Below, piece after piece: positions 1 to 64,000 of a stretch of 64,000 nt of DNA. Under the pieces are notes generated by a model. The model did no database searches. It was given only the letters and a program-made list of their open reading frames with translations, and was not told where the DNA came from. Source of the stretch: Streptomyces niveus (GTDB lineage: Bacteria; Actinomycetota; Actinomycetes; Streptomycetales; Streptomycetaceae); NCBI RefSeq assembly GCF_002009175.1, contig NZ_CP018047.1, positions 496,001 to 560,000 of the forward strand, read 5' to 3'. The position numbers were made by a program, and so were the translations under genes. Numbering within the stretch: position 1 is the first letter of the stretch; each line of letters begins with the position of its first letter.

Positions 1-946
1 TGATCAACGGCTCCAGGGCCTCCACCGCGCCGGGCAGCTTCACCGCGGCGAGCAGGATGCCGATGGCGATGAACAGCACGATCGGCGCCGCCGCGATCTC
101 GAAGCCGCCGTACAGGGTGCGCAGCAGCCGCTTGTTCATCTCGCCGGGCCGGGTCGTGGTGAACAGCGCGAACAGGACACCGGCCAGCATCGACGGCAGG
201 ATCGGGATCTCGAAGCCGAGGGCGAGGACCAGCGGTACGAGCGGGGTGAGCAGCGCGTACCACGGTGCGTCGCCGAGCTGCTTGCGGCGTGAAGTGGGCT
301 TCGCGGACGCGGACTTGAGCGACCAGGCGTGTTCGACGCCGCGTCGCCGCGTCTCGATGAGGACGAAGGCGACGGCGGCGGCCAGGGCGAACGGGAACAG
401 CTTCAGCATGAAGCCGCGCACCGTCTCGACGGGCAGTTCGAGCGCGGTCGAGAAGAACTGCCAGATGGGCAGTTCGAAGGGCATGCCCGCGGCGATGCCC
501 ATCAGGATCGTGCCGGCGGCGGTGACCTTGGGGATGCCGACGGCGATCATGGCGGGGATGCCGATGATGCCGGCGAGCATCGCGGCGGGTGCCGAGCCCG
601 TGACCGTACCGACGAGGGTGGAGACGCCGAGGACTCCGAGGGCGACCACGACCGGGCGGTCTCCGCCGAATTCGACGATCTTGCGGACGAGGGTGCCCGC
701 GATGCCGGTCTCGTCGAGGAGTTTGCCGAGCCAGGAGCCCAGCAGGATCGCGATCATCGTGGCGGCGAGGGCCGGGGCGCCCTCCTGGATGACCGTGCCC
801 AGGACGCTGTTCTCGCCGGTCAGCGGGGCACCCGCGAGGAAGGCGATGACGACGGCCAGGATGACGAGGGCGAAGGCGGTGGGGATTTTGCGGGTGAGCA
901 TCGCGGCGACACCGGCCGCCATGACAAGAAGGATGACGACGCCCAT
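1..946 (-). CDS. Multi-pass permease, ion-transporter-superfamily type (3' end cut by window edge)
   Basis: The first 315 codons of an integral membrane transporter. They are almost wholly hydrophobic, with several helices between residues 1 and 190, a basic cytoplasmic loop near residues 200-225, and helices resuming after 230. The Gly/Pro-rich membrane loops (GSAPAAMLAGIIGIPAM) resemble the GntP, CitM and DctM-type carboxylate permeases of the ion transporter superfamily; the exact family is not certain. ATG at 946 is preceded by AGAGAAG at a proper distance and lies 4 bases after the stop of the upstream gene, so it is the last visible gene of the hydantoinase operon. It probably imports the compound handled by that operon (inference). 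The C-terminus lies outside the window. Confidence 0.8.
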   Translation of the reverse strand, partial: MGVVILLVMAAGVAAMLTRKIPTAFALVILAVVIAFLAGAPLTGENSVLGTVIQEGAPALAATMIAILLGSWLGKLLDETGIAGTLVRKIVEFGGDRPVVVALGVLGVSTLVGTVTGSAPAAMLAGIIGIPAMIAVGIPKVTAAGTILMGIAAGMPFELPIWQFFSTALELPVETVRGFMLKLFPFALAAAVAFVLIETRRRGVEHAWSLKSASAKPTSRRKQLGDAPWYALLTPLVPLVLALGFEIPILPSMLAGVLFALFTTTRPGEMNKRLLRTLYGGFEIAAAPIVLFIAIGILLAAVKLPGAVEALEPLI

Positions 947-950
947 GGCG

Positions 951-1604
951 TTACTTCTCTCTTCCGTGCGGGGGCCTGTGCGGGGCCCCGTGCTGCGGTT
1001 CGGCCACGGCGGCGAGGGCGGCCGTCAGCATGAGCGGGCTGCGGCCGAGGCCGCAGACGGTGCGGGCATAGGCGTGGGCGGCGATCTCGTCGGCGCCCGC
1101 GACATGGCCGTAGAGGCGGTGGCGTCCCGCGCGCAGCACGACATGGTCGAGGGACCGTTTCAGCGCCGTCTTCGCCGGGCCGTGGTGGAGCTGTTCGTGT
1201 ACGGCCTCGTGGGCGATCGCCGCCGCCCGCAGCGAACCGGCGGGATACCAGTGGCGCCAGCCGAGCCGGTCGGTCAACTCCTCGGCGAGGGCCAGGGTGT
1301 CGGTGAACAGTTCGACGGTCGGAACCGGCCGGGAGGTGTAGCGGGCGAGGAGGCCCTTCGCCAGGCCGTCGTCGCTCTCCACGACGCGGGCCGTGGTGGC
1401 CAGGGGCTCGGGGCCGAGTGCGAGCGCGGCGCCGAACTCGTCGGCGGTACGCGCCCATCGGCGCAGCCGCTCCGGGTCGCGGCCCTCGTGCGTGGGGGTG
1501 TTCGCGAGCAGCCGGACACCGAACTCGATGTCGTCGGTCGCGACGAGTGCGTCGAGTTCTTCGAACGTCCCCTTCGGGGCGCGGTCGAGCAGGGACGCGC
1601 TCAT
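951..1604 (-). CDS. Unrecognised 217-aa helical protein in hydantoinase operon
   Basis: I do not recognise this family. The protein is mostly helical, soluble and without a signal peptide. The most distinctive stretch is His-rich, near residues 131-170 (IAHEAVHEQLHHG, then HRLYGHVAGADEIAAHA), which could bind a metal or be a helical bundle, but no known motif is complete. The ATG at 1604 overlaps the stop of the hydantoinase gene in an ATGA junction, so the two are translationally coupled and probably act together. A permease gene follows 4 bases downstream. The reading frame is supported by this coupling and by actinobacterial codon use. A role as accessory subunit or small-molecule binding partner of the hydantoinase-like protein is only inference. 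Confidence 0.75.
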   Translation of the reverse strand: MSASLLDRAPKGTFEELDALVATDDIEFGVRLLANTPTHEGRDPERLRRWARTADEFGAALALGPEPLATTARVVESDDGLAKGLLARYTSRPVPTVELFTDTLALAEELTDRLGWRHWYPAGSLRAAAIAHEAVHEQLHHGPAKTALKRSLDHVVLRAGRHRLYGHVAGADEIAAHAYARTVCGLGRSPLMLTAALAAVAEPQHGAPHRPPHGREK

Positions 1605-3730
1605 GACCGCACCTCCAGGACGGCGACGACCGGTTCGTCGGCGGCGCGGGCGCGCAGTTCGCTGCGGGCGAGCGCCAGCAGGGGCCCCGGGTCGAGTACG
1701 CCGGAGAGGTCGGCGATCCGGGAGCCGAGGAGGAGCCGCAGGGCGGGGGCGCGGACGCCGCCGTCGCCGTACGACGTGGCCTCCTTCACCAGCCCGGCGA
1801 GGACTTCGGGGGCGCGGCCGACGGTCGTGGTCTCGACATGGGCGTCCGGCGCGTGGAGCCGTACGACCCCGTCGGCGTCCACGACCCGGACCGGGTGGCG
1901 GTCGGCGCGGAACCTCCGGCGCACGTCGGTGCCGTACACGGTGTGCGCGGGGGTGCCCGCGAGCACGCGCACCGACGCCGGGTCGGTCTTGAGGCTGTCG
2001 GCGGCGGCGCGCAGCCGGTCGGCGTCGTCGGCCCGGTGGGCGCGGTCCTGTGTACGCAGTTCGGTGGCGCCGGTCGCGACGGCCCGCACGGTGCTGGTCT
2101 GCGGGTCGACGGTGACCTCCACCTCGACGCCGTCGGCGGCGGCGCCCTGGGCGACGACGGCGGCCTCGGCCTCGGCCCGTACGGCGAGGATCTGTTCCTG
2201 CCCGGCGCCGGGGATGATGCGTTCGACCTGCTCGCGGATGAGAGCGAGGGCGACACCGATGGGGCTGATGACCTCGTTGTGGCGGGCGATCCTGCCCTCC
2301 TGGCCGGAGACGGCCGCGAGGTGCGGGGTGACGGCGGCGGCCCCTCCGCCGCCGCCGACGAGCACGGCGGTGTCCTTGTCGAGGCGGTAGTCGCGGATCA
2401 TCGCGTCGACCACGGACTTCACCTGGTCGGTGCCGGCGTCGAGGACGCGGGCCGCCGCCGTGGCGACGTCGGTGCCGAGCGTGGCCGCCAGGGGCTCGAT
2501 CGCGGCCTTCGCCACGGCCGGGTCGCAGTGCGCGAAGTCCCCTTCGGGGACCCGGCCGAGCGCGTTGGCCGCGCACGTCATGGTGATCGCGAAACGTCCG
2601 CCGGCGGCGTCGAGCACCGCGTAGTCGGCGGGGTCGTCGTCCATGGGCCGGATCGTGGTGACCTTCGCGTCCCGCAGGTCGTCGAGCGTCGCGTAACAGG
2701 CGTACGGCAGCCCGGCGATGTGCGCGCTGCGCGGTCCGGCGCCGGTGACCTTGCCGCCGGCTAGACGGACCATGGAGCCGCCGCCGACACCGACGGTCCG
2801 TACGTCGAGCGCCGACAGGTACGACGTCTTGCCGAGGATGGTGGCGTGCCGGACGGCGACCTTGCCGCGCCGGACGACGCTGATGTCGGTGGACGTGCCG
2901 CCGGTCTCCAGGAACAGGCCCTCGCTTATGCGTTCCTGCATGAGCGCCCCGGCGACACCCGCCGCCGGACCGGACAGCACGGTGAGCAGCGGCCTGCGCC
3001 GCATCTCGTCCAGCGACATCACTCCCCCGTCGCAGCGCATCACCATCAGCGGCGCGCTCACGCCCGCCTTGATGATGGAGGCGTCGACGAGGTCGGCCGT
3101 GGCGAGCATGCGAGGCAGGATGGCGGCGTTCACGACGGCGGTCCGGGTGCGCTTGTGGAGCCCGTACAGCGAGGTGATCTCGTGCGCGGCGGTCGTGGGC
3201 AGCCCCCGCTCCCTGGCCGCAGCGACGACCGTGTCCTCGCCCTCGGGGCGGTCGACGCTGAACGGCTGGCTGGTGACGACGACTTGGGCGCCTTCCTGGA
3301 CGACCGCGTCGACGGCGGCGCGTACGGCGGGCGCGTCGTCCGGGTCGGCGACATGCGCGTAGGCGAGCGGAAGCCGTTTGCCGGGGGTGAGTTCGAGCTT
3401 CCGGAAGGCGGCGAGCCTTCGGGTGAAAGCGGCGCTCGGACCCGCGCCGATGCCGATCAGACCGACGGTGGCGACGTCGCCCTCCAGCAGGGCGTTGGTA
3501 GCCTGGGTCGTGCCGTGGGCCAGGAAGGCCACGTCCTTCGGGGCGTGACCGGTCTGCTCCAGCAGGCGGTCGAGAGCTTCGACGATGCCGTGGGCGACGC
3601 CGTCCTCGTGATGGTGGCTGGTGGGGACCTTCACCTGCCCCAGAAGTCGCAGGGTCGTGGCGTCTACGGCCACGGCGTCGGTGAAGGTTCCGCCCACGTC
3701 GATGCCGACGCGGATGCGGTGGGTGTTCAT
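1601..3730 (-). CDS. Hydantoinase/oxoprolinase family protein (HyuA-like)
   Basis: This 709-aa protein has the layout of the ATP-dependent hydantoinase/5-oxoprolinase A family. It has an N-terminal phosphate-binding loop, VGIDVGGTFTDA (residues about 8-19), the second nucleotide motif GGTSTDIS in the middle, and the acetone carboxylase/hydantoinase-type C-terminal region. The family opens or carboxylates cyclic amides or ketones with ATP, usually with a B subunit. No HyuB-like gene is seen here, so the substrate cannot be named. ATG at 3730 was chosen because AAGGAGGTG lies just upstream and homology begins at once; the open frame runs further upstream only as a shadow of the FAD gene. It lies 179 bases after the FAD oxidoreductase gene and overlaps the next gene by 4 bases. 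Confidence 0.9.
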   Translation of the reverse strand: MNTHRIRVGIDVGGTFTDAVAVDATTLRLLGQVKVPTSHHHEDGVAHGIVEALDRLLEQTGHAPKDVAFLAHGTTQATNALLEGDVATVGLIGIGAGPSAAFTRRLAAFRKLELTPGKRLPLAYAHVADPDDAPAVRAAVDAVVQEGAQVVVTSQPFSVDRPEGEDTVVAAARERGLPTTAAHEITSLYGLHKRTRTAVVNAAILPRMLATADLVDASIIKAGVSAPLMVMRCDGGVMSLDEMRRRPLLTVLSGPAAGVAGALMQERISEGLFLETGGTSTDISVVRRGKVAVRHATILGKTSYLSALDVRTVGVGGGSMVRLAGGKVTGAGPRSAHIAGLPYACYATLDDLRDAKVTTIRPMDDDPADYAVLDAAGGRFAITMTCAANALGRVPEGDFAHCDPAVAKAAIEPLAATLGTDVATAAARVLDAGTDQVKSVVDAMIRDYRLDKDTAVLVGGGGGAAAVTPHLAAVSGQEGRIARHNEVISPIGVALALIREQVERIIPGAGQEQILAVRAEAEAAVVAQGAAADGVEVEVTVDPQTSTVRAVATGATELRTQDRAHRADDADRLRAAADSLKTDPASVRVLAGTPAHTVYGTDVRRRFRADRHPVRVVDADGVVRLHAPDAHVETTTVGRAPEVLAGLVKEATSYGDGGVRAPALRLLLGSRIADLSGVLDPGPLLALARSELRARAADEPVVAVLEVRS

Positions 3731-3840
3731 GGCTTGGGCACCTCCTTGTGCAGGGTGGGCATGGCGCGGGCGGTGAGGCCGGGCGGGGCAGGTGGAGCTG
3801 CTCCTGCCCGGCTGTCCGCCGCCGTTGTTGTTCTGTAGGT

Positions 3841-3900
3841 GGCCGATCTGTCGACGGCCGTTCTGTGAATGGCCGATCTGTAAGTGGCCGTTCCGTTGGC
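3841..3900. repeat. Four tandem copies of a 15-bp degenerate repeat
   Basis: Four consecutive 15-base units at 3841, 3856, 3871 and 3886 each begin GGCCG(A/T)T and mostly continue CTGT, with variable last four bases; units 1/3 and 2/4 are most alike. Weaker partial copies flank both sides (about 3824-3840 and 3898-3915). The block lies between the FAD gene and the hydantoinase gene on the transcribed strand. A minus-strand open frame could read it as a five-residue peptide repeat, but the FAD gene stops at 3910 just before it. It may be replication slippage in an untranslated spacer or a processing/attenuation element. Confidence 0.75.
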
Positions 3901-3909
3901 CGCCGTCTG

Positions 3910-5523
3910 TCAGTAGCCGCGTACGTCCGGCCAGTGGCGCTGAACTCCTTCGCGGTCGAGCAGCCGGGCGAATTGGTCGAACCGCTTGTCCTCGGCCTGG
4001 ACCTGGTGGGGTTCGACGCCCTCGGCGACGCAGTGCGCGGCCAGTGCGCCCGCGACCTCGCCGATGTTCCATTCCACCGGGTGGAGCCGGTAGCAGCCGT
4101 TGGTGATGTGGGTGGTGCCGATGTTCTTTCCGGCGGGCAGCAGATTGCGGACGCGGCGCGGTACGAGCGCGCCGAGGGGGATCTCGAAGGGCACCGAGCC
4201 GATGTCGATGTAGTTGTCGCCGCCGGTCGAGGGGTGCAGGTCGATGCGGTAGTTGCCGACGCCGACGGAGTCCCGGTAGCGGGTGCCGCCGTAGGGTCCG
4301 ACGATGTCGATCGCGACGTCGTGCTCGGTGACGGTGGTGACCGCCTTGATACGGCGCGACTCGCGTACGTAGGGCGCCTTGGCCAGCCCGTCGGGCGTGC
4401 CGGTGACGTCGGGGCGCAGCCGCAGTCCGGGGAATCCCTTGCCGCCGTCGGCGCGGGGTGCCTCGGTCTGGAGCCAGTACAGGACCGACAGCGACAGTTG
4501 GCGTGCCTCGGCGAGCGCGGCGGCCGACGTCTCCTCGCCGGCCCCGATCAGGGGCTTCAGCCAGTAGTCGTTCAGGGGCCAGTTGACGAGTGTGATGTCG
4601 GAGTCGAACGCGCCGGGCCGGTGCAGTTTGCGGGCGAGGATCCGGCGGAAGCCGAACAGTTCCTTGTCGCCCGCGTCGGCGGACTGGTCGGCGGTGACGT
4701 CGAGCGGGTCCAGGTCCGGGTTGGGGACGAAGGTGCGCGGTACGGCCTCCAGGGTGCGGGGGTCCGGCGCGAGGAAACCGAGCAGCGGTCCGGGCCAGAA
4801 GTCCGGCTGGTAGGTGCGCCAGAAGTCGTAGTCGGCCGGTCGCTCGATGGTGTGGTCCTCGCCCTCGTGGTGGGAGAGCGCGAAACACACCGTGATGCCC
4901 TGCTGGTTGAGGGGCTGTGCCTCGTCGGGGGCGTGCGGCTCGTCGAACTCGCTCCGCGCCTCGGCGCCGATCGCGTGCTCGACACCGGCGAGTTCGAGGA
5001 GTTCGCCGGTCTCGGTCGCGTCGATGACGTAACGGGCGGCGATCGTACGGCGGCTGCCGTCGCGCAGATCGGTGAGCGTGACGGACCGTACGGTGTCGTC
5101 GTCGCCGGCCTCGGCGGCTACCGGGCGGTGCTCGGTCAGGAGTGTGAGCCGGCCCGACGAGCGGTGCGGCGCGAGCATCGCCTCCATCACGGCGAGCGCG
5201 ACGCGCGGTTCGTGGCAGAGCTTGCTGACGCGGCCCGCGCCCGGGTTGAGATCGGTGAGGGCCAGCGCCTCGGAGCGCAGCGGGTACCACTGTCGGTAGT
5301 GGTCCCTGATGGAGTCGCGCAGGGTGCGGTACGAGGCGGTGGTGCCGAACTGCTCGACCCACGGGTGCTCGTCCGGCGGGACGGCCTGGGAGGTGAGCTG
5401 GCCGCCGATCCAGTCCGTCTCCTCGGTGAGGACGACGGTGCGTCCGGCACGGCAGGCGGCGAGGGCGGCGGCCACGCCGCCGAGCCCGGAGCCCACGATG
5501 AGGATGTCGGGTGCGGATGTCAC
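3910..5523 (-). CDS. FAD-dependent oxidoreductase
   Basis: A 537-aa soluble flavoprotein. A Rossmann dinucleotide-binding motif is at the very N-terminus (ILIVGSGLGGVAAALAA, residues 7-23), followed by the acidic residue that binds the FAD ribose (VVLTEE) and WIGGQLTSQ, typical of the FAD-dependent oxidoreductase family PF12831 (GIDA/thiazole-like fold). A second FAD contact region, RYVIDATETGELLELAG, lies near residue 160-180. The C-terminal LLPAGKNIGTTH fits the usual second ribose-binding region. It is the first structural gene of the LacI-controlled operon, 86 bases after lacI and before the hydantoinase gene. It probably oxidises the organic substrate that the later genes hydrolyse and transport (inference). 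Confidence 0.9.
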   Translation of the reverse strand: MTSAPDILIVGSGLGGVAAALAACRAGRTVVLTEETDWIGGQLTSQAVPPDEHPWVEQFGTTASYRTLRDSIRDHYRQWYPLRSEALALTDLNPGAGRVSKLCHEPRVALAVMEAMLAPHRSSGRLTLLTEHRPVAAEAGDDDTVRSVTLTDLRDGSRRTIAARYVIDATETGELLELAGVEHAIGAEARSEFDEPHAPDEAQPLNQQGITVCFALSHHEGEDHTIERPADYDFWRTYQPDFWPGPLLGFLAPDPRTLEAVPRTFVPNPDLDPLDVTADQSADAGDKELFGFRRILARKLHRPGAFDSDITLVNWPLNDYWLKPLIGAGEETSAAALAEARQLSLSVLYWLQTEAPRADGGKGFPGLRLRPDVTGTPDGLAKAPYVRESRRIKAVTTVTEHDVAIDIVGPYGGTRYRDSVGVGNYRIDLHPSTGGDNYIDIGSVPFEIPLGALVPRRVRNLLPAGKNIGTTHITNGCYRLHPVEWNIGEVAGALAAHCVAEGVEPHQVQAEDKRFDQFARLLDREGVQRHWPDVRGY

Positions 5524-5609
5524 GGGTCTCCTTGAATAGCTGTGTGGTTCTTGGTGCGTTGTGCGTTCGGTGCGGTATGTGCTTGTTCGGGGGGCGGTCG
5601 GGTAAGGGA

Positions 5610-6710
5610 TCAGTGGTGGGCGGGTGGTGGTCCCGCCGTCGTGCCGGGCCTGAAGGCGCAGGCGACGAGTGGTTCCGTGGCCCGCTCCCCCGCGACCAGC
5701 GCGGCGAGCATCCGCACGGCGGCGGCGCCCAACTGCGGTCGGGGGATGTCGAATCCGGTGGGCGTCGGTCCGTCGGACAGGTCCGGCGGCGGGCTGCCGA
5801 GCAGCGCGAGCGAGGCGTCGCGCGGGCAGTCGATGCCGACGAAGTGCGCGGCGCCGTGCAGCGCGCGCCAGGCGTCGCCGGTGTCGGTCTCCTCGGCGAC
5901 GAACGCGGTCACGCCCTCGTCGAGCCAGCCGCGCAGCCGTGCGGCGGTGAGGTCGTGCTCCGGGTCGGCGGAACGGAAGACAGCGTCCGGTCCGCCGGGC
6001 AGTCCCGCCTCCTCCAGTCCCTTGAGGAAGCCGTGCTCACGGTCGGTGGACGCGGGGGCGTCGTCGTCCTCCCGCACGAGCACGATCCGCCGGTGGCCGA
6101 GCGCGGCGAGGTGCGCGACGACCTCCTGGCTGGCGCTGACGTAGTCGGCGCCGACCCAGGCCAGCCCCTCCAGCTCGTCCCTGCGGCCGAGGTGGACCAC
6201 GGGGAAGCCGTCGGCGACCAGCCGCAGCAGTTCGTCGGCGGGCGCGTGGCGGCCGAGGAAGAGGCAGCCGTCGGCGAGCCGTACGCGGTTCAGGGCGTGC
6301 GGTCCGGCGGCCCCCGCGCCGCCCGTGCTGGAGCCGGTGAAGAGCACCAGGTCGTATCCGCGTGCCGCCGCTTCCTGCTCGACGCCGACGAGGAAGGGGT
6401 AGTACGAGTGCTGCACGTCGGTCGGAAAGGTGGACGTGAAGCTGAAGACCCCGAGCAGGTTGTTGCGGGCGGCGGCCAGCCGGCTGGCCGCCGGGTCCGG
6501 GACGTAGCCGAGTATCCGTACCGCGTCGAGCACCTTGCGCCGGGTCTCCTCGGAGATCGTGGCGCCCTGCTTGCGGGCCCCGAGGACCAGCGAGACCGTG
6601 GCCTGCGAGACCCCGGCGAGTCTGGCGACCTCGGCCTGGCGCGGCCGTGACGTCCGGCCCGTGGGTGCGGGGGTCCGGCCCGGCCGGGCCCGCTTCCTGG
6701 GTTCCTCCAC
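5610..6710 (-). CDS. LacI-family transcriptional regulator
   Basis: A 366-aa regulator with an unusually long basic N-terminal tail (residues 1-23). Then comes a LacI helix-turn-helix (QAEVARLAGVSQATVSLVLGAR, with hinge region to YVPDPAASRLA) and a periplasmic-binding-protein-like ligand domain to the C-terminus. The LacI family usually represses catabolic operons and is released by a sugar or related ligand. Two copies of a 12-bp palindrome lie 19 bases upstream of the start and suggest autoregulation. It is transcribed together with, or just before, the FAD oxidoreductase/hydantoinase/permease operon, and diverges from the acetyl xylan esterase gene, so either or both are probable targets. 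Confidence 0.92.
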   Translation of the reverse strand: MEEPRKRARPGRTPAPTGRTSRPRQAEVARLAGVSQATVSLVLGARKQGATISEETRRKVLDAVRILGYVPDPAASRLAAARNNLLGVFSFTSTFPTDVQHSYYPFLVGVEQEAAARGYDLVLFTGSSTGGAGAAGPHALNRVRLADGCLFLGRHAPADELLRLVADGFPVVHLGRRDELEGLAWVGADYVSASQEVVAHLAALGHRRIVLVREDDDAPASTDREHGFLKGLEEAGLPGGPDAVFRSADPEHDLTAARLRGWLDEGVTAFVAEETDTGDAWRALHGAAHFVGIDCPRDASLALLGSPPPDLSDGPTPTGFDIPRPQLGAAAVRMLAALVAGERATEPLVACAFRPGTTAGPPPAHH

Positions 6711-6728
6711 CGTGTTCCTCCGGATCGT

Positions 6729-6753
6729 TAATGCGTATTAGTAATGCGCATTA
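6729..6753. promoter_or_regulatory. Tandem LacI-type operators
   Basis: TAATGCGCATTA at 6742-6753 is a perfect 12-bp palindrome with a central CG step, typical of LacI-family operators. A second copy, TAATGCGTATTA at 6729-6740, differs at one base. They are spaced 13 bp apart in the region between lacI (start 6710) and the divergent esterase (start 6950), nearer lacI. They are the most AT-rich part of the intergenic region. They probably mediate autorepression and control of the downstream operon. Confidence 0.75.
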
Positions 6754-6949
6754 GCGAGAACTGTGGCCCTTCGGACGGCGCCGGTCAATAGATCGAGCCG
6801 GACTTCTTTCGCACACTCCTCCGATTCACCTCCGGCGCCGCCCCGGCTCTCCCGCGCCTGTCCATCGGCCGGCTTTCGGCTCTTCTGCGGCCGGGAGGCG
6901 GGCCGTACGGTGTGATCGTCCGCCCGCGAAACCAGAGGTGATCCCGCAC

Positions 6950-7921
6950 ATGGCCCTGTTCGATCTGCCCCTCGACCAGCTACGGAGCTACCGCAGCCGG
7001 TCCGTGGAACCGGCCGACTTCGACGCCTTCTGGGCGACGACCCTCGCCGAGGCCCGCACCCATGATCTGGACGCCCGTTTCGAACCTGTCGCGACGGGAC
7101 TGTCCACCTTGGAGGTGTACGACGTGACCTTCGCCGGCTTCGGCGGCCACCCGGTCAAGGGCTGGTTCGTCGTGCCGGCCGGAACGCGTGAACCGCTGCC
7201 CGTGGTGGTCGAGTTCGTCGGTTACGGCGGCGGGCGCGGCATGCCGTTCGCGCGGCTGCTCTGGGCGTCCGCCGGCTTCGCGTACTTCGTGATGGACACG
7301 CGGGGGCAGGGAGCGGCGTGGGGCGGCGGTGACACCCCCGACCCGGTGGGCAGCGCGTCGGCGTTCCCCGGTTTCCTGACCCGTGGCATCGAGGATCCGT
7401 ACGAGTTCTACTACCGCCGTGTCTTCACGGACGCGGTCCGCGCGGTGGAGGCCGCCCGCTCGCATCCGCTCGCCGACGCCTCCCGCACGGCCGCGATCGG
7501 CCGCAGTCAGGGCGGCGGGATCACGCTGGCGGTGGCCGGGCTGATACCGGATCTGGTGGCGATCTCACCCGATGTGCCGTTCCTCTGCGACTTCCCCCGG
7601 GCGACGACGCTCACCGACAGGGACCCGTACCGCGAGGTGGGCAAGTACCTCAACACCTACCGCCGCCGGGGCGAGCAGGTCCGGCGGACGCTGAGCTACT
7701 TCGACGGGGTGCATTTCGCGGCGCGCGGCCGGGCGCCCGCGCTGTTCTCGGCGGCTCTGGAGGACCAGACCTGCCCGCCGTCGACGGTGTTCGGGGCCTT
7801 CAACGTCTATCCGCACGAGGACCGGACGATCGAGGTGTACGAGTTCAACGGCCACGAAGGCGGCCAGGCGTACCAGGAGGAGGCCCAACTGGCCTGGCTG
7901 CCACGTCGGCTGAGGGCCTGA
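6950..7921 (+). CDS. Acetyl xylan esterase / cephalosporin-C deacetylase (CE7)
   Basis: A 323-aa cytoplasmic alpha/beta hydrolase of carbohydrate esterase family 7, which removes acetyl groups from xylo-oligosaccharides. All CE7 hallmarks are visible: the RGQ motif (MDTRGQG), the nucleophile elbow GRSQGGG with Ser186, Asp272 in LEDQTCPPST, and His302 in NGHEGG. Length matches the family's roughly 320 residues. ATG at 6950 is preferred over GTG at 6938 because AGAGGTGAT, an apparent ribosome-binding site, includes that GTG. The gene stands alone and diverges from a lacI gene; the shared spacer carries LacI operators, so carbohydrate control is likely. No signal peptide is present, so it would act on imported oligosaccharides. 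Confidence 0.93.
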   Translation: MALFDLPLDQLRSYRSRSVEPADFDAFWATTLAEARTHDLDARFEPVATGLSTLEVYDVTFAGFGGHPVKGWFVVPAGTREPLPVVVEFVGYGGGRGMPFARLLWASAGFAYFVMDTRGQGAAWGGGDTPDPVGSASAFPGFLTRGIEDPYEFYYRRVFTDAVRAVEAARSHPLADASRTAAIGRSQGGGITLAVAGLIPDLVAISPDVPFLCDFPRATTLTDRDPYREVGKYLNTYRRRGEQVRRTLSYFDGVHFAARGRAPALFSAALEDQTCPPSTVFGAFNVYPHEDRTIEVYEFNGHEGGQAYQEEAQLAWLPRRLRA

Positions 7922-7936
7922 CAGCTCGACGGGCCC

Positions 7937-8923
7937 TCACCCGGCGGGGATCAGCCGCTCGCTCCTGAGGTAGTCCTCGGCGATGTCCTCCGGCAGCCGC
8001 CGCCAGCTGTCGACCCGCTCGTTCAGCGACGCCAGATCCCTGGTCGTCAGCACGGTGTTGAGCTTGTCGAGCGCGTTCCGTACGCGTTCGCCGCCGGCCC
8101 TGGACCGGTTGACGACGGGGACGATGTGGTCGGCGTTCTGGAGGTGCTTGTCGTCGGTGAGGATGACGAGCCCGAACGCGGCGAGCGTCCCGTCGGTCGT
8201 CGTGGTGACCACCATCTGGTCCTGCCCGCTCTGCACGGCCCGCTTGGACGGTGTGGTGCCCACGCCCTTGGGGTCGACGGAGGTGATACGGATGCCGTAC
8301 GTCTTCTTCAACCCCGGTGCGCAGTAGGGGCGTTGCACGCACTCGTCGCCCGCCGCCAGCCGTACGGGAAGCTTGGCGCGTCCGAGGTCGGAGAGGGTCC
8401 TGAGCCGGTGCTTCCTCGCGTACGCGGCGCTGACCGCGTACGCGTTCTGGTCGACGGCGCGGCCGGGGTTCAGTACGTCGAGCCCGCGCTTCGCCGCCAG
8501 TTCACGCAGCACCTTCATGGTGGCGCCTAGGTCCGGTGAGCCGACGGTCTTCGCGTCGGCGCCGTTGGCCTTGGCGTTGAGCCAGTCGGCGAAGGTGGCG
8601 GCGTACTCCGGCACGACGTCGATCTGGCCGCTCTCCAGGGCGGGTTCGTAGAGTTCGCGGTTGGTGACGGAGAGGATCCGGGTGCGGTAGCCGGCCCGGC
8701 CGAGGAGGATCGCGTACATCCGGGCCAGGAGGTCGCTCTCGGTGAAGCCGGCGGATCCGATGGTCAGGTCCTTGCTGTCGCCGGGTGACGCGGTGACCGT
8801 GCCCTGGTTCTCCAGGGACGGTCCGGTGGCGCAGGCCCCGGCGGTCGCGGTCGCGGTCAGCGCGAGGAGCGCGGCGACGGCCCGCGCGGTGGGAGCGTTG
8901 AAGGCCCCGCGGCGCGGGATCAT
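7937..8923 (-). CDS. Osmoprotectant ABC transporter substrate-binding lipoprotein (OpuC/OsmX-like)
   Basis: A 328-aa exported binding protein. The N-terminus has a signal peptide with a lipobox-like end (TATATAGAC, Cys about residue 29). The mature part resembles the glycine betaine/choline/carnitine-binding family PF04069: LTIGSAGFTESDLLARMYA near the start, then SGQIDVVPEYAATFADWL, and a typical second lobe with VLNPGRAVDQNAYAVS. It would bind quaternary amines outside the membrane and deliver them to the two permeases. The ATG overlaps the permease stop by four bases (ATGA), so the three genes are one operon. Substrate choice between betaine, choline and carnitine cannot be read from the sequence. 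Confidence 0.9.
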   Translation of the reverse strand: MIPRRGAFNAPTARAVAALLALTATATAGACATGPSLENQGTVTASPGDSKDLTIGSAGFTESDLLARMYAILLGRAGYRTRILSVTNRELYEPALESGQIDVVPEYAATFADWLNAKANGADAKTVGSPDLGATMKVLRELAAKRGLDVLNPGRAVDQNAYAVSAAYARKHRLRTLSDLGRAKLPVRLAAGDECVQRPYCAPGLKKTYGIRITSVDPKGVGTTPSKRAVQSGQDQMVVTTTTDGTLAAFGLVILTDDKHLQNADHIVPVVNRSRAGGERVRNALDKLNTVLTTRDLASLNERVDSWRRLPEDIAEDYLRSERLIPAG

Positions 8924-9594
8924 CCGGTGCCGCCCCTCAGCCACCGCGGAGCCAGCCGCTGTGCCACCACGAAGACCGATTCGACCAGGAGCGCGAACAC
9001 CGCGACGAGCACGGCGCCGGCGACGACCATCGGCGTGGACGCCAGATTGAATCCCGCGGTGATGATCCTGCCGAGTCCGCCGCCGCCCACCAGCGCGGCG
9101 ATGGTGGCCGTTGCCACGAGTTGGACGGCGGCGATGCGCACTCCGGTGAGGATCAGCGGTGCCGCGAGGGGCAGTTCGACCTGCCGGAGCAACTGACTGC
9201 CCGTCATACCCATGCCCCGCGCGGCTCTCACCACGTCGGCGTCCACACCGCGCATCCCGACGTAGGCGTTGGTGAGCAGCGGCGGGACGGCGAAGAGGAC
9301 GAGCGCGATGATCGTCGGCCACTGACCGTGCTGCCCGATCGGGGTGAGGAGCAGCAGGACCAGTACGGCGAAGGTGGGGACGGCCCGTCCGGCGTTGGAG
9401 ATGTTGACGGCGAGCGCGCCTCCCTTGCCGAGATGGCCGAGGACGAGTGCGACGGGCAGCGCGACGGCGCAGCTGATGAGCAGGCAGACGGCGGTGAGGA
9501 AGAGATGTTCGCCGAGGCGGTTCCAGATGCCGTCGGAGCCGGCCCAGTGGGAGCCGCTGGTGAGCCAGGACCAGGCGTCGGAGAGGGTGTTCAC
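8920..9594 (-). CDS. Osmoprotectant ABC transporter permease
   Basis: An inner-membrane permease of the binding-protein-dependent transporter family (BPD_transp_1), about 224 aa with five or six helices. The EAA-like loop is visible as VVRAARGMGMTGSQLLRQVELPLAAPLILTG, the site that normally docks on the ATPase. GTG at 9594 was chosen because it overlaps the upstream permease stop in a GTGA junction and has GGGGGAG upstream. An ATG at 9624 would give a 34-base overlap. It would pair with the 9591-10280 permease to form the membrane pore for the OpuC-like binding protein. The frame upstream of 9624 is only a shadow of the other permease. Confidence 0.88.
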   Translation of the reverse strand: MNTLSDAWSWLTSGSHWAGSDGIWNRLGEHLFLTAVCLLISCAVALPVALVLGHLGKGGALAVNISNAGRAVPTFAVLVLLLLTPIGQHGQWPTIIALVLFAVPPLLTNAYVGMRGVDADVVRAARGMGMTGSQLLRQVELPLAAPLILTGVRIAAVQLVATATIAALVGGGGLGRIITAGFNLASTPMVVAGAVLVAVFALLVESVFVVAQRLAPRWLRGGTG

Positions 9595-10280
9595 GCGCTC
9601 CGCTCCCCCGGTCGTCTCGTCCATGGGGTGAGCACCCGCTGGATCGTGAGCAGCAGCAGGTCGGCGAGGATCGCGATGAGCACGCAGAGGACGGACGCGG
9701 TGAGCACCTGGGCCTTGAAGAAGGTGTTCATCCCGGCGTAGATGAGATTGCCGAGTCCGCCGTGGCCGACGATCGCGCCGATGGTGACGAGGGATACGGC
9801 CGAGACGGTGGCGATGCGCAGGCCCGCCATGGCGGCGGGCAGCGCCAGCGGCAGCTCGACGGCGAGCAGCAGTCTGACCGGGCCGTATCCCATGCCGCGC
9901 GCCGCCTGCCGGGTCTCCTCGGGTACGGCGCGCAGCCCGGCCAGGATGTTCCGTACGAGCAGGGTGAGCGAGTAGAGGACGAGTCCGGCGACGACGAGGG
10001 AGGCGGACAGCCCGTACACCGGCAGCAGCAGCGAGAACATCGCGAGCGAGGGGATCGTGTACAGCACGGTGGTGCTGCCGAGCACGGGGGCCGATGCCCA
10101 GCGCCAGCGCCGGGCCGCGACGGCGAGCGGTACGGCGAGCGCGAGCCCGAGGAGGACGGCGACGGCGGTCAGCTGGAGGTGCTGGAGGACGGCGTCCCAG
10201 AGGATTCCCCGGCGGCCGGTGAGATAGGCGCCGCAGATCCATTCGTTGCGCGCGAGGCAGTCGTCGGGGGGTGCGTTCAC
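9591..10280 (-). CDS. Osmoprotectant ABC transporter permease (first gene of operon)
   Basis: A 229-aa permease of the same family as its downstream partner. Its N-terminal region with two cysteines (DDCLARNEWICGAYL) is followed by helices from residue 25 on. The EAA loop reads TRQAARGMGYGPVRLLLAVELPLALPAAMAG. GTG at 10280 is used as start; the ribosome-binding site is poor. In most actinobacteria the ATP-binding gene comes first in this operon, but here the next gene upstream is a minus-strand MocR regulator and no ATPase is present. The ATPase must be supplied from elsewhere, or the locus has lost it. Confidence 0.88.
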   Translation of the reverse strand: MNAPPDDCLARNEWICGAYLTGRRGILWDAVLQHLQLTAVAVLLGLALAVPLAVAARRWRWASAPVLGSTTVLYTIPSLAMFSLLLPVYGLSASLVVAGLVLYSLTLLVRNILAGLRAVPEETRQAARGMGYGPVRLLLAVELPLALPAAMAGLRIATVSAVSLVTIGAIVGHGGLGNLIYAGMNTFFKAQVLTASVLCVLIAILADLLLLTIQRVLTPWTRRPGERSA

Positions 10281-10371
10281 CCGCCCATTCCAGCGCTGTT
10301 CCGGGGGTGCCGCGCGTGGGGTTGGCCCGTACGGGACCCACGCTCCGTCTCGACGGCCGGTGCGCCGGAGG

Positions 10372-11700
10372 TCATTCGGGCGCCGCGTCCTCGGGTGTGC
10401 CGCGCGCCAGGCCGGCGAGAAGGTCGAGGGCGTCGGAGAGGGTGCGGTGGGAGGGGGTGCCCAGGGCGAGCCGGACGGCGTTCGGGGCGCGGCCGGTGCC
10501 TACGGTGAACGCGGCGCCGGGCGCGATGGCGATGCCCAGACGGGCGGCGGCGGCGACAAAAGTCTCGGCGCGCCAGTGATCGGGCAGCTCCCACCAGCAG
10601 TGGTAGCCCCCGGGGTCGGCGTGCACGGTGAAGCCGGCCAGGCTCTCGGCCCTGATCAACTGGCGCTCCACCGCGTCGGCACGTTTCGCCCGGCCGATCG
10701 CGTCGGCGGTGCCGTCGGCCATCCACTGCGTCGCGGCGTCGAGGGCGAACCGGCCCGCCGACCAGGTGCCCGAGCGCAGAGCGGAGGCCAGGCGCTGCTC
10801 GAACGCGGGCGGGGCCACGGCGAAGCCGAGTGTCAGGCCGGGCGCGAGCCGCTTGGACATGCTGTCCAGGACGATGGTGCGTTCGGGGGCGAGGGTGGCG
10901 AGCGGCGGCACGTCGTCGCGGAGGAATCCGTAGATGGCGTCCTCGATGACATGCAGGTCCAACGCCCGTGCCGTTTCGACGAGTTGAGCCCTGCGGTGCG
11001 GCGGGATCGTCATGCCCAGCGGGTTGTGGAGCGTGGGTTGCAGATAGACGGCCCGCAGCTGCGGGGCGTCGGTGAGGGCTTCGGGCAGGAGTCCGTCCCC
11101 GTCCATGGCGAGCGGGACGAGGGTGATGCCGAGGTGGGCGGCGATGCCCTTGACGACGGGGTAGGTGTACTCCTCCACGCCGAGCCGTTCCCCGGCCGGG
11201 ACACAGGCCGCGAGGGCGGCCGCGATCGCCTGGCGGCCGTTGCCGGCGAATTGGATCCGTTCCGGTTCGGGTGTCCAGCCGGCGCGGGCGAGGAGGGGTG
11301 CGGCGGCCTCGCGGGCGGCGGCGGCTCCGGACCGGCCGAGGGGCCGCAGGCTCGCGGCGAGCACGTCGGGGCGCTGGAGGCGCGCCATGCCGGCGGCGAG
11401 CATTTCGGCCTGCTCGGGCAGTACGGGGAAGTTGACCTCCAGATCGACCCTGGCCTCGCTGGGCTCGGTGAGCATCGGCTGCGGTCCGGGCGGCGCGGCG
11501 CGTACGAAGGTCCCCCGGCCCACCTCGCCGACGGCGAGTCCGCGCCGGATCAGCTCGCCGTAGACCCTGGCGGCCGTGGAGCCGGCGATGTCACGGTTCC
11601 GGGCGAACCGCCGCTGCGGTGGCAGCCGTTCGCCGGGGCGCAGCCGGCCGGCCCGGATGTCGGCCGCGAGCTGGTCGGCGATCAGGCGGTAGTCCTCCAT
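10372..11700 (-). CDS. MocR-type GntR/aminotransferase transcriptional regulator
   Basis: A 442-aa fusion of an N-terminal winged helix of the GntR family (residues 1-70: RPGERLPPQRRFARNRDIAGSTAARVYGELIRRG) and a C-terminal fold type I aminotransferase-like domain (residues 100-430). The PLP-binding lysine is Lys283 in LDSMSKRLAPG, and the Asp that contacts the pyridine nitrogen is in VIEDAIYG. MocR proteins use PLP as an effector-binding cofactor and act as repressors or activators. ATG at 11700 has AAGGGGAG upstream; the extra upstream codons are not needed. It diverges from the alpha/beta hydrolase gene, and the spacer holds four direct-repeat boxes that suit MocR binding. Confidence 0.9.
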   Translation of the reverse strand: MEDYRLIADQLAADIRAGRLRPGERLPPQRRFARNRDIAGSTAARVYGELIRRGLAVGEVGRGTFVRAAPPGPQPMLTEPSEARVDLEVNFPVLPEQAEMLAAGMARLQRPDVLAASLRPLGRSGAAAAREAAAPLLARAGWTPEPERIQFAGNGRQAIAAALAACVPAGERLGVEEYTYPVVKGIAAHLGITLVPLAMDGDGLLPEALTDAPQLRAVYLQPTLHNPLGMTIPPHRRAQLVETARALDLHVIEDAIYGFLRDDVPPLATLAPERTIVLDSMSKRLAPGLTLGFAVAPPAFEQRLASALRSGTWSAGRFALDAATQWMADGTADAIGRAKRADAVERQLIRAESLAGFTVHADPGGYHCWWELPDHWRAETFVAAAARLGIAIAPGAAFTVGTGRAPNAVRLALGTPSHRTLSDALDLLAGLARGTPEDAAPE

Positions 11701-11742
11701 GGCGCTCCCCTTCCGCTGCCGCTCGTGGCGGCCCCGCACGAC

Positions 11743-11801
11743 ATTGCACCGAGATCAATTTCAATATTGCATCGAGATATTGCACCACTTAGCATCGAGA
11801 A
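11743..11801. promoter_or_regulatory. Direct-repeat operator array between MocR gene and hydrolase gene
   Basis: Two near-identical 13-mers, ATTGCACCGAGAT (11743) and ATTGCATCGAGAT (11766), are followed by ATTGCACCACTTA (11779) and TTAGCATCGAGAA (11789). All share the core TTGCAYC or AGCATCGAGA and lie on the same strand. The block is much more AT-rich than its surroundings and sits 43-101 bases upstream of the MocR start and 68 bases before the hydrolase start. MocR-type regulators often bind direct repeats, so this is probably the control region of both genes. Confidence 0.7.
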
Positions 11802-11868
11802 AGCAAGCGGAATCGCACGGAGACGAGCATCCGGGCCGAGCACCGGACGATGGACGAAGGACGCGCAC

Positions 11869-12774
11869 ATGAGCACCATGACGCTGCACGACATCACCCT
11901 CGCGTACGACGACGAGGGCGGGGACGAAGGGGCGGACGGGGACGGTGGCGAGGTCCTGGTTCTCGTACACGGCCACCCGTTCGACCGCTCGATGTGGCGC
12001 CCCCAGATCGAGACGTTCGCCGGCCCCGGTCGGCGCGTGATCGCCCCGGATCTGCGCGGCTACGGCGGCTCCACCGTCCTGCCCGGCAAGACGACGCTCA
12101 CCACCTTCGCGTGGGACATCGCCGCCCTGCTCGACCGGCTGGGCGTCGACCGGGTGGTGCTGGGCGGACTCTCCATGGGCGGCCAGATCGTCCTGGAGTT
12201 CTACCGGCTTTTCCCGGAGCGGGTCCGGGCGCTGGTGCTGGCCGACACCTTCGCCGCCGCCGAGACGGAGCAGGGCAGGGTGGCGCGCAACACGATGGCC
12301 GACCGGCTGCTTCGGGAGGGTATGGAGCCGTACGCGGACGAGGTGCTGACCAAGATGGTGGCGCCGCACAACGTCGAGGCCCTGCCCGCGGTGGCCGGGC
12401 ACGTACGGGACATGATGCGCGGCGCACCGCCCGAGGGCGCTGCGGCGGCGCTGCGCGGCCGGGCCGAACGGCCCGACTACGTCGGCATGTTGGCGCGTGT
12501 CGCGGTACCGGCGCTCGTCGTGGTCGGCAGTGAGGACGAGTTCACGCCGGTCGCCGACGCACGGGTGATGAGCGACGGGATTCCGGACGCGACGCTCGCG
12601 GTCATCGAGGGCGCCGGGCACATGCCCAACCTGGAGCGGCGGGCGGAGTTCGACGCCGTGCTCGGCGCGTTCCTCGACTCCCTGCCGCCCATTACCTCCC
12701 GGGTAATCGACCGGGCCGGCGACTTCGAGAACCATCAGGGGGGTCAAGCCGCTTCCCCGAGGAGGAACCCATGA
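11869..12774 (+). CDS. Alpha/beta hydrolase
   Basis: A 301-aa soluble alpha/beta-hydrolase-fold protein. The oxyanion-hole motif HGHPFDRSMW is at residues 37-46, the nucleophile elbow GLSMGGQ is near residue 104, the acid is in GSEDEFTP, and the catalytic His is in GAGHMPNLE. It resembles the esterase/haloperoxidase/lactonase (3-oxoadipate enol-lactonase-like) branch, but the substrate cannot be assigned. ATG at 11869 has GAAGGA upstream; the long frame before it is antisense to the MocR gene. An acidic, Asp/Gly-rich loop (residues 15-29) is unusual. The stop overlaps the start of the next gene (ATGA). The MocR regulator next to it probably controls expression. Confidence 0.88.
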   Translation: MSTMTLHDITLAYDDEGGDEGADGDGGEVLVLVHGHPFDRSMWRPQIETFAGPGRRVIAPDLRGYGGSTVLPGKTTLTTFAWDIAALLDRLGVDRVVLGGLSMGGQIVLEFYRLFPERVRALVLADTFAAAETEQGRVARNTMADRLLREGMEPYADEVLTKMVAPHNVEALPAVAGHVRDMMRGAPPEGAAAALRGRAERPDYVGMLARVAVPALVVVGSEDEFTPVADARVMSDGIPDATLAVIEGAGHMPNLERRAEFDAVLGAFLDSLPPITSRVIDRAGDFENHQGGQAASPRRNP

Positions 12775-13235
12775 GTTCGTCGGATTCGTTCGGTGTCCCC
12801 GCCCCGTCCCGTACCTCCGCGCCCACCGATTCCACGGTCGTGCGCGGCGACACCGGCCTGCTGCGCCTGGCGCTGCGGCTCGACGCCGTGGCCACCGGAG
12901 CGGTGGGAGCGGCCGCGCTGATCGGCTGCGCCGCGCTCGACTCGATACTGGGCCTGCCCGTCGCCTTCCTCGCCGGGATCGGCGCGTTCCTGGTGCTCTA
13001 CGCGCTCTTCGTGGCACGGGTCGGTTCCGCGTCGGCGCCGAACCGAAAAGCGGTCCGGGCGGTGATCGGCAGCAATCTGGCGTGGTTCGCGCTCAGCGTC
13101 GTCATGGCCGCCGCCGGCTGGCTCGATCCGACCGGGCTGGGCACGGTGATGATCGTGGTCCAGGCGGTGGCGGTGCTGGGATTCGCCGACCTCCAGCTCC
13201 TCGGACTGCGCAGGGCGCGCACGTCACTGGTGTGA
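12771..13235 (+). CDS. Four-helix integral membrane protein of unknown function
   Basis: A 154-aa small membrane protein. The first 30 residues are Ser/Thr/Pro-rich and hydrophilic. Four hydrophobic helices follow, at about 38-60, 64-86, 100-118 and 126-146, with a basic C-terminal tail (LRRARTS). No catalytic motif was seen. Strong GAGGAGGAA lies just before ATG 12771, which overlaps the hydrolase stop by four bases, so the two proteins are made from one message. Its role beside the hydrolase is unknown. Confidence 0.8.
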   Translation: MSSSDSFGVPAPSRTSAPTDSTVVRGDTGLLRLALRLDAVATGAVGAAALIGCAALDSILGLPVAFLAGIGAFLVLYALFVARVGSASAPNRKAVRAVIGSNLAWFALSVVMAAAGWLDPTGLGTVMIVVQAVAVLGFADLQLLGLRRARTSLV

Positions 13236-13314
13236 ACGGAGCCCCGCCGAACCTCCCGTCTCCTATGCTTTGGCCGCGTGCTACCAGGGCCGCAGTCCGG
13301 GAATGGAGAGGCAC

Positions 13315-13758
13315 ATGCTCAGCAAGCACGAAGCAGCCGAAGCCGTCCGCCAGGCGAAGGTGAAGACCGGGGTCACCTGGGCCCAACTGGCCGAGGCCGT
13401 GGGCAAACCGCTCGCCTGGACCACCGCCGCGCTCCTTGGTCAGCATCCGATGGGCAAGGACGAGGCCGCCACGGCGGCGGCCCTCCTCGAACTCGGGGAC
13501 GATGCCGCGCTCGCCTTCCAACTCCAGCCGTCACGTGGCGCGTTGGACGCGGCCGTACCGGTCGATCCGACGATCTACCGGCTGTACGAGGTCGTCCAGG
13601 TCTACGGTCCGACCATCAAGGAACTGATCCACGAGCAGTGCGGCGACGGCATCATGAGCGCCATCAACTTCCGCCTCGACGTACGGCGCGTGCCCGACCC
13701 CGCCGGTGACCGCGTGGTGATCACACTCGACGGAAAGTATCTGCCGTACCAGTGGTGA
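13315..13758 (+). CDS. cynS: Cyanate hydratase (cyanase)
   Basis: Converts cyanate and bicarbonate to ammonia and carbon dioxide; acts as a cytoplasmic decamer. At 147 aa it is close to the 156 aa of E. coli CynS. The N-terminal helical domain is present, and the catalytic C-terminal domain has all three active-site residues: Arg89 and Glu92 in YRLYEVVQVYG, and Ser115 in GDGIMSAINF (E. coli 96, 99, 122). The end is the conserved ITLDGKYLPYQW. ATG at 13315 follows GGAGAGG and matches the usual start; the upstream codons (13270, 13303) are not supported. The last 38 bases overlap the convergent MerR gene. No carbonic anhydrase or transporter gene is adjacent, unlike the E. coli cyn operon. Confidence 0.96.
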   Translation: MLSKHEAAEAVRQAKVKTGVTWAQLAEAVGKPLAWTTAALLGQHPMGKDEAATAAALLELGDDAALAFQLQPSRGALDAAVPVDPTIYRLYEVVQVYGPTIKELIHEQCGDGIMSAINFRLDVRRVPDPAGDRVVITLDGKYLPYQW

Positions 13759-14734
13759 CGGCCGGTGTCCGGGCACGCAGCGCCCGGGTGAACCAGTCGA
13801 GCACCGGCGTCAGGCTCTCCGGGGCCTGCCATCCGTTGACGACGGCGAGGAGTTGGAGGTAACGCTCCCTGCGCGGGTCGCCCACCGCCACCAGCCGCGC
13901 GAGCAGCCGGTGCCGGAGGGCGGTGTCGTCGCGGCGGCCGAGAGCGTCGGCGTAGTGGGCGATGACCGAGGTGACGACCGGATCGGCCCGCGGTGAGTCC
14001 GGGTCGAGACCGGCCGCCACCGCCGGGCCGGCCGCGTCGCGTACCACGGCGACCGGGTCACGGCGCGGCACTCCGCCGCCCGGGGCGTGTCCGCGAAGTC
14101 CCGCCCGGCCCGCGACGCCCGGCGCGGCGCGGTCCGCCGCGTCGTCCTCGAGCAGCCGCCGCACGGCGGCGCGGAAGTCCGGGTCCTGGGACAGCTCCGC
14201 CAACTCCAGCCAGGCGTCGAGTTGTTCAGGGTCGGGGTTGTCCGGCAGCTCGGGAGTCATCGACCGCATGACACCCGCCGAGGCGGGAACCGTGTCCAGG
14301 GCGCCGAAGACGGCGTCGAGGAAGTCGCCGACGAGGCGGCGCCGTTCGTCCTCGGAGAGTCCGGCCAGCTTGTGCATGAGTTCCGTCTCCTCAGGTGTGG
14401 ATCCGCGTCTGGCCACCGCCATCAGCACCGCGTGCCGCAGGCGCAGCACGCGGATCCGTACGGCCAGCGCCTCGGCGTGCGCCGCGGCGACATCGGGCAG
14501 CGGGATCTTCCGGTCCACGACCTCGCGGATCGTGGGGAGGTCCAGTCCGAGTTCGCGCAGCGTCCGTACGAGGGCCAGGCGTGCCACGGCGTCGGCACCG
14601 TAGAGGCGGTAGCCGGCCGGACTTCGGCCGGCCGGCGGCACGATCCCGCGGTCGGAGTAGAACCTGATGGTCTTCACCGTCAGCCCGGTGCGCCGGGCCA
14701 GTTCGCCGATCGGGTGGAGCGCGTCGCCGTCCAT
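13721..14734 (-). CDS. MerR-family transcriptional regulator with long C-terminal domain
   Basis: A 337-aa regulator. The N-terminal winged helix is clear (IGELARRTGLTVKTIRFYSD, residues 8-27, then GYRLYGADAVARL), followed by the dimerisation helix to about residue 110. The remaining roughly 220 residues are helical and make it much longer than a basic MerR protein; they probably form a ligand-binding domain of a type common in actinobacteria. ATG at 14734 has GGAGGG upstream. A perfect inverted repeat lies 14 bases before it and suggests autoregulation. The 3' end overlaps cyanase on the other strand, but control of cyanase is not implied by this arrangement. Confidence 0.9.
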   Translation of the reverse strand: MDGDALHPIGELARRTGLTVKTIRFYSDRGIVPPAGRSPAGYRLYGADAVARLALVRTLRELGLDLPTIREVVDRKIPLPDVAAAHAEALAVRIRVLRLRHAVLMAVARRGSTPEETELMHKLAGLSEDERRRLVGDFLDAVFGALDTVPASAGVMRSMTPELPDNPDPEQLDAWLELAELSQDPDFRAAVRRLLEDDAADRAAPGVAGRAGLRGHAPGGGVPRRDPVAVVRDAAGPAVAAGLDPDSPRADPVVTSVIAHYADALGRRDDTALRHRLLARLVAVGDPRRERYLQLLAVVNGWQAPESLTPVLDWFTRALRARTPAVTTGTADTFRRV

Positions 14735-14748
14735 GACCTCACCCTCCT

Positions 14749-14767
14749 GTCTCCCCCTGGGGGAGAC
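14749..14767 (-). promoter_or_regulatory. MerR-type operator, probable autoregulatory promoter
   Basis: GTCTCCCCCTGGGGGAGAC is a 19-bp perfect palindrome around one central base. On the minus strand it is preceded by TTGAGT, a fair -35 box (14766-14771), and followed 19 bases later by a poor -10 (GAGGGT). This is the long-spacer arrangement expected of MerR-activated promoters such as that of BmrR. Transcription would begin at or beside the regulator's ATG. It could instead act as a weak terminator for the upstream ROK gene, though it has almost no loop. Confidence 0.55.
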
Positions 14768-14785
14768 TCAAGTCCGACCGGGGGC

Positions 14786-15973
14786 TCAACTCCCCAGTAC
14801 ATACGCCTGGATGGCCGTCACCGCCGCGCCGCGCGCCCACAGGGCGAAGTCCACCGGCCGTACGTCGAGCGAGACGGCAGCCGCTCGCGGGTCCCGGTCG
14901 TACGCGAGGCCGTCGCGCAGCGCCTCGCGCGCCACCTCCGCGAGCCGTACCCCCTCGCCGGTCAGGACGATCTCCGTGGTGAGGGTCAGGTTGGCGACGG
15001 CGGCGATCAGCCGGCCGAGCGCCCGTCCCGAGGCCATGACCAGCGGCCGGGCCACGGGGTCGCCGGCCGCCGCCAGATCGAGGCACTCGTCGTAACCGAC
15101 CTCCCGCCGCAGTCCGACCGACGCGGCGGCGGACACGGAGGCCATCGACAGCATGGCGGTGGCGCAGCCGCGATGCCCTCGTGGGCACAGCGGCCCCAGG
15201 GGGTCGAGCGGGAAGTGTCCGAGGAGGCCGACCCCCGCGTCCGGGCTGTCCACGACGCGGTCGTGCACGACGAGTCCGTAGCCGATGCCCGCCCCGACGG
15301 TGAGGACCGCGAACCGGTCCCGGCCGCGTGCGGCGCCGAACCAGTGCTCGGCGCGGGTGAGCGCGAGCAGGTCGTTGTCGACGGCCGTGGGGATCCCGAG
15401 CGCGTCGGAGAGCACGGCCCCGAGCGGCACGGCGTCGTCCCACTCCAGGAACGGCGCTTCGACGACCGTGCCGCGGTCGGCCACGCGACCGCCCAGGCTG
15501 ACGCCGGCGGCCGTGATGTGCGGTGCCTTCGGGGCGAGTTCGGCGACGAGTGCGGCCACGAGCGAGCGCACCACGGCGACGACCGAGGCCGGGTCGCGGC
15601 CCGGCAGGTCCGCCCGCGCGGAGGCGACGACCTCGGCGCGGAGGGTGGTCAGTACCGCGTGCGCGTCCTCGTGGGTGATCTTGACGCCGATGAAGTGGTG
15701 CGCGTCGGCGACGACATCGAGCGGGCGGGTGGGCCGGCCGGCCCGCGACTCGTGACCCGCGCGCGACGCCTGACCCGCGCGCGGCTCCTGGCCGGTACCC
15801 GACTCGACGAGGAGGCCGCTGTCCAGGAGCGGCTTCGCCAGCCGGGTGAGACTGCCCGCGGAAAGGTCGAGCCGGCGGGCGAGTTCGCTGCGCGACAGCG
15901 GGCCGTGGAGCAGCACTTCCAGGGCGACGGCGTGGGTGGCTCCCGAGAGAGGGGTCCACGGCGCTGGAGTCAC
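14786..15973 (-). CDS. ROK-family transcriptional repressor
   Basis: A 395-aa protein with an N-terminal MarR/NagC-like winged helix (AVALEVLLHGPLSRSELARRLDLSAGSLTRL) and a C-terminal ROK sugar-kinase-like domain. The latter has AVDNDLLALTRAE, the zinc motif CPRGHRGCATAMLS, and VGAGIGYGLVV. These proteins sense sugars and repress catabolic genes. GTG at 15973 is chosen because homology starts there; TTG at 15979 has the better-spaced GGAAGG and is an alternative. The open frame continues upstream but carries no ribosome-binding site. A linker of repeated RAG units between the domains (near residues 60-80) is odd. It diverges from the GH36/GH13 genes and probably represses them. Confidence 0.88.
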   Translation of the reverse strand: MTPAPWTPLSGATHAVALEVLLHGPLSRSELARRLDLSAGSLTRLAKPLLDSGLLVESGTGQEPRAGQASRAGHESRAGRPTRPLDVVADAHHFIGVKITHEDAHAVLTTLRAEVVASARADLPGRDPASVVAVVRSLVAALVAELAPKAPHITAAGVSLGGRVADRGTVVEAPFLEWDDAVPLGAVLSDALGIPTAVDNDLLALTRAEHWFGAARGRDRFAVLTVGAGIGYGLVVHDRVVDSPDAGVGLLGHFPLDPLGPLCPRGHRGCATAMLSMASVSAAASVGLRREVGYDECLDLAAAGDPVARPLVMASGRALGRLIAAVANLTLTTEIVLTGEGVRLAEVAREALRDGLAYDRDPRAAAVSLDVRPVDFALWARGAAVTAIQAYVLGS

Positions 15974-16042
15974 GTGCAAGGGAGTGCCTTCCGCGGGGGG
16001 TCCGCCCGACTGCTGATCCGGCCATCCTGCCAGCCCACCCGA

Positions 16043-16065
16043 TTTACTTCCAGATCGGAAGCAAA
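16043..16065. promoter_or_regulatory. Candidate ROK operator upstream of alpha-galactosidase
   Basis: TTTACTTCC, five bases, then GGAAGCAAA form an inverted repeat with one mismatch. It lies between the ROK gene and the GH36 gene. A weaker relative at 16128-16148 (AAACTTCC, five bases, GAAACTAA) overlaps the probable GH36 promoter. NagC/XylR-type ROK repressors bind such AT-ended inverted repeats, so this is the likely control site. Confidence 0.6.
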
Positions 16066-16116
16066 CATGACCCGAGGGGCTGATTTTCGCCATACCCATG
16101 CGGTGAAGGCCACCTA

Positions 16117-16148
16117 TTGACGGGCAGAAACTTCCACCACGAAACTAA
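16117..16148 (+). promoter_or_regulatory. Probable promoter of the GH36-GH13 genes
   Basis: TTGACG at 16117-16122 is a good -35 box, with an AT-richer stretch 18-19 bases downstream (GAAACT/AAACTA) in the position of a -10. The second, weaker ROK half-site overlaps the spacer and -10, as expected for repression. The start codon of the alpha-galactosidase is at 16212. Confidence 0.5.
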
Positions 16149-16211
16149 GGGGCCGTAGCGTGACGAACGCAGGGGCCGACCGGCGGCCGATGGACGACCC
16201 GAGGAGCCCGT

Positions 16212-18389
16212 ATGCCCACCGGTCACTCCCGTGACTACCTACACCTGCGTGCCGCCGGTACCAGCCTGGTCCTCGACTGCGCCGGCGACCGGCTGCCCCG
16301 GGTGGTCCACTGGGGTGCCGACCTCGGGGACCAGGACGGAACCGGGCTCGCCGGACTCGCGGATCTCGCGACCGCGAGCGCAGCGCGGCAGATGACCAAC
16401 ACCCTCGACCTGCCCGTCCCGCTCTCCCTGCTGCCGGAGCAATCGGCGGGCTGGCTCGGTACGCCGGGCCTCACCGGCCACCGCGACGGCGCCGACTTCT
16501 CGGCGGCCTTCGCCGTCCGCTCGATCCGCGCCCTCCGCACGCCCGACCTCCCCCAGGCGCATCAGCTCACGGTCGACGCCGTGGACGAACACGCCCGTCT
16601 CGGCCTGGTACTGGAGATCGAGCTGACCGCCTCCGGGCTGGTGCGGCAGCGCGCCACCCTCACCAACCGCGCCACCGGCGAGCGGCCGTACACCCTCGAC
16701 GGTCTGCTCCTGGCCCTCCCCGTTCCCGCCCACGCCACCGAACTCCTCGATCTCACCGGCCGGCATCTGCGCGAACGCAGCCCGCAGCGGCACGAGTTCA
16801 CGCTCGGTACGCATCTCAGGGAGAACCGCCGGGGCCGCACGGGCACCGACGCGACGCTGCTGGATCTCGCGGGCGAGCGCGGTTTCGGTTTCCGTACGGG
16901 TGAGGTCTGGGGCGTGCACGTGGCCTGGAGCGGCAACCACCGCACCCTCGCCGAACGCACCCCCGCCGGGGTGTCGCTGCTCGGCGGCGGTGAGACCCTG
17001 CTCCCGGGCGAAGTCCTGCTGGCCGAGGGCGAGTCGTACACAAGCCCGTGGCTCGTCGGATCGTACGGACGTGGACTCGACGAGCTGGCCGGGCGCTTCC
17101 ATCAGCATCTGCGTGCCAGGACCCACCACCCACGACGGCCCCGGCCGGTCACCCTCAACACCTGGGAGGCCGTCTACTTCCAGCAGGACATCGACACGCT
17201 CAAGTCGCTGGCGGACGCCGCCGCCGAGGTGGGCGCGGAGCGGTTCGTCCTGGACGACGGGTGGTTCAGGGGCCGCAGGCACGACCGCGCGGGACTCGGC
17301 GACTGGTATGTGGACGAGACCGTCTGGCCCGGCGGACTGGGGCCGCTGGTCGACCATGTCCGTTCCCTGGAGCTGGAGTTCGGGCTCTGGGTCGAGCCCG
17401 AGATGGTCAATCCCGATTCGGACCTCGCCCGCGCGCACCCGGAGTGGATCCTCGCGACGGGCGGGCGGCTGCCGCCCGAGTCCCGGCAGCAGCAGGTGCT
17501 CGACCTCGGCCACGCCGGAGCCTACGAGTATCTGCTGGAACGGCTCGACGCACTGGTCGGCGAGTACGACATCGACTACCTCAAGTGGGATCACAACCGG
17601 GATCTCGTCGAGGCCGGACACAGCCCGACGGGCGCGCCCGGTGTCCACACACAGACGGCGGCGGCGTACCGGCTGCTGGACGAACTGCGCGCCCGGCACC
17701 CCGGACTGGAGATCGAATCCTGCTCGTCCGGCGGAGGCAGGGTCGACCTCGGCATCCTGGAGCGCACCGACCGCGTCTGGACCAGCGACTGCATCGACGC
17801 GCTGGAACGGCAGCGAATACAGTGCTGGACGGGGCTGTTGCTGCCGCCCGAGCTGCTCGGCGCCCATGTCGGCTCGCCCGTGTCGCACACCACCGGGCGC
17901 GCCCACACCCTCGACTTCCGGGCCGGGACCGCCCTCTTCGGGCACTTCGGCATCGAGTGGGATCTCACCGCGGCCGGCCCCGGCGAGCGCGCCCGGCTCG
18001 CCGAGTGGGTCGCCGCGTACAAGGAGCTCCGACCGCTGCTGCACACCGGCACGGTCGTCCACGGCGATCATCCCGATCCGGCGCTGCGGGTGCACGGCGT
18101 GGTGGCGGCCGACCGCTCGCACGCGCTGTACGCGCTCGTCCAGACGGCGACGAGCGTGATGTCCCCGGCGGGGATCGTACGGCTGCCCGGACTCGATCCG
18201 GACGCCCGCTACCAGGTACGGCCGCGCCGACCCGGCGACCTGCCCGAGGGACCCCGCCGGTCCGACCCGCTGTGGTGGGAGCGACCGGAGGGCGTGACGC
18301 TGACGGGCCGGATGCTGGAGGTCTCCGGGGTGCGGGCGCCCACGCTCTTCCCGGAACGTCTCGTGCTGGTGGAGGCGCGCAGACTCTGA
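16212..18389 (+). CDS. Alpha-galactosidase (GH36)
   Basis: A 725-aa enzyme that releases galactose from alpha-1,6-galactosides such as melibiose and raffinose. The N-terminal beta-sandwich covers about residues 1-300 and the TIM barrel residues 310-640, followed by a C-terminal sandwich. Catalytic residues are visible: nucleophile Asp460 in DYLKWDHNRD and acid/base Asp526 in WTSDCIDALER. SCSSGGGRVDLGILER is the substrate-specificity loop of GH36. No signal peptide is present, so it is cytoplasmic. ATG at 16212 follows GAGGAG. It is 57 bases before the GH13 gene, with the divergent ROK repressor behind it, so it is probably induced by alpha-galactosides. Confidence 0.95.
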   Translation: MPTGHSRDYLHLRAAGTSLVLDCAGDRLPRVVHWGADLGDQDGTGLAGLADLATASAARQMTNTLDLPVPLSLLPEQSAGWLGTPGLTGHRDGADFSAAFAVRSIRALRTPDLPQAHQLTVDAVDEHARLGLVLEIELTASGLVRQRATLTNRATGERPYTLDGLLLALPVPAHATELLDLTGRHLRERSPQRHEFTLGTHLRENRRGRTGTDATLLDLAGERGFGFRTGEVWGVHVAWSGNHRTLAERTPAGVSLLGGGETLLPGEVLLAEGESYTSPWLVGSYGRGLDELAGRFHQHLRARTHHPRRPRPVTLNTWEAVYFQQDIDTLKSLADAAAEVGAERFVLDDGWFRGRRHDRAGLGDWYVDETVWPGGLGPLVDHVRSLELEFGLWVEPEMVNPDSDLARAHPEWILATGGRLPPESRQQQVLDLGHAGAYEYLLERLDALVGEYDIDYLKWDHNRDLVEAGHSPTGAPGVHTQTAAAYRLLDELRARHPGLEIESCSSGGGRVDLGILERTDRVWTSDCIDALERQRIQCWTGLLLPPELLGAHVGSPVSHTTGRAHTLDFRAGTALFGHFGIEWDLTAAGPGERARLAEWVAAYKELRPLLHTGTVVHGDHPDPALRVHGVVAADRSHALYALVQTATSVMSPAGIVRLPGLDPDARYQVRPRRPGDLPEGPRRSDPLWWERPEGVTLTGRMLEVSGVRAPTLFPERLVLVEARRL

Positions 18390-18446
18390 CCACCGCCACC
18401 ACCACCGCCACGGCCACCGGTCCGCGATCACACGAGGTTCAGGCAC

Positions 18447-20147
18447 ATGAACATCAACTCCCCTTCCCCGGAAGCCTGGTGGAAGTCCGCAGTCGTCTAC
18501 CAGATCTATCCGCGCAGCTTCGCCGACTCCGACGGCGACGGCGTCGGGGACCTGCGCGGCATCATCGGCCGGCTGGACCATCTCGCCGCTCTCGGCGTCG
18601 ACGTCCTGTGGCTGTCGCCGGTGTACCCCTCACCGCAGGACGACAACGGCTACGACATAAGCGACTACCAGGACATCGATCCGGCCTTCGGCACGCTCGC
18701 GGACTTCGACGACCTGCTCGCCGCCGTCCACGCGCGCTCCATGAAGCTGGTCATGGACCTCGTCGTCAACCACACCTCCGACGAACACCCGTGGTTCACC
18801 GAGTCACGTCGTGGACCGGACTCCCCCAGGCGCGACTGGTACTGGTGGCGGCCCGCCCGGGACGGCGCCGAGCCCGGCACCCCGGGCGCCGAGCCGAACA
18901 ACTGGCGCTCCTTCTTCTCCGGCCCCGCCTGGGAGTACGACGAGCCCGGCGACGCGTACTATCTGCACCTCTTCTCCCGGAAGCAGCCCGACCTCAACTG
19001 GGAGAACCCCGAGGTCCGCGCGGCCGTCCACCGGATGATGAACTGGTGGCTCGACCGGGGCGTCGACGGCTTCCGGATGGATGTCATCAACCTGATCTCG
19101 AAGGACCCGGCACTGGCCGACCGTACCCACCACGGCGCGGGGCCCCGGATCCACGAGTTCCTTCAGGAGATGCACCGCGAGGTCTTCGCCGGGCGCCCCG
19201 AACGGCTCCTCACCGTCGGTGAGATGCCGGGCGTCACCGTCGAGGAGGCCAGGCTCTTCACCGATCCGGCGCGCGCCGAGGTGGACATGGTCTTCCAGTT
19301 CGAGCATGTCGGACTCGACCACGGCGATGGCAAGTTCGACGTACGGCCGCTGAACCTGCTCGATCTGAAGGCGTCCCTGGGCCGCTGGCAGGACGCCCTC
19401 GGCGAGAAGGGCTGGAACAGTCTCTACTGGAACAACCACGACCAGCCGCGTGTCGTCTCACGCTTCGGCGACGACAGGCCCGCCCACCGGGTCAGGTCCG
19501 CGACCATGCTCGCCACCGTCCTGCATCTGCACCGCGGCACGCCGTACGTCTACCAGGGCGAGGAACTGGGCATGACCAACGCCCCGTTCGCCTCCATAGA
19601 GGAATTCCGCGACATCGAATCCCTCAATCACTACGCGGAGGCGGTCGGCGGTGGCGCCGACCCGGCGCGTGTCCTTGCGGGGCTGCGGGCGATGGGACGT
19701 GACAACGCCCGTACGCCCATGCAGTGGGACGCCACCCCGCACGCCGGGTTCACCACCGGCACCCCGTGGATCCCGGTCCATCCGAACCACATCGAGGTCA
19801 ACGCGGCTGCGGCGTACGCGGATCCGTCGTCCGTCTTCCACCACTACCGCCGGCTGATTGCGCTCCGGCACTCCGAACCGACCGTGGCACACGGCGACTT
19901 CACCATGCTGCTGCCCAAGGACCCGCGTGTGTACGCCTTCACGCGACGGCTGGCGGGGGCGGACGGTACGGCGACCGAGCTGCTGGTCCTCGGCAACTTC
20001 ACCGGGGATACGGCCGAGGTCGAGTTGCCTGACGACGGCTGGCGGGACGCCGAACTGCTGATCGGCAACCTCCCGGACCCCGGTCCGCTCACCACGACTG
20101 TCACACTCACCCCCTGGGAGGCACGGGTCCACCGCCGCCGTCGGTGA
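18447..20147 (+). CDS. Alpha-glucosidase (GH13, oligo-1,6-glucosidase type)
   Basis: A 566-aa cytoplasmic GH13 enzyme that hydrolyses terminal alpha-glucosides. The conserved regions are DLVVNHTSDEHPWF, GFRMDVINL with nucleophile Asp212, VGEMPGV with Glu259 and NNHDQPR with Asp332. The (beta/alpha)8 barrel starts at WWKSAVVYQIYPRSF, the signature of the alpha-glucosidase/oligo-1,6-glucosidase/trehalose-6-phosphate hydrolase subfamilies. Val after the nucleophile Asp, in MDVIN, is usual for alpha-1,6-active members, but exact linkage is not certain. It follows the GH36 gene and is likely co-transcribed. The last 41 bases overlap the convergent GntR gene. Confidence 0.93.
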   Translation: MNINSPSPEAWWKSAVVYQIYPRSFADSDGDGVGDLRGIIGRLDHLAALGVDVLWLSPVYPSPQDDNGYDISDYQDIDPAFGTLADFDDLLAAVHARSMKLVMDLVVNHTSDEHPWFTESRRGPDSPRRDWYWWRPARDGAEPGTPGAEPNNWRSFFSGPAWEYDEPGDAYYLHLFSRKQPDLNWENPEVRAAVHRMMNWWLDRGVDGFRMDVINLISKDPALADRTHHGAGPRIHEFLQEMHREVFAGRPERLLTVGEMPGVTVEEARLFTDPARAEVDMVFQFEHVGLDHGDGKFDVRPLNLLDLKASLGRWQDALGEKGWNSLYWNNHDQPRVVSRFGDDRPAHRVRSATMLATVLHLHRGTPYVYQGEELGMTNAPFASIEEFRDIESLNHYAEAVGGGADPARVLAGLRAMGRDNARTPMQWDATPHAGFTTGTPWIPVHPNHIEVNAAAAYADPSSVFHHYRRLIALRHSEPTVAHGDFTMLLPKDPRVYAFTRRLAGADGTATELLVLGNFTGDTAEVELPDDGWRDAELLIGNLPDPGPLTTTVTLTPWEARVHRRRR

Positions 20148-20802
20148 TGTCCCCCGGGCTGACAGGCGCCTCCTCGGGGAAGGCCCGGCGTACGAACGAG
20201 GCGATGTGCTGGTGGAGGGCGTCCCCGGCGGCCGTCGCGTCCCCGGCGAGCGCGAGCCGCAGGATCTCGCGGTGCTCGGCAGCCTCGCGCTCCCACGTCG
20301 GGACGGCCGCCCACGCCACGGTGGACACGAGGGCGGCCTGGTCGCGGATCTCGTCCAGCATCCTCGCGAGGAGCGGGTTGCCGCAGGGCACATACAGTGC
20401 CCGGTGGAAGTCGCGGTTGGCGAGCGACCTGTCCGCCCGGTCGGCCGCCGACTCGGCCCGGTCCAGGGCCTCCTGGGCCGCGTCGAGCCCGGCCCGCCGG
20501 CTCACCGAGCGGCGCAGCGCCTCCGGTTCGAGCAGCAGGCGTACGTCGTACACCTCCCGCGCCATGGCCGCGTCGACGTGCCGTACGACGGCGCCCTTGT
20601 ACTGGCTCATGACGACGAGTCCGGTACCGGCGAGGGTCTTGAGCGCTTCACGTACAGGGGTCTTGGACACGCCGAACTGGGCGGCGAGTTCGGCTTCGAC
20701 CAGTGCCTGTCCCGGTGGGAGCCTCGCCGTGAGGATGGCGTGCTTGATCGCCTCCAGCACGTACTGGGTGCGGGACGGTATCGGGGTGGGCGTAAAGGTC
20801 AT
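20107..20802 (-). CDS. GntR-family (FadR/FCD) transcriptional regulator
   Basis: A 231-aa regulator. The winged helix spans about residues 10-75 (LPPGQALVEAELAAQFGVSKTPVREALKTL). The C-terminal FCD helical domain has conserved metal/ligand residues in YDVRLLLEPEA, RDFHRALY and HREILRLALAGD. FCD members sense organic acids, often in sugar-acid catabolism. ATG at 20802 sits 3 bases from a 12-bp palindrome that overlaps a probable -10 box, so it is probably autoregulated and its message may be leaderless. Convergent with the GH13 gene; its target operon is not obvious. Confidence 0.9.
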   Translation of the reverse strand: MTFTPTPIPSRTQYVLEAIKHAILTARLPPGQALVEAELAAQFGVSKTPVREALKTLAGTGLVVMSQYKGAVVRHVDAAMAREVYDVRLLLEPEALRRSVSRRAGLDAAQEALDRAESAADRADRSLANRDFHRALYVPCGNPLLARMLDEIRDQAALVSTVAWAAVPTWEREAAEHREILRLALAGDATAAGDALHQHIASFVRRAFPEEAPVSPGDITDGGGGPVPPRG

Positions 20803-20804
20803 GT

Positions 20805-20837
20805 GTCATATATGACGTATGAAGTACGACGCGTCAA
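20805..20837 (-). promoter_or_regulatory. GntR promoter with overlapping palindromic operator
   Basis: On the minus strand TTGACG (20832-20837) is a good -35, and CATATAT/TATATG (about 20808-20814) is a good -10 in the right place. GTCATATATGAC (20805-20816) is a perfect palindrome covering the -10. The predicted start point is at or next to the ATG at 20802, with no ribosome-binding site, so a leaderless message is likely. Confidence 0.65.
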
Positions 20838-20869
20838 CGCCGTTGACCGAAGCCATGCGTAAAAATGGA

Positions 20870-20904
20870 GTTGGCCCCGGGGGATGTGATCCCCCGGGGC
20901 CAAC
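20870..20904. terminator. Strong hairpin terminator
   Basis: A perfect 16-bp stem (20870-20885 with 20889-20904) and a 3-base GTG loop, beginning GTTGGCCCCGGGGGAT. It lies 55 bases after the stop of the ThuA-like gene (minus strand) and before the GntR promoter. It has an A-rich tract on its left (AAAAA at 20861-20865), which reads as a U-run for minus-strand transcripts. Confidence 0.85.
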
Positions 20905-20959
20905 TCGGCTGTACCGCAGGTCGCTTACGGCCCGTCAGTCCGCGCCGTGGATGTGAACG

Positions 20960-22690
20960 CTACGTCCCGACCGTGAAGGTGTCGATGTCGAACAGGGAGC
21001 CGGCCCCACCGGTGAAGGTGAGGAACACCGGCCCGGTGGGTGTGCCCGACAGTGTGGTGGAGACGGTACGGAAAGTCTCCCAGCCACCGGTGTTCGGCAC
21101 CGCTACCGTACCGAGGACCGGTCCGGTAGCCGAGCCCGAGCGGATCGTCACGGTGCCGCCGGCGCCGGCCGACGAGACCTTCGCGCTGAAGGTCTTCGCA
21201 CCGGTGAGCGACGCCTGGGAGTAGCCGGCCCAGTCGCCGTTCTCGATGTAGCCGAGGGTCCGGCCGCCGCTCGCCGGGGCGTGGTCGGCGGGCTGGACGC
21301 CCTGCCCGGATGTGTAGGACTCCCCTTCGTAGGTGGCCGACGGGGGCGGTGTGGTGCCGCCCAGTTCCTTGATCCGGATGTTGCGGAAGGACACGTCGTC
21401 ACCGGTGCCGTGGTTCTGGATCCCGATGTGCCCCTGCTTCAGGGACCGCACCGGGTCGGTGTTGGTGAAGTCGTTGATCCGTACGCCGTTGAGGAAGACC
21501 TGGAGCCGCTCCCCCTCCACCCGGATCTCGTAGGTGTTCCAACTCCCCGGTGGATTCAGGGCGTTGTCGCGCGCCGCGATGTCCGCCGCCTTGAAGCCGT
21601 AGACGGACCCGGTGGTCCGGTCGGCCGCGTCGGTGGCGTCGATCTGGATCTCGTAGCCCTGGTTCACCGAGGTATTGACGTCGTCGGAGGCCGGAAAGCC
21701 CACGAACACACCGGAGTTGTCGTCCCCGGCCATGCGCCAGTCCAGCTTGAGGGAGTACGAGGCGTACTCCTTCGCGCGGTACCAGTACAGGCCCATGCCG
21801 CCCTGCGCGTTCAGCGTGGCATCGGTGTTGGTGAAGCTGCCGGGTCCGGCCTGGGACCAGCCGGTGGTCGAACCGTTGTAGAGCGTGGTGTAGCCGGTCT
21901 CCGCGCGGCAGTCGGCCTTGGCGAAGCCCGCCGCGTACCGGATGCCGCCGAGGAGCAGCGAGCGGAACGCCGGTTCGGCGTACGACTCCTGGGTGTGGCC
22001 GAGTCCGGTGTAGAAGGACCGGCCGTTGCCCTGCGGGTGGCACCAGGTGATCGGGTGGTCGCCGCTCATCTCCCCGCCGCTGTAGCTGGACTCGTCCAGA
22101 CTCTGGAGGACGCGTACCTGCGGGCGGGGATTGGTGCGGTAGTTGTACCACTCGTCCGTACGGGACCAGGTCTGGCCCAGGTGGGAGGTGGCCGCGTGCG
22201 ACCGGTCCTCGGTCTTCACCGTGGCCCGCTGGGTCGCCGGGTGGCTCTTGAACCAGGCGCCGACGAGCTGCTCGTACTGCGGCCACTCGTACTCGGTGTC
22301 GGCCGCCGCGTGGACGCCGAAGTAGCCGCCGCCACCGTCCACGTACCCCTGGAGCGCGGTCTGCTGACTGGTGTTCAGCACATCGCCCGTGGTGGAGAGG
22401 AAGACGACGGCCTTGAAGCCGGCCAGGTTCGACGCGGTGAAGGCGTTGCCGTCCTCGGTGGCGGTGACGGTGAAGTTGTTGGCCGCCCCGAGGTCGCGGA
22501 TGGTCTGGATGCCGACGGGGATGGAGTCGTGCCGGAAGCCCGCCGTCTTGGAGAAGACGAGGACCTTGTACGCGGGGTCGGCGGCCTGGGCCGCCGTGGC
22601 CGGTGCCAGGAGTGACGCGGCGAGGCCGAGGGTGAGGGCGAAGGCCGCGGCGGCGGTCTTCGGCAGCGTGCGGAGCTGACGGAGCATCAT
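20960..22690 (-). CDS. Secreted ThuA-like / DUF1080 / CBM6 protein
   Basis: About 576 aa, exported by an N-terminal signal peptide (hydrophobic core then ATAAQA-AD near residue 37). The ThuA-like domain (about 40-260) resembles glutamine-amidotransferase-fold trehalose-utilisation proteins: VLVFSKTAGFRHDSI and GVHAAADTEYEWPQYEQLVG. The second domain (about 265-445) is a DUF1080/laminin-G-like 3-keto-disaccharide hydrolase type: SWNTYEIRVEGERLQVFLNG. A CBM6-like carbohydrate-binding domain (about 455-576) ends the protein. ATG ATG at 22690/22687 follows AAGGAG; the second may be used. It lies 17 bases after the sugar dehydrogenase gene and is surely co-transcribed. It probably binds or processes an oxidised glycan outside the cell (inference). 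Confidence 0.9.
   Translation of the reverse strand: MMLRQLRTLPKTAAAAFALTLGLAASLLAPATAAQAADPAYKVLVFSKTAGFRHDSIPVGIQTIRDLGAANNFTVTATEDGNAFTASNLAGFKAVVFLSTTGDVLNTSQQTALQGYVDGGGGYFGVHAAADTEYEWPQYEQLVGAWFKSHPATQRATVKTEDRSHAATSHLGQTWSRTDEWYNYRTNPRPQVRVLQSLDESSYSGGEMSGDHPITWCHPQGNGRSFYTGLGHTQESYAEPAFRSLLLGGIRYAAGFAKADCRAETGYTTLYNGSTTGWSQAGPGSFTNTDATLNAQGGMGLYWYRAKEYASYSLKLDWRMAGDDNSGVFVGFPASDDVNTSVNQGYEIQIDATDAADRTTGSVYGFKAADIAARDNALNPPGSWNTYEIRVEGERLQVFLNGVRINDFTNTDPVRSLKQGHIGIQNHGTGDDVSFRNIRIKELGGTTPPPSATYEGESYTSGQGVQPADHAPASGGRTLGYIENGDWAGYSQASLTGAKTFSAKVSSAGAGGTVTIRSGSATGPVLGTVAVPNTGGWETFRTVSTTLSGTPTGPVFLTFTGGAGSLFDIDTFTVGT
20979..21310 (-). repeat. CBM6-coding repeat, copy A
   Basis: The DNA coding the C-terminal CBM6 domain of the ThuA-like gene is closely similar to 22726-23060 in the adjacent dehydrogenase gene, with long identical runs around VSSAGAGGTVTIRSGSATG and GGAGSLFDIDT. 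It is a direct repeat about 1.75 kb apart, so deletion by recombination between the copies would be possible. Confidence 0.85.
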
Positions 22691-22707
22691 CGTCTCCTTG
22701 ACTCGCG

Positions 22708-25587
22708 TCACTTGGTGAGAGTGAGGGTGTCGATGTCGAACAGGGAGCCGGCCCCACCGGTGAAGGTGAGGAACAGCGCCCCGGACGACCCGGTACCGGT
22801 CAGCGCGGTGGAGACGCCTCGGAAGGTCTCCCAGCCACCGGTGTTGGGAACGGCGACCGTCCCGAGGACGGCGCCGGTCGCGGAGCCCGAGCGGATCGTC
22901 ACGGTGCCGCCGGCACCCGCCGAGGAGACCTGCGCGGAGAAGGTCTTGGTCCCGGCCGTCGGGACGGAGGCGTACCCCGCCCAGTCACCGTTCTCGATGT
23001 AGCCGAGGGTCTTGCCGCCGCTCGCCGGGGCGTGGTCGGCCACCTGGACACCCTGCCCCGAGCTGAACGACTCGCCCTCGACGGTCTGGCTGGAGCCGCT
23101 GGTGCCGGTGGTGAAGGTGAAGGCGTCGATGTCGAAGAGGTTGCCCTGGCCGGTCACGCCCTTGAAGACCAGGAACAACTCCGTTGACGCGGAGGGGGCG
23201 TTGGCGACGTTCGCCGATACGTCGACGAAGTTCTCCCAGCCGCCGGTCGGGGCCACGGCCACCGAACTGAGCAGCGTGCCCGTCGCGGATCCGGCGCGTA
23301 CCTCCAGGGTGCCGCCGACGCCGCCGGAGGCGACCCGGGCGGTGAACCGGGTGGCGTTGGAGAGGTTGTACGGCTTGAAGGAGACCCAGTCGTTGTTGTC
23401 GGTGAAGCCGACGGTGCTGCCGCCCTCGGCGTTGCCGTGCGCGGCGACCTGGATGCCGGACTGGGCGCCGAAGTGCTCGGCCTGCCGGTGCCGGGGCTGG
23501 AGGATACGGGCGCTGTGCGTGGTCAGCCCGGCGCCGTCGGTGTACTCGGCGTCGAAGACCCCGTAGATGTTGGCCGCGCTGTCGTGCTCACCATCGGCGG
23601 GCACGTTCAGGTTGCCGGAGCAGCCGGTGGCCTGGGTGATCTGGTGCCGGTGCTCGTCGTGGCCGAGCAGATAGGTGACCTTGACCTTGGAGCAGTCGAT
23701 GGTCCCGTCCTCCGGGTCGCTGACGGTGACCTGGAAGGGCACGGTGTCACCGAAGGAGAACAGCTGGCCGTCCTTGGGGGTCTGGAGGGTCACGGTCGGC
23801 GCGGTGTTGCCCGCCGTGACGACCAGGCTCGCCGTACCGGTCAGCCCTTCCGGGTCACGCACGGTCAGCGTCGGCCGGAAGGTGCCGTTGGTGGTGTAGG
23901 TGTGGCTCGGGTTGGCGGCCGTGGAGGTGGTGCCGTCGCCGAAGTTCCACGAGTACGTGAGGGCCTTGCCCTCGGGGTCCGCGCTGCCGGCCGAGGAGAA
24001 CGCGACGGTCAGCGGGGTGGGTCCGGACACCTTGTCGGCGGCGGCCTTGGCGACCGGGTTGCGGTTGGCGCCCGCGAGGTACTCCACGCGGTAGAGGGCC
24101 TGGTTGTTGCCGCCGGTGCCGTAGTCGAGGACGTACAGCGCGCCGTCCGGGCCGAACGCCTGGTCCATGACCTGCGTACCGGTCCAGGGGAACGCCTCGA
24201 TGACGCCCGGGGTGCCGTCGGCCTTGACCTCGATTGCCTTGATCCACTTGCGGCCGTACTCACCGGCGAAGAAGCGGCCGTCGAGCGACTGCGGGAACTT
24301 CACACCGGAGTTGAGGTTGGCGTCGTAGCGGTACACGGGGCCGCCCATGGGCGACTCGGAGCCGCCGCCGAACTCGGGCGGGGAGCCGGCGTCGCCGCCG
24401 TACTTGATCCAGCTCGACTTGGCGGCGGGCAGGGTCGCCAGCCCGGTGTTGCGGAACGAGTTGTTCGCGGGCGCGGCGCAGTTGTACTTGGCCGCAGACG
24501 GGCCGCTCGGGAAGGTGAACTCGCTGTACGTCTCGGCCGCCGTGTTCGTGCCGGTGCAGTACGGCCAGCCGTAGTTGCCCGGTCCGGTGATGCGGTTGAA
24601 CTCGACCTGGCCACTGGGGCCGCGGCTCGCGTTGGTGACTCCCGCGTCCGGGCCGTAGTCGCCGAGGTAGACGATGCCGGTGGCCTTGTCGACGGACATC
24701 CGGAACGGGTTGCGGAAGCCCATCGCGTAGATCTCGGGGCGGGTCCGGGCGGTGCCGGGGGCGAAGAGGTTGCCGGAGGGCACGGTGTAGCCGCCGGCCG
24801 CGGTCGGCTTGATCCGCAGGACCTTGCCGCGCAGGTCGTTGGTGTTGCCCGAGGAGCGCTGGGCGTCGAACTGCGGGTTGCGGTCGGTGCGTTCGTCGAT
24901 CGGGGAGTAGCCCGACGACTCGAACGGGTTCGTGTCGTCGCCCGTGGTCAGGTAGAGGTTGCCCTGCGCGTCGAAGTCGATGTCACCGCCGACGTGGCAG
25001 CACTGGCCACGGTCGTTGGGGACTTCGAGCACGACCTTCTCGCTGGCCAGGTCGAGCGTGTTGTCGGCCTTGAGCGTGAAGCGCGAGAGGTTGAGATGGC
25101 CCTTCCACGGCTCGAAGGCCGCGGCGCTGCCCGTGACGGGGGCGTCGCCGCCGGGGGTGTTGAGCTTGGGCGAGTAGTACAGGTACAGATACCGGTTGGT
25201 CTGGAAGTTCGGGTCGGCGGCTATCCCCTGGAGACCTTCCTCGTCATGGGTGTAGACGTCCAGTTTGCCCGCCGACTTGGTGTTGCCCGCGGCGTCCGTG
25301 TAGCGGACCGTTCCGTCCCTCGCCGTGTGCACGACGGCACGGTCAGGCAGTACGGCGAGTGACATCGCTTCACCCAACTCGGCTGAGCCGAGGGCGAGTT
25401 GTACCTGCTGGTAGTCGCCCGCCGGAATGACGGCAGGGGCGGCGGGTGCTGCCTCGTGGCCGGGGTGACCGGGATGGGCGGCGGCGGTGGGAACGCTGAT
25501 CGCGCCGCCACCCACCACCAGACCCAGCACCGCGAGCCACCTCAGCCACTTCTGTCTCGGGCGCGGCCGTCCTGAGAGTCCTGACAT
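22708..25587 (-). CDS. Secreted PQQ-type sugar dehydrogenase with PKD and two CBM6 domains
   Basis: A 959-aa exported multidomain protein. The signal peptide ends near residue 37 (TAAAHPG). The six-bladed glucose/sorbosone dehydrogenase domain covers about 50-480; GEMSLAVLPD-like opening, DEEGLQGIAADPNF, the His in QCCHVGGDIDFDAQGNLYLTTGD, and MGFRNPFRMSVD are family marks of PQQ binding. A PKD domain follows (about 495-585, SYSWNFGDGTTST-like), then an Ig-like region (590-690) and two CBM6-like domains (700-825 and 835-959). ATG at 25587 has AAGGAAGG upstream. It would oxidise sugars or glycans outside the cell, with the CBMs holding the polymer. The last CBM closely matches that of the next gene. 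Confidence 0.92.
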   Translation of the reverse strand: MSGLSGRPRPRQKWLRWLAVLGLVVGGGAISVPTAAAHPGHPGHEAAPAAPAVIPAGDYQQVQLALGSAELGEAMSLAVLPDRAVVHTARDGTVRYTDAAGNTKSAGKLDVYTHDEEGLQGIAADPNFQTNRYLYLYYSPKLNTPGGDAPVTGSAAAFEPWKGHLNLSRFTLKADNTLDLASEKVVLEVPNDRGQCCHVGGDIDFDAQGNLYLTTGDDTNPFESSGYSPIDERTDRNPQFDAQRSSGNTNDLRGKVLRIKPTAAGGYTVPSGNLFAPGTARTRPEIYAMGFRNPFRMSVDKATGIVYLGDYGPDAGVTNASRGPSGQVEFNRITGPGNYGWPYCTGTNTAAETYSEFTFPSGPSAAKYNCAAPANNSFRNTGLATLPAAKSSWIKYGGDAGSPPEFGGGSESPMGGPVYRYDANLNSGVKFPQSLDGRFFAGEYGRKWIKAIEVKADGTPGVIEAFPWTGTQVMDQAFGPDGALYVLDYGTGGNNQALYRVEYLAGANRNPVAKAAADKVSGPTPLTVAFSSAGSADPEGKALTYSWNFGDGTTSTAANPSHTYTTNGTFRPTLTVRDPEGLTGTASLVVTAGNTAPTVTLQTPKDGQLFSFGDTVPFQVTVSDPEDGTIDCSKVKVTYLLGHDEHRHQITQATGCSGNLNVPADGEHDSAANIYGVFDAEYTDGAGLTTHSARILQPRHRQAEHFGAQSGIQVAAHGNAEGGSTVGFTDNNDWVSFKPYNLSNATRFTARVASGGVGGTLEVRAGSATGTLLSSVAVAPTGGWENFVDVSANVANAPSASTELFLVFKGVTGQGNLFDIDAFTFTTGTSGSSQTVEGESFSSGQGVQVADHAPASGGKTLGYIENGDWAGYASVPTAGTKTFSAQVSSAGAGGTVTIRSGSATGAVLGTVAVPNTGGWETFRGVSTALTGTGSSGALFLTFTGGAGSLFDIDTLTLTK
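22726..23060 (-). repeat. CBM6-coding repeat, copy B
   Basis: The C-terminal CBM6 coding part of the sugar dehydrogenase gene, closely similar at DNA and protein level to 20979-21310. The first, inner CBM of the same protein is more diverged. Confidence 0.85.
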
Positions 25588-26180
25588 CGAGCTTCCTTCC
25601 TTACCTGATCCAAGGGGAGCGAGGCAGGCGGAAGCGCGGGCGAGCGCGCCACCGTGTCTCACTCAGGGAGGAACCTGCCGACCGGGCGATGTCCCTCACC
25701 CGATGAGCAGCCGTGCGTCCGTGCGTCCGTGCAAGGGCATGTGATGCGGCACCGAACATTCGCGAGAAACCCGCGAGAGTTTTGCATGCTGGCAACGGGA
25801 TCATAATTTGTCAAGAGCCTATCCAAATAGCTTTGACCTGCTGCTGTGCGGACGGGGCGGCGACGGCGTCCCGACCGAGAGGTCAAGGCTGTTGACGGTC
25901 GGGTCGGATTGCGTTCGCACACTGAACAAATGCCGCAGGAACGGCACCGGGCACGGGCGGGGACATGTCCGTCACACCGGCGTCGCTGTTCATGCGGGAG
26001 TGTCGTGACCTCCGACCGCGTGATCAGGATGTCCGAGTGCCCGGAAAGAGACGGGCGCGCGCATTTCGGCCCCCGCCATCGTCCTCCGCCATCGGCCGGG
26101 ACGTTGCCGGGGCCGAGCGGAACGGGCGGGCTCGCCGGGCGGTCCGTGGGTGCGGGCCGCCCGGCGGTCGGGCAGGGAGG
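25588..26180. other. Gene-free region upstream of the sugar dehydrogenase operon
   Basis: About 590 bases without a convincing gene. Features: an 8-base repeat GTGCGTCC (two and a half copies, 25713-25732), an AT-rich island at 25780-25840, and on the minus strand TTGACA (about 25811-25816) and TATGAT (about 25801-25806). These are promoter-like but too close together to be one pair; TTTGGA upstream of TATGAT gives a 16-base spacing. TTGC, six bases, GCAA (25782-25796) could be an operator. Short plus-strand open frames here look random. Confidence 0.5.
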
Positions 26181-26384
26181 TCAGGCAGGGCGTCGTTCTG
26201 CCGTCTTCTCCAGTCTCACCAGGTCGTGCGGGGTGATTCCCGAGGCCGCCGAGACGTCTTCGACGGCCTCGCCCCGGCGCACCGCGAGTACCGCCTCGAT
26301 CTCCACATCGGCGCGTGCGGCGTCCATGGCCGCCTCGGCGTCACGCAGTCGCTGTACGGCAAGTTCGAGGTTGGGCAGATCCAT
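26181..26384 (-). CDS. Small helix-turn-helix-like protein, 67 aa
   Basis: A short helical protein. Residues 1-40 form an amphipathic, acidic helix (LPNLELAVQRLRDAEAAMDAARADVE). Residues 40-62 look like a helix-turn-helix (VEDVSAASGITPHDLVRLEKTA). It may be a small DNA-binding or anti-sigma-like factor, but no family is recognised. ATG at 26384 has a poor ribosome-binding site. The stop of the GH2 gene is 20 bases upstream, so it may be translated from the same message. It is supported by its composition and the HTH-like C-terminus rather than by homology I can name. Confidence 0.6.
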   Translation of the reverse strand: MDLPNLELAVQRLRDAEAAMDAARADVEIEAVLAVRRGEAVEDVSAASGITPHDLVRLEKTAERRPA

Positions 26385-26404
26385 ACCGGAATGCTCGCAC
26401 ACGA

Positions 26405-28810
26405 TCACCCGGCCCACGGGTTGTCGACGGACCAGGTCGTGTCCTCGGTGAACGACGCCGCGTTGTCCCAGGCGCGCGGACCGCCCCGAGTCGCCATCCA
26501 CACCTCCGAGTTGATGTGCCGCAGATAGCCGCCCGGCATGTTGTACGCGGCCAGCCGTACTCCCCCGTTGGCGGGAAGGGCGCAGAACGTGGCGTCGGCC
26601 CGGAAGAGCGCCGAGCCGTCGCCCGCCTCCTTGTAGACGCGGAAGTCGCGGTGGCGCAGATACTGGCCGGGGTAGTTGCGGGACTCGAAGGAGTAGCAGC
26701 CGCTGCCCGCGAGGCCGGGGACGATCTTCCAGGTGGCGTCGTTCTTCAGCAGGCTGTCGCTGTTCGCGTCGACGGGCGCGGTGAACGCGAGCCCTTCCTG
26801 GTGGCGCAGGTATTTGCCGGTGTGGCCGGGCGTGGTCACCCGTAGCGACTTGTTCTGGCCGGTGGGCAGTGTGACCGGTGGCGGCGGGTTGCGTGAGGCG
26901 TCGACGAGGGCGAGGTTCGCGGCCCTGACGCGGGCCGCGTCGACCTTGACCACCTGCCGGTCGTACGTCAGCAGGCCGTTGGCCTCGTTCTCGACGTCGG
27001 TGATCTCCGTGTAGACGGAGGCGGAGAGACCGCTGGGCATCTGGTTCTCGCGGATGGTGTCGATGAGCCCGACGAAGCGGTTGTTCAGCGCGGCGACGCT
27101 CGCCTGGTCCTCGTAGCTGAAGCCGCCGCCCGGGTACCACTCGTGCCCCGGCACCTTCCAGCCGAGCCCGCCGAACTCGCCGAGGACGGCCGCGCGGGTG
27201 GCCGTGGGTGTCGTGGTGCCCGGACCGACGTAGATGTGGTTGTCGATGACGTCACCGTTGCCGCCGTCGACGGAACCGCAGCAGTTGACGCCGCTCATGT
27301 TGTTGACGAGGCGGGAGGGGTCGTACGCCTTGACCTCGTTCGCGATCCGGGCCTGGTCGTACTGGCCCCAGCCCTCGTTCTGGTTGACCCACATGACCAG
27401 GGACGGCGAGCTGCGGTGCTGGTCGATGATCCGGTCGTACTCCGCCTCCCACTGCACACGCGCCGCGCTGTCCGGCGTCCGGGTGTCCATCGACGGCATG
27501 TCCTGCCACACCAGCAGCCCGAGCCGGTCCGCCCAGTAGAACCAGCGCTGCGGCTCCACCTTGATGTGCTTGCGGACCATGTTGAAGCCGAGGTCCTTGT
27601 GCTTCTGGAGGTCGTATCGCAGCGCCTCGTCGCTGGGGGCCGTGTAGATGCCGTCCGGCCAGTAGCCCTGGTCGAGCGTGCCGGTCTGGAAGACGAACTT
27701 GCCGTTGAGGAGCGGGCGTTGGACGCCTCCCACCTTGCCGACGGAGATGGAGCGCATACCGGTGTAGCTGCCGACCGAGTCGACGGTCGTGCCGCCGGTG
27801 CCCGACAGCAGATCGGCCCTGATGTCGTAGAGGAACGGGTCCTCGGGGGTCCAGAGACGCGGGTTCGGGATCGCCACCGAGAACTGGCTGTTCACGGGGC
27901 CGGTGGCGGTGGCCACGGTCGTGCCGCCGGAGGAGACCGTCACGCGTGCGGTCTGGCCGGCGATACCGGCGCCCCGGACGGTGACCTTCAGCGTGTTGTC
28001 CGAGAGGCTGGGCACCATGTCGAGCCGGGTGATGTGGGCGGAGGCGGTCGGCTCCAGCCAGACGGTCTGCCAGATTCCGGAGGCGGCCGTGTAGAAGATG
28101 CCTCCGCCGGGATGCGGCGTGACGTCGTTGATCCGCTGTTTGCCGACGGCCTGGCCGCCGGTCTGGGAGGGGTCGAAGACGGAGACGACGACGGTGTTGC
28201 CGCCCGTGGTGAGCAGCGGCGTGATGTCGTACGCGAAGGAGTCGAAGCCGCCACTGTGGGCGGCGCCCGCCTGCCGGCCGTTGACCCAGACCGTGGTCTG
28301 CCAGTCACTCGCCCCGAAGTTGAGCTGGACGCGGCGGCCGTCCCAGTTCGCCGGAACGGTGAAGTTCCGCTTGTACCAGAGCTTGTCGTTCTGGGTGATT
28401 CTTCGCTGGATGCCCGAGAGGGCCGACTCGGCAACGAACGGGACCCTGATCTGCTCGGGGAAGGCGGCGGGCTGCCCGGCGCTCGCGCCGGTGACCGCGA
28501 AGTCCCAGATGCCGTTCAGGTTGAGCCAGTCGGGGCGCGTGAGCTGGGGGCGTGGGTACTCCGGCAGCGGGTTGTCGACCGGGACCTGACTGGTCCACGG
28601 GGTGGTCATGGGGGACGGCTTGGGCTGCCAGGCGGCGGCCTTCGCCTCGGCGGGGCCGCCGGCCACCACCAGGCTCGCGCACAGGAGCAGCAGTGCGCCG
28701 AGCCAGGCGGTCGCGCGGCTGCGCGCGCGGCGGGGGCCCGCCGGGTCCTGCCGGGCGGCTGTGGGGGTGGGGCGGCGCAGCGGGGCGTCCGGGACGTACG
28801 AGGCGTGCAT
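26405..28810 (-). CDS. Secreted GH2 beta-glycosidase with AbfB-type C-terminal domain
   Basis: An 801-aa exported enzyme. The N-terminus is long and basic, with a hydrophobic signal segment near residues 33-53. The GH2 sugar-binding domain (about 75-250), immunoglobulin-like domain (250-360) and TIM barrel (370-650) follow. Acid/base Glu479 in WVNQNEGWG and nucleophile Glu545 in VLGEFGG are visible. The C-terminal part (about 660-795), with repeated GKYLRHQEG/GQYLRHRDF/GGYLRHINS units, is an AbfB (CBM42-like) beta-trefoil, which usually binds arabinose side chains. Beta-galactosidase, glucuronidase or mannosidase activity cannot be separated by reading. ATG at 28810 follows GAGGAGGG. A tandem-repeat block lies upstream. 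Confidence 0.92.
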   Translation of the reverse strand: MHASYVPDAPLRRPTPTAARQDPAGPRRARSRATAWLGALLLLCASLVVAGGPAEAKAAAWQPKPSPMTTPWTSQVPVDNPLPEYPRPQLTRPDWLNLNGIWDFAVTGASAGQPAAFPEQIRVPFVAESALSGIQRRITQNDKLWYKRNFTVPANWDGRRVQLNFGASDWQTTVWVNGRQAGAAHSGGFDSFAYDITPLLTTGGNTVVVSVFDPSQTGGQAVGKQRINDVTPHPGGGIFYTAASGIWQTVWLEPTASAHITRLDMVPSLSDNTLKVTVRGAGIAGQTARVTVSSGGTTVATATGPVNSQFSVAIPNPRLWTPEDPFLYDIRADLLSGTGGTTVDSVGSYTGMRSISVGKVGGVQRPLLNGKFVFQTGTLDQGYWPDGIYTAPSDEALRYDLQKHKDLGFNMVRKHIKVEPQRWFYWADRLGLLVWQDMPSMDTRTPDSAARVQWEAEYDRIIDQHRSSPSLVMWVNQNEGWGQYDQARIANEVKAYDPSRLVNNMSGVNCCGSVDGGNGDVIDNHIYVGPGTTTPTATRAAVLGEFGGLGWKVPGHEWYPGGGFSYEDQASVAALNNRFVGLIDTIRENQMPSGLSASVYTEITDVENEANGLLTYDRQVVKVDAARVRAANLALVDASRNPPPPVTLPTGQNKSLRVTTPGHTGKYLRHQEGLAFTAPVDANSDSLLKNDATWKIVPGLAGSGCYSFESRNYPGQYLRHRDFRVYKEAGDGSALFRADATFCALPANGGVRLAAYNMPGGYLRHINSEVWMATRGGPRAWDNAASFTEDTTWSVDNPWAG

Positions 28811-28975
28811 GGTCGATTGCCCTCCTCGGTCATACGGGCGAGGACGGTGTTGGTGCGGCCCGTAGGCATCTTTTACATCGTTGGAAGTTGGCTGTACACC
28901 CTCCCCGCAACGGCCTGTGCCGCCGGGCTGCGCAGTGGCGCGGCAGGCGTGATGATGGCACTGCCCGCGGCACGG

Positions 28976-29053
28976 GTCCGTGGCACTCGTCCGTGGCACT
29001 CGTCCGCGCCACCGGTCCGCAGCGCCGGTCCGTCGCGCTCGTCCGCGCACCGG
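28976..29053. repeat. Six tandem 13-bp repeats, each starting GTCCG
   Basis: Six consecutive 13-base units at 28976, 28989, 29002, 29015, 29028 and 29041. The first two are identical (GTCCGTGGCACTC); the others keep GTCCG and vary after it. A seventh, weaker unit precedes them (28963-28975). They lie in the 296-base region between the divergent GH2 gene and the NTF2-like gene. The array is too regular for chance and could be a regulatory repeat or slippage product. Confidence 0.85.
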
Positions 29054-29106
29054 ACCCGCCCGGCCACCGGCCAACCGTCACCGGCACACCACAAGGAGGA
29101 CCACCC

Positions 29107-29421
29107 ATGAGCGCCATCCCCGAAGATCCGGCTGTCGCCGCGTTCATCTCGGCGATCAACGGGGGGAACCGCGACGCCTTCTTCGCAGTCCTGGCACCGG
29201 ACGCCACCATGTCCGACGACGGAAGCGAACGTGACCTCGCGGCCTGGGTCGACAAGGAGATCTTCTCCGCCGACGGCCGGATGGACGTCGAGACCTCCTC
29301 CGACGAGGGTCGCGCCCTGACGGCGGCGTTCACCAACTCGACGTACGGCACGATGCGGACGCGCTGGGCCTTCACGGTCACCGACGGCCGTATCAGCCGC
29401 TTCGAGACGGGCCAGGCGTAG
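29107..29421 (+). CDS. NTF2/SnoaL-like small protein
   Basis: A 104-aa protein with the N-terminal helix and beta-strand layout of the nuclear transport factor 2-like (SnoaL_2) fold: VAAFISAINGGNRDAFFAVLAPDATMSDDG is the typical opening, with WAFTVTDGRISRFETGQ at the C-terminus. These small alpha+beta barrels are cyclases, isomerases or binding proteins; no specific residues settle the function. ATG at 29107 follows AAGGAGGACC, an excellent ribosome-binding site. The open frame extends much further upstream only because of the GC-rich repeat region. Confidence 0.88.
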   Translation: MSAIPEDPAVAAFISAINGGNRDAFFAVLAPDATMSDDGSERDLAAWVDKEIFSADGRMDVETSSDEGRALTAAFTNSTYGTMRTRWAFTVTDGRISRFETGQA

Positions 29422-29535
29422 AGTCCCGCCCTCCTCGCTCGTGACCAACGATGAGTTCGGGAGGACTTCCGAGTCACTACTGGGTCACTACCGACAGAGG
29501 GAGAGCACTCCCCGCACGGTGAAGAGGAGAATCCG

Positions 29536-30024
29536 ATGCGTCGACCGACACCCCACCCCGCACTGCGCCGGCTGGACGGTCTCGTGGGCGAGTGGGACAT
29601 GTGGGCCGCCGGACACCGAGCGGGCCCGGTCCGGACCGAGTTCGCCTGGCTGGAGGGCGGAGCCCTGCTGGCCCAGCGCGCGGACGCGGGGCCCGAGACG
29701 GTGCTGCCACCTGAGTGGCAGGGACACGCGCCCTTCCCCACGACGACGGTCACCGGTTACGACGACACGGCCGACGAGTTCACGACGCTGTACGCCGACG
29801 GCCGGGGGGTCGCGCGTGTCTACCGTACGAGCCTGACCGCCGGCGAATGGAAGCAGTGGCGGGCGGCACCCGGCTTCCACCAGCGGTTCACCGCCACCTT
29901 CCACGAGGGCGGCGAGACGATCAGGGGCGGCTGGGAGCGGTCGGACGACGGCGAGGTCTGGGTGACCGACTTCGACGTGACGTACGTCCGGCCCGGCGTT
30001 CGGCCCGAGCCCCGGACGGGCTGA
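29536..30024 (+). CDS. DUF1579-like beta-barrel protein
   Basis: A 162-aa soluble protein. LRRLDGLVGEWDMWA at the N-terminus and TRTEFAWLEGGALLAQR are typical of lipocalin-like proteins related to DUF1579 and nitrobindin-type folds, including a late Trp in GGWERSDDGEVWVTDFDVTY. Such proteins are mostly of unknown function. ATG at 29536 follows GAAGAGGAGAAT. It lies 114 bases after the NTF2-like gene and is probably independent or weakly linked. Convergent with the cupin gene. Confidence 0.85.
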   Translation: MRRPTPHPALRRLDGLVGEWDMWAAGHRAGPVRTEFAWLEGGALLAQRADAGPETVLPPEWQGHAPFPTTTVTGYDDTADEFTTLYADGRGVARVYRTSLTAGEWKQWRAAPGFHQRFTATFHEGGETIRGGWERSDDGEVWVTDFDVTYVRPGVRPEPRTG

Positions 30025-30049
30025 CCTGCGGCGCCCGGTCCCGGCGCGG

Positions 30050-30454
30050 TCAGGAGCCGAGGGTGTGGCCCGTCGTGGCGTCGACATGGTCCGGGACCTC
30101 GTCGTGGCGGTCTCCGACCGTCGACGTCCCGGACGGCTCGAACATCAGGATCGCCGCGCGGGACGGGGCGTACGGCTTGTGCTCCGTACCGCGCGGAACG
30201 GTGAAGACCGCGCCCTGCGGCAGGACGACCGTGCGCTCACCGGCGGGCTCACGCAGCGAGATGTGCAGTTCCCCTTCGAGTACCAGGAAGAACTCGTCGG
30301 TGTTCTCGTGGACGTGCCAGACATGCTCTCCCTCGACCTTGGCGACGCGCACGTCGTAGTCGTTGACGCGCGTCACGATACGAGGGCTCCACAGGGCGTC
30401 GAAGGAGGCCAGCGCCTTGTCGAGCGGGACGGGGCCCTTGGGTTCGTTGCTCAT
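30050..30454 (-). CDS. Cupin-domain protein
   Basis: A 134-aa single-domain cupin. Motif 1 reads HVHENTDEFFLVLEGEL, with the two His and one Glu that bind metal, and motif 2 PRGTEHKPYAP has the second His. Small cupins act as isomerases, dioxygenases or sugar-binding sensors; the substrate is unknown. Start ATG at 30454 lies 52 bases from the divergent GlxA-like gene, so the regulator probably controls it. No signal peptide. Confidence 0.92.
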   Translation of the reverse strand: MSNEPKGPVPLDKALASFDALWSPRIVTRVNDYDVRVAKVEGEHVWHVHENTDEFFLVLEGELHISLREPAGERTVVLPQGAVFTVPRGTEHKPYAPSRAAILMFEPSGTSTVGDRHDEVPDHVDATTGHTLGS

Positions 30455-30506
30455 GCGGCCATGGTCGTCCGTTCCGCACGGCCGATGTGAGTGCTAGTAA
30501 TTGCAA

Positions 30507-31502
30507 ATGGCGCAAGAATCCTCGCAGGGTCCGGACCGAGGCCTCCACCGGGTCGTCGTGATCGTGGACGAGAACTCGAACCCGTTCGAACTCGGCTGCG
30601 CGACCGAGATCTTCGGCCTGCGCAGGCCCGAGATCGGCCGTGATCTGTACGACTTCCGTCTCTGCTCCCCCGAGCCGAGCACGCTGATGCGCGACGGGTT
30701 CTTCACGCTCGCGGGTGTCGCCGGGCTGGCGGCGGCCGACACGGCGGACACGTTGATCGTCCCCAACCGGCCCGACGTCGAGGTGCCTCGCCGCACGGCC
30801 GTGCTCGACGCCGTCCGCCGGGCGCACGCGCGTGGCGCGCGCCTCGTCGGCTTCTGCAGCGGCGCCTTCACCCTGGCCGAGGCGGGTGTGCTCGACGGGC
30901 GCCGGGCCACCGCGCACTGGCAGTGGGCGGACACCTTCCGGGCCCGCTTCCCCTCCGTACGGCTCGAATCGGACGTGCTGTTCGTCGACGACGGCGACAT
31001 CCTCACGGCGGCCGGGAGCGCCGCCGCGCTCGATCTCGGACTGCATGTGGTCCGCCGTGACCACGGCGCCGAGATCGCCAACTCCGTCAGCCGGCGACTG
31101 GTCTTCGCGGCCCACCGGGACGGCGGGCAACGGCAGTTCGTGGAACGTCCGGTACCCGACCTGCCCGACGAGTCACTTGCACCTGTTCTCGTCTGGGCGC
31201 AGGAGCGGCTGGACTCCCCGCTCGCGGTGGCCGACCTGGCCGCGCGGGCGTCGGTCAGTCCCGCGACGCTGCACCGCCGCTTCCGGGCCCAGCTCGGCAC
31301 CACGCCACTGGCGTGGCTCACCGGTGAACGGGTGGCCCTCGCCTGCCGGTTGATCGAGCGGGGCGAGTCGCGCTTCGAGTTGGTCGCGCGGCGCAGCGGG
31401 CTCGGGACGGCGACGAATCTGCGTGCGCTCGTGCGCCGCGAGACCGGTCTGACGCCGTCGGCCTACCAACGCCGGTTCGGCCTCGACGGCCGCACGGGCT
31501 GA
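30507..31502 (+). CDS. GlxA-family AraC-type transcriptional regulator
   Basis: A 331-aa regulator with a DJ-1/PfpI-like N-terminal domain (about 10-185, GFCSGAFTLAEAG holds the Cys position) and a C-terminal AraC helix-turn-helix pair (about 215-325, LAARASVSPATLHRRFRAQLG and ETGLTPSAYQRRF). GlxA-like proteins regulate catabolic or morphological genes after binding a small molecule or a partner. ATG at 30507 has no ribosome-binding site and a -10-like TAGTAAT ends about 6-7 bases before it, so the message is probably leaderless. TTGCAAATGGCGCAA, an imperfect inverted repeat, covers the start and may be an autoregulatory site. It diverges from the cupin gene. Confidence 0.9.
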   Translation: MAQESSQGPDRGLHRVVVIVDENSNPFELGCATEIFGLRRPEIGRDLYDFRLCSPEPSTLMRDGFFTLAGVAGLAAADTADTLIVPNRPDVEVPRRTAVLDAVRRAHARGARLVGFCSGAFTLAEAGVLDGRRATAHWQWADTFRARFPSVRLESDVLFVDDGDILTAAGSAAALDLGLHVVRRDHGAEIANSVSRRLVFAAHRDGGQRQFVERPVPDLPDESLAPVLVWAQERLDSPLAVADLAARASVSPATLHRRFRAQLGTTPLAWLTGERVALACRLIERGESRFELVARRSGLGTATNLRALVRRETGLTPSAYQRRFGLDGRTG

Positions 31503-31525
31503 GACGGTTCCGGCCGGCGGGTGGT

Positions 31526-31598
31526 GTCCTCGATCGCCGGACGGGCTTGAAATACCCGCCGGACGGGCCGCGTCGCAGCCCGTCCGGCGATCGAGGAC
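31526..31598. terminator. Bidirectional terminator of the common Streptomyces repeat type
   Basis: A perfect 22-base inverted repeat (31526-31547 and 31577-31598) beginning GTCCTCGATCGCCGGACGGG, with a 29-base loop holding another CGCCGGACGGGC. It lies between the convergent GlxA-like gene and the broken GNAT gene. Repeats of this form occur between many Streptomyces genes. Confidence 0.85.
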
Positions 31599-31609
31599 GA
31601 GCGCGGCCG

Positions 31610-32372
31610 TCAGTTCCGGGCGACGCGCCCGTGCAGATGCATGTCGTGCCAGCCGTCCGCGTGCAGAGCGGCCCCGCGCCGGACACCCTCCAACTCGAAC
31701 CCCGCCTTGACCGCGACCCGGCAGGACGCCTCGTTGGCGGTGGAGTGCGCCAACTCCAGGCGGTGGAAGCCGCCTTCGCCCAGGGGGTGTCTTGCCGATC
31801 AGGCCGGATCAGGGAGCGGGGTCTGGTGCCGTGGATCGCAAGGCGGAGGAGGGAGGCATGGCGGAGCCATGCCGACCGACGACAACGCGGCGAGGCGCGG
31901 CACCAGGGCACGCGAGCCCGGCAAGATCGGCAAGACACCCCCCTGGCGCCCAGTCGGCCACCGTCGTGACGGCGCGCGGGCAGACGCCGCCGCCGCGCGC
32001 CGCGGGCATCGTCCAGTAGGCGATCTCGGCCGTCCCGTCGGTCAGGTTCCACGCCTTCAGTGACAGCCGGCCGAGCAGTGTGCCGGTCTCCGCCCCGGCC
32101 ACCGCCCAGTGGCCTTCCGTCTCCTCGTCCCACGTGCCCTGCCACCGCCGGATCCACCCCCGTGCCTCTTCCACGGAATCGGCCCTCCGTACGTGCCAGC
32201 GGCGGATCGCCGGATCCCGGAACGCCTCCACCACGGCCTCGGCATCGCTGATCAGCCAGGGCCGCAGCAGCGCCCCGCCGGCGACCGCGAGCGTCGGCTG
32301 GCCGATCGCCGCGAGTGAGCCGGAGGGTATCGCGGGAGTCACCAGTGAGGGCACGGTGTCAGCCTCACCCAT
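31610..32372 (-). pseudogene. GNAT acetyltransferase interrupted by a small inverted-repeat element
   Basis: A ribosomal-protein N-acetyltransferase-like GNAT gene. The 5' part (32372 down to about 31947) encodes the N-terminal fold, ending EIAYWTMPAARGGGVCPRAVTTVADWA. The 3' part (about 31783 down to 31610) resumes as LGEGGFHRLELAHSTANEASCRVAVKAG and the usual C-terminal strands, in another frame. The gap holds an element with terminal inverted repeats. The two frames differ by one base (163 bases between the matching codons). Without the element the junction would read DWA-LGEGG, a normal GNAT sequence. The protein now stops inside the element after about 45 foreign residues and lacks the conserved acetyl-CoA-binding end. 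The start overlaps ligA by 8 bases, so it was translationally coupled. Confidence 0.88.
31783..31943. mobile_element. MITE-like non-autonomous inverted-repeat element
   Basis: About 160 bp bounded by perfect 18-base terminal inverted repeats, GGGGGTGTCTTGCCGATC on the left and its complement on the right (31926-31943). Similarity extends to CCAG/CTGG outside and weakly inwards. An internal perfect hairpin, GGCATGGC-GGA-GCCATGCC (31855-31873), and inner arms GGTGCCG/CGGCACC make it highly foldable. It has no coding capacity. It splits a GNAT gene, so it moved in recently or was tolerated. A target duplication cannot be fixed (perhaps CGC or none). Probably mobilised by an insertion-sequence transposase elsewhere. 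Confidence 0.85.
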
Positions 32373-34479
32373 CCGCTTCGGCGTCGTCACCACCGTTGTC
32401 GGTCAGCAGCGACGCGATCATCTCCGCGAACTCGTCGGGCGCCACCACGCGCGTACCGAGCTGTTCGGCCTTGTCCCGCTTGGATCCGGCGTTCTCCCCC
32501 GCGACCAGGAGCGAGGTGCGCTTGGAGACGCTGGAGGACGATTTGCCGCCCGCCCGCTCGATCAGTTCGTTCATCTGGTTGCGTGAGAGCTTCTCCAGCG
32601 GTCCCGTCATGGCGCCCGTGACCACCACGGTCATCCCGTCCAACGGACCGGCGTCCGCGCCCGGTTCGCCGTCTTCGGGGGCCGTCGGATCGTCGGACGG
32701 CGGCGTCGCGCCGGGCTCGGTCATGTTGACGCCGGCGGCGCGCAGCTTCTCTATGAGGTCCGCCAGCTCGGCCAGTTCCGCGACGATCGTCGGGGCCTTC
32801 TCCACACCGATCCCGTCGACGCGCTGCATCGCCTCCGCGTCCGCGGCGCACAGCACGTCCATGGACGCGAAGTGGCGTGCGATCCGGCGGGACATGGAGC
32901 GTCCGGTGCCGCGTACCCCGAGGGCGGCGAGCACGCGGGACAGCGGCTGCCCCTTGGCCCGTTCGATCGCGGTCAGGAGATTGTCCGTGCTGGTCTCCCC
33001 CATCCGGTCGAGGCCGAGGATCTGCTCGCGGGTGAGGGTGAACAGGTCGCCGATGTCCGCGATGAGTCCCGAGTCGACGAGCTGGACGACACGGGTCGCG
33101 CCCAGGCCCTCGATGTCGAACTGGTCGCGTCCGGCGGCGTACGAGATGGATGCCACGACATGGCAGTTGCGGCCCCGCACACAGCGCCAGCGCTGCTCGG
33201 AGGTGTCGATGTCGGAGCCGCACTGCGGGCACACCTCGGGGAAGACGATCGCCTTCTCGTCCCCGGTGCGCAGGTGCGCCACGGGCGCCTCCACGCGGGG
33301 GATGATGTCACCCGCCTTGTACACCATCACGTGGTCGCCGATCCGCAGGTCACGGCGGGTGATGTCGTTCGGGTTGTGGAGGGTGGCGTAGGTGACGGTG
33401 GACCCGTCTATCTCGACCGGTTCCAGGACGGCGCGGGGCGCGATGGTGCCCGTACGGCCGACGTTCCACTCCACGTCGAGCAGCCGTGTCACCTTCTCGA
33501 CCGCCGGAAGCTTCCAGGCGATGGCCCAGCGGGGCGCTCGGGAGCCCGATCCCGCCGCGAGTTGGTCGGCCGCCGCGTCGGCCTTGATGACGATGCCGTC
33601 GATGCCGAACGGCAGCTCGGGGCGGAGCGCCCCGATCTCCTCGACCCGCACGCGCACGGCCTCGGCGTCGGTCACCGTCCGGGGCGGAACCGTCGTGCCC
33701 GCCGTGGTGAGCACACCCAGGCCCGCCACGAGCGCGAGCACCTCGCTGTGCGGCAGTTCTGTGAGCGAGGCCGTCAGGTCGTCGCCGGATTCGGCAAGGG
33801 GCAGGGCCGCGTACGCGAAGAACGTCATCTCCACCTGGTACGGACGGTCCTTGGCCCGGACACTGCCGGCGGCGGCGCTGCGCGGATTGGCGAACGGGGT
33901 CCCGCCGTGGCCCGTGCGGAGCGTGTTGGCCTGCTCGAACTGCTCGGTGGTCATCAGGACTTCGCCCCGCACCTCGAGCGTGACGGGCTCGGCGAGCCGG
34001 TCGGGCAGGCCCGCGATCATCCCGATCGCGTGCGAGACGTCCTCGCCCGCCAGTCCGTCCCCGCGCGTGATCAGCCGGGCCAGCCGGCCGGTCTCGTAAC
34101 GGGCGGCGACGGCCAGACCGTCCAGCTTCGGCTCGACGCTCCAGCGCTCGACCGGCCGCCCGATCCGCCGCTCCACGGACGCGGCCCAGGTGGTGAACTC
34201 GTCTCCGCCGAAAACGTTGTCCAGGGAAAGCATCGGCACCGTGTGCGGTACGTCCCCGACCACCGCGCCGCCCGCGACCTTTCCGCTGGGCGAGTCGGCC
34301 GAGATCTCGTCCGGATGGGCTTCCTCGTAGGCGGCTATGCCCCGCACCATGCGGTCGTAGGCGTCGTCGTCGAGGGCGCTGTCGCCCGTCGCGTAGTAGG
34401 CAGCGGCGGCCTTCGTCGCGGTCTCCACCGCGGTGGCGTAGGCGGCTGCGTCGACAAGAACGGCTGCGGGTGTCGTCAT
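32365..34479 (-). CDS. ligA: NAD-dependent DNA ligase
   Basis: A 704-aa ligase that seals nicks using NAD. Domains in order: Ia region (residues 10-75, with the usual [17 protein letters not shown]), adenylation domain with Lys118 in [11 protein letters not shown] fold (about 325-400), zinc finger CPQC then [10 protein letters not shown] (about 410-435, four cysteines with slightly short spacing), helix-hairpin-helix region (440-585), and a C-terminal BRCT domain (about 620-695). Length is near the family norm. ATG at 34479 is chosen over an upstream ATG at 34488; neither has a strong ribosome-binding site. The setting among accessory genes rather than the gatCAB neighbourhood suggests a second ligase, with specialised repair or growth-phase use (inference). 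Confidence 0.93.
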
Positions 34480-34510
34480 GCGTCTCATCTTGCCGCCCAC
34501 CACTGACAAC

Positions 34511-34537
34511 GCCCCTGCCCGAGCTGTGGGCAGGGGC
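34511..34537. terminator. Hairpin terminator after LLM oxidoreductase gene
   Basis: A 10-bp perfect stem GCCCCTGCCC / GGGCAGGGGC with a 7-base loop. It lies between the stop of the LLM gene (34578, minus strand) and the start of ligA (34479). It probably ends the LLM transcript; ligA would then have its own promoter. Confidence 0.8.
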
Positions 34538-34577
34538 CTGACCAGCGGTGTTGTCCGTGGTGAGGGCGGAGCGGCCG

Positions 34578-35501
34578 TCAGTCGGCGAGCGCGCCGAGAA
34601 GGTCCCAGGTGCGACGCCGGTCGGCGTCCCCGGCGATCTCCGTGCCGGAGAACACGACTTCCGTCGCCCCGGCGTCCCGGTAGCGCCGCACCTCGGCGGA
34701 GACCGTCCGCTCGTCGCCGATCACGGCGACGTCGACGGCGCGCGTGCCGCCGGAGAGTTCGACGACCCTGGCGTAGGACGGGATCTGCTCGTAGAACGCG
34801 AGCGCGTCGGTGGCCCTCTCGCGGACCGCTTCGACGTCGTCGGTGACCACGCCGTGCACGAGCGCCACGATCCGGGGCGCGGGCCGGCCCGCCGCCTCCG
34901 CCGCCTTGGTGACGGCCGGGACGATGTGCTCGGCCAGGGCGCGGGGCCCGGCGAGATAGGGCAGGATCCCGTCGGCCAGCTCACCGCTGACACGCAGCGC
35001 CTGCGGCCCCATCGCGGCGACGAGCAGCGGCACGCCGGTGTCGGCTCCCGGCACACGGGCGGGGACGGGCGTGTGCGCGGTGAGCAGTTCGCCGTCGAAG
35101 TCGGCGGTGCCGGTCTCGGTCAACTGCCGCAGGGCGGTGAGGAATTCACGCAGCCGGGCGGCGGGCCGTTCGAACGGGATGCCGAAGCCGCCCTCGGTGA
35201 GGAGTCTGGTGCCGAGCGCCAGGCCGAGGTGGTAGCGGCCGTGGGTGGCCGCCTGCGCGGTCAGGGCCTGGCTCGCCACGGTGAGCGGGTGCCGTCCGAA
35301 GACGGGGATGGCGGACGTGCCGACCTGGAGGGCCGGTACCTCACGCCCCACGATGGCGGCGAGTTGCGGCGAGTCGGCGCCGAGGGTCTGCCCGAACCAG
35401 GCCGACCGCAGTCCCGCCGCCGCGGCCTCTCCGGCGAGCCGTACGGTGGCGTCGATCTGGTTGTCGGATTCCGTCGCGTTGAGTGCTACTCCCACAGTCA
35501 T
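34578..35501 (-). CDS. LLM-class F420-dependent oxidoreductase
   Basis: A 307-aa TIM-barrel protein of the luciferase-like monooxygenase superfamily, F420-dependent branch. Typical features are [48 protein letters not shown], and [26 protein letters not shown], with [21 protein letters not shown] near the cofactor site. F420 enzymes reduce or oxidise secondary metabolites and small ketones. ATG at 35501 has no clear ribosome-binding site; ATG 35534 is an in-frame alternative. It lies 137 bases after hemC and ends in the hairpin at 34511. Substrate unknown. Confidence 0.9.
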
Positions 35502-35638
35502 GTCAGCGGAAACCAGCACCCGTCGGTGCCGCATTCCGCCGGTGTGTGACGGCTGTGTCAACTGTGCCGGGCACGGCCGGGCCAGGTGTCGGGGGGAGCT
35601 CGGGGCGGGGCCCTGGCCGGGGCCCGGGACTGTAGGCC

Positions 35639-36574
35639 TCAGTGCGCGATGGAGTCGATCAGTTCGCGCGCTCCCTGGCGCAGCAGGGCCACCGCGACCG
35701 ATGTGCCCAGGGTGGCGGGGTCGAGCGGGCCGGCCCATTCGTGCGCGTTGAGGACCGTCTTGCCGTCGGGGGTGAAGACCCTGGCGCGCAGGGAGAGACC
35801 ACCGCTGCGCTCGGCGTGCGCGAATCCGGCGATCGGGCTGTTGCAGTGGCCCTGGAGAACGTGCAGGAACATCCGCTCGGCGGAGGCTTCCTTGTAGGTG
35901 TCCCGGTCGCCGAGCGCGGAGACGGCGTCGATGGTGTCGGTGTCCTCCTCGCGGCACTGGAGCGCGAGGATCCCGGCTCCGATGGGCGGGCACATGAGGT
36001 CCACCGGCAGGATCTCGGTGATGACGTCGCTCCGCCCGATGCGCTCCAGGCCCGCCGCCGCCAGCAGCAGCGCGTCGGCCTCGCCCGCCGCGAGCTTCTC
36101 CAGCCGGCGGTTGGCGTTTCCGCGCATCGGTACGCAGATGAGCTGCGGGTGGGACGCGGCGAGCTGGGCGACGCGCCGGACCGACGACGTACCGACACGG
36201 GTGCCCGCGGGCAGCTCGTCGAGGGTGCGTCCGGCGGGGTGGATCAGGGCGTCGCGGATGTCGTCGCGCTTGAGGAAGGCGGCGAAGACCGTCCCGGCGG
36301 GCAGCGGCCGGTCCGCGGGCACGTCCTTGACGCAGTGCACCGCGAGGTCGGCCTGGCCGGCGAGGAGCGCGGCGTCGACCTCCTTGGTGAAGGCGCCCTT
36401 CCCTTCCACCAGGGAGAGGTCGCCCATCCACTTGTCGCCGGTCGTCTTGACCGGGACGACCTCGGTCACGATGCCGGGGTGGAGCGCGGTGAGTTCGGCG
36501 CGCACACGCTCGACCTGGGCGAGCGCCATCGGCGAGTCGCGGGAGACGATGCGGATCAGTTCAGGGGTGGACAT
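35639..36574 (-). CDS. hemC: Hydroxymethylbilane synthase (porphobilinogen deaminase)
   Basis: A 311-aa enzyme that polymerises four porphobilinogens to hydroxymethylbilane for haem and corrin synthesis. [21 protein letters not shown] is the N-terminal signature; [28 protein letters not shown] holds the substrate site with Lys/Asp residues. Cys244 in [10 protein letters not shown] is the dipyrromethane-cofactor cysteine (E. coli Cys242). All domains are present. ATG at 36574 lacks a clear ribosome-binding site; GTG at 36583 is possible. hemA, hemB and hemD are not nearby, so this is probably a second copy beside the usual haem operon one. Divergent from a secreted-protein gene. Confidence 0.92.
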
Positions 36575-36729
36575 GGCGGACACGATAGAGCGTCCGGCGG
36601 GTGCTTCCGTCATCCGCCCCGGGGCCCATCTCCCGCGTGCGACGGTTACGTTGGAAACCTCGGGCAGGTGTACGAGCGAAGCGGCCCGAACGTCCGCAAC
36701 CTTTGCCGCTTTCGGCGGTCATACCTGAT

Positions 36730-37512
36730 ATGACCAGACACGCCGTTGTCGCCCTGACCCTCGCCGCCGCGATGGGCGGGCTCACCGCACCGACCGCATT
36801 CGCCGACAGCATCCCTTCCCCCTCCTCCGCCTCCGTCGTCCCCACGGACCCAGTGGTCACGGGCGTCACCGTCAACGGCGGGAACGACGTGGTCGTCGGC
36901 ACGACCGAGCGCAAGTCCTTCACCGTCACCGTCCACGGAAGCGCCGCCCCCGGACTCCACTTCGCGGATGTCGATCTCCTGGGCCCGAACGTCGGCTTCT
37001 ACACGACCGACACCTTCTGCGAGAGCCCCACGGCCTGCACCACGGGCTTCACCGTGGACCCTCGCCGGGACACGTACAACGAGGGTTTCGATCTCAGCAA
37101 CGCCAACGCCGGTACCTGGTACGTGGACACGCTGGTGGACACCAACGACGGCGACTCCCTCTACACGCGGCACGCCGGTGCTTTCCGGCTCCAGCGCGCC
37201 GCCAGGATCACGGTCAACGCCGCGCCCGAGCCGGTCGCGAAGGGGCGCACGATCACGGTGACCGGCAAACTGACGCGCGCGAACTGGGACTCGTACCGCT
37301 ACGCCGGCTACACCGGCCAGACGGTGTCGCTCCAGTTCCGCCCGAAGAACAGCGACACCTACACCACCGTCAAGACCCTCAAGACCGACGGGACCGGCAA
37401 CCTCCGGACGACCGTCAAGGCCGCTACCGACGGTTACTGGCGGTGGAACTTCGCCGGTACGACCACGACGGCCCCGAAGAAGGCGACGGGCGACTTCGTC
37501 GACGTCCGCTGA
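36730..37512 (+). CDS. Secreted Ig-like or beta-sandwich protein of unknown function
   Basis: A 260-aa exported protein. Signal peptide residues 1-24 (AVVALTLAAAMGGLTAPTAFA-DS), then two beta-rich domains. Residues 45-160 contain VTVNGGNDVVVGTTERKSFTVTV and CESPTACTTGFTVD, with two cysteines close together. Residues 165-260 contain ITVTGKLTRANWDSYRYAGYTGQTVSLQFRPKN and GYWRWNFAGTTTT, a common actinobacterial Ig-like/calcium-binding style domain. Its function is unknown. ATG at 36730 is preceded by a poor ribosome-binding site. Confidence 0.85.
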   Translation: MTRHAVVALTLAAAMGGLTAPTAFADSIPSPSSASVVPTDPVVTGVTVNGGNDVVVGTTERKSFTVTVHGSAAPGLHFADVDLLGPNVGFYTTDTFCESPTACTTGFTVDPRRDTYNEGFDLSNANAGTWYVDTLVDTNDGDSLYTRHAGAFRLQRAARITVNAAPEPVAKGRTITVTGKLTRANWDSYRYAGYTGQTVSLQFRPKNSDTYTTVKTLKTDGTGNLRTTVKAATDGYWRWNFAGTTTTAPKKATGDFVDVR

Positions 37513-37957
37513 CGGACACCCGACCGCGGCGGCGAGGGTACTCAGGAGAGTGCGTGTCACGTCGCGGTCCTGACCTGTGGGCGCCCTGCGCGCCCGACCA
37601 CAGGGGTTCTGACACCGGCGGGCCGTCCCGAACCATGACCGCCCGCCGCTCCACCGGAACGAGCGAGCGCGTGGGCTGACCAGCTCCCGGATCCCGCGCT
37701 CCGGCGCGTTCGGCGGCACTTCCGCCGCGCCTGGCGATACTTCGCGCGCCATAAAGGCGCCGTAAGCATATGGCCGAACGTGCGGCCACCTCCCTTCGAG
37801 GTGGGCGCACGGCGACGGCGACATGTGCCCCGGGCCACCAGTTACCCGTACAGGTGAGCTTGGCATTTTCCGCGCATGGCGGCCCCCCCGATGCGGAATG
37901 AACTCAAGGTTGCCCAACGTCACCGTAAGTGACCATCTTCGCTGTGGGAGTGCTGTG
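37513..37957. other. Long intergenic region upstream of the P450-RppA genes
   Basis: About 445 bases without a supported gene. A hairpin with arms CCTGTGG (37574) and CCACAGG (37598), nested in a GC stem, is a likely terminator for the secreted-protein gene. CCACCTC, five bases, GAGGTGG (37786-37804) is a candidate operator or hairpin. The open frame from 37823 upstream of the P450 start is unsupported by a ribosome-binding site or homology. The rest is probably the P450 promoter region; no convincing -35/-10 pair was seen. Confidence 0.55.
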
Positions 37958-39166
37958 ATGACCGGCGTTGACTCAGTACAGACCTGCCCCTTCCGTCACG
38001 ACGACGCCCTGGAACCCGACCCCTTTATGACCCGGATGCGGACCGAGGCACCCGTCGCCCGCGTACGCATGCCGTACGGCGAGGGCGAGTGCTGGCTGGT
38101 GACCCGGTACGAGGACGTGAAGACCGTCACCTCGGACCGCCGCTTCAGCCGAGCCGCCCTGGTCGGGCGGGACTTCCCCCGGATCACCCCGGCGCCCATC
38201 GCGCAGTCCGAGTCGATCAACCTCATGGACCCGCCCGAGCTCAACAGGGTGCGCAGGCTGATCAACAAGGCCTTCACCACCCCACAGGTGGAGGCCCTGC
38301 GCCCGTGGACCCAGCGGGCCGTGGACGAGCTGCTGGACGCCATGGCCGAGAGCGGCCCACCGGTCGACATCGCGGACCACCTCGCGGACCGGCTGCCGCT
38401 GCTGACCATCTGCGAACTGCTGGACGTCCCCGAGGCGGACCGCCCCCAACTGCGGCAGCGCGCCATGGAGATGATGTCCATGAACGCCGCCGACCGGGAC
38501 ACGGCCGTCCAGGCGAAGGCATGGCTGCGGGCCTACTTCTCCGAGCTGACCGCGGAGCGGCGGCGCGCGCCCGGCGAGGACCTGATCAGCGCCCTGGCCA
38601 CCGCGCGCATCGGCGACGAGATGCTCGACAAGGACGAGTTGACCGTGCTGGCCATGCTCCTGGTGATCACCGGCCACGACACCACGACGTACAACATCAG
38701 CAACATCGTCTACACGCTGCTGACCCGGCCCGAGTTGGCCGCCGAGCTGCGTGCCCGGCCCGAACTGCTCCCGCAGGCCCTCGAGGAGCTGCTGCGCCAC
38801 ATCCCCTTCCGCCAGGGCGTCGGCATCCCCCGCGTGGCCCTGGAGGACGTCGACTTCGACGGTGTCGTGATCAAGGCGGGCGACACGGTGCACGTGTCCT
38901 ACCTGACCGCCAACCGCGACGAACTCGCCTACGGACGGCCGGACGAGCTCGACTTCCACCGGGAGGATCCCGCCCCGCACATGACCTTCGGATGGGGCAG
39001 CCACCACTGTCTGGGCGCCCATCTGGCACGCATGGTGCTCCAGGTCTCCATCGGCACACTGCTCACCCGTTTCCCCGACCTTCGTCTGGCCGTACCGGCG
39101 GAGGAGGTGCGGTGGAACACCGTCTCGATCTGGCGATACCCGCTCGCCCTGCCGGTCACCTGGTAA
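37958..39166 (+). CDS. Cytochrome P450 (flaviolin/naphthoquinone-modifying type)
   Basis: A 402-aa soluble bacterial P450. The I helix has ITGHDTT, the K helix EELLRH, and the haem-binding loop FGWGSHHCLGAHLAR with Cys351. The C-terminal LPVTW and VHVSYLTANRDE motifs resemble CYP158/P450mel-type enzymes that couple or oxidise flaviolin from RppA. ATG at 37958 has GGGAG upstream; longer frames are unsupported. It stands 10 bases before rppA on one transcript, so the pair probably makes a dark naphthoquinone (HPQ) pigment or biflaviolin-like dimers. The order P450 then RppA is the reverse of the rppA-P450 order known in some Streptomyces. A ferredoxin gene is not adjacent. Confidence 0.93.
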   Translation: MTGVDSVQTCPFRHDDALEPDPFMTRMRTEAPVARVRMPYGEGECWLVTRYEDVKTVTSDRRFSRAALVGRDFPRITPAPIAQSESINLMDPPELNRVRRLINKAFTTPQVEALRPWTQRAVDELLDAMAESGPPVDIADHLADRLPLLTICELLDVPEADRPQLRQRAMEMMSMNAADRDTAVQAKAWLRAYFSELTAERRRAPGEDLISALATARIGDEMLDKDELTVLAMLLVITGHDTTTYNISNIVYTLLTRPELAAELRARPELLPQALEELLRHIPFRQGVGIPRVALEDVDFDGVVIKAGDTVHVSYLTANRDELAYGRPDELDFHREDPAPHMTFGWGSHHCLGAHLARMVLQVSIGTLLTRFPDLRLAVPAEEVRWNTVSIWRYPLALPVTW

Positions 39167-39176
39167 GGAGCTGATC

Positions 39177-40304
39177 ATGGCAACTCTGTGCAGGCCCGCC
39201 ATCGCCGTACCCGACCACGTCATCACCATGGAACAGACCGTGGAGCTGGCGCGGGCGCTCCATCCCGATCATCCTCAACTCGACCTCGCCGTGCGGCTGA
39301 TCAGCAACACGGGAGTCCGCACCAGACGACTGGTGCGGCCCATCGAGGAGACGCTTCGCCATCCCGGCTTCACCGCCCGAAACGACGCCTACGAGGAGGA
39401 GGCGAAGGCCAGGGTGCCCGAGGTCGTGGAGCGGGCCCTGGCCCACGCCGAACTCACGCCGCGGGACATCGACATGATCGTCTACGTGTCGTGCACGGGC
39501 TTCATGATGCCCTCGATGACCGCGTGGCTCATCAACAACATGGGCTTCGGATCGCACACCCGACAACTCCCGATCGCGCAGCTGGGGTGCGCCGCGGGCG
39601 GTGCGGCCATCAACCGCGCGCACGACTTCTGCTCCGCGTACCCGGAGTCGAACGTGCTGATCGTGGCCTGTGAGTTCTGCTCGCTGTGCTACCAGCCGAC
39701 GGACCTCGCGGTGGGCAATCTGCTCTCCAACGGCCTCTTCGGGGACGCCGTCGCCGCCGCGGTGGTCCGCGGCGAGGGCGGCACCGGCGTACGGCTGGAG
39801 CGCAACGGGTCCCATCTGGTGCCCGACACGGAGGACTGGATCTCCTACGCGGTCCGTGACACCGGCTTCCACTTCATGCTCGACAAGCGCGTGCCCGGCA
39901 CCATGTCCGTACTCGCGCCCGCCATGCGGGAGATGGCGGAGCCGCACGACTGGGACGTCTCCGGACTCGACTTCTACATCGTGCACGCGGGCGGGCCCAG
40001 GATCCTGGACGACCTGTGCCACTACCTCGACGTGCCGGCGGAGATGTTCCGCTACAGCAGGGCGACCCTCACCGAGCGCGGCAACATCGCCAGCGGCGTC
40101 ATCTTCGACGCGCTGGACCGCTTCTTCGAGGACGGCGGCGCCGAGCACGGCGCCCGGGGGGTGATCGCGGGCTTCGGCCCCGGCATCACGGCCGAAATCA
40201 CCCTCGGCACCTGGTCGGTGAGCGGCCAGGAGAGCGGACACATCGAGCGGGAAGTGATCCTGCCGACGCCGGTCCTGATGTCGCAGTCGGACGCGGTCGG
40301 CTGA
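39177..40304 (+). CDS. rppA: 1,3,6,8-tetrahydroxynaphthalene synthase (type III PKS)
   Basis: A 375-aa type III polyketide synthase that condenses five malonyl-CoA units to tetrahydroxynaphthalene, which oxidises to flaviolin. The catalytic triad falls at exactly the usual numbers: Cys138 in QLGCAAGG, His270 in IVHAGGP and Asn303 in ERGNIASG. The RppA-type helper Cys in IVACEFCSLC is present. Strong AAGGAG precedes ATG 39177. It is the second gene of the P450 operon; together they probably make melanin-like pigment for stress or UV protection. The product is not affected by anything visible downstream; a terminator hairpin follows the stop. Confidence 0.97.
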   Translation: MATLCRPAIAVPDHVITMEQTVELARALHPDHPQLDLAVRLISNTGVRTRRLVRPIEETLRHPGFTARNDAYEEEAKARVPEVVERALAHAELTPRDIDMIVYVSCTGFMMPSMTAWLINNMGFGSHTRQLPIAQLGCAAGGAAINRAHDFCSAYPESNVLIVACEFCSLCYQPTDLAVGNLLSNGLFGDAVAAAVVRGEGGTGVRLERNGSHLVPDTEDWISYAVRDTGFHFMLDKRVPGTMSVLAPAMREMAEPHDWDVSGLDFYIVHAGGPRILDDLCHYLDVPAEMFRYSRATLTERGNIASGVIFDALDRFFEDGGAEHGARGVIAGFGPGITAEITLGTWSVSGQESGHIEREVILPTPVLMSQSDAVG

Positions 40305-40330
40305 CCTACCGGCCGGCGCCGTCCTCAGGT

Positions 40331-40357
40331 GTCGTACGGGCCCTCGGCCCGTACGGC
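40331..40357. terminator. Bidirectional terminator between rppA and trypco2-like gene
   Basis: CGTACGGGCC (40333) and GGCCCGTACG (40346) form a 10-bp perfect stem with a CTC loop, extended by GT/AC pairs at the base. It lies in the 75-base convergent spacer and can end both the P450-rppA and the minus-strand transcripts. Confidence 0.85.
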
Positions 40358-40379
40358 ACTCGACGGCAGCTTCCGCGCG

Positions 40380-40724
40380 CTACCTCGGGCCGCCGATGCT
40401 GATCCCGGGGCCCTCCGGACGCTCGTCCCTGTCGTGCGGCATCAGCTCGATCTCGATCCGGTGCAGGTTCTCGCTCGCCGCCGTCCCGCCCGCCTCGGCC
40501 GTGATGACGCCGATGTTCAAACCCGCCTTGCCGGTGCCCTCGCGCCGTACCTGCACGGCGAATTCCACATGCACGCGCTCCACCCGGAACTGGAGCCTGC
40601 TCTCCCTGCCGCCCCGCTGTGCCTCCTCCAACTCCTCGCGGATCCGGCCGATCACCTCGGCGAGACCGGCGGTCTCCGCACCGTCGTGCCCACCACGTCC
40701 GCGACGTCCGTCACCCGCGCCCAT
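40380..40724 (-). CDS. Trypco2-like (trypsin-co-occurring) small protein
   Basis: A 114-aa protein. After a Gly/Arg-rich N-terminus (residues 1-14) there is a compact domain: LAEVIGRIREELEEAQ, then LQFRVERVHVEFAVQVRREGTG and GLNIGVITAEAGGTAASENLHRIEIELMP. This matches the shape of the trypsin-co-occurring domain (trypco2) family, which is encoded beside trypsin-like proteases in actinobacterial conflict or signalling operons. ATG at 40724 has GAGAGGG upstream. It diverges, with a 62-base spacer, from the gene for a trypsin-like/kinase fusion, which is the expected partner. It probably binds or regulates that protease. The family assignment rests on reading the motif and context, not on a search. 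Confidence 0.8.
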   Translation of the reverse strand: MGAGDGRRGRGGHDGAETAGLAEVIGRIREELEEAQRGGRESRLQFRVERVHVEFAVQVRREGTGKAGLNIGVITAEAGGTAASENLHRIEIELMPHDRDERPEGPGISIGGPR

Positions 40725-40786
40725 TCCAGCCCTCTCGTTACACAGCGAGGGTCCATTGTCACCCCCCGTGGTTATTGTTGTGCAGT
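40725..40786. promoter_or_regulatory. Divergent promoter region of the trypco2/kinase locus
   Basis: A 62-base spacer between two divergent starts. On the plus strand TTATTGT at 40772-40778 is the best -10 and ends about 8 bases before ATG 40787, with no ribosome-binding site, so a leaderless message is probable. No clear -35 was seen. The trypco2-like gene has an ordinary ribosome-binding site. The two genes are very likely co-regulated. Confidence 0.5.
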
Positions 40787-43700
40787 ATGAGGGAGCTTGA
40801 AGCCACTTCCAACTCCAGCTCGCAGGAAGGCCCTTGGCGCGTCCGGCTGTCCGAGGACGAGACGGGCACCGCTCCGCCGCTCGGCGCCGGGGTGCTGCTG
40901 CCGGGTGGGCTGGTGCTCACCTGCGCCCATGTGGTGCTGGCCAAGCCCCGCCGCAGGACGGGCGGTTCAGGGGGACCGGGCCGACGCGGCGATACGCTCC
41001 GGCCGGTCGAGGCGGTGTACGCGGAGTTCCCCGGTACGCCTTCCCACCCGCCCGTGCGGCTGCGCGCCGAGGTGCTGCCCGAGCATCTCGCGCCACCGAC
41101 CTCGCAGTTCAGCGGCGACATCGCCCTGCTGCGACTGGCCGCCGAGCCGCCGGTGGAGGCCGCCGTACTGCACCGCCGTATCCCCGCACGCGGCACATCG
41201 GTGCACTCGGTCGGCTACACGGACCGGCTGCCCGGCGGTGAGCGCATCGACGCCCGCCTCATGGGGCTCGGCGGCCCGGCGCGCTATCCCGAGTGGGTCC
41301 AACTGGATCCGGCCGGCGGGTCGTACGCGGTACGCCACGGGTACAGCGGCAGCGGTGTGGTCACCGAGTCGGGCAAGGTTCTCGGCATCCTGGTCCACCA
41401 GTTCGGGACCGAGCACTACCCGGTCGCGGTCAGCCACGCCTACATGATCCCGACCGACACCATCCTGCGCTATCTGTCCGTCCTGCGGCACCCGCCGACC
41501 CACCAGTTGGAGGAGTTGCGGGTGACGGGGCCTCCCGCCCTGTCGCCGACCATTCCGCGCGATCCGCCCGGAAGCGGTTCGACCCGCGCTCTCGGACTGC
41601 GCCGCAAGGTGACCCACTGGCTCATCAACTCGGTTCCGGCGACGGGCACGACGACCACGGCCCCGGCCAACGCCCCCGCTCCGGTGTCGGATCCGGTGTC
41701 CGGGGCCGACCCTGCGTCCAACAGGCGCGCGGCCACGGAGCCGGTGGAGGTGATCTTCGCCCGAGACGACCGTCACGACGACATGTCGGCGATCCATGCC
41801 ACGCTCAACCTCGCGGACCGTGAACGCAATCCGCGACCGACGGGCACGGGCGACGCCTCCGAACCGCCCGCCGGCTCGATCGACATCGCCGTGGACGCGA
41901 CGGACCTGACCGCGGGACAGCTCATCGCCCTCACCGCCGAACGCATCGGACTCACCGGACCGGCCGGACCTCCCGGCTCGGAGAGACCCGGCGGACAGGA
42001 CGGGGACGACGGCCCCGAGGACTACGACCGCGCGCTGGCCCGGATCGCCGGGGACAGCCCGCCGATCGCCGCCGCGTTCCTCTCCGTCGACCGGACGGCC
42101 CCGACCGGCGAGGCAGCGATACCCCTCCTCAGGGCGTTACGGCAGAGCGGCCAGACCCGGCTGCTGCTCGTCTTCCGCGACCCGGCGTCCCCGTCGCTGG
42201 AGCGCGTCGTGGACACGCTGCTCGACGACGGCTGGGCCGGGCGCCGCACGACCGCCGTCGCCGGGCGGCTCGACGTGCTCGCCGAGCTGGAGCGACGATT
42301 CCGCAGGCTGGGCGCGTACCCCGGTGTCCGGCGCATCACCGACCCGCCACAGCCGGTCCATCCCCAGCTGACCACGCGGCTGGCCGGCCTGCGGACGGAC
42401 GGCGGGGTCCCGCGCAGGAGCGCCGGTCTCGCCCACGACCTGTTCCTCCTCGACATCGCCGTCGAGGACGCCATCCAGCGGACGGAGTCCGCCGTACGGC
42501 TCCTCGACCGCCCCTACGCACCGGGCGAGTACGTGGTGAGTCCACCCGGTGACGGCCTCACCGATCTGCCGCACATCACCGTCGAGGACCCCGACACATT
42601 CGTCGAGCCCGAGGCGGAGGCGCCGAAGGAGTCGGAGTCCGGCCTCCTGCGGGGCCAGGAGCTGCACCAGCAGTACAGGGTCGTCGGACTGCTCGGCGAA
42701 GGCAGTTTCGGCCAGGTGTACCTCGCCCGCGACCAGATGCTGGACAACCGCCCGGTGGCGCTGAAGGGCGCACGGGACCCCGGTGACGCGACCGACCGGC
42801 AGATCTCCCGCCTCGAACTGATGCGGCTGGTGAGTCTCAACCACCCCTCCATCGTCAAGGTGTTCAACTACGCCCGGCATCCCGGCCGCCCCGACCGGCC
42901 GGAACACCCGGCGAACAACGCCCGGTTCATCGTGATGGAGTTCGCCGACGGCGCGCCCCTCCAGTGGGTCGCCGAGCAGATCGCGCGCAACGAGGCACCG
43001 TTCGACGGCTATCGGGTCCATGAGTTCATCGCCGCCTACGGACTGCGGATTCTGGACGCCCTCAGCTATCTGCACGACGAGGAGGGCTTCGTCTACGGCG
43101 ACCTCTCCCTCACCAATGTCATCCACTGCGGCAGCGGCATCAAGCTCATCGACGTCGCGGGCGTACGGAAGATCGGGCACGCGGGCCCGGTCACCTATCG
43201 GGCGCCCGAACTCGGCACCTCCACCGAAGTGACCGTCGCGGCCGATCTGTTCGCGGTTGGAGCGGTCCTGCGGGAACTCCTCGACCGGGTCCCCGCCCAC
43301 CCCGTCGACCTCGGCACGACCTCACTCCTGCGCGTCCTCAACAGGGCGCAGGCGGCGCGCCCCGAGGACCGGTTCGCCGACGCGCGGGAGATGGCGGTCC
43401 AACTGCACGGCGTGCTGCGGGAGCTGCGCTCGCTGCGGCTCGGCGAGGAGACGTTCGAGCCGTCGCCGCTGTTCTCGGCCGCGCCCACCGCGCTCGACGG
43501 CGAACTCGGCAAGGCGCCGCCGCTCGAACAGTGGCGGCAAGGGGGCAACGACAAACGCCCGCTGACGATAAGGCCGCCGCGGCCCGCCGAGGTGGCCGTG
43601 GGGCTGCCCGTGCCGAGACCGAGCCGTCAGGACCCCAACTGGAAGGAGCTGCAGCGCACGTCGTACGACGATCCCGCCGGTCTGCTCCAGCTCAGCGCCG

Positions 43701-44719
43701 ACTGGCAGCTCTCCCCCGAACTGGCCCTCCTGCGCTGCCGTCTCCATCTGGAGGTCGGCCGCTACCAGCCGGACGGCGCGGGCACGGGCCTGGCGTCCGC
43801 GAAGGCCGAGCTGAGGCGGGCCGAGGCCGCCGTCGGCTCCCTGGCCGAGTACGACTGGCGGCTGCGCTGGCACCGCGGTCTGCTCCAGCTCGCCGCGGAC
43901 GACGTGGATTCGGCGCTTCTGTCCTTCGACGGGGTCTACGCGGCGATCCCCGGCGAGTACGCCCCAAAGCTCGCCCTCGGCTACTGCTACGAGATCCTCG
44001 ACCGGCCGGAGGAGGCGATGGTCTTCTACGGCGCGGTGTGGAAACGCAACCACGCGCTCGGCAGCGCCGCCTTCGGGCTGGCCCGTATCCATCTGGCCGA
44101 CGGCGACAGCGGACCGGCCCTCGCCCGGCTCGAAGCCGTCCCGCCCGACTCGCGGCACCGCACGGCCGCCCGCACCGGCATGGTGCGCATCCACGCGGAT
44201 CTGTCGGCCGAGGGCGGTCCGCCGAGTGTGGACGCGGCGAAGCAGGCGTGCGTGGCGCTCCACCGGCTGGCCCGGTACGAGGGTCTGACGGACCGTCACG
44301 CCCAGGAGCGGCTGCGCACCGACCTGTTGGAGCTGTTGCTGCGGCTGGTCACGACGGCCCCGCAGCCCGACCCGCTGCGCGCGCTGCGTGAGTCGCTGGA
44401 CAAGGAGATCCCGATCCCCCTGACGGAGCACGATCTGCGGGAGCAGTTGGGCGTCGGATACGAGCGGCTCTCCGAGCAGGTGCCGCGCACCGCGCTGCGC
44501 GAGCACACCAGCCTGGAGAGAGCCCTGCTCGACAACGCGTACCGCACCCGCCCGTTCGCCTTCAGCCACAGCCGGGGTGAGCGTCAGGGCAGGCTGCGGG
44601 GCTGGCGGCCCGGCCGGCTGCGGGGCCTGCTGGGCGGCCGGCCGGCGAACCCGGCGCAGGCGCCGGACGCCGGGGGCCGCGGCGAAGACCGCTGGAACGC
44701 CTTCACCGGGGAGCGGTGA
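40787..44719 (+). CDS. Trypsin-like protease / PknG-like kinase / TPR fusion protein
   Basis: A 1310-aa soluble multidomain protein. The N-terminal trypsin-like domain (about 15-215) has His48 in TCAHVV, Asp111 in SGDIALLRL and Ser187 in GYSGSGVV, a complete triad. A Pro/Ala/Thr linker follows (about 255-310), then an uncharacterised alpha/beta region (about 320-560). A protein kinase domain runs from about 630 to 890: GEGSFGQVYLARD, Lys660 in VALKG, Asp772 and Asn777 in YGDLSLTN, Asp789 in LIDVAG (DFG is replaced) and YRAPE. A TPR-like helical region (about 985-1260) ends it. Kinase plus TPR resembles PknG, a soluble Ser/Thr kinase. No signal peptide. The stop overlaps the next start. Cleavage by its own protease is possible. 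Confidence 0.92.
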   Translation: MRELEATSNSSSQEGPWRVRLSEDETGTAPPLGAGVLLPGGLVLTCAHVVLAKPRRRTGGSGGPGRRGDTLRPVEAVYAEFPGTPSHPPVRLRAEVLPEHLAPPTSQFSGDIALLRLAAEPPVEAAVLHRRIPARGTSVHSVGYTDRLPGGERIDARLMGLGGPARYPEWVQLDPAGGSYAVRHGYSGSGVVTESGKVLGILVHQFGTEHYPVAVSHAYMIPTDTILRYLSVLRHPPTHQLEELRVTGPPALSPTIPRDPPGSGSTRALGLRRKVTHWLINSVPATGTTTTAPANAPAPVSDPVSGADPASNRRAATEPVEVIFARDDRHDDMSAIHATLNLADRERNPRPTGTGDASEPPAGSIDIAVDATDLTAGQLIALTAERIGLTGPAGPPGSERPGGQDGDDGPEDYDRALARIAGDSPPIAAAFLSVDRTAPTGEAAIPLLRALRQSGQTRLLLVFRDPASPSLERVVDTLLDDGWAGRRTTAVAGRLDVLAELERRFRRLGAYPGVRRITDPPQPVHPQLTTRLAGLRTDGGVPRRSAGLAHDLFLLDIAVEDAIQRTESAVRLLDRPYAPGEYVVSPPGDGLTDLPHITVEDPDTFVEPEAEAPKESESGLLRGQELHQQYRVVGLLGEGSFGQVYLARDQMLDNRPVALKGARDPGDATDRQISRLELMRLVSLNHPSIVKVFNYARHPGRPDRPEHPANNARFIVMEFADGAPLQWVAEQIARNEAPFDGYRVHEFIAAYGLRILDALSYLHDEEGFVYGDLSLTNVIHCGSGIKLIDVAGVRKIGHAGPVTYRAPELGTSTEVTVAADLFAVGAVLRELLDRVPAHPVDLGTTSLLRVLNRAQAARPEDRFADAREMAVQLHGVLRELRSLRLGEETFEPSPLFSAAPTALDGELGKAPPLEQWRQGGNDKRPLTIRPPRPAEVAVGLPVPRPSRQDPNWKELQRTSYDDPAGLLQLSADWQLSPELALLRCRLHLEVGRYQPDGAGTGLASAKAELRRAEAAVGSLAEYDWRLRWHRGLLQLAADDVDSALLSFDGVYAAIPGEYAPKLALGYCYEILDRPEEAMVFYGAVWKRNHALGSAAFGLARIHLADGDSGPALARLEAVPPDSRHRTAARTGMVRIHADLSAEGGPPSVDAAKQACVALHRLARYEGLTDRHAQERLRTDLLELLLRLVTTAPQPDPLRALRESLDKEIPIPLTEHDLREQLGVGYERLSEQVPRTALREHTSLERALLDNAYRTRPFAFSHSRGERQGRLRGWRPGRLRGLLGGRPANPAQAPDAGGRGEDRWNAFTGER

Positions 44720-45855
44720 TGGGCCGCCGCCTGGCCGTACGTTCACGGCTCAGGGCCGCCCTGACGGCCGGCCGGTCGGCCGGGGCCGCCGTATGGCGGT
44801 CGGTGTGGCTGCCGATGTGGCGCAGGTCCTCGGGCCGTACGCCCACGGGCCGGCGGCGGCACACGGCTCAGTTCCTGTTCAGCCGCATGCTGCTGCTCCC
44901 GGCGCTGGCCCTGACCGTCCTGGCGCTGGCCGGGACGGCGTATCTGGACCTCGACGGCCGTACGGAGCAGCTGCGTGAGCGCTACGCCCCCGCGATGGTC
45001 GAACTGGCCCATGCCAGGACGTCGTTGGAGCTGGCGCACCGGGAGGCGACGCTGCGGCTCCGCGGAAACGACGGGGAGCCTCTGATCCAGACCGATCTCG
45101 TCGGGCTCGGGGAGAAGTACCCGTCGCTGCTGACCGAAGCGGCGCAGAGCCTCAACAACGCGGCCCAGACCAAGGCGCTGCGCGCCCAGCAGGAGCAGGA
45201 GGTCCGGGTGGTGTCCGGGCTGGTGGTGGCCTACGGCGACTGGATCGGCTGGGCCGACAGCCACCACGACAGCGAGGTGTTGCGCACGGCGGGGATGGAC
45301 TACGCCACGAGTCTGCTGGGCACTTCGGCCAAGTCGGACGATCCCACGGCCGTCCTCAACCGCATCAAGGCCCTCGAAGAGGAGTTGAGAGCGGACGCGT
45401 CGGAGCTGTCGGGCTGGACCGAGCTCTCCACCGTGACGGCGTGGGGCGCCCTGCTGGTGGTGCTGGTCTTCGTGCTCGCCGTCGTCGGCACGCTCGACTT
45501 CGTCCTGGCGCAGCTACGGGTGCGCAGCCCGCTGCTGACGCTGTACGCGCTGCCGGTCCTGCTGGCACTCGGCGTACTGGTGCTCGGGGCGGCCGGTCAG
45601 CAGGACGCGCAGCGGAAGGTGTCGAAGGCGGGCGCCGAGCTGTCCGGGGTGAGCGCGACGGAACAGGCTGCCGATACCCGGATCGAGGTGGTGGACGAGG
45701 AATTGGCCGTCGGCCTGCGCGGTACGCACCCGGGCGCATGGACTCTGGCCTCCGAACTCGCCCTGGCCGTCGGGGCGGTGGGCGCGGTGGCGTCGGGATT
45801 CACGCTGTTCCACTACGGCCGCAGGCACCTGCGGATCCTTTGGAGGACGCCATGA
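44719..45855 (+). CDS. Four-helix membrane sensor-like protein (GlnX-like architecture)
   Basis: A 378-aa inner-membrane protein. After a 50-residue Arg-rich cytoplasmic tail there are four membrane helices at about 57-76, 240-262, 272-292 and 342-365. The extracytoplasmic loop between helices 1 and 2 (77-239) is helical, with heptad-like segments, as in four-helix-bundle sensor domains. The second loop (293-341) is also outside. The C-terminus is short and basic. No catalytic domain is present, so it must signal through a partner. The layout and place next to a PknG-like kinase resemble GlnX of mycobacteria. ATG at 44719 shares one base with the kinase stop; GTG at 44716 would overlap by four. 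Sequence-level homology to GlnX was not tested. Confidence 0.82.
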   Translation: MGRRLAVRSRLRAALTAGRSAGAAVWRSVWLPMWRRSSGRTPTGRRRHTAQFLFSRMLLLPALALTVLALAGTAYLDLDGRTEQLRERYAPAMVELAHARTSLELAHREATLRLRGNDGEPLIQTDLVGLGEKYPSLLTEAAQSLNNAAQTKALRAQQEQEVRVVSGLVVAYGDWIGWADSHHDSEVLRTAGMDYATSLLGTSAKSDDPTAVLNRIKALEEELRADASELSGWTELSTVTAWGALLVVLVFVLAVVGTLDFVLAQLRVRSPLLTLYALPVLLALGVLVLGAAGQQDAQRKVSKAGAELSGVSATEQAADTRIEVVDEELAVGLRGTHPGAWTLASELALAVGAVGAVASGFTLFHYGRRHLRILWRTP

Positions 45856-47147
45856 GGGCTCCGTTCCGACTCGTGCGCCCGGTGCTGGCGCTCGCCCTGC
45901 TCGCCGGGGCCGCTGTCGTGTCGGCGGGCTGCGTGGCCGAGGAGAGGCCGACGGTGGTGGTCCTCGGTCCGTGGACGGGCGGCGAGGCGAAGCCGTTCGA
46001 GAAGATGCTCGAGGAAATGGGCAGGCAGAAGGGCCGGAACTATGTGTACGAGGGAACGCGCTCGCTGAGAGAGACGCTGGTCGCGCAGTTGCGGACGGAG
46101 TCGCCGCCCGACGTGGCGATCCTCAACGGACCCGGCGAGTTGGCCCAGTACGCGCGCGACGGGGACGCCCAGCCGCTGCCTCCGGACGTGGCGGGCCGGG
46201 CCATAGAGCCCTGGGCCCCGCGTATCACCGTCCCGGACAAGCACGGGAACACCGAGGAGAAGGCGTACTGGGCCCCGGTGCGGGTGGATCTCAAGTCCGT
46301 CGTATGGAGCAGGCCGGGCGAGAAGGAGGCGGGCGCCGAGGACGCCCGGTGGTGTCTGGGTATGGCGTCGGGCGCGACGTCGGGGTGGCCGGGCACGGAC
46401 TGGATCGAGGACCTGCTGCTGCAACGGGAGGGCCCCGATGTGTACGAGCGGTGGGCCAGTGGCGCCCTGAAGTGGAATGACGACCGGGTGAAACGGGCGT
46501 GGCAGGACTGGGGCGCCGTGCTCGCCACCGACGTGGAGAACGCCAGGGTGTCGATCACCAGACCGTTCGAGAGCCTGGGCGGCGGCAAGTTCGGGCTGCT
46601 GAACAGGGACGACTGCACGCGCGAGCATCAGGGTGCTTTCGTCCGCCGCCACTACGGTCCGGATGTGATGCCGGCCCCGACTTCCGACTTCGTCCAGGGG
46701 CTGCCCGCCGGTCAGAACGTGTTCGAGGTCTCGGGCGATATGGCGGCGGTGTTCAAACCGAGCGACGCCGCGTGGGAGTTGGTGCTCGAACTCACCTCGC
46801 GGGATGCCCAGGCCGAATGGGGCAAGGCGGCGAAAGCGGGAGAGCAGCCGTTCTTCCCGACCGGTACGGGGGGAGCGAAGGGTGCGACCCCGGCGTCGAG
46901 GGAAGTACTGCGGATGCTCAATGGTGCCGAGCGGATCTGTCTCGACGCGTCCGATGCCATGCCGTCGACGCTGCGGGGCGCCTTCCAGCGGGCGGTACTG
47001 GAATTTCTGGAGAACCCGCGGGACGAGGCTGTACTCGACGGTCTGCTCAACCAACTGGAGGCGGAGCGACGACTCCAGGAGGGGGCCGGGGCGTTCGTCC
47101 TGGACGATCTGTGCGACGTGCCACCCGGGAGGTCGTCGGCCGGGTGA
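45852..47147 (+). CDS. Extracellular solute-binding lipoprotein (family 1-like), no permease partner
   Basis: A 431-aa exported binding protein. The signal peptide ends in VVSAGC, a lipobox with lipid-anchor Cys at about residue 27. The mature protein has the fold of family 1 (sugar-type) binding proteins: VVVLGPWTGGEAKPFEKMLEEMG, YVYEGTRSLRETLVAQLRTESPPDVAILNGPGELAQYARDG, then AYWAPVRVDLKSVVWSRP and a C-terminal lobe. No ABC permease or ATPase is adjacent; instead it follows the membrane sensor gene in an ATGA junction with TGGAGGA upstream. It is therefore likely a receptor for signalling, like GlnH next to PknG, rather than a transporter subunit. The ligand is unknown; a sugar is more likely than an amino acid. 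Confidence 0.88.
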   Translation: MRAPFRLVRPVLALALLAGAAVVSAGCVAEERPTVVVLGPWTGGEAKPFEKMLEEMGRQKGRNYVYEGTRSLRETLVAQLRTESPPDVAILNGPGELAQYARDGDAQPLPPDVAGRAIEPWAPRITVPDKHGNTEEKAYWAPVRVDLKSVVWSRPGEKEAGAEDARWCLGMASGATSGWPGTDWIEDLLLQREGPDVYERWASGALKWNDDRVKRAWQDWGAVLATDVENARVSITRPFESLGGGKFGLLNRDDCTREHQGAFVRRHYGPDVMPAPTSDFVQGLPAGQNVFEVSGDMAAVFKPSDAAWELVLELTSRDAQAEWGKAAKAGEQPFFPTGTGGAKGATPASREVLRMLNGAERICLDASDAMPSTLRGAFQRAVLEFLENPRDEAVLDGLLNQLEAERRLQEGAGAFVLDDLCDVPPGRSSAG

Positions 47148-47214
47148 GACCGTGACCGGGTGAGGGCGTGGCCGGCCCGTCCTCGGCCGCCGGACAGGAT
47201 CGTCAGGCCTGTGC

Positions 47215-47240
47215 GACGACCGGGGACGGAGCCGGTCGTC
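47215..47240. terminator. Terminator hairpin after the kinase-sensor operon
   Basis: GACGACCGG (47215-47223) and CCGGTCGTC (47232-47240) form a 9-bp stem with an 8-base loop. It lies 67 bases after the lipoprotein stop and overlaps the last codons of the convergent beta-helix gene, so it could serve both. Confidence 0.65.
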
Positions 47241-48195
47241 AGGGTGTGACGGCGATGTTCGTCAGGCCGCGTCCGCCGGTGACCGTGTTGTTCGAGTGCA
47301 CCGTGGTCCGGCAACTGGCGGTATCCGCCGTGACGTTGATGGCGAGCTGCTTGTCGCCGGTGGCGCCGGTGAGGTCGGACCTGTTGCCGCGGAAGACGGT
47401 GCCGCAGCCCCAGCCCGACTGCTGGGTGTGGGTCTCGAAGCCGTTGTTGGTGGTGTTCTTCCCGGTGTTGTTCTCGACGAGCGTGTTGTTGCCCTTCACA
47501 TCGACCCAGGAGTCGTCGAAGTTGGCGCCGGTCAGCCCCCGGCCGTCGAAGGTGTTCCCGATGATCTTCGCTCCGGTGGTGCCCTCCTTGATGTCGATGG
47601 CCTCGCCACCGACGTCGGGGCCGATCGTGTTGCCGATGATCTGCGTGTTGTCGCTCTTGTCGGAGGTGCCGCCGGCCGAGCCGACGTACACGCCTTCGCC
47701 CATCCCCCGGCCGTCGTTTCCGGTGTCGTAGATCCGGGAGTTCCTGATGACTCCGTCGCGGCTGCTCTTACGGAAGTGGACGCCTTCCATGTCCAGGTCG
47801 TGCACGACGACGGAGTCGATGACGACGCCGTCGGCGGCGTCCGCCATGATCCCCTTCTGGGCGCCGGTGAGGGTGATGCCCTTGACGGTCCAGTACGAGG
47901 CGCCGTTGAGGTGCAGCACGTACCCGCCGCCCGCGTTGAGCACGGCCTTCTCCGAACCGGCGAGCGTGATGCGGGAGTTGGCGGTGCCGGCGACCAGCGC
48001 CTTGAAGTTTCCGGTGTAGTTGCCGTCCGCGAGCTGGATCGTGTCGCCGGGACGGGCGGCGGTGAGCGCCGCCTTCAGTTCGGCGGCGGTCTTCACGTTG
48101 ATGACCGCCGCGTGGGCCGGTGCGGCGGCCACGGAGAGCACACCGGCCGTCGTGGCAACGGCGAGGAGAGTGGGGAGCAGCCTTCGGGTACGCAT
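47239..48195 (-). CDS. Secreted right-handed beta-helix protein (polysaccharide-lyase-like)
   Basis: A 318-aa exported protein; signal peptide residues 1-30 (AAAPAHA-AVINV). AELKAALTAARPGDTIQLADGNYTGNF at the start of the mature part is typical of the PL6/chondroitinase B and pectate-lyase-like beta-helix folds. Regular repeats follow (VVIDSVVVHDLDMEGVHF, GVIRNSRIYDTGND, NTQIIGNTIGPD, AKIIGNTFDGRG), each a helix rung. No calcium- or catalytic-residue set is complete enough to name a substrate. Two cysteines (WGCGTV, ASCRTTV) near the C-terminus may form a disulphide. It is convergent with the lipoprotein gene and faces the SGNH hydrolase divergently. Confidence 0.88.
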   Translation of the reverse strand: MRTRRLLPTLLAVATTAGVLSVAAAPAHAAVINVKTAAELKAALTAARPGDTIQLADGNYTGNFKALVAGTANSRITLAGSEKAVLNAGGGYVLHLNGASYWTVKGITLTGAQKGIMADAADGVVIDSVVVHDLDMEGVHFRKSSRDGVIRNSRIYDTGNDGRGMGEGVYVGSAGGTSDKSDNTQIIGNTIGPDVGGEAIDIKEGTTGAKIIGNTFDGRGLTGANFDDSWVDVKGNNTLVENNTGKNTTNNGFETHTQQSGWGCGTVFRGNRSDLTGATGDKQLAINVTADTASCRTTVHSNNTVTGGRGLTNIAVTP

Positions 48196-48388
48196 CGCAA
48201 GCGCCTTCCTGCGGAGAGTTGTGGGGTCTCATATGCGAACAGGGGACGAGCTTGTGAACACTGGAGCTGACTCGTCACCGTAGGGACACCAGTGAACCGC
48301 GTCAAGGTCCGTACCAATAGCGGGACTTCCGGCGCCTCGACAGCCCTCCCGTCCGCGACACGCCGACATTTCGGAAATCCCGACTCCT

Positions 48389-48423
48389 TGCAACGCACGC
48401 ACGATCGATCGTACTTTTATGCC
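48389..48423 (+). promoter_or_regulatory. Leaderless promoter with palindromic operator for SGNH gene
   Basis: TTGCAA (48389-48394) and TACTTT (48412-48417) are separated by 17 bases, and the likely start point coincides with the ATG at 48424. No ribosome-binding site precedes it, so the message is probably leaderless. ACGATCGATCGT (48401-48412), a perfect palindrome, lies in the spacer and would block the promoter when bound. Confidence 0.65.
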
Positions 48424-49119
48424 ATGACGACAGCGGCGAACACCCTCACCGAAGAGACCGACCCCCTCTGCCTCTCACCGGCGCGCGCCGCGGGGCTCCT
48501 CACCGGGGCCCCGTGGCGACGTTTCGCGGTGGCCGGCGACAGCCTGGCCGCCGGGATCGGGGACCCGAGCCCCGGCTACGCGAGCCTGCCGTGGGGCAGC
48601 CGGGTCGCCGACGCCCTGCGCCGTGTCCGTCCGGAGTTGGCGTATCTGAACACCGGCACGATCGGAGCCACCACATCCGACACGCTGGACCAACAGATGG
48701 ACGAGATCGTCGCGTTCGCCCCGGACCTGCTCCATATCTCCTGCGGAGCCAACGACTTGTTCCGGCGGCAGCCCGACTTCGAGGTCATCGAGCGCACGGC
48801 ACGGCGGGTGTTCGAGCGGGCGGCGGGGACCGGGGCGCGGCTCACGACGTTCACCCTCGGCAGGGCCTTCGACGTGCCGGCGTTCCCGGACTTCCCCCAG
48901 CGGGTGCGGACGCTCAACGCCGTCACCGAGGCGCTGGCCGTGGAGCACGACGTGGTCCTCGTCGACATGTGGGACCACCCGCTCAACTCGCGGCCGGATC
49001 TGCTGAGCGCCGACCGTATCCACTTCTCGACGTCCGGTCAGGCGGTGATGGCGTCCGAGGTGGTCAAGGCACTCGCGCGGGCGATCGACGCACCGGCGGC
49101 CACCACGACCTGGTGGTGA
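48424..49119 (+). CDS. SGNH/GDSL-family esterase
   Basis: A 231-aa cytoplasmic-looking hydrolase. Block I AVAGDSLAAGIG has the catalytic Ser40; block III GANDLFR has the Gly/Asn oxyanion residues; block V DRIHFSTSG has Asp197 and His200. These are the marks of GDSL-family lipases/esterases with broad substrates. ATG at 48424 starts the conserved protein; an upstream frame from 48292 lacks a promoter and is not needed. It stands alone on the plus strand between two minus genes. The substrate is unknown. Confidence 0.92.
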   Translation: MTTAANTLTEETDPLCLSPARAAGLLTGAPWRRFAVAGDSLAAGIGDPSPGYASLPWGSRVADALRRVRPELAYLNTGTIGATTSDTLDQQMDEIVAFAPDLLHISCGANDLFRRQPDFEVIERTARRVFERAAGTGARLTTFTLGRAFDVPAFPDFPQRVRTLNAVTEALAVEHDVVLVDMWDHPLNSRPDLLSADRIHFSTSGQAVMASEVVKALARAIDAPAATTTWW

Positions 49120-49192
49120 CGACCGCCGGAACAGCGGGGCGGCGACCCGTGTACGTACTCGCGGGACCGGGCCGCCGCCCCGCCGCCGCCCG

Positions 49193-58261: not shown

Positions 58262-60169
58262 TCAGCTCTTGTCGAATTCGGCGTCGATGACGTCGTCGTC
58301 GGCGCCGCGGGAGCGCGAGTCCTCTTCCGTCCCGGACTCCGGCCCGTCTCCCTCGCCCGTGCCCGTCGCCGGTCCCGCCTGACGGGCGGACAGCGCCGCG
58401 TACACCTGCTGGAGTTCGGAGGTCAGCGATCTGGCCCTGGCCGGGTCGGCCTCGTCCTTGACGGCCTGCCGGGCGTCGGTGACCAGCATCCGCGCGCGGG
58501 CCTTCTCGTGTTCGGGCGCGGAGTCGCCGAGTTCGGTGAGACTCCGCTCCACCTGGTAGGCGGCGGTGTCGAGTTCGTTGCGCGCGTCGACCGCCTCGCG
58601 CAGTGCCTGGTCCTCGCCCCGGTTGCTCTCGGCCTCGGCGACCATCCGCTCGACCTCGGAGGGGTCGAGGTTGGAGCCCTCGCTGATGGTGATGGACTGT
58701 TCCCTGCCGGTGGCCTTGTCCTTCGCGGTGACGTCGAGGATGCCGTTGGCGTCGATGTCGAAGGTGACGTCGATCTGTGGTTCGCCACGGGGCGCGGGCC
58801 GGATGTCGGTGAGCTGGAACCGGCCCAGTACCCGGTTGTCGGCGGCCCGTTCACGTTCGCCCTGCACCACCACGACATCCACGGCAGGCTGGCTGTCCTC
58901 GGCGGTGGAGAACGTCTCGGAACGGCGGACGGGGATCGTGGTGTTCCGCTCGATGATCTTCGTCATGACGCCGCCGCGCGTCTCGACGCCGAGGGAGAGC
59001 GGGGTGACGTCGAGCAGCAGGACGTCCTTGACCTCACCCTTGAGGACACCCGCCTGGATCGCGGCGCCGAGCGCCACGACCTCGTCGGGGTTGACGCTCA
59101 TGTTGGGGTCCTTGCCGCCGGTGAGGCGGCGGACCAGGGCCTGTACGGCGGGCATCCGCGTGGAGCCGCCGACGAGGATGACCTCGTCGATGTCCTGGTC
59201 GCTCACCTTGGCGTCGGCGAGCGCCTGCTGGACGGGGTCCAGACAGCGCTCCACGAGATCGGCGGTGATCTGCTCGAACGTGGACCGCATGACCGTCTCG
59301 GTCAGATGCTTGGGGCCGGAGGCGTCGGCGGTGACGAAGGGCAGGCTGACCTGTGTCTGGCTGACCGAGCTGAGTTCGGTCTTGGCCTTCTCGGCGGCTT
59401 CGAAGAGTCGTTGCAGGGCCTGCGGGTCCTGTCGAAGGTCGATGCCGTTCTCCCGCTGGAAGGTGTCCGCGAGGTGGTCCACGAGACGGCGGTCGAAGTC
59501 GTCGCCGCCGAGGTGGCTGTCACCGGCGGTGGAACGCACCTCGACCACTCCGTCCCCGACGTCCAGGACGCTCACGTCGAAGGTGCCGCCGCCGAGGTCG
59601 AAGACGAGCACGGTCTCGTGCTGTTTCTTGTCCATCCCGTACGCCAGCGCGGCGGCCGTCGGCTCGTTGATGATGCGCAGCACTTCGAGGCCGGCGATCC
59701 GGCCGGCGTCCTTGGTTGCGGTGCGCTGGGCGTCGTTGAAGTAGGCGGGCACGGTGATGACGGCTTCGGTGACCCGTTCACCCATCGACTTCCCCGCGTC
59801 GTCGGCGAGTTTGCGCAGCACGAGCGCGCTTATCTCCTCGGGGGCGTACAGCTTTCCCCGTACGTCGATACGGGCGACGCCGCCGTCACCCTCGACCACG
59901 TCGTACGCGACGGCCTTGGCCTCGTCGGATATCTCGTCGTAGTGGCGGCCGATGAAGCGCTTGGCCGAGTAGATGGTGCCTTTCGGATTGAGGATCGCCT
60001 GGCGCCGGGCGAGTTGCCCGATCAGGCGCTCCCCCGAGTCGGTGTATCCGACCACAGAGGGTGTGGTGCGGGTGCCCTCCGCGTTGGGGAGCACGGTCGC
60101 CTCGCCGCCCTCCCACGCGGCGATCACCGAGTTGGTGGTACCGAGATCGATTCCTACTGCCTTGGCCAT
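58262..60169 (-). CDS. dnaK: Molecular chaperone DnaK (Hsp70)
   Basis: A 635-aa Hsp70. The ATPase domain starts with [18 protein letters not shown] and contains [33 protein letters not shown] and [12 protein letters not shown]. The substrate-binding domain has [14 protein letters not shown] and the usual strand/loop pattern. The C-terminal lid (about 520-600) is followed by a Gly/Glu tail ending in [10 protein letters not shown]. It folds and protects client proteins with GrpE and the J protein. ATG at 60169 has GAGGAG upstream; the longer frame before it is unsupported. It is the first gene of the chaperone operon, probably a second copy of the set. Confidence 0.95.
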
Positions 60170-60330
60170 GGAAGAACTCCTCAGAACTGCCGCTCCCAGT
60201 CGCTCGGCCGCAGGCGTTCGGCCCGCCGCGACGGCGGGGCCCGGCCCGGTGAAGCGCACCGCGTCGATGAGGCCGTCGCACATCAGGGCCTCGTCCGCCT
60301 CGCCCCGCGGGCCGTGCGCCCGGTGGCCGG

Positions 60331-60380
60331 CGCATGCCACTCACTGCCGTCCAGTTTCACATCATTTGTCATGGCATGCG
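60331..60380. promoter_or_regulatory. Inverted repeat in the dnaK promoter region
   Basis: CGCATGCCA (60331-60339) and TGGCATGCG (60372-60380) are perfect inverted arms around a 32-base AT-richer stretch. Each arm has a GCATGC core, a small palindrome, so it may be two operator sites 41 bp apart flanking the dnaK promoter (start 60169). The HspR consensus CTTGAGT-N7-ACTCAAG is not present. No strong -35/-10 pair was recognised between them. Confidence 0.55.
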
Positions 60381-60459
60381 AAAGGTGCACGCGGTGGTGG
60401 GCACCGTGGTTCGCGTGCGGTGCGCGTCGTGTGAGGTCAGTGGTGTGCGTCGTGTGAGG

Positions 60460-62814
60460 TCAGCGGCGGGGCCGGGCCGCGTTGGGCCGGCGTCCCGGCG
60501 GGTAGGCGGGCGTGGGCGGAGCCACGACGGCGGGAATGGCGCGGGCCTCGGCGACTCCGCCGTGGACGGTGAGCGCGTCGCCGTAGTGGTGGATCCGCAG
60601 CGGGGCGCCGGTCGGGAGGGTGTACGTGGCTGTGGTCGGGGTGATCTCCACACGGAGGTGGCGGCCCTGGAACTGCATCGTGAACGCGAGCCGGCTGATC
60701 TCCTCCGGCAGCCTCGGCGCGAAATCCAGCCGGTTCCAGCCGTGCCTCATCCCGCCGAAGCCGACCACCAGCACCATCCAGGCGCCCGCGAGCGAGGCGA
60801 TGTGGAGACCGTCCCGGGTGTTGTGCTCCAGATCCTCCAGGTCCATCAGCGCGGCCTCGGTCAGATAGTCGTAGGCCAGGCGCAGGTGTCCCGTCTCAAC
60901 GGCCATGACCGCCTGGCAGCAGGCCGACAGGGAGGAGTCCCGGACGGTGAGGGGTTCGTAGTAGGCGAAGTTGCGCGCCTTGTGATCGGCGTCGAAGTAC
61001 GAGCTGCACTTGACCATCGCCAGGACCAGGTCGGCCTGTTTGACGACCTGCTTGCGGTAGATGTCGAAGTACGGGAAGTGGAGCAGGAGCGGGTACTGGT
61101 CGGGCCGGGTGTTCTCGAAGTCCCACACCTGGTGCCGGGTGAATCCGGCGTCCTGCTCATGGACGCGCAGTTCGCTGTTGTAGGGGATGTTCATGGCGTC
61201 GGCCGCGTCGCGCCAGGTCGCGCTCTCCTCGTCGTCCACACCGAGCCGGGCCGCGACATCGGCGTTGCGCTCCACGATGTCCGCCGCCGCCGTCAGATTC
61301 GTCCGGGCCATCAGATTCGTGTACGTGTTGTCGTCCACGACCGCGCTGTACTCGTCGGGGCCGGTGACACCGTCGATGTGGAAGGCGCCGTGGTGGTCGT
61401 GGTGTCCGAGCGATCTCCACAGGCGCGCCGTCTCCACCAGCAGTTCGACGGCGCAGTCTCGCTCGAACTCCTCGTCGTGCGTGGCGGACAGGTACCCCAG
61501 GGCCGCGTCGGCGATTCCGGCGTTCACATGGAAGGCGGCCGCGCCGGCCGGCCAGTAGGCCGAGCACTCCGAGCCGTCGATGGTCCGCCAGGGGAACGCG
61601 GCTCCACGCAGCCCGAGTTGCTCGGCGCGCTCACGCGCGGCCGGCAGGGTGCTCTGGCGCCAGCGCAGCGCTTGTGACACCGCGTCCGGTGAGGTGTAGG
61701 TGAGCAGCGGCAGGACGAACGCCTCGGTGTCCCAGAAGGCGTGCCCGTCGTAGCCGGAGCCGGTCAACCCCTTGGCGGGGATGCCCCGTTGCTCGGCGCG
61801 GGCGCCGGCCTGGAGTACGTGGAAGAGGGCGAAGCGTACGGCCTGCTGGATTTTCTCGTCACCGTCGACCTGTACGTCGCCGCACTGCCAGAAGTCGTCG
61901 AGGTAGGCGCGCTGTTCGTCGGCGAGGCCGTCCCAGCCGACGCTCGCGGCGCCGGCCAGAGCCGCGTCCACCTGGTCGGCCACGGCGGGCAGGGACCGGG
62001 TGCTGGACCAGCCGTACGCCACGAGTTTGTCCAGGCGCAGGCTCTTGCCCGGGGCCAGGACGGAGGTGACGGTCAGCCGGGCGATGTCGTCGTCCGACTC
62101 GCACTCCGTGGTGGTCGGCTCGGGTCCGGACACGGCGTGGTCGGCCGCGGCGCCGACGCGCAGACCGCTGCGGCGGGTGCGGTGCACCAGCCGCAGCCGG
62201 TTTCCGGAGGCGAAGGTCTCCTCCGCCTCCAGCGGCGACTCCAGTGCGACGGCGGCGCGGGGATCGGCGGCCGCGCCGGGCAGTTGCTCGTTGGCCACCA
62301 GCTCGGACTGGATCACGACGCGCACCTCGGTGTCGACCGCCTCGACCCGGTAGGAGACGGCGGCGACCGCGCGCTGGGTGAAGGACACGAGCCGGGTGGA
62401 GCGCACCCGTACGGTGCTGCCCGCCGGTGAGGTCCACTCGCAGGTGCGGTGCAGCAGACCGGAACGCAGATCGAGGACCCGCTCGTGGGAGCGCAGATGC
62501 CCGTAGCGCAGGTCGAAGGGCTCGTCGTCGACCAGCAGGCGGATGATCTTGCCGTTGGTGACGTTGATGACGGTCTGGCCGGACTCCGGGTAGCCGTAAC
62601 CGGCCTCGGCGTACGGCAGGGGGTGCAGTTCGTGGACGCCGTTGAGGTAGGAGCCGGGCAGTCCGTGCGGTTCGCCCTCGTCCAGGTTGCCGCGCCAGCC
62701 GATGTGGCCGTTGGAGAGGGCGAAGACCGACTCGCTCTGCGGGAGCACGTCGAGGTTGAGTTCCGTCTCGCGGAGCGACCAGGGCTCCACCGCGTACATG
62801 GAGTCGGTGATCAT
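60460..62814 (-). CDS. GH65 glycoside phosphorylase (maltose/trehalose/kojibiose type)
   Basis: A 784-aa enzyme that cleaves an alpha-glucoside with phosphate to give beta-glucose 1-phosphate. The N-terminal beta-sandwich covers about 1-260, the (alpha/alpha)6 barrel about 300-690, and a C-terminal sandwich follows. The catalytic acid Glu488 is in VTGPDEYSAVVDDN. GSGYDGHAFWDTEAFVLPLL and VVKQADLVLAMVKCSSYF (phosphate/barrel motifs) are clear. Substrate cannot be decided between maltose, trehalose, kojibiose and nigerose. The start overlaps the beta-phosphoglucomutase stop by four bases (ATGA), which links the two in one pathway. An unusual Pro/Arg tail is at the C-terminus (AYPPGRRPNAARPRR). 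Confidence 0.93.
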   Translation of the reverse strand: MITDSMYAVEPWSLRETELNLDVLPQSESVFALSNGHIGWRGNLDEGEPHGLPGSYLNGVHELHPLPYAEAGYGYPESGQTVINVTNGKIIRLLVDDEPFDLRYGHLRSHERVLDLRSGLLHRTCEWTSPAGSTVRVRSTRLVSFTQRAVAAVSYRVEAVDTEVRVVIQSELVANEQLPGAAADPRAAVALESPLEAEETFASGNRLRLVHRTRRSGLRVGAAADHAVSGPEPTTTECESDDDIARLTVTSVLAPGKSLRLDKLVAYGWSSTRSLPAVADQVDAALAGAASVGWDGLADEQRAYLDDFWQCGDVQVDGDEKIQQAVRFALFHVLQAGARAEQRGIPAKGLTGSGYDGHAFWDTEAFVLPLLTYTSPDAVSQALRWRQSTLPAARERAEQLGLRGAAFPWRTIDGSECSAYWPAGAAAFHVNAGIADAALGYLSATHDEEFERDCAVELLVETARLWRSLGHHDHHGAFHIDGVTGPDEYSAVVDDNTYTNLMARTNLTAAADIVERNADVAARLGVDDEESATWRDAADAMNIPYNSELRVHEQDAGFTRHQVWDFENTRPDQYPLLLHFPYFDIYRKQVVKQADLVLAMVKCSSYFDADHKARNFAYYEPLTVRDSSLSACCQAVMAVETGHLRLAYDYLTEAALMDLEDLEHNTRDGLHIASLAGAWMVLVVGFGGMRHGWNRLDFAPRLPEEISRLAFTMQFQGRHLRVEITPTTATYTLPTGAPLRIHHYGDALTVHGGVAEARAIPAVVAPPTPAYPPGRRPNAARPRR

Positions 62815-63560
62815 GCGCGCGGCTCCCGGTCGGCGAGGTCGGCCAGATCGGTGACGACCGTGTCCGCGCCGTGGGACCGCAGGGCGTCGGCCTGGCCCAC
62901 CCGGTCGACGCCCACGACGTACCCGAAGTGTCCGGACCGGCCCGCCTCCATGCCGGCCAGCGCGTCCTCGAACACGGCGGCGGCCGACGCCTGGACGCCG
63001 AGGTCGCCGGCCGCCGCGAGGAAGGGCGCGGGGTCGGGTTTGCCGGGCAGTCCGCGCTCCGCCGCGACGACTCCGTCGACACGGGTGTCGAAGAGGGCTT
63101 CGGCGTCGATCGCGCGCAGGATGTCGCGGCAGTTGGTGCTGGAGGAGACCACGGCGGTGCGCAGCCCGCCCGCCCGGACGGCCTTGATGTAGCGCAGCGA
63201 GCCGTCGTACGCGTCGACGCCGCCCGCCTTGATCCTCTTCAGCAGCCGGTCGTTCTTGCGGTTGCCCAGTCCCTGGACGGTGGCCCGGTCCGGCGGGTCG
63301 TCCGGCGAGCCTTCGGGCAGTTCGATACCGCGCGAGGCGAGGAAGGTGCGTACGCCGTCGGCGCGGGGAAGGCCGTCGACGTACCGGTTGTAGTCCGCGA
63401 CGGCGTCGAACGGGCGGAATTCCCCGTCACCGCGCTCCCGCAGGAACTCGTCGAATGTCTCCTTCCAGGCTGCCGCGTGGACGACGGCCGTCTTGGTGAT
63501 GACACCGTCGAGGTCGAAGAGACAGGCCTGGATTCCGTCCGGGAGGCCGAGTTTCGTCAT
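62811..63560 (-). CDS. pgmB: Beta-phosphoglucomutase (HAD superfamily)
   Basis: A 249-aa HAD phosphatase-fold enzyme that converts beta-glucose 1-phosphate to glucose 6-phosphate. Asp16 (nucleophile) and Asp18 are in LFDLDGVITKT; the cap helix domain follows (WKETFDEFLRERG, DYNRYVDGLPRADGV), then RTAVVSSSTNC (motif II) and VFEDALAGMEAG (motif IV). ATG at 63560 has AGAAGGTG upstream; GTG 63569 is unsupported. It is translated just before the GH65 phosphorylase, so the pair channels imported disaccharide into glycolysis. Length is slightly above the typical 220 aa. Confidence 0.93.
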   Translation of the reverse strand: MTKLGLPDGIQACLFDLDGVITKTAVVHAAAWKETFDEFLRERGDGEFRPFDAVADYNRYVDGLPRADGVRTFLASRGIELPEGSPDDPPDRATVQGLGNRKNDRLLKRIKAGGVDAYDGSLRYIKAVRAGGLRTAVVSSSTNCRDILRAIDAEALFDTRVDGVVAAERGLPGKPDPAPFLAAAGDLGVQASAAAVFEDALAGMEAGRSGHFGYVVGVDRVGQADALRSHGADTVVTDLADLADREPRA

Positions 63561-63686
63561 GCGGTGCACCTTCTGGCGTGGAAGGGAGCTGCTTTCCCGG
63601 CAATCGTAGGGCGGTCGGCCGGACCGGTCCTCGGGAACATTCGCCGCGCGGCCTGCGTCCGGAGTGGGAAGAACGGGAAAACCCCG

Positions 63687-63732
63687 CGGGATTCCCGAAG
63701 GAAATCCGGCAGGGAGCGTGGGAGGAATCCCG
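63687..63732. terminator. Possible terminator downstream of the phosphatase gene
   Basis: CGGGATTCC (63687-63695) and GGAATCCCG (63724-63732) are perfect 9-base arms with a 28-base loop. It lies after the stop of the SpoIIE-type phosphatase gene (minus strand, stop at 63766) and 126 bases before pgmB. The long loop makes it only a moderate candidate. Confidence 0.45.
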
Positions 63733-63765
63733 GGGAATTCCCTCGGCGGGCCGATGGCCCTTCGC

Positions 63766-64000
63766 TCATTCGGCGGTGGCGGTGTACGGCTCGATGCCGG
63801 GCGGGATGCGTACCGCGATCATCGCGATGTCGTCCGTACCGGCGTCACCGAGGGCCACGACGAGTTCGTCGCAGAAGGTCTCCAGCGGGGCGCGGGCCAG
63901 CGCGGCTGCGTGCAGCCGCAGCCGCGTCATGCCGTCGTCGAACGTCTCGCTGCGGCGCTCGATCAGCCCGTCGGTGTACAGCAGGACCGTCGAGCCCGGC
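63766..64000 (-). CDS. SpoIIE-type protein phosphatase, C-terminal part (5' end cut by window edge)
   Basis: The last 77 codons of a minus-strand gene. STVLLYTDGLIERRSETFDDG is the signature of the PP2C/SpoIIE (RsbU-like) phosphatase domain, and GTDDIAMIAVRIPP is the final conserved metal-binding motif (DDIAM). Such proteins dephosphorylate anti-anti-sigma factors and are very numerous in Streptomyces, often fused to PAS, GAF or kinase-like sensors; the N-terminus is outside the window. Confidence 0.88.
   Translation of the reverse strand, partial: PGSTVLLYTDGLIERRSETFDDGMTRLRLHAAALARAPLETFCDELVVALGDAGTDDIAMIAVRIPPGIEPYTATAE

Follow-up and report, generated by a model that had tools for sequence, protein, structure and literature searches.

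Background

The signals of many bacterial Ser/Thr kinases remain unknown. In the PknG-GlnX-GlnH relay of Corynebacterium glutamicum and mycobacteria, one operon encodes a PknG-type kinase with a TPR domain, a GlnX-type protein with four transmembrane (TM) segments and a lipoprotein-type binding protein (SBP), and the relevant parts of PMC6069109 and PMC9769921 present this relay as itself partly a model. Trypco2 proteins were defined, in the sections of Kaur et al. 2020 (PMC7159879) that treat them, next to the trypsins of predicted conflict systems, and the main text of that paper does not mention PknG.

Here we describe an operon in a window of 64,000 nucleotides of Streptomyces niveus (contig NZ_CP018047.1, positions 496,001 to 560,000). 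It has the same kinase with TPR, four-TM protein and lipoprotein-type SBP as the relay, but a trypsin and a pseudo-STAND domain are fused in front of the kinase, the SBP belongs to SBP_bac_1 instead of SBP_bac_3, the second outer domain of the TM protein is shrunken, and a Trypco2 gene is added. Rubredoxin is missing from the window kinase, as from corynebacterial PknG according to the corresponding part of PMC8546545. The conflict systems outlined in PMC7159879 likewise pair a trypsin-like protease with an adjacent Trypco2, but have MoxR-vWA-VMAP where the window has a kinase-GlnX-SBP relay.

A canonical glnX-glnH-pknG operon is also retained in this genome (L003; glnX, glnH, a helical protein, pknG, PP2C, vWA and FHA). 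Its kinase, TPR and GlnX are homologous to those of the window, whereas genes for PP2C, vWA, FHA and a separate helical protein are missing from the window operon. Because the canonical operon is retained, we read the window module as a remodelled paralogue of the PknG-GlnX-GlnH relay, in which an outside ligand would be relayed via the GlnX-like protein to a protease-bearing kinase (probability about 0.6), and therefore as an addition and not a replacement. In a literature search of open-licence PMC papers, no description of a trypsin-PknG fusion was found.

Gene organization and conservation

The window was checked against the original prediction, and all four genes that it had noted lie where it placed them. 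The features are as follows.

40380..40724, minus strand: Trypco2-type gene (PF19631), 114 aa, divergent from the kinase gene
40725..40786, no strand: 62-bp gap between the divergent genes
40787..44719, plus strand: 1310-aa trypsin, pseudo-STAND, PknG-type kinase and TPR fusion (P0001)
40883..41389, plus strand: trypsin-like protease domain, residues 33-201, with H48, D111 and S187 (Trypsin_2 PF13365, 4.2e-11)
41738..42181, plus strand: degenerate STAND-type P-loop domain without Walker A, about residues 318-465, of which about 340-461 were directly aligned (hhalign)
42548..42604, plus strand: segment like the PknG N-terminal motif (GLxxLPxVxxxDP), residues 588-606 (residue conservation)
42674..43306, plus strand: PknG-type kinase domain, residues 630-840 (Pkinase PF00069, 1.3e-19)
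43397..43531, plus strand: kinase-TPR linker, residues about 871-915 (conservation)
43580..44554, plus strand: PknG-type TPR domain, residues 932-1256 (PknG_TPR PF16918, 7.2e-38)
44716..45855, plus strand: GlnX-homologous four-TM protein, 379 aa (profile comparison, hydropathy)
45852..47147, plus strand: SBP_bac_1 binding protein (PF01547), 431 aa, with a lipobox-type signal sequence

Adjacent plus-strand genes overlap by 4 bp, and both promoters presumably lie in the 62-bp gap. Gene order was counted in 13 Streptomyces loci, found using the 1310-aa protein alone as query and with gene starts that are rule-based guesses of the locus scripts. All four genes are present in 11 of the 13. The succession of kinase, TM and binding-protein genes is kept in 12, the remaining locus (L009) stopping at a contig edge, and Trypco2 lies divergently upstream in 12, with no match in L006. 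The predicted arrangement is thus real and recurs in other genomes; the four genes are a conserved unit, and their order is beyond chance. An NCBIfam scan gave only generic kinase equivalogs far under their cut-offs for the fusion protein and no match for the other three.

Homologue searches, which scored only the 8000 (or 7999) candidates with the greatest number of shared words, found 68 fused relatives, and all organism-named ones are Streptomyces. In a further 26 split loci, the trypsin-plus-middle domain, kinase, TM protein and SBP are homologous to those of the window, but trypsin and kinase are separate genes and a vWA gene lies alongside. Seven loci (class C) have kinase, TM protein and SBP and lack trypsin, Trypco2 and vWA. 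Classes were assigned by script (A, a locus with a GlnX similar to that of L003; B, a module with vWA), class D being hand-listed with a length criterion in addition.

The fusion protein

In the alignment of P0001 with its 68 homologues (69 rows), the four kinase residues named in the original prediction (K660, D772, N777 and D789) are each present in 69 of 69 rows. The PknG identity of the kinase and TPR part was borne out by Pfam (PF16918 at 130.7 bits against a cut-off of 27), by PknG (2pzi, E 1.6e-50) as the best solved-structure sequence match, and by a profile comparison in which the part aligned with canonical PknG over most of its length at probability 100 (hhalign; probabilities here and below are single-pair values). 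Pfam found no rubredoxin (PF16919) in the 1310-aa protein, whereas the PknG of L003 has one. A strict motif pattern for GarA/OdhI, the FHA protein that PknG usually phosphorylates, had no match in the whole genome. Residues 871-900 of the linker between kinase and TPR are the most conserved 30-residue block (mean conservation 0.88 over the 69 rows). We take this linker to correspond to the ‘linker C-T’ that PMC8546545, in its passage on the matter, proposes to couple GlnX and PknG.

The trypsin triad had also been recognized correctly. A His-Asp-Ser triad, as in trypsin-like serine proteases, is found in the 1310-aa protein, and H48 is kept in 66 of the 69 rows (two gaps, one Arg), D111 in 68 and S187 in 67. 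In the split loci, the triad is intact in all 23 trypsins not cut by the fetched stretch.

Between trypsin and kinase lies a STAND-type middle region that is absent from the original prediction. Pfam gave no result for it, and the relation to STAND proteins was found through profile search and hhalign. Against a profile of six STAND-type proteins, the middle domain scored 94.0 in the fused form (E 1.4e-7, 103 columns) and 98.7 in the split form (E 2.7e-16), while the reversed-profile controls gave 0.2 and 0.3. A PDB sequence search with the middle-domain alignment gave nothing significant. The Walker A pattern GxxxxGK[ST] matched none of the 69 fused rows, and an active STAND NTPase was rejected on this ground. 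In a looser G....G[KR][ST] scan of 33 proteins, P0193 was the only fused protein that matched.

Residues 588-606, which we take as marking the fusion junction from their sequence, carry L591, L594 and P595 in 69 of 69 rows and T592 in 66. A conserved segment at this place, together with relatives in which trypsin and kinase are separate chains, would suit a precursor from which the trypsin frees the kinase by self-cleavage close to the junction. We consider such self-processing quite unlikely, because the segment resembles PknG's own N-terminal motif, which is present without fusion too, and so needs no cleavage explanation. Matches to the loose pattern L..[LVI]P were obtained in 13 of 15 kinases from canonical loci and 17 of 26 from split loci, in 1 of 7 from class C and in all 7 fused proteins sampled. 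The nearest split loci, L052 and L080, have no match, just the similar strings LVLPEV and LLPEI.

The membrane protein and the binding protein

Pfam reported nothing over cut-off for the TM protein, and a PDB sequence search with its alignment gave nothing significant. Profiles were therefore compared by hhalign, leaving out proteins longer than 460 aa and using 13 of the 14 fused-locus proteins. The split-locus profile matched canonical GlnX at probability 98.8 (E 1.2e-16), and the window-type profile matched the split-type profile at 99.9 but GlnX directly at only 77.6 (E 1.9e-5). Against GlnX, all module TM proteins pooled reached 98.5 and those of class C 82.4, with reversed-profile controls of at most 9.1. 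In 3 of the 26 split loci (L061, L085 and L086), the script had left the TM gene unseparated from the SBP. By these profile comparisons, the window protein is a GlnX homologue, as predicted. Hydropathy places its TM centres at about 62, 255, 282 and 350, and by hydropathy only, four segments are found in 14 of 14 fused-locus TM proteins. Their first outer loop has a median of about 172 aa, while the second outer domain, expected at about 150 aa in a GlnX protein, measures about 54 aa. Its length in canonical Streptomyces GlnX is about 164 aa (from the 10 of 15 proteins with four called segments). Most of the second outer GlnX domain is lost from the window protein.

The original prediction of a PknG-GlnX-GlnH-like relay thus holds for the kinase and for GlnX, but not for GlnH. 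The binding protein matches SBP_bac_1 (PF01547, 8.9e-7; 29.6 bits against a cut-off of 26), unlike the GlnH of the same genome, which is SBP_bac_3 (PF00497), and its profile has no relation to the GlnH profile (probability 1.7), so an identity as GlnH was rejected. With a different SBP family and little left of the second outer GlnX domain, the docking model of the known relay is not simply transferable. The lipobox cysteine C27 is invariant in the 37 aligned sequences out of P0003 and 120 listed homologues, and the lipobox test was positive in only 12 of 23 split loci. The PDB sequence search with the SBP alignment gave nothing significant, and matches of its profile to a chitin-oligosaccharide-binding protein and AcbH were weak and not significant (E 0.016-0.29).

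Judging by the class of the SBP, which contains sugar binders, its ligand is perhaps sugar-like. The module might be a plain nutrient-sensing paralogue that follows a carbon source through its SBP and kinase and phosphorylates a metabolic FHA protein, with trypsin and pseudo-STAND mainly forming a scaffold in place of the lost rubredoxin and helical-adaptor parts. Trypsin-less loci do persist, as this would allow. A useless triad should decay, however, and nearly all fused and all assessable split proteins retain it; we regard this reading as unlikely.

Proposed working

For the remodelled relay, we infer ligand, substrates and kinase-protease coupling as follows. By analogy with PknG, a ligand would bind the surface lipoprotein, and the loaded lipoprotein would act on the GlnX-like protein at its outer helical domain. 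The signal would pass via the four TM helices into the cytoplasm, to the TPR domain of the fusion protein and its conserved kinase-TPR linker, and the kinase would be switched on. Domain logic suggests that the trypsin, held via the dead STAND-type domain and probably Trypco2, may then be released or positioned for substrate cleavage, in which case one receptor event would drive both phosphorylation and proteolysis.

More tentatively, and with odds somewhat below even, the module could be a ligand-gated transmembrane protease switch, in which the SBP, acting through the GlnX-type receptor, activates a cytoplasmic trypsin located on one chain with its controlling Ser/Thr kinase, Trypco2 being an inhibitor or the first substrate. 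If true, receptor-controlled bacterial proteolysis would have been assembled from a nutrient-sensing kinase and conflict-system parts. Since the orphan SBP shares a conserved operon with its kinase, the ligand question is directly testable. The comparison points to the PknG-GlnX relay as a reusable cassette that tolerates exchange of the SBP class, loss of an outer receptor domain and attachment of a protease.

Trypco2 and a possible role in defence

The divergent 114-aa protein, predicted as trypco2-like, is a true Trypco2 (PF19631, 2.1e-23) and the sole match to this family in the 8.0-Mb genome. Of 15 fused loci, 14 retain Trypco2, and none of the 7 trypsin-less loci has a match. With a model built from BLAST-found Trypco2s, which distant members may escape, 15 of 26 split loci gave no match, although their trypsins are intact; in 12 of these 15 the upstream stretch could be assessed. 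The module is a concrete setting for learning Trypco2 function.

The company that Trypco2 keeps in PMC7159879, the STAND-related middle domain and a patchy distribution are also what a conflict (defence) system might show. Within the order, one of the three module types occurs in no fewer than 29 of 119 genomes, and crude gene calls place the fused loci in two or more chromosomal settings. In such a system, the surface SBP or the TM protein would detect an invader or envelope damage, the kinase would be the switch, and trypsin with Trypco2 would be the effector arm releasing or destroying targets, as proposed for other trypsin/Trypco systems. PADLOC, used with no cut-offs, gave defence-kinase models as best matches (PD-T4-6, 4.8e-23; mad6, 1.3e-18), covering the kinase domain only; the trypsin matched RT-Protease_XI weakly (3.3e-4). 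However, the Pfam scan of four window neighbours showed no MoxR, VMAP, TIR or nuclease protein, the sensing part is an SBP instead of a known invader-sensing domain, and plasmids had no match to the fusion or SBP, only kinase/TPR matches in 4 records. We hold a defence role to be rather improbable.

Relatives and ancestry

Sequence evidence supports the architecture and ancestry of the remodelled module well, and the joining of genes that were once separate neighbours is the most likely origin of the fusion. The tree was built by a quick method and rooted at its midpoint, and a long-branch warning applies to L057, L061, L052, L080 and L085/L086. The fused loci gave no homologue of the module vWA.

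Divergences of kinase, TM protein and SBP correlate closely (Spearman 0.90-0.91 over 903-946 pairs, with shared descent uncontrolled), and less so within the fused class (0.68-0.84). For the trypsin the correlation is lower (0.65-0.76). Tracking divergences and persistence in the seven trypsin-less loci are expected if kinase, TM protein and SBP form the core relay, and since class C lost the trypsin, protease and relay are separable. The four genes could in principle be chance neighbours, with an SBP that serves an ABC transporter and an unrelated TM protein; SBP_bac_1 proteins usually serve transporters. We rejected chance adjacency as highly improbable, given the conserved gene order and the correlated divergence; the short overlaps in fused loci and the GlnX homology also stand against it, and the four window neighbours that were scanned with Pfam include no permease gene.

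The split, fused and trypsin-less forms of the relay are natural experiments on the contribution of protease, Trypco2 and vWA. Rubredoxin scored over its cut-off in 6 of 10 split kinases scanned.

Fused module in the window and its conservation

The window lies at 0.50–0.56 Mb in an 8.0-Mb single-contig genome, and the closest relatives of its proteins found by homologue searches are from Streptomyces. A gene check on the window sequence found the four genes just as the original prediction described them:

40380–40724 (-), Trypco2 protein
40787–44719 (+), 1310-aa fusion protein: trypsin, degenerate STAND-type domain, PknG-type kinase, PknG TPR
44716–45855 (+), transmembrane (TM) protein
45852–47147 (+), binding protein (SBP)

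Pfam assigns Trypsin_2, Pkinase and PknG_TPR to the 1310-aa protein, SBP_bac_1 to the binding protein and Trypco2 to the divergent protein, and no family exceeds the cut-off on the TM protein. The nearest solved structure to the kinase/TPR part, by sequence, is PknG. Upstream of the module (37823–40304) lie genes for cytochrome P450 and type III polyketide synthase, and a relative of the P450 ORF is also upstream in L004, L005, L012 and L014. A right-handed beta-helix protein (-) and a GDSL lipase (+) lie downstream (47239–49119).

Using one genome per species, the contig search yielded 18 loci, five of which match the kinase domain only, while the other 13 match the whole protein and are all from Streptomyces. 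Eleven of these 13 carry the complete set of four genes; no Trypco2 match was found in L006, and L009 stops at a contig edge. The protein search gave 69 matches, i.e. 68 fusion relatives and the kinase-only P0197, and every fusion relative bearing an organism name is from Streptomyces. Among the 68, P0182, P0183 and P0194 are without a precomputed trypsin domain and P0196 is without PknG_TPR. Protease and kinase catalytic residues are near-invariant in the 69 aligned rows.

Judged from crude gene calls, the fused loci appear to occupy at least two chromosomal settings. L007, L008, L011, L015, L016 and L073 share flanking genes, unlike those common to the window, L004, L005, L012 and L014; one upstream family of L016 also occurs in the window group.

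Canonical operon and locus classes

The window's own genome contains a second PknG, in a canonical operon (L003, C1:5406000–5420000) with the order glnX, glnH (SBP_bac_3), a 442-aa helical protein, pknG with rubredoxin, PP2C phosphatase, VWA_3 protein and FHA protein, as named by Pfam on L003 only. Homologues match this seven-gene order across 15 canonical loci (L003, L087–L100), so that the Streptomyces-type operon is larger than the three-gene operon of mycobacteria. The arrangement differs in L140 and L142; in the latter (848–12067), one PknG set stands amid two glnX-like and two glnH-like genes on both strands.

PknG_TPR matches over the cut-off occur in 113 of the 119 genomes of the order. 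We compared the neighbourhoods of second PknG copies over the cut-off and of 14 further canonical copies, leaving out G036:C294, G128:C30 and G140:C36 (under the cut-off) as well as G050, whose single match is short, and the loci were classified by script.

Locus classes of PknG-type kinases
A, canonical: 15 loci
B, split: 26 loci (four from searched relatives outside the 119 genomes); each with trypsin, PknG-type kinase, vWA and SBP; in 23 the TM gene could be told apart
C: 7 loci (one from such relatives); kinase, TM and SBP only
D, fused: 15 loci; the window, 13 from the contig search, and L073

Loci of class B, C or D occur in at least 29 of the 119 genomes (22, 6 and 2 genomes, respectively), one of which has both B and C. 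L131, an additional split locus in another family, is outside these counts. Class C comprises L053, L069–L072, L074 and L075, in which trypsin, Trypco2 and vWA were not found, and these loci are a natural loss series. PknG-type kinase/TPR stretches were also seen on plasmid-listed records of Nonomuraea, Nocardia (2) and Tsukamurella, one of which is chromosome-sized at 11.9 Mb.

How the module relates to the canonical relay

The window module is a paralogue of the canonical relay. In profile-profile comparisons (hhalign, with reversed controls), canonical GlnX gave 98.8 against split TM proteins, 82.4 against class C, 77.6 against fused and 98.5 against all module TM proteins pooled; fused against split gave 99.9, and the reversed controls 1.2–9.1. 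The split and canonical vWA proteins gave 100, and SBP against GlnH 1.7.

In its C-terminal part, the trypsin protein of split loci matches the canonical helical protein (98.6; reversed 1.6), so the gene before the kinase in split loci encodes trypsin, a STAND-like domain and a piece related to that helical protein. The shortest split trypsins (438–447 aa; L076, L077, L079, L085, L086) seem to be without this piece. It is largely missing from the fused protein, whose middle region gave 1.1 against the helical protein. Against STAND-type proteins from a profile search, the middle domain gave 98.7 (split) and 94.0 (fused), with reversed values of 0.3 and 0.2. Some of those STAND-type proteins have a clear Walker A motif, which no fused protein has (0 of 69 rows).

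Origin of the fusion

In a quick, midpoint-rooted kinase tree of 63 rows, the fused kinases form a single clade (support 100), which joins (100) a group of class C and split L052 and L080 (99); class B kinases are dispersed in the tree. The trypsin gene adjoins the kinase gene in split loci, and in 11 of 26 the two overlap by 4 bp. A motif near GLxxLPxVxxxDP, located upstream of the rubredoxin domain in canonical PknG, was matched by regular expression in 13 of 15 canonical, 17 of 26 split and all seven sampled fused kinases, and was unmatched in L052, L080 and six of seven class C kinases. It is suggestive, not proof, of a fusion junction at about residues 580–606. Outside the L052/L080 branch, seven of the eight split kinases sampled gave rubredoxin matches (that of L076 below the cut-off); the window protein, L052, L080 and L069 gave none. 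Rubredoxin was thus probably lost first, followed by trypsin-kinase fusion and loss of the vWA gene; in class C, trypsin, Trypco2 and vWA would all have disappeared.

TM protein and binding protein

The four helices persist in fused and split TM proteins, as does the first outer domain. The second outer loop has a median of about 54 aa in class D, 63 in C (six of seven loci) and 35 in B; for canonical GlnX the median is about 164, taken from the 10 proteins of 15 in which four segments were called. In PMC9769921 a periplasmic binding protein is modelled close to an acidic finger of the second GlnX domain. The receptor change and the SBP class change thus go together. Many relatives of the TM protein (44716–45855) bear the precomputed Pfam family PF28326.

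Among the matches listed, the window's SBP (P0003) and 120 relatives, 37 were aligned, and the lipobox cysteine and four further cysteines are invariant in all 37; the four possibly form two disulfides. A W-P-G-x-D-W stretch is likewise present in all 37 (45852–47147 and relatives). Divergences of kinase, TM protein and SBP correlate at 0.90–0.91 overall and 0.68–0.84 within the fused class, with shared descent uncontrolled.

Trypco2, putative mechanism and earlier descriptions

The window Trypco2 is the sole PF19631 match in its genome. Trypco2 was found in 14 of the 15 fused loci and 11 of the 26 split ones, and in no trypsin-less locus (0 of 7); 15 split loci are negative, and in three of these the sequence breaks off at or within the trypsin gene. 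Trypco2 accompanies trypsin but was not detected next to every intact family member. Sections of PMC7159879 describe Trypco2 and its associated trypsins, and a passage of PMC10907252 terms it an adapter domain.

By analogy with the PknG-GlnX-GlnH system as outlined in parts of PMC6069109, PMC8546545 and PMC9769921, the signal relay would work in the same way, and domain logic suggests that the protease may be coupled to it. Use of the protease is hinted at most strongly by the conservation of its triad; for the kinase-TM-SBP relay as the core, the strongest hint is that it survives in class C, where trypsin is missing.

No description of a trypsin-PknG fusion was found in the open-licence PMC papers searched. 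The word PknG is absent from the main text of PMC7159879, as are kinase, TPR and STAND from the main text of a serine-protease survey (PMC2605481); the four papers found to name both PknG and trypsin-like concern other subjects, by their titles and abstract starts. Other SBP-linked kinases in Streptomyces are mentioned in part of PMC6069109.
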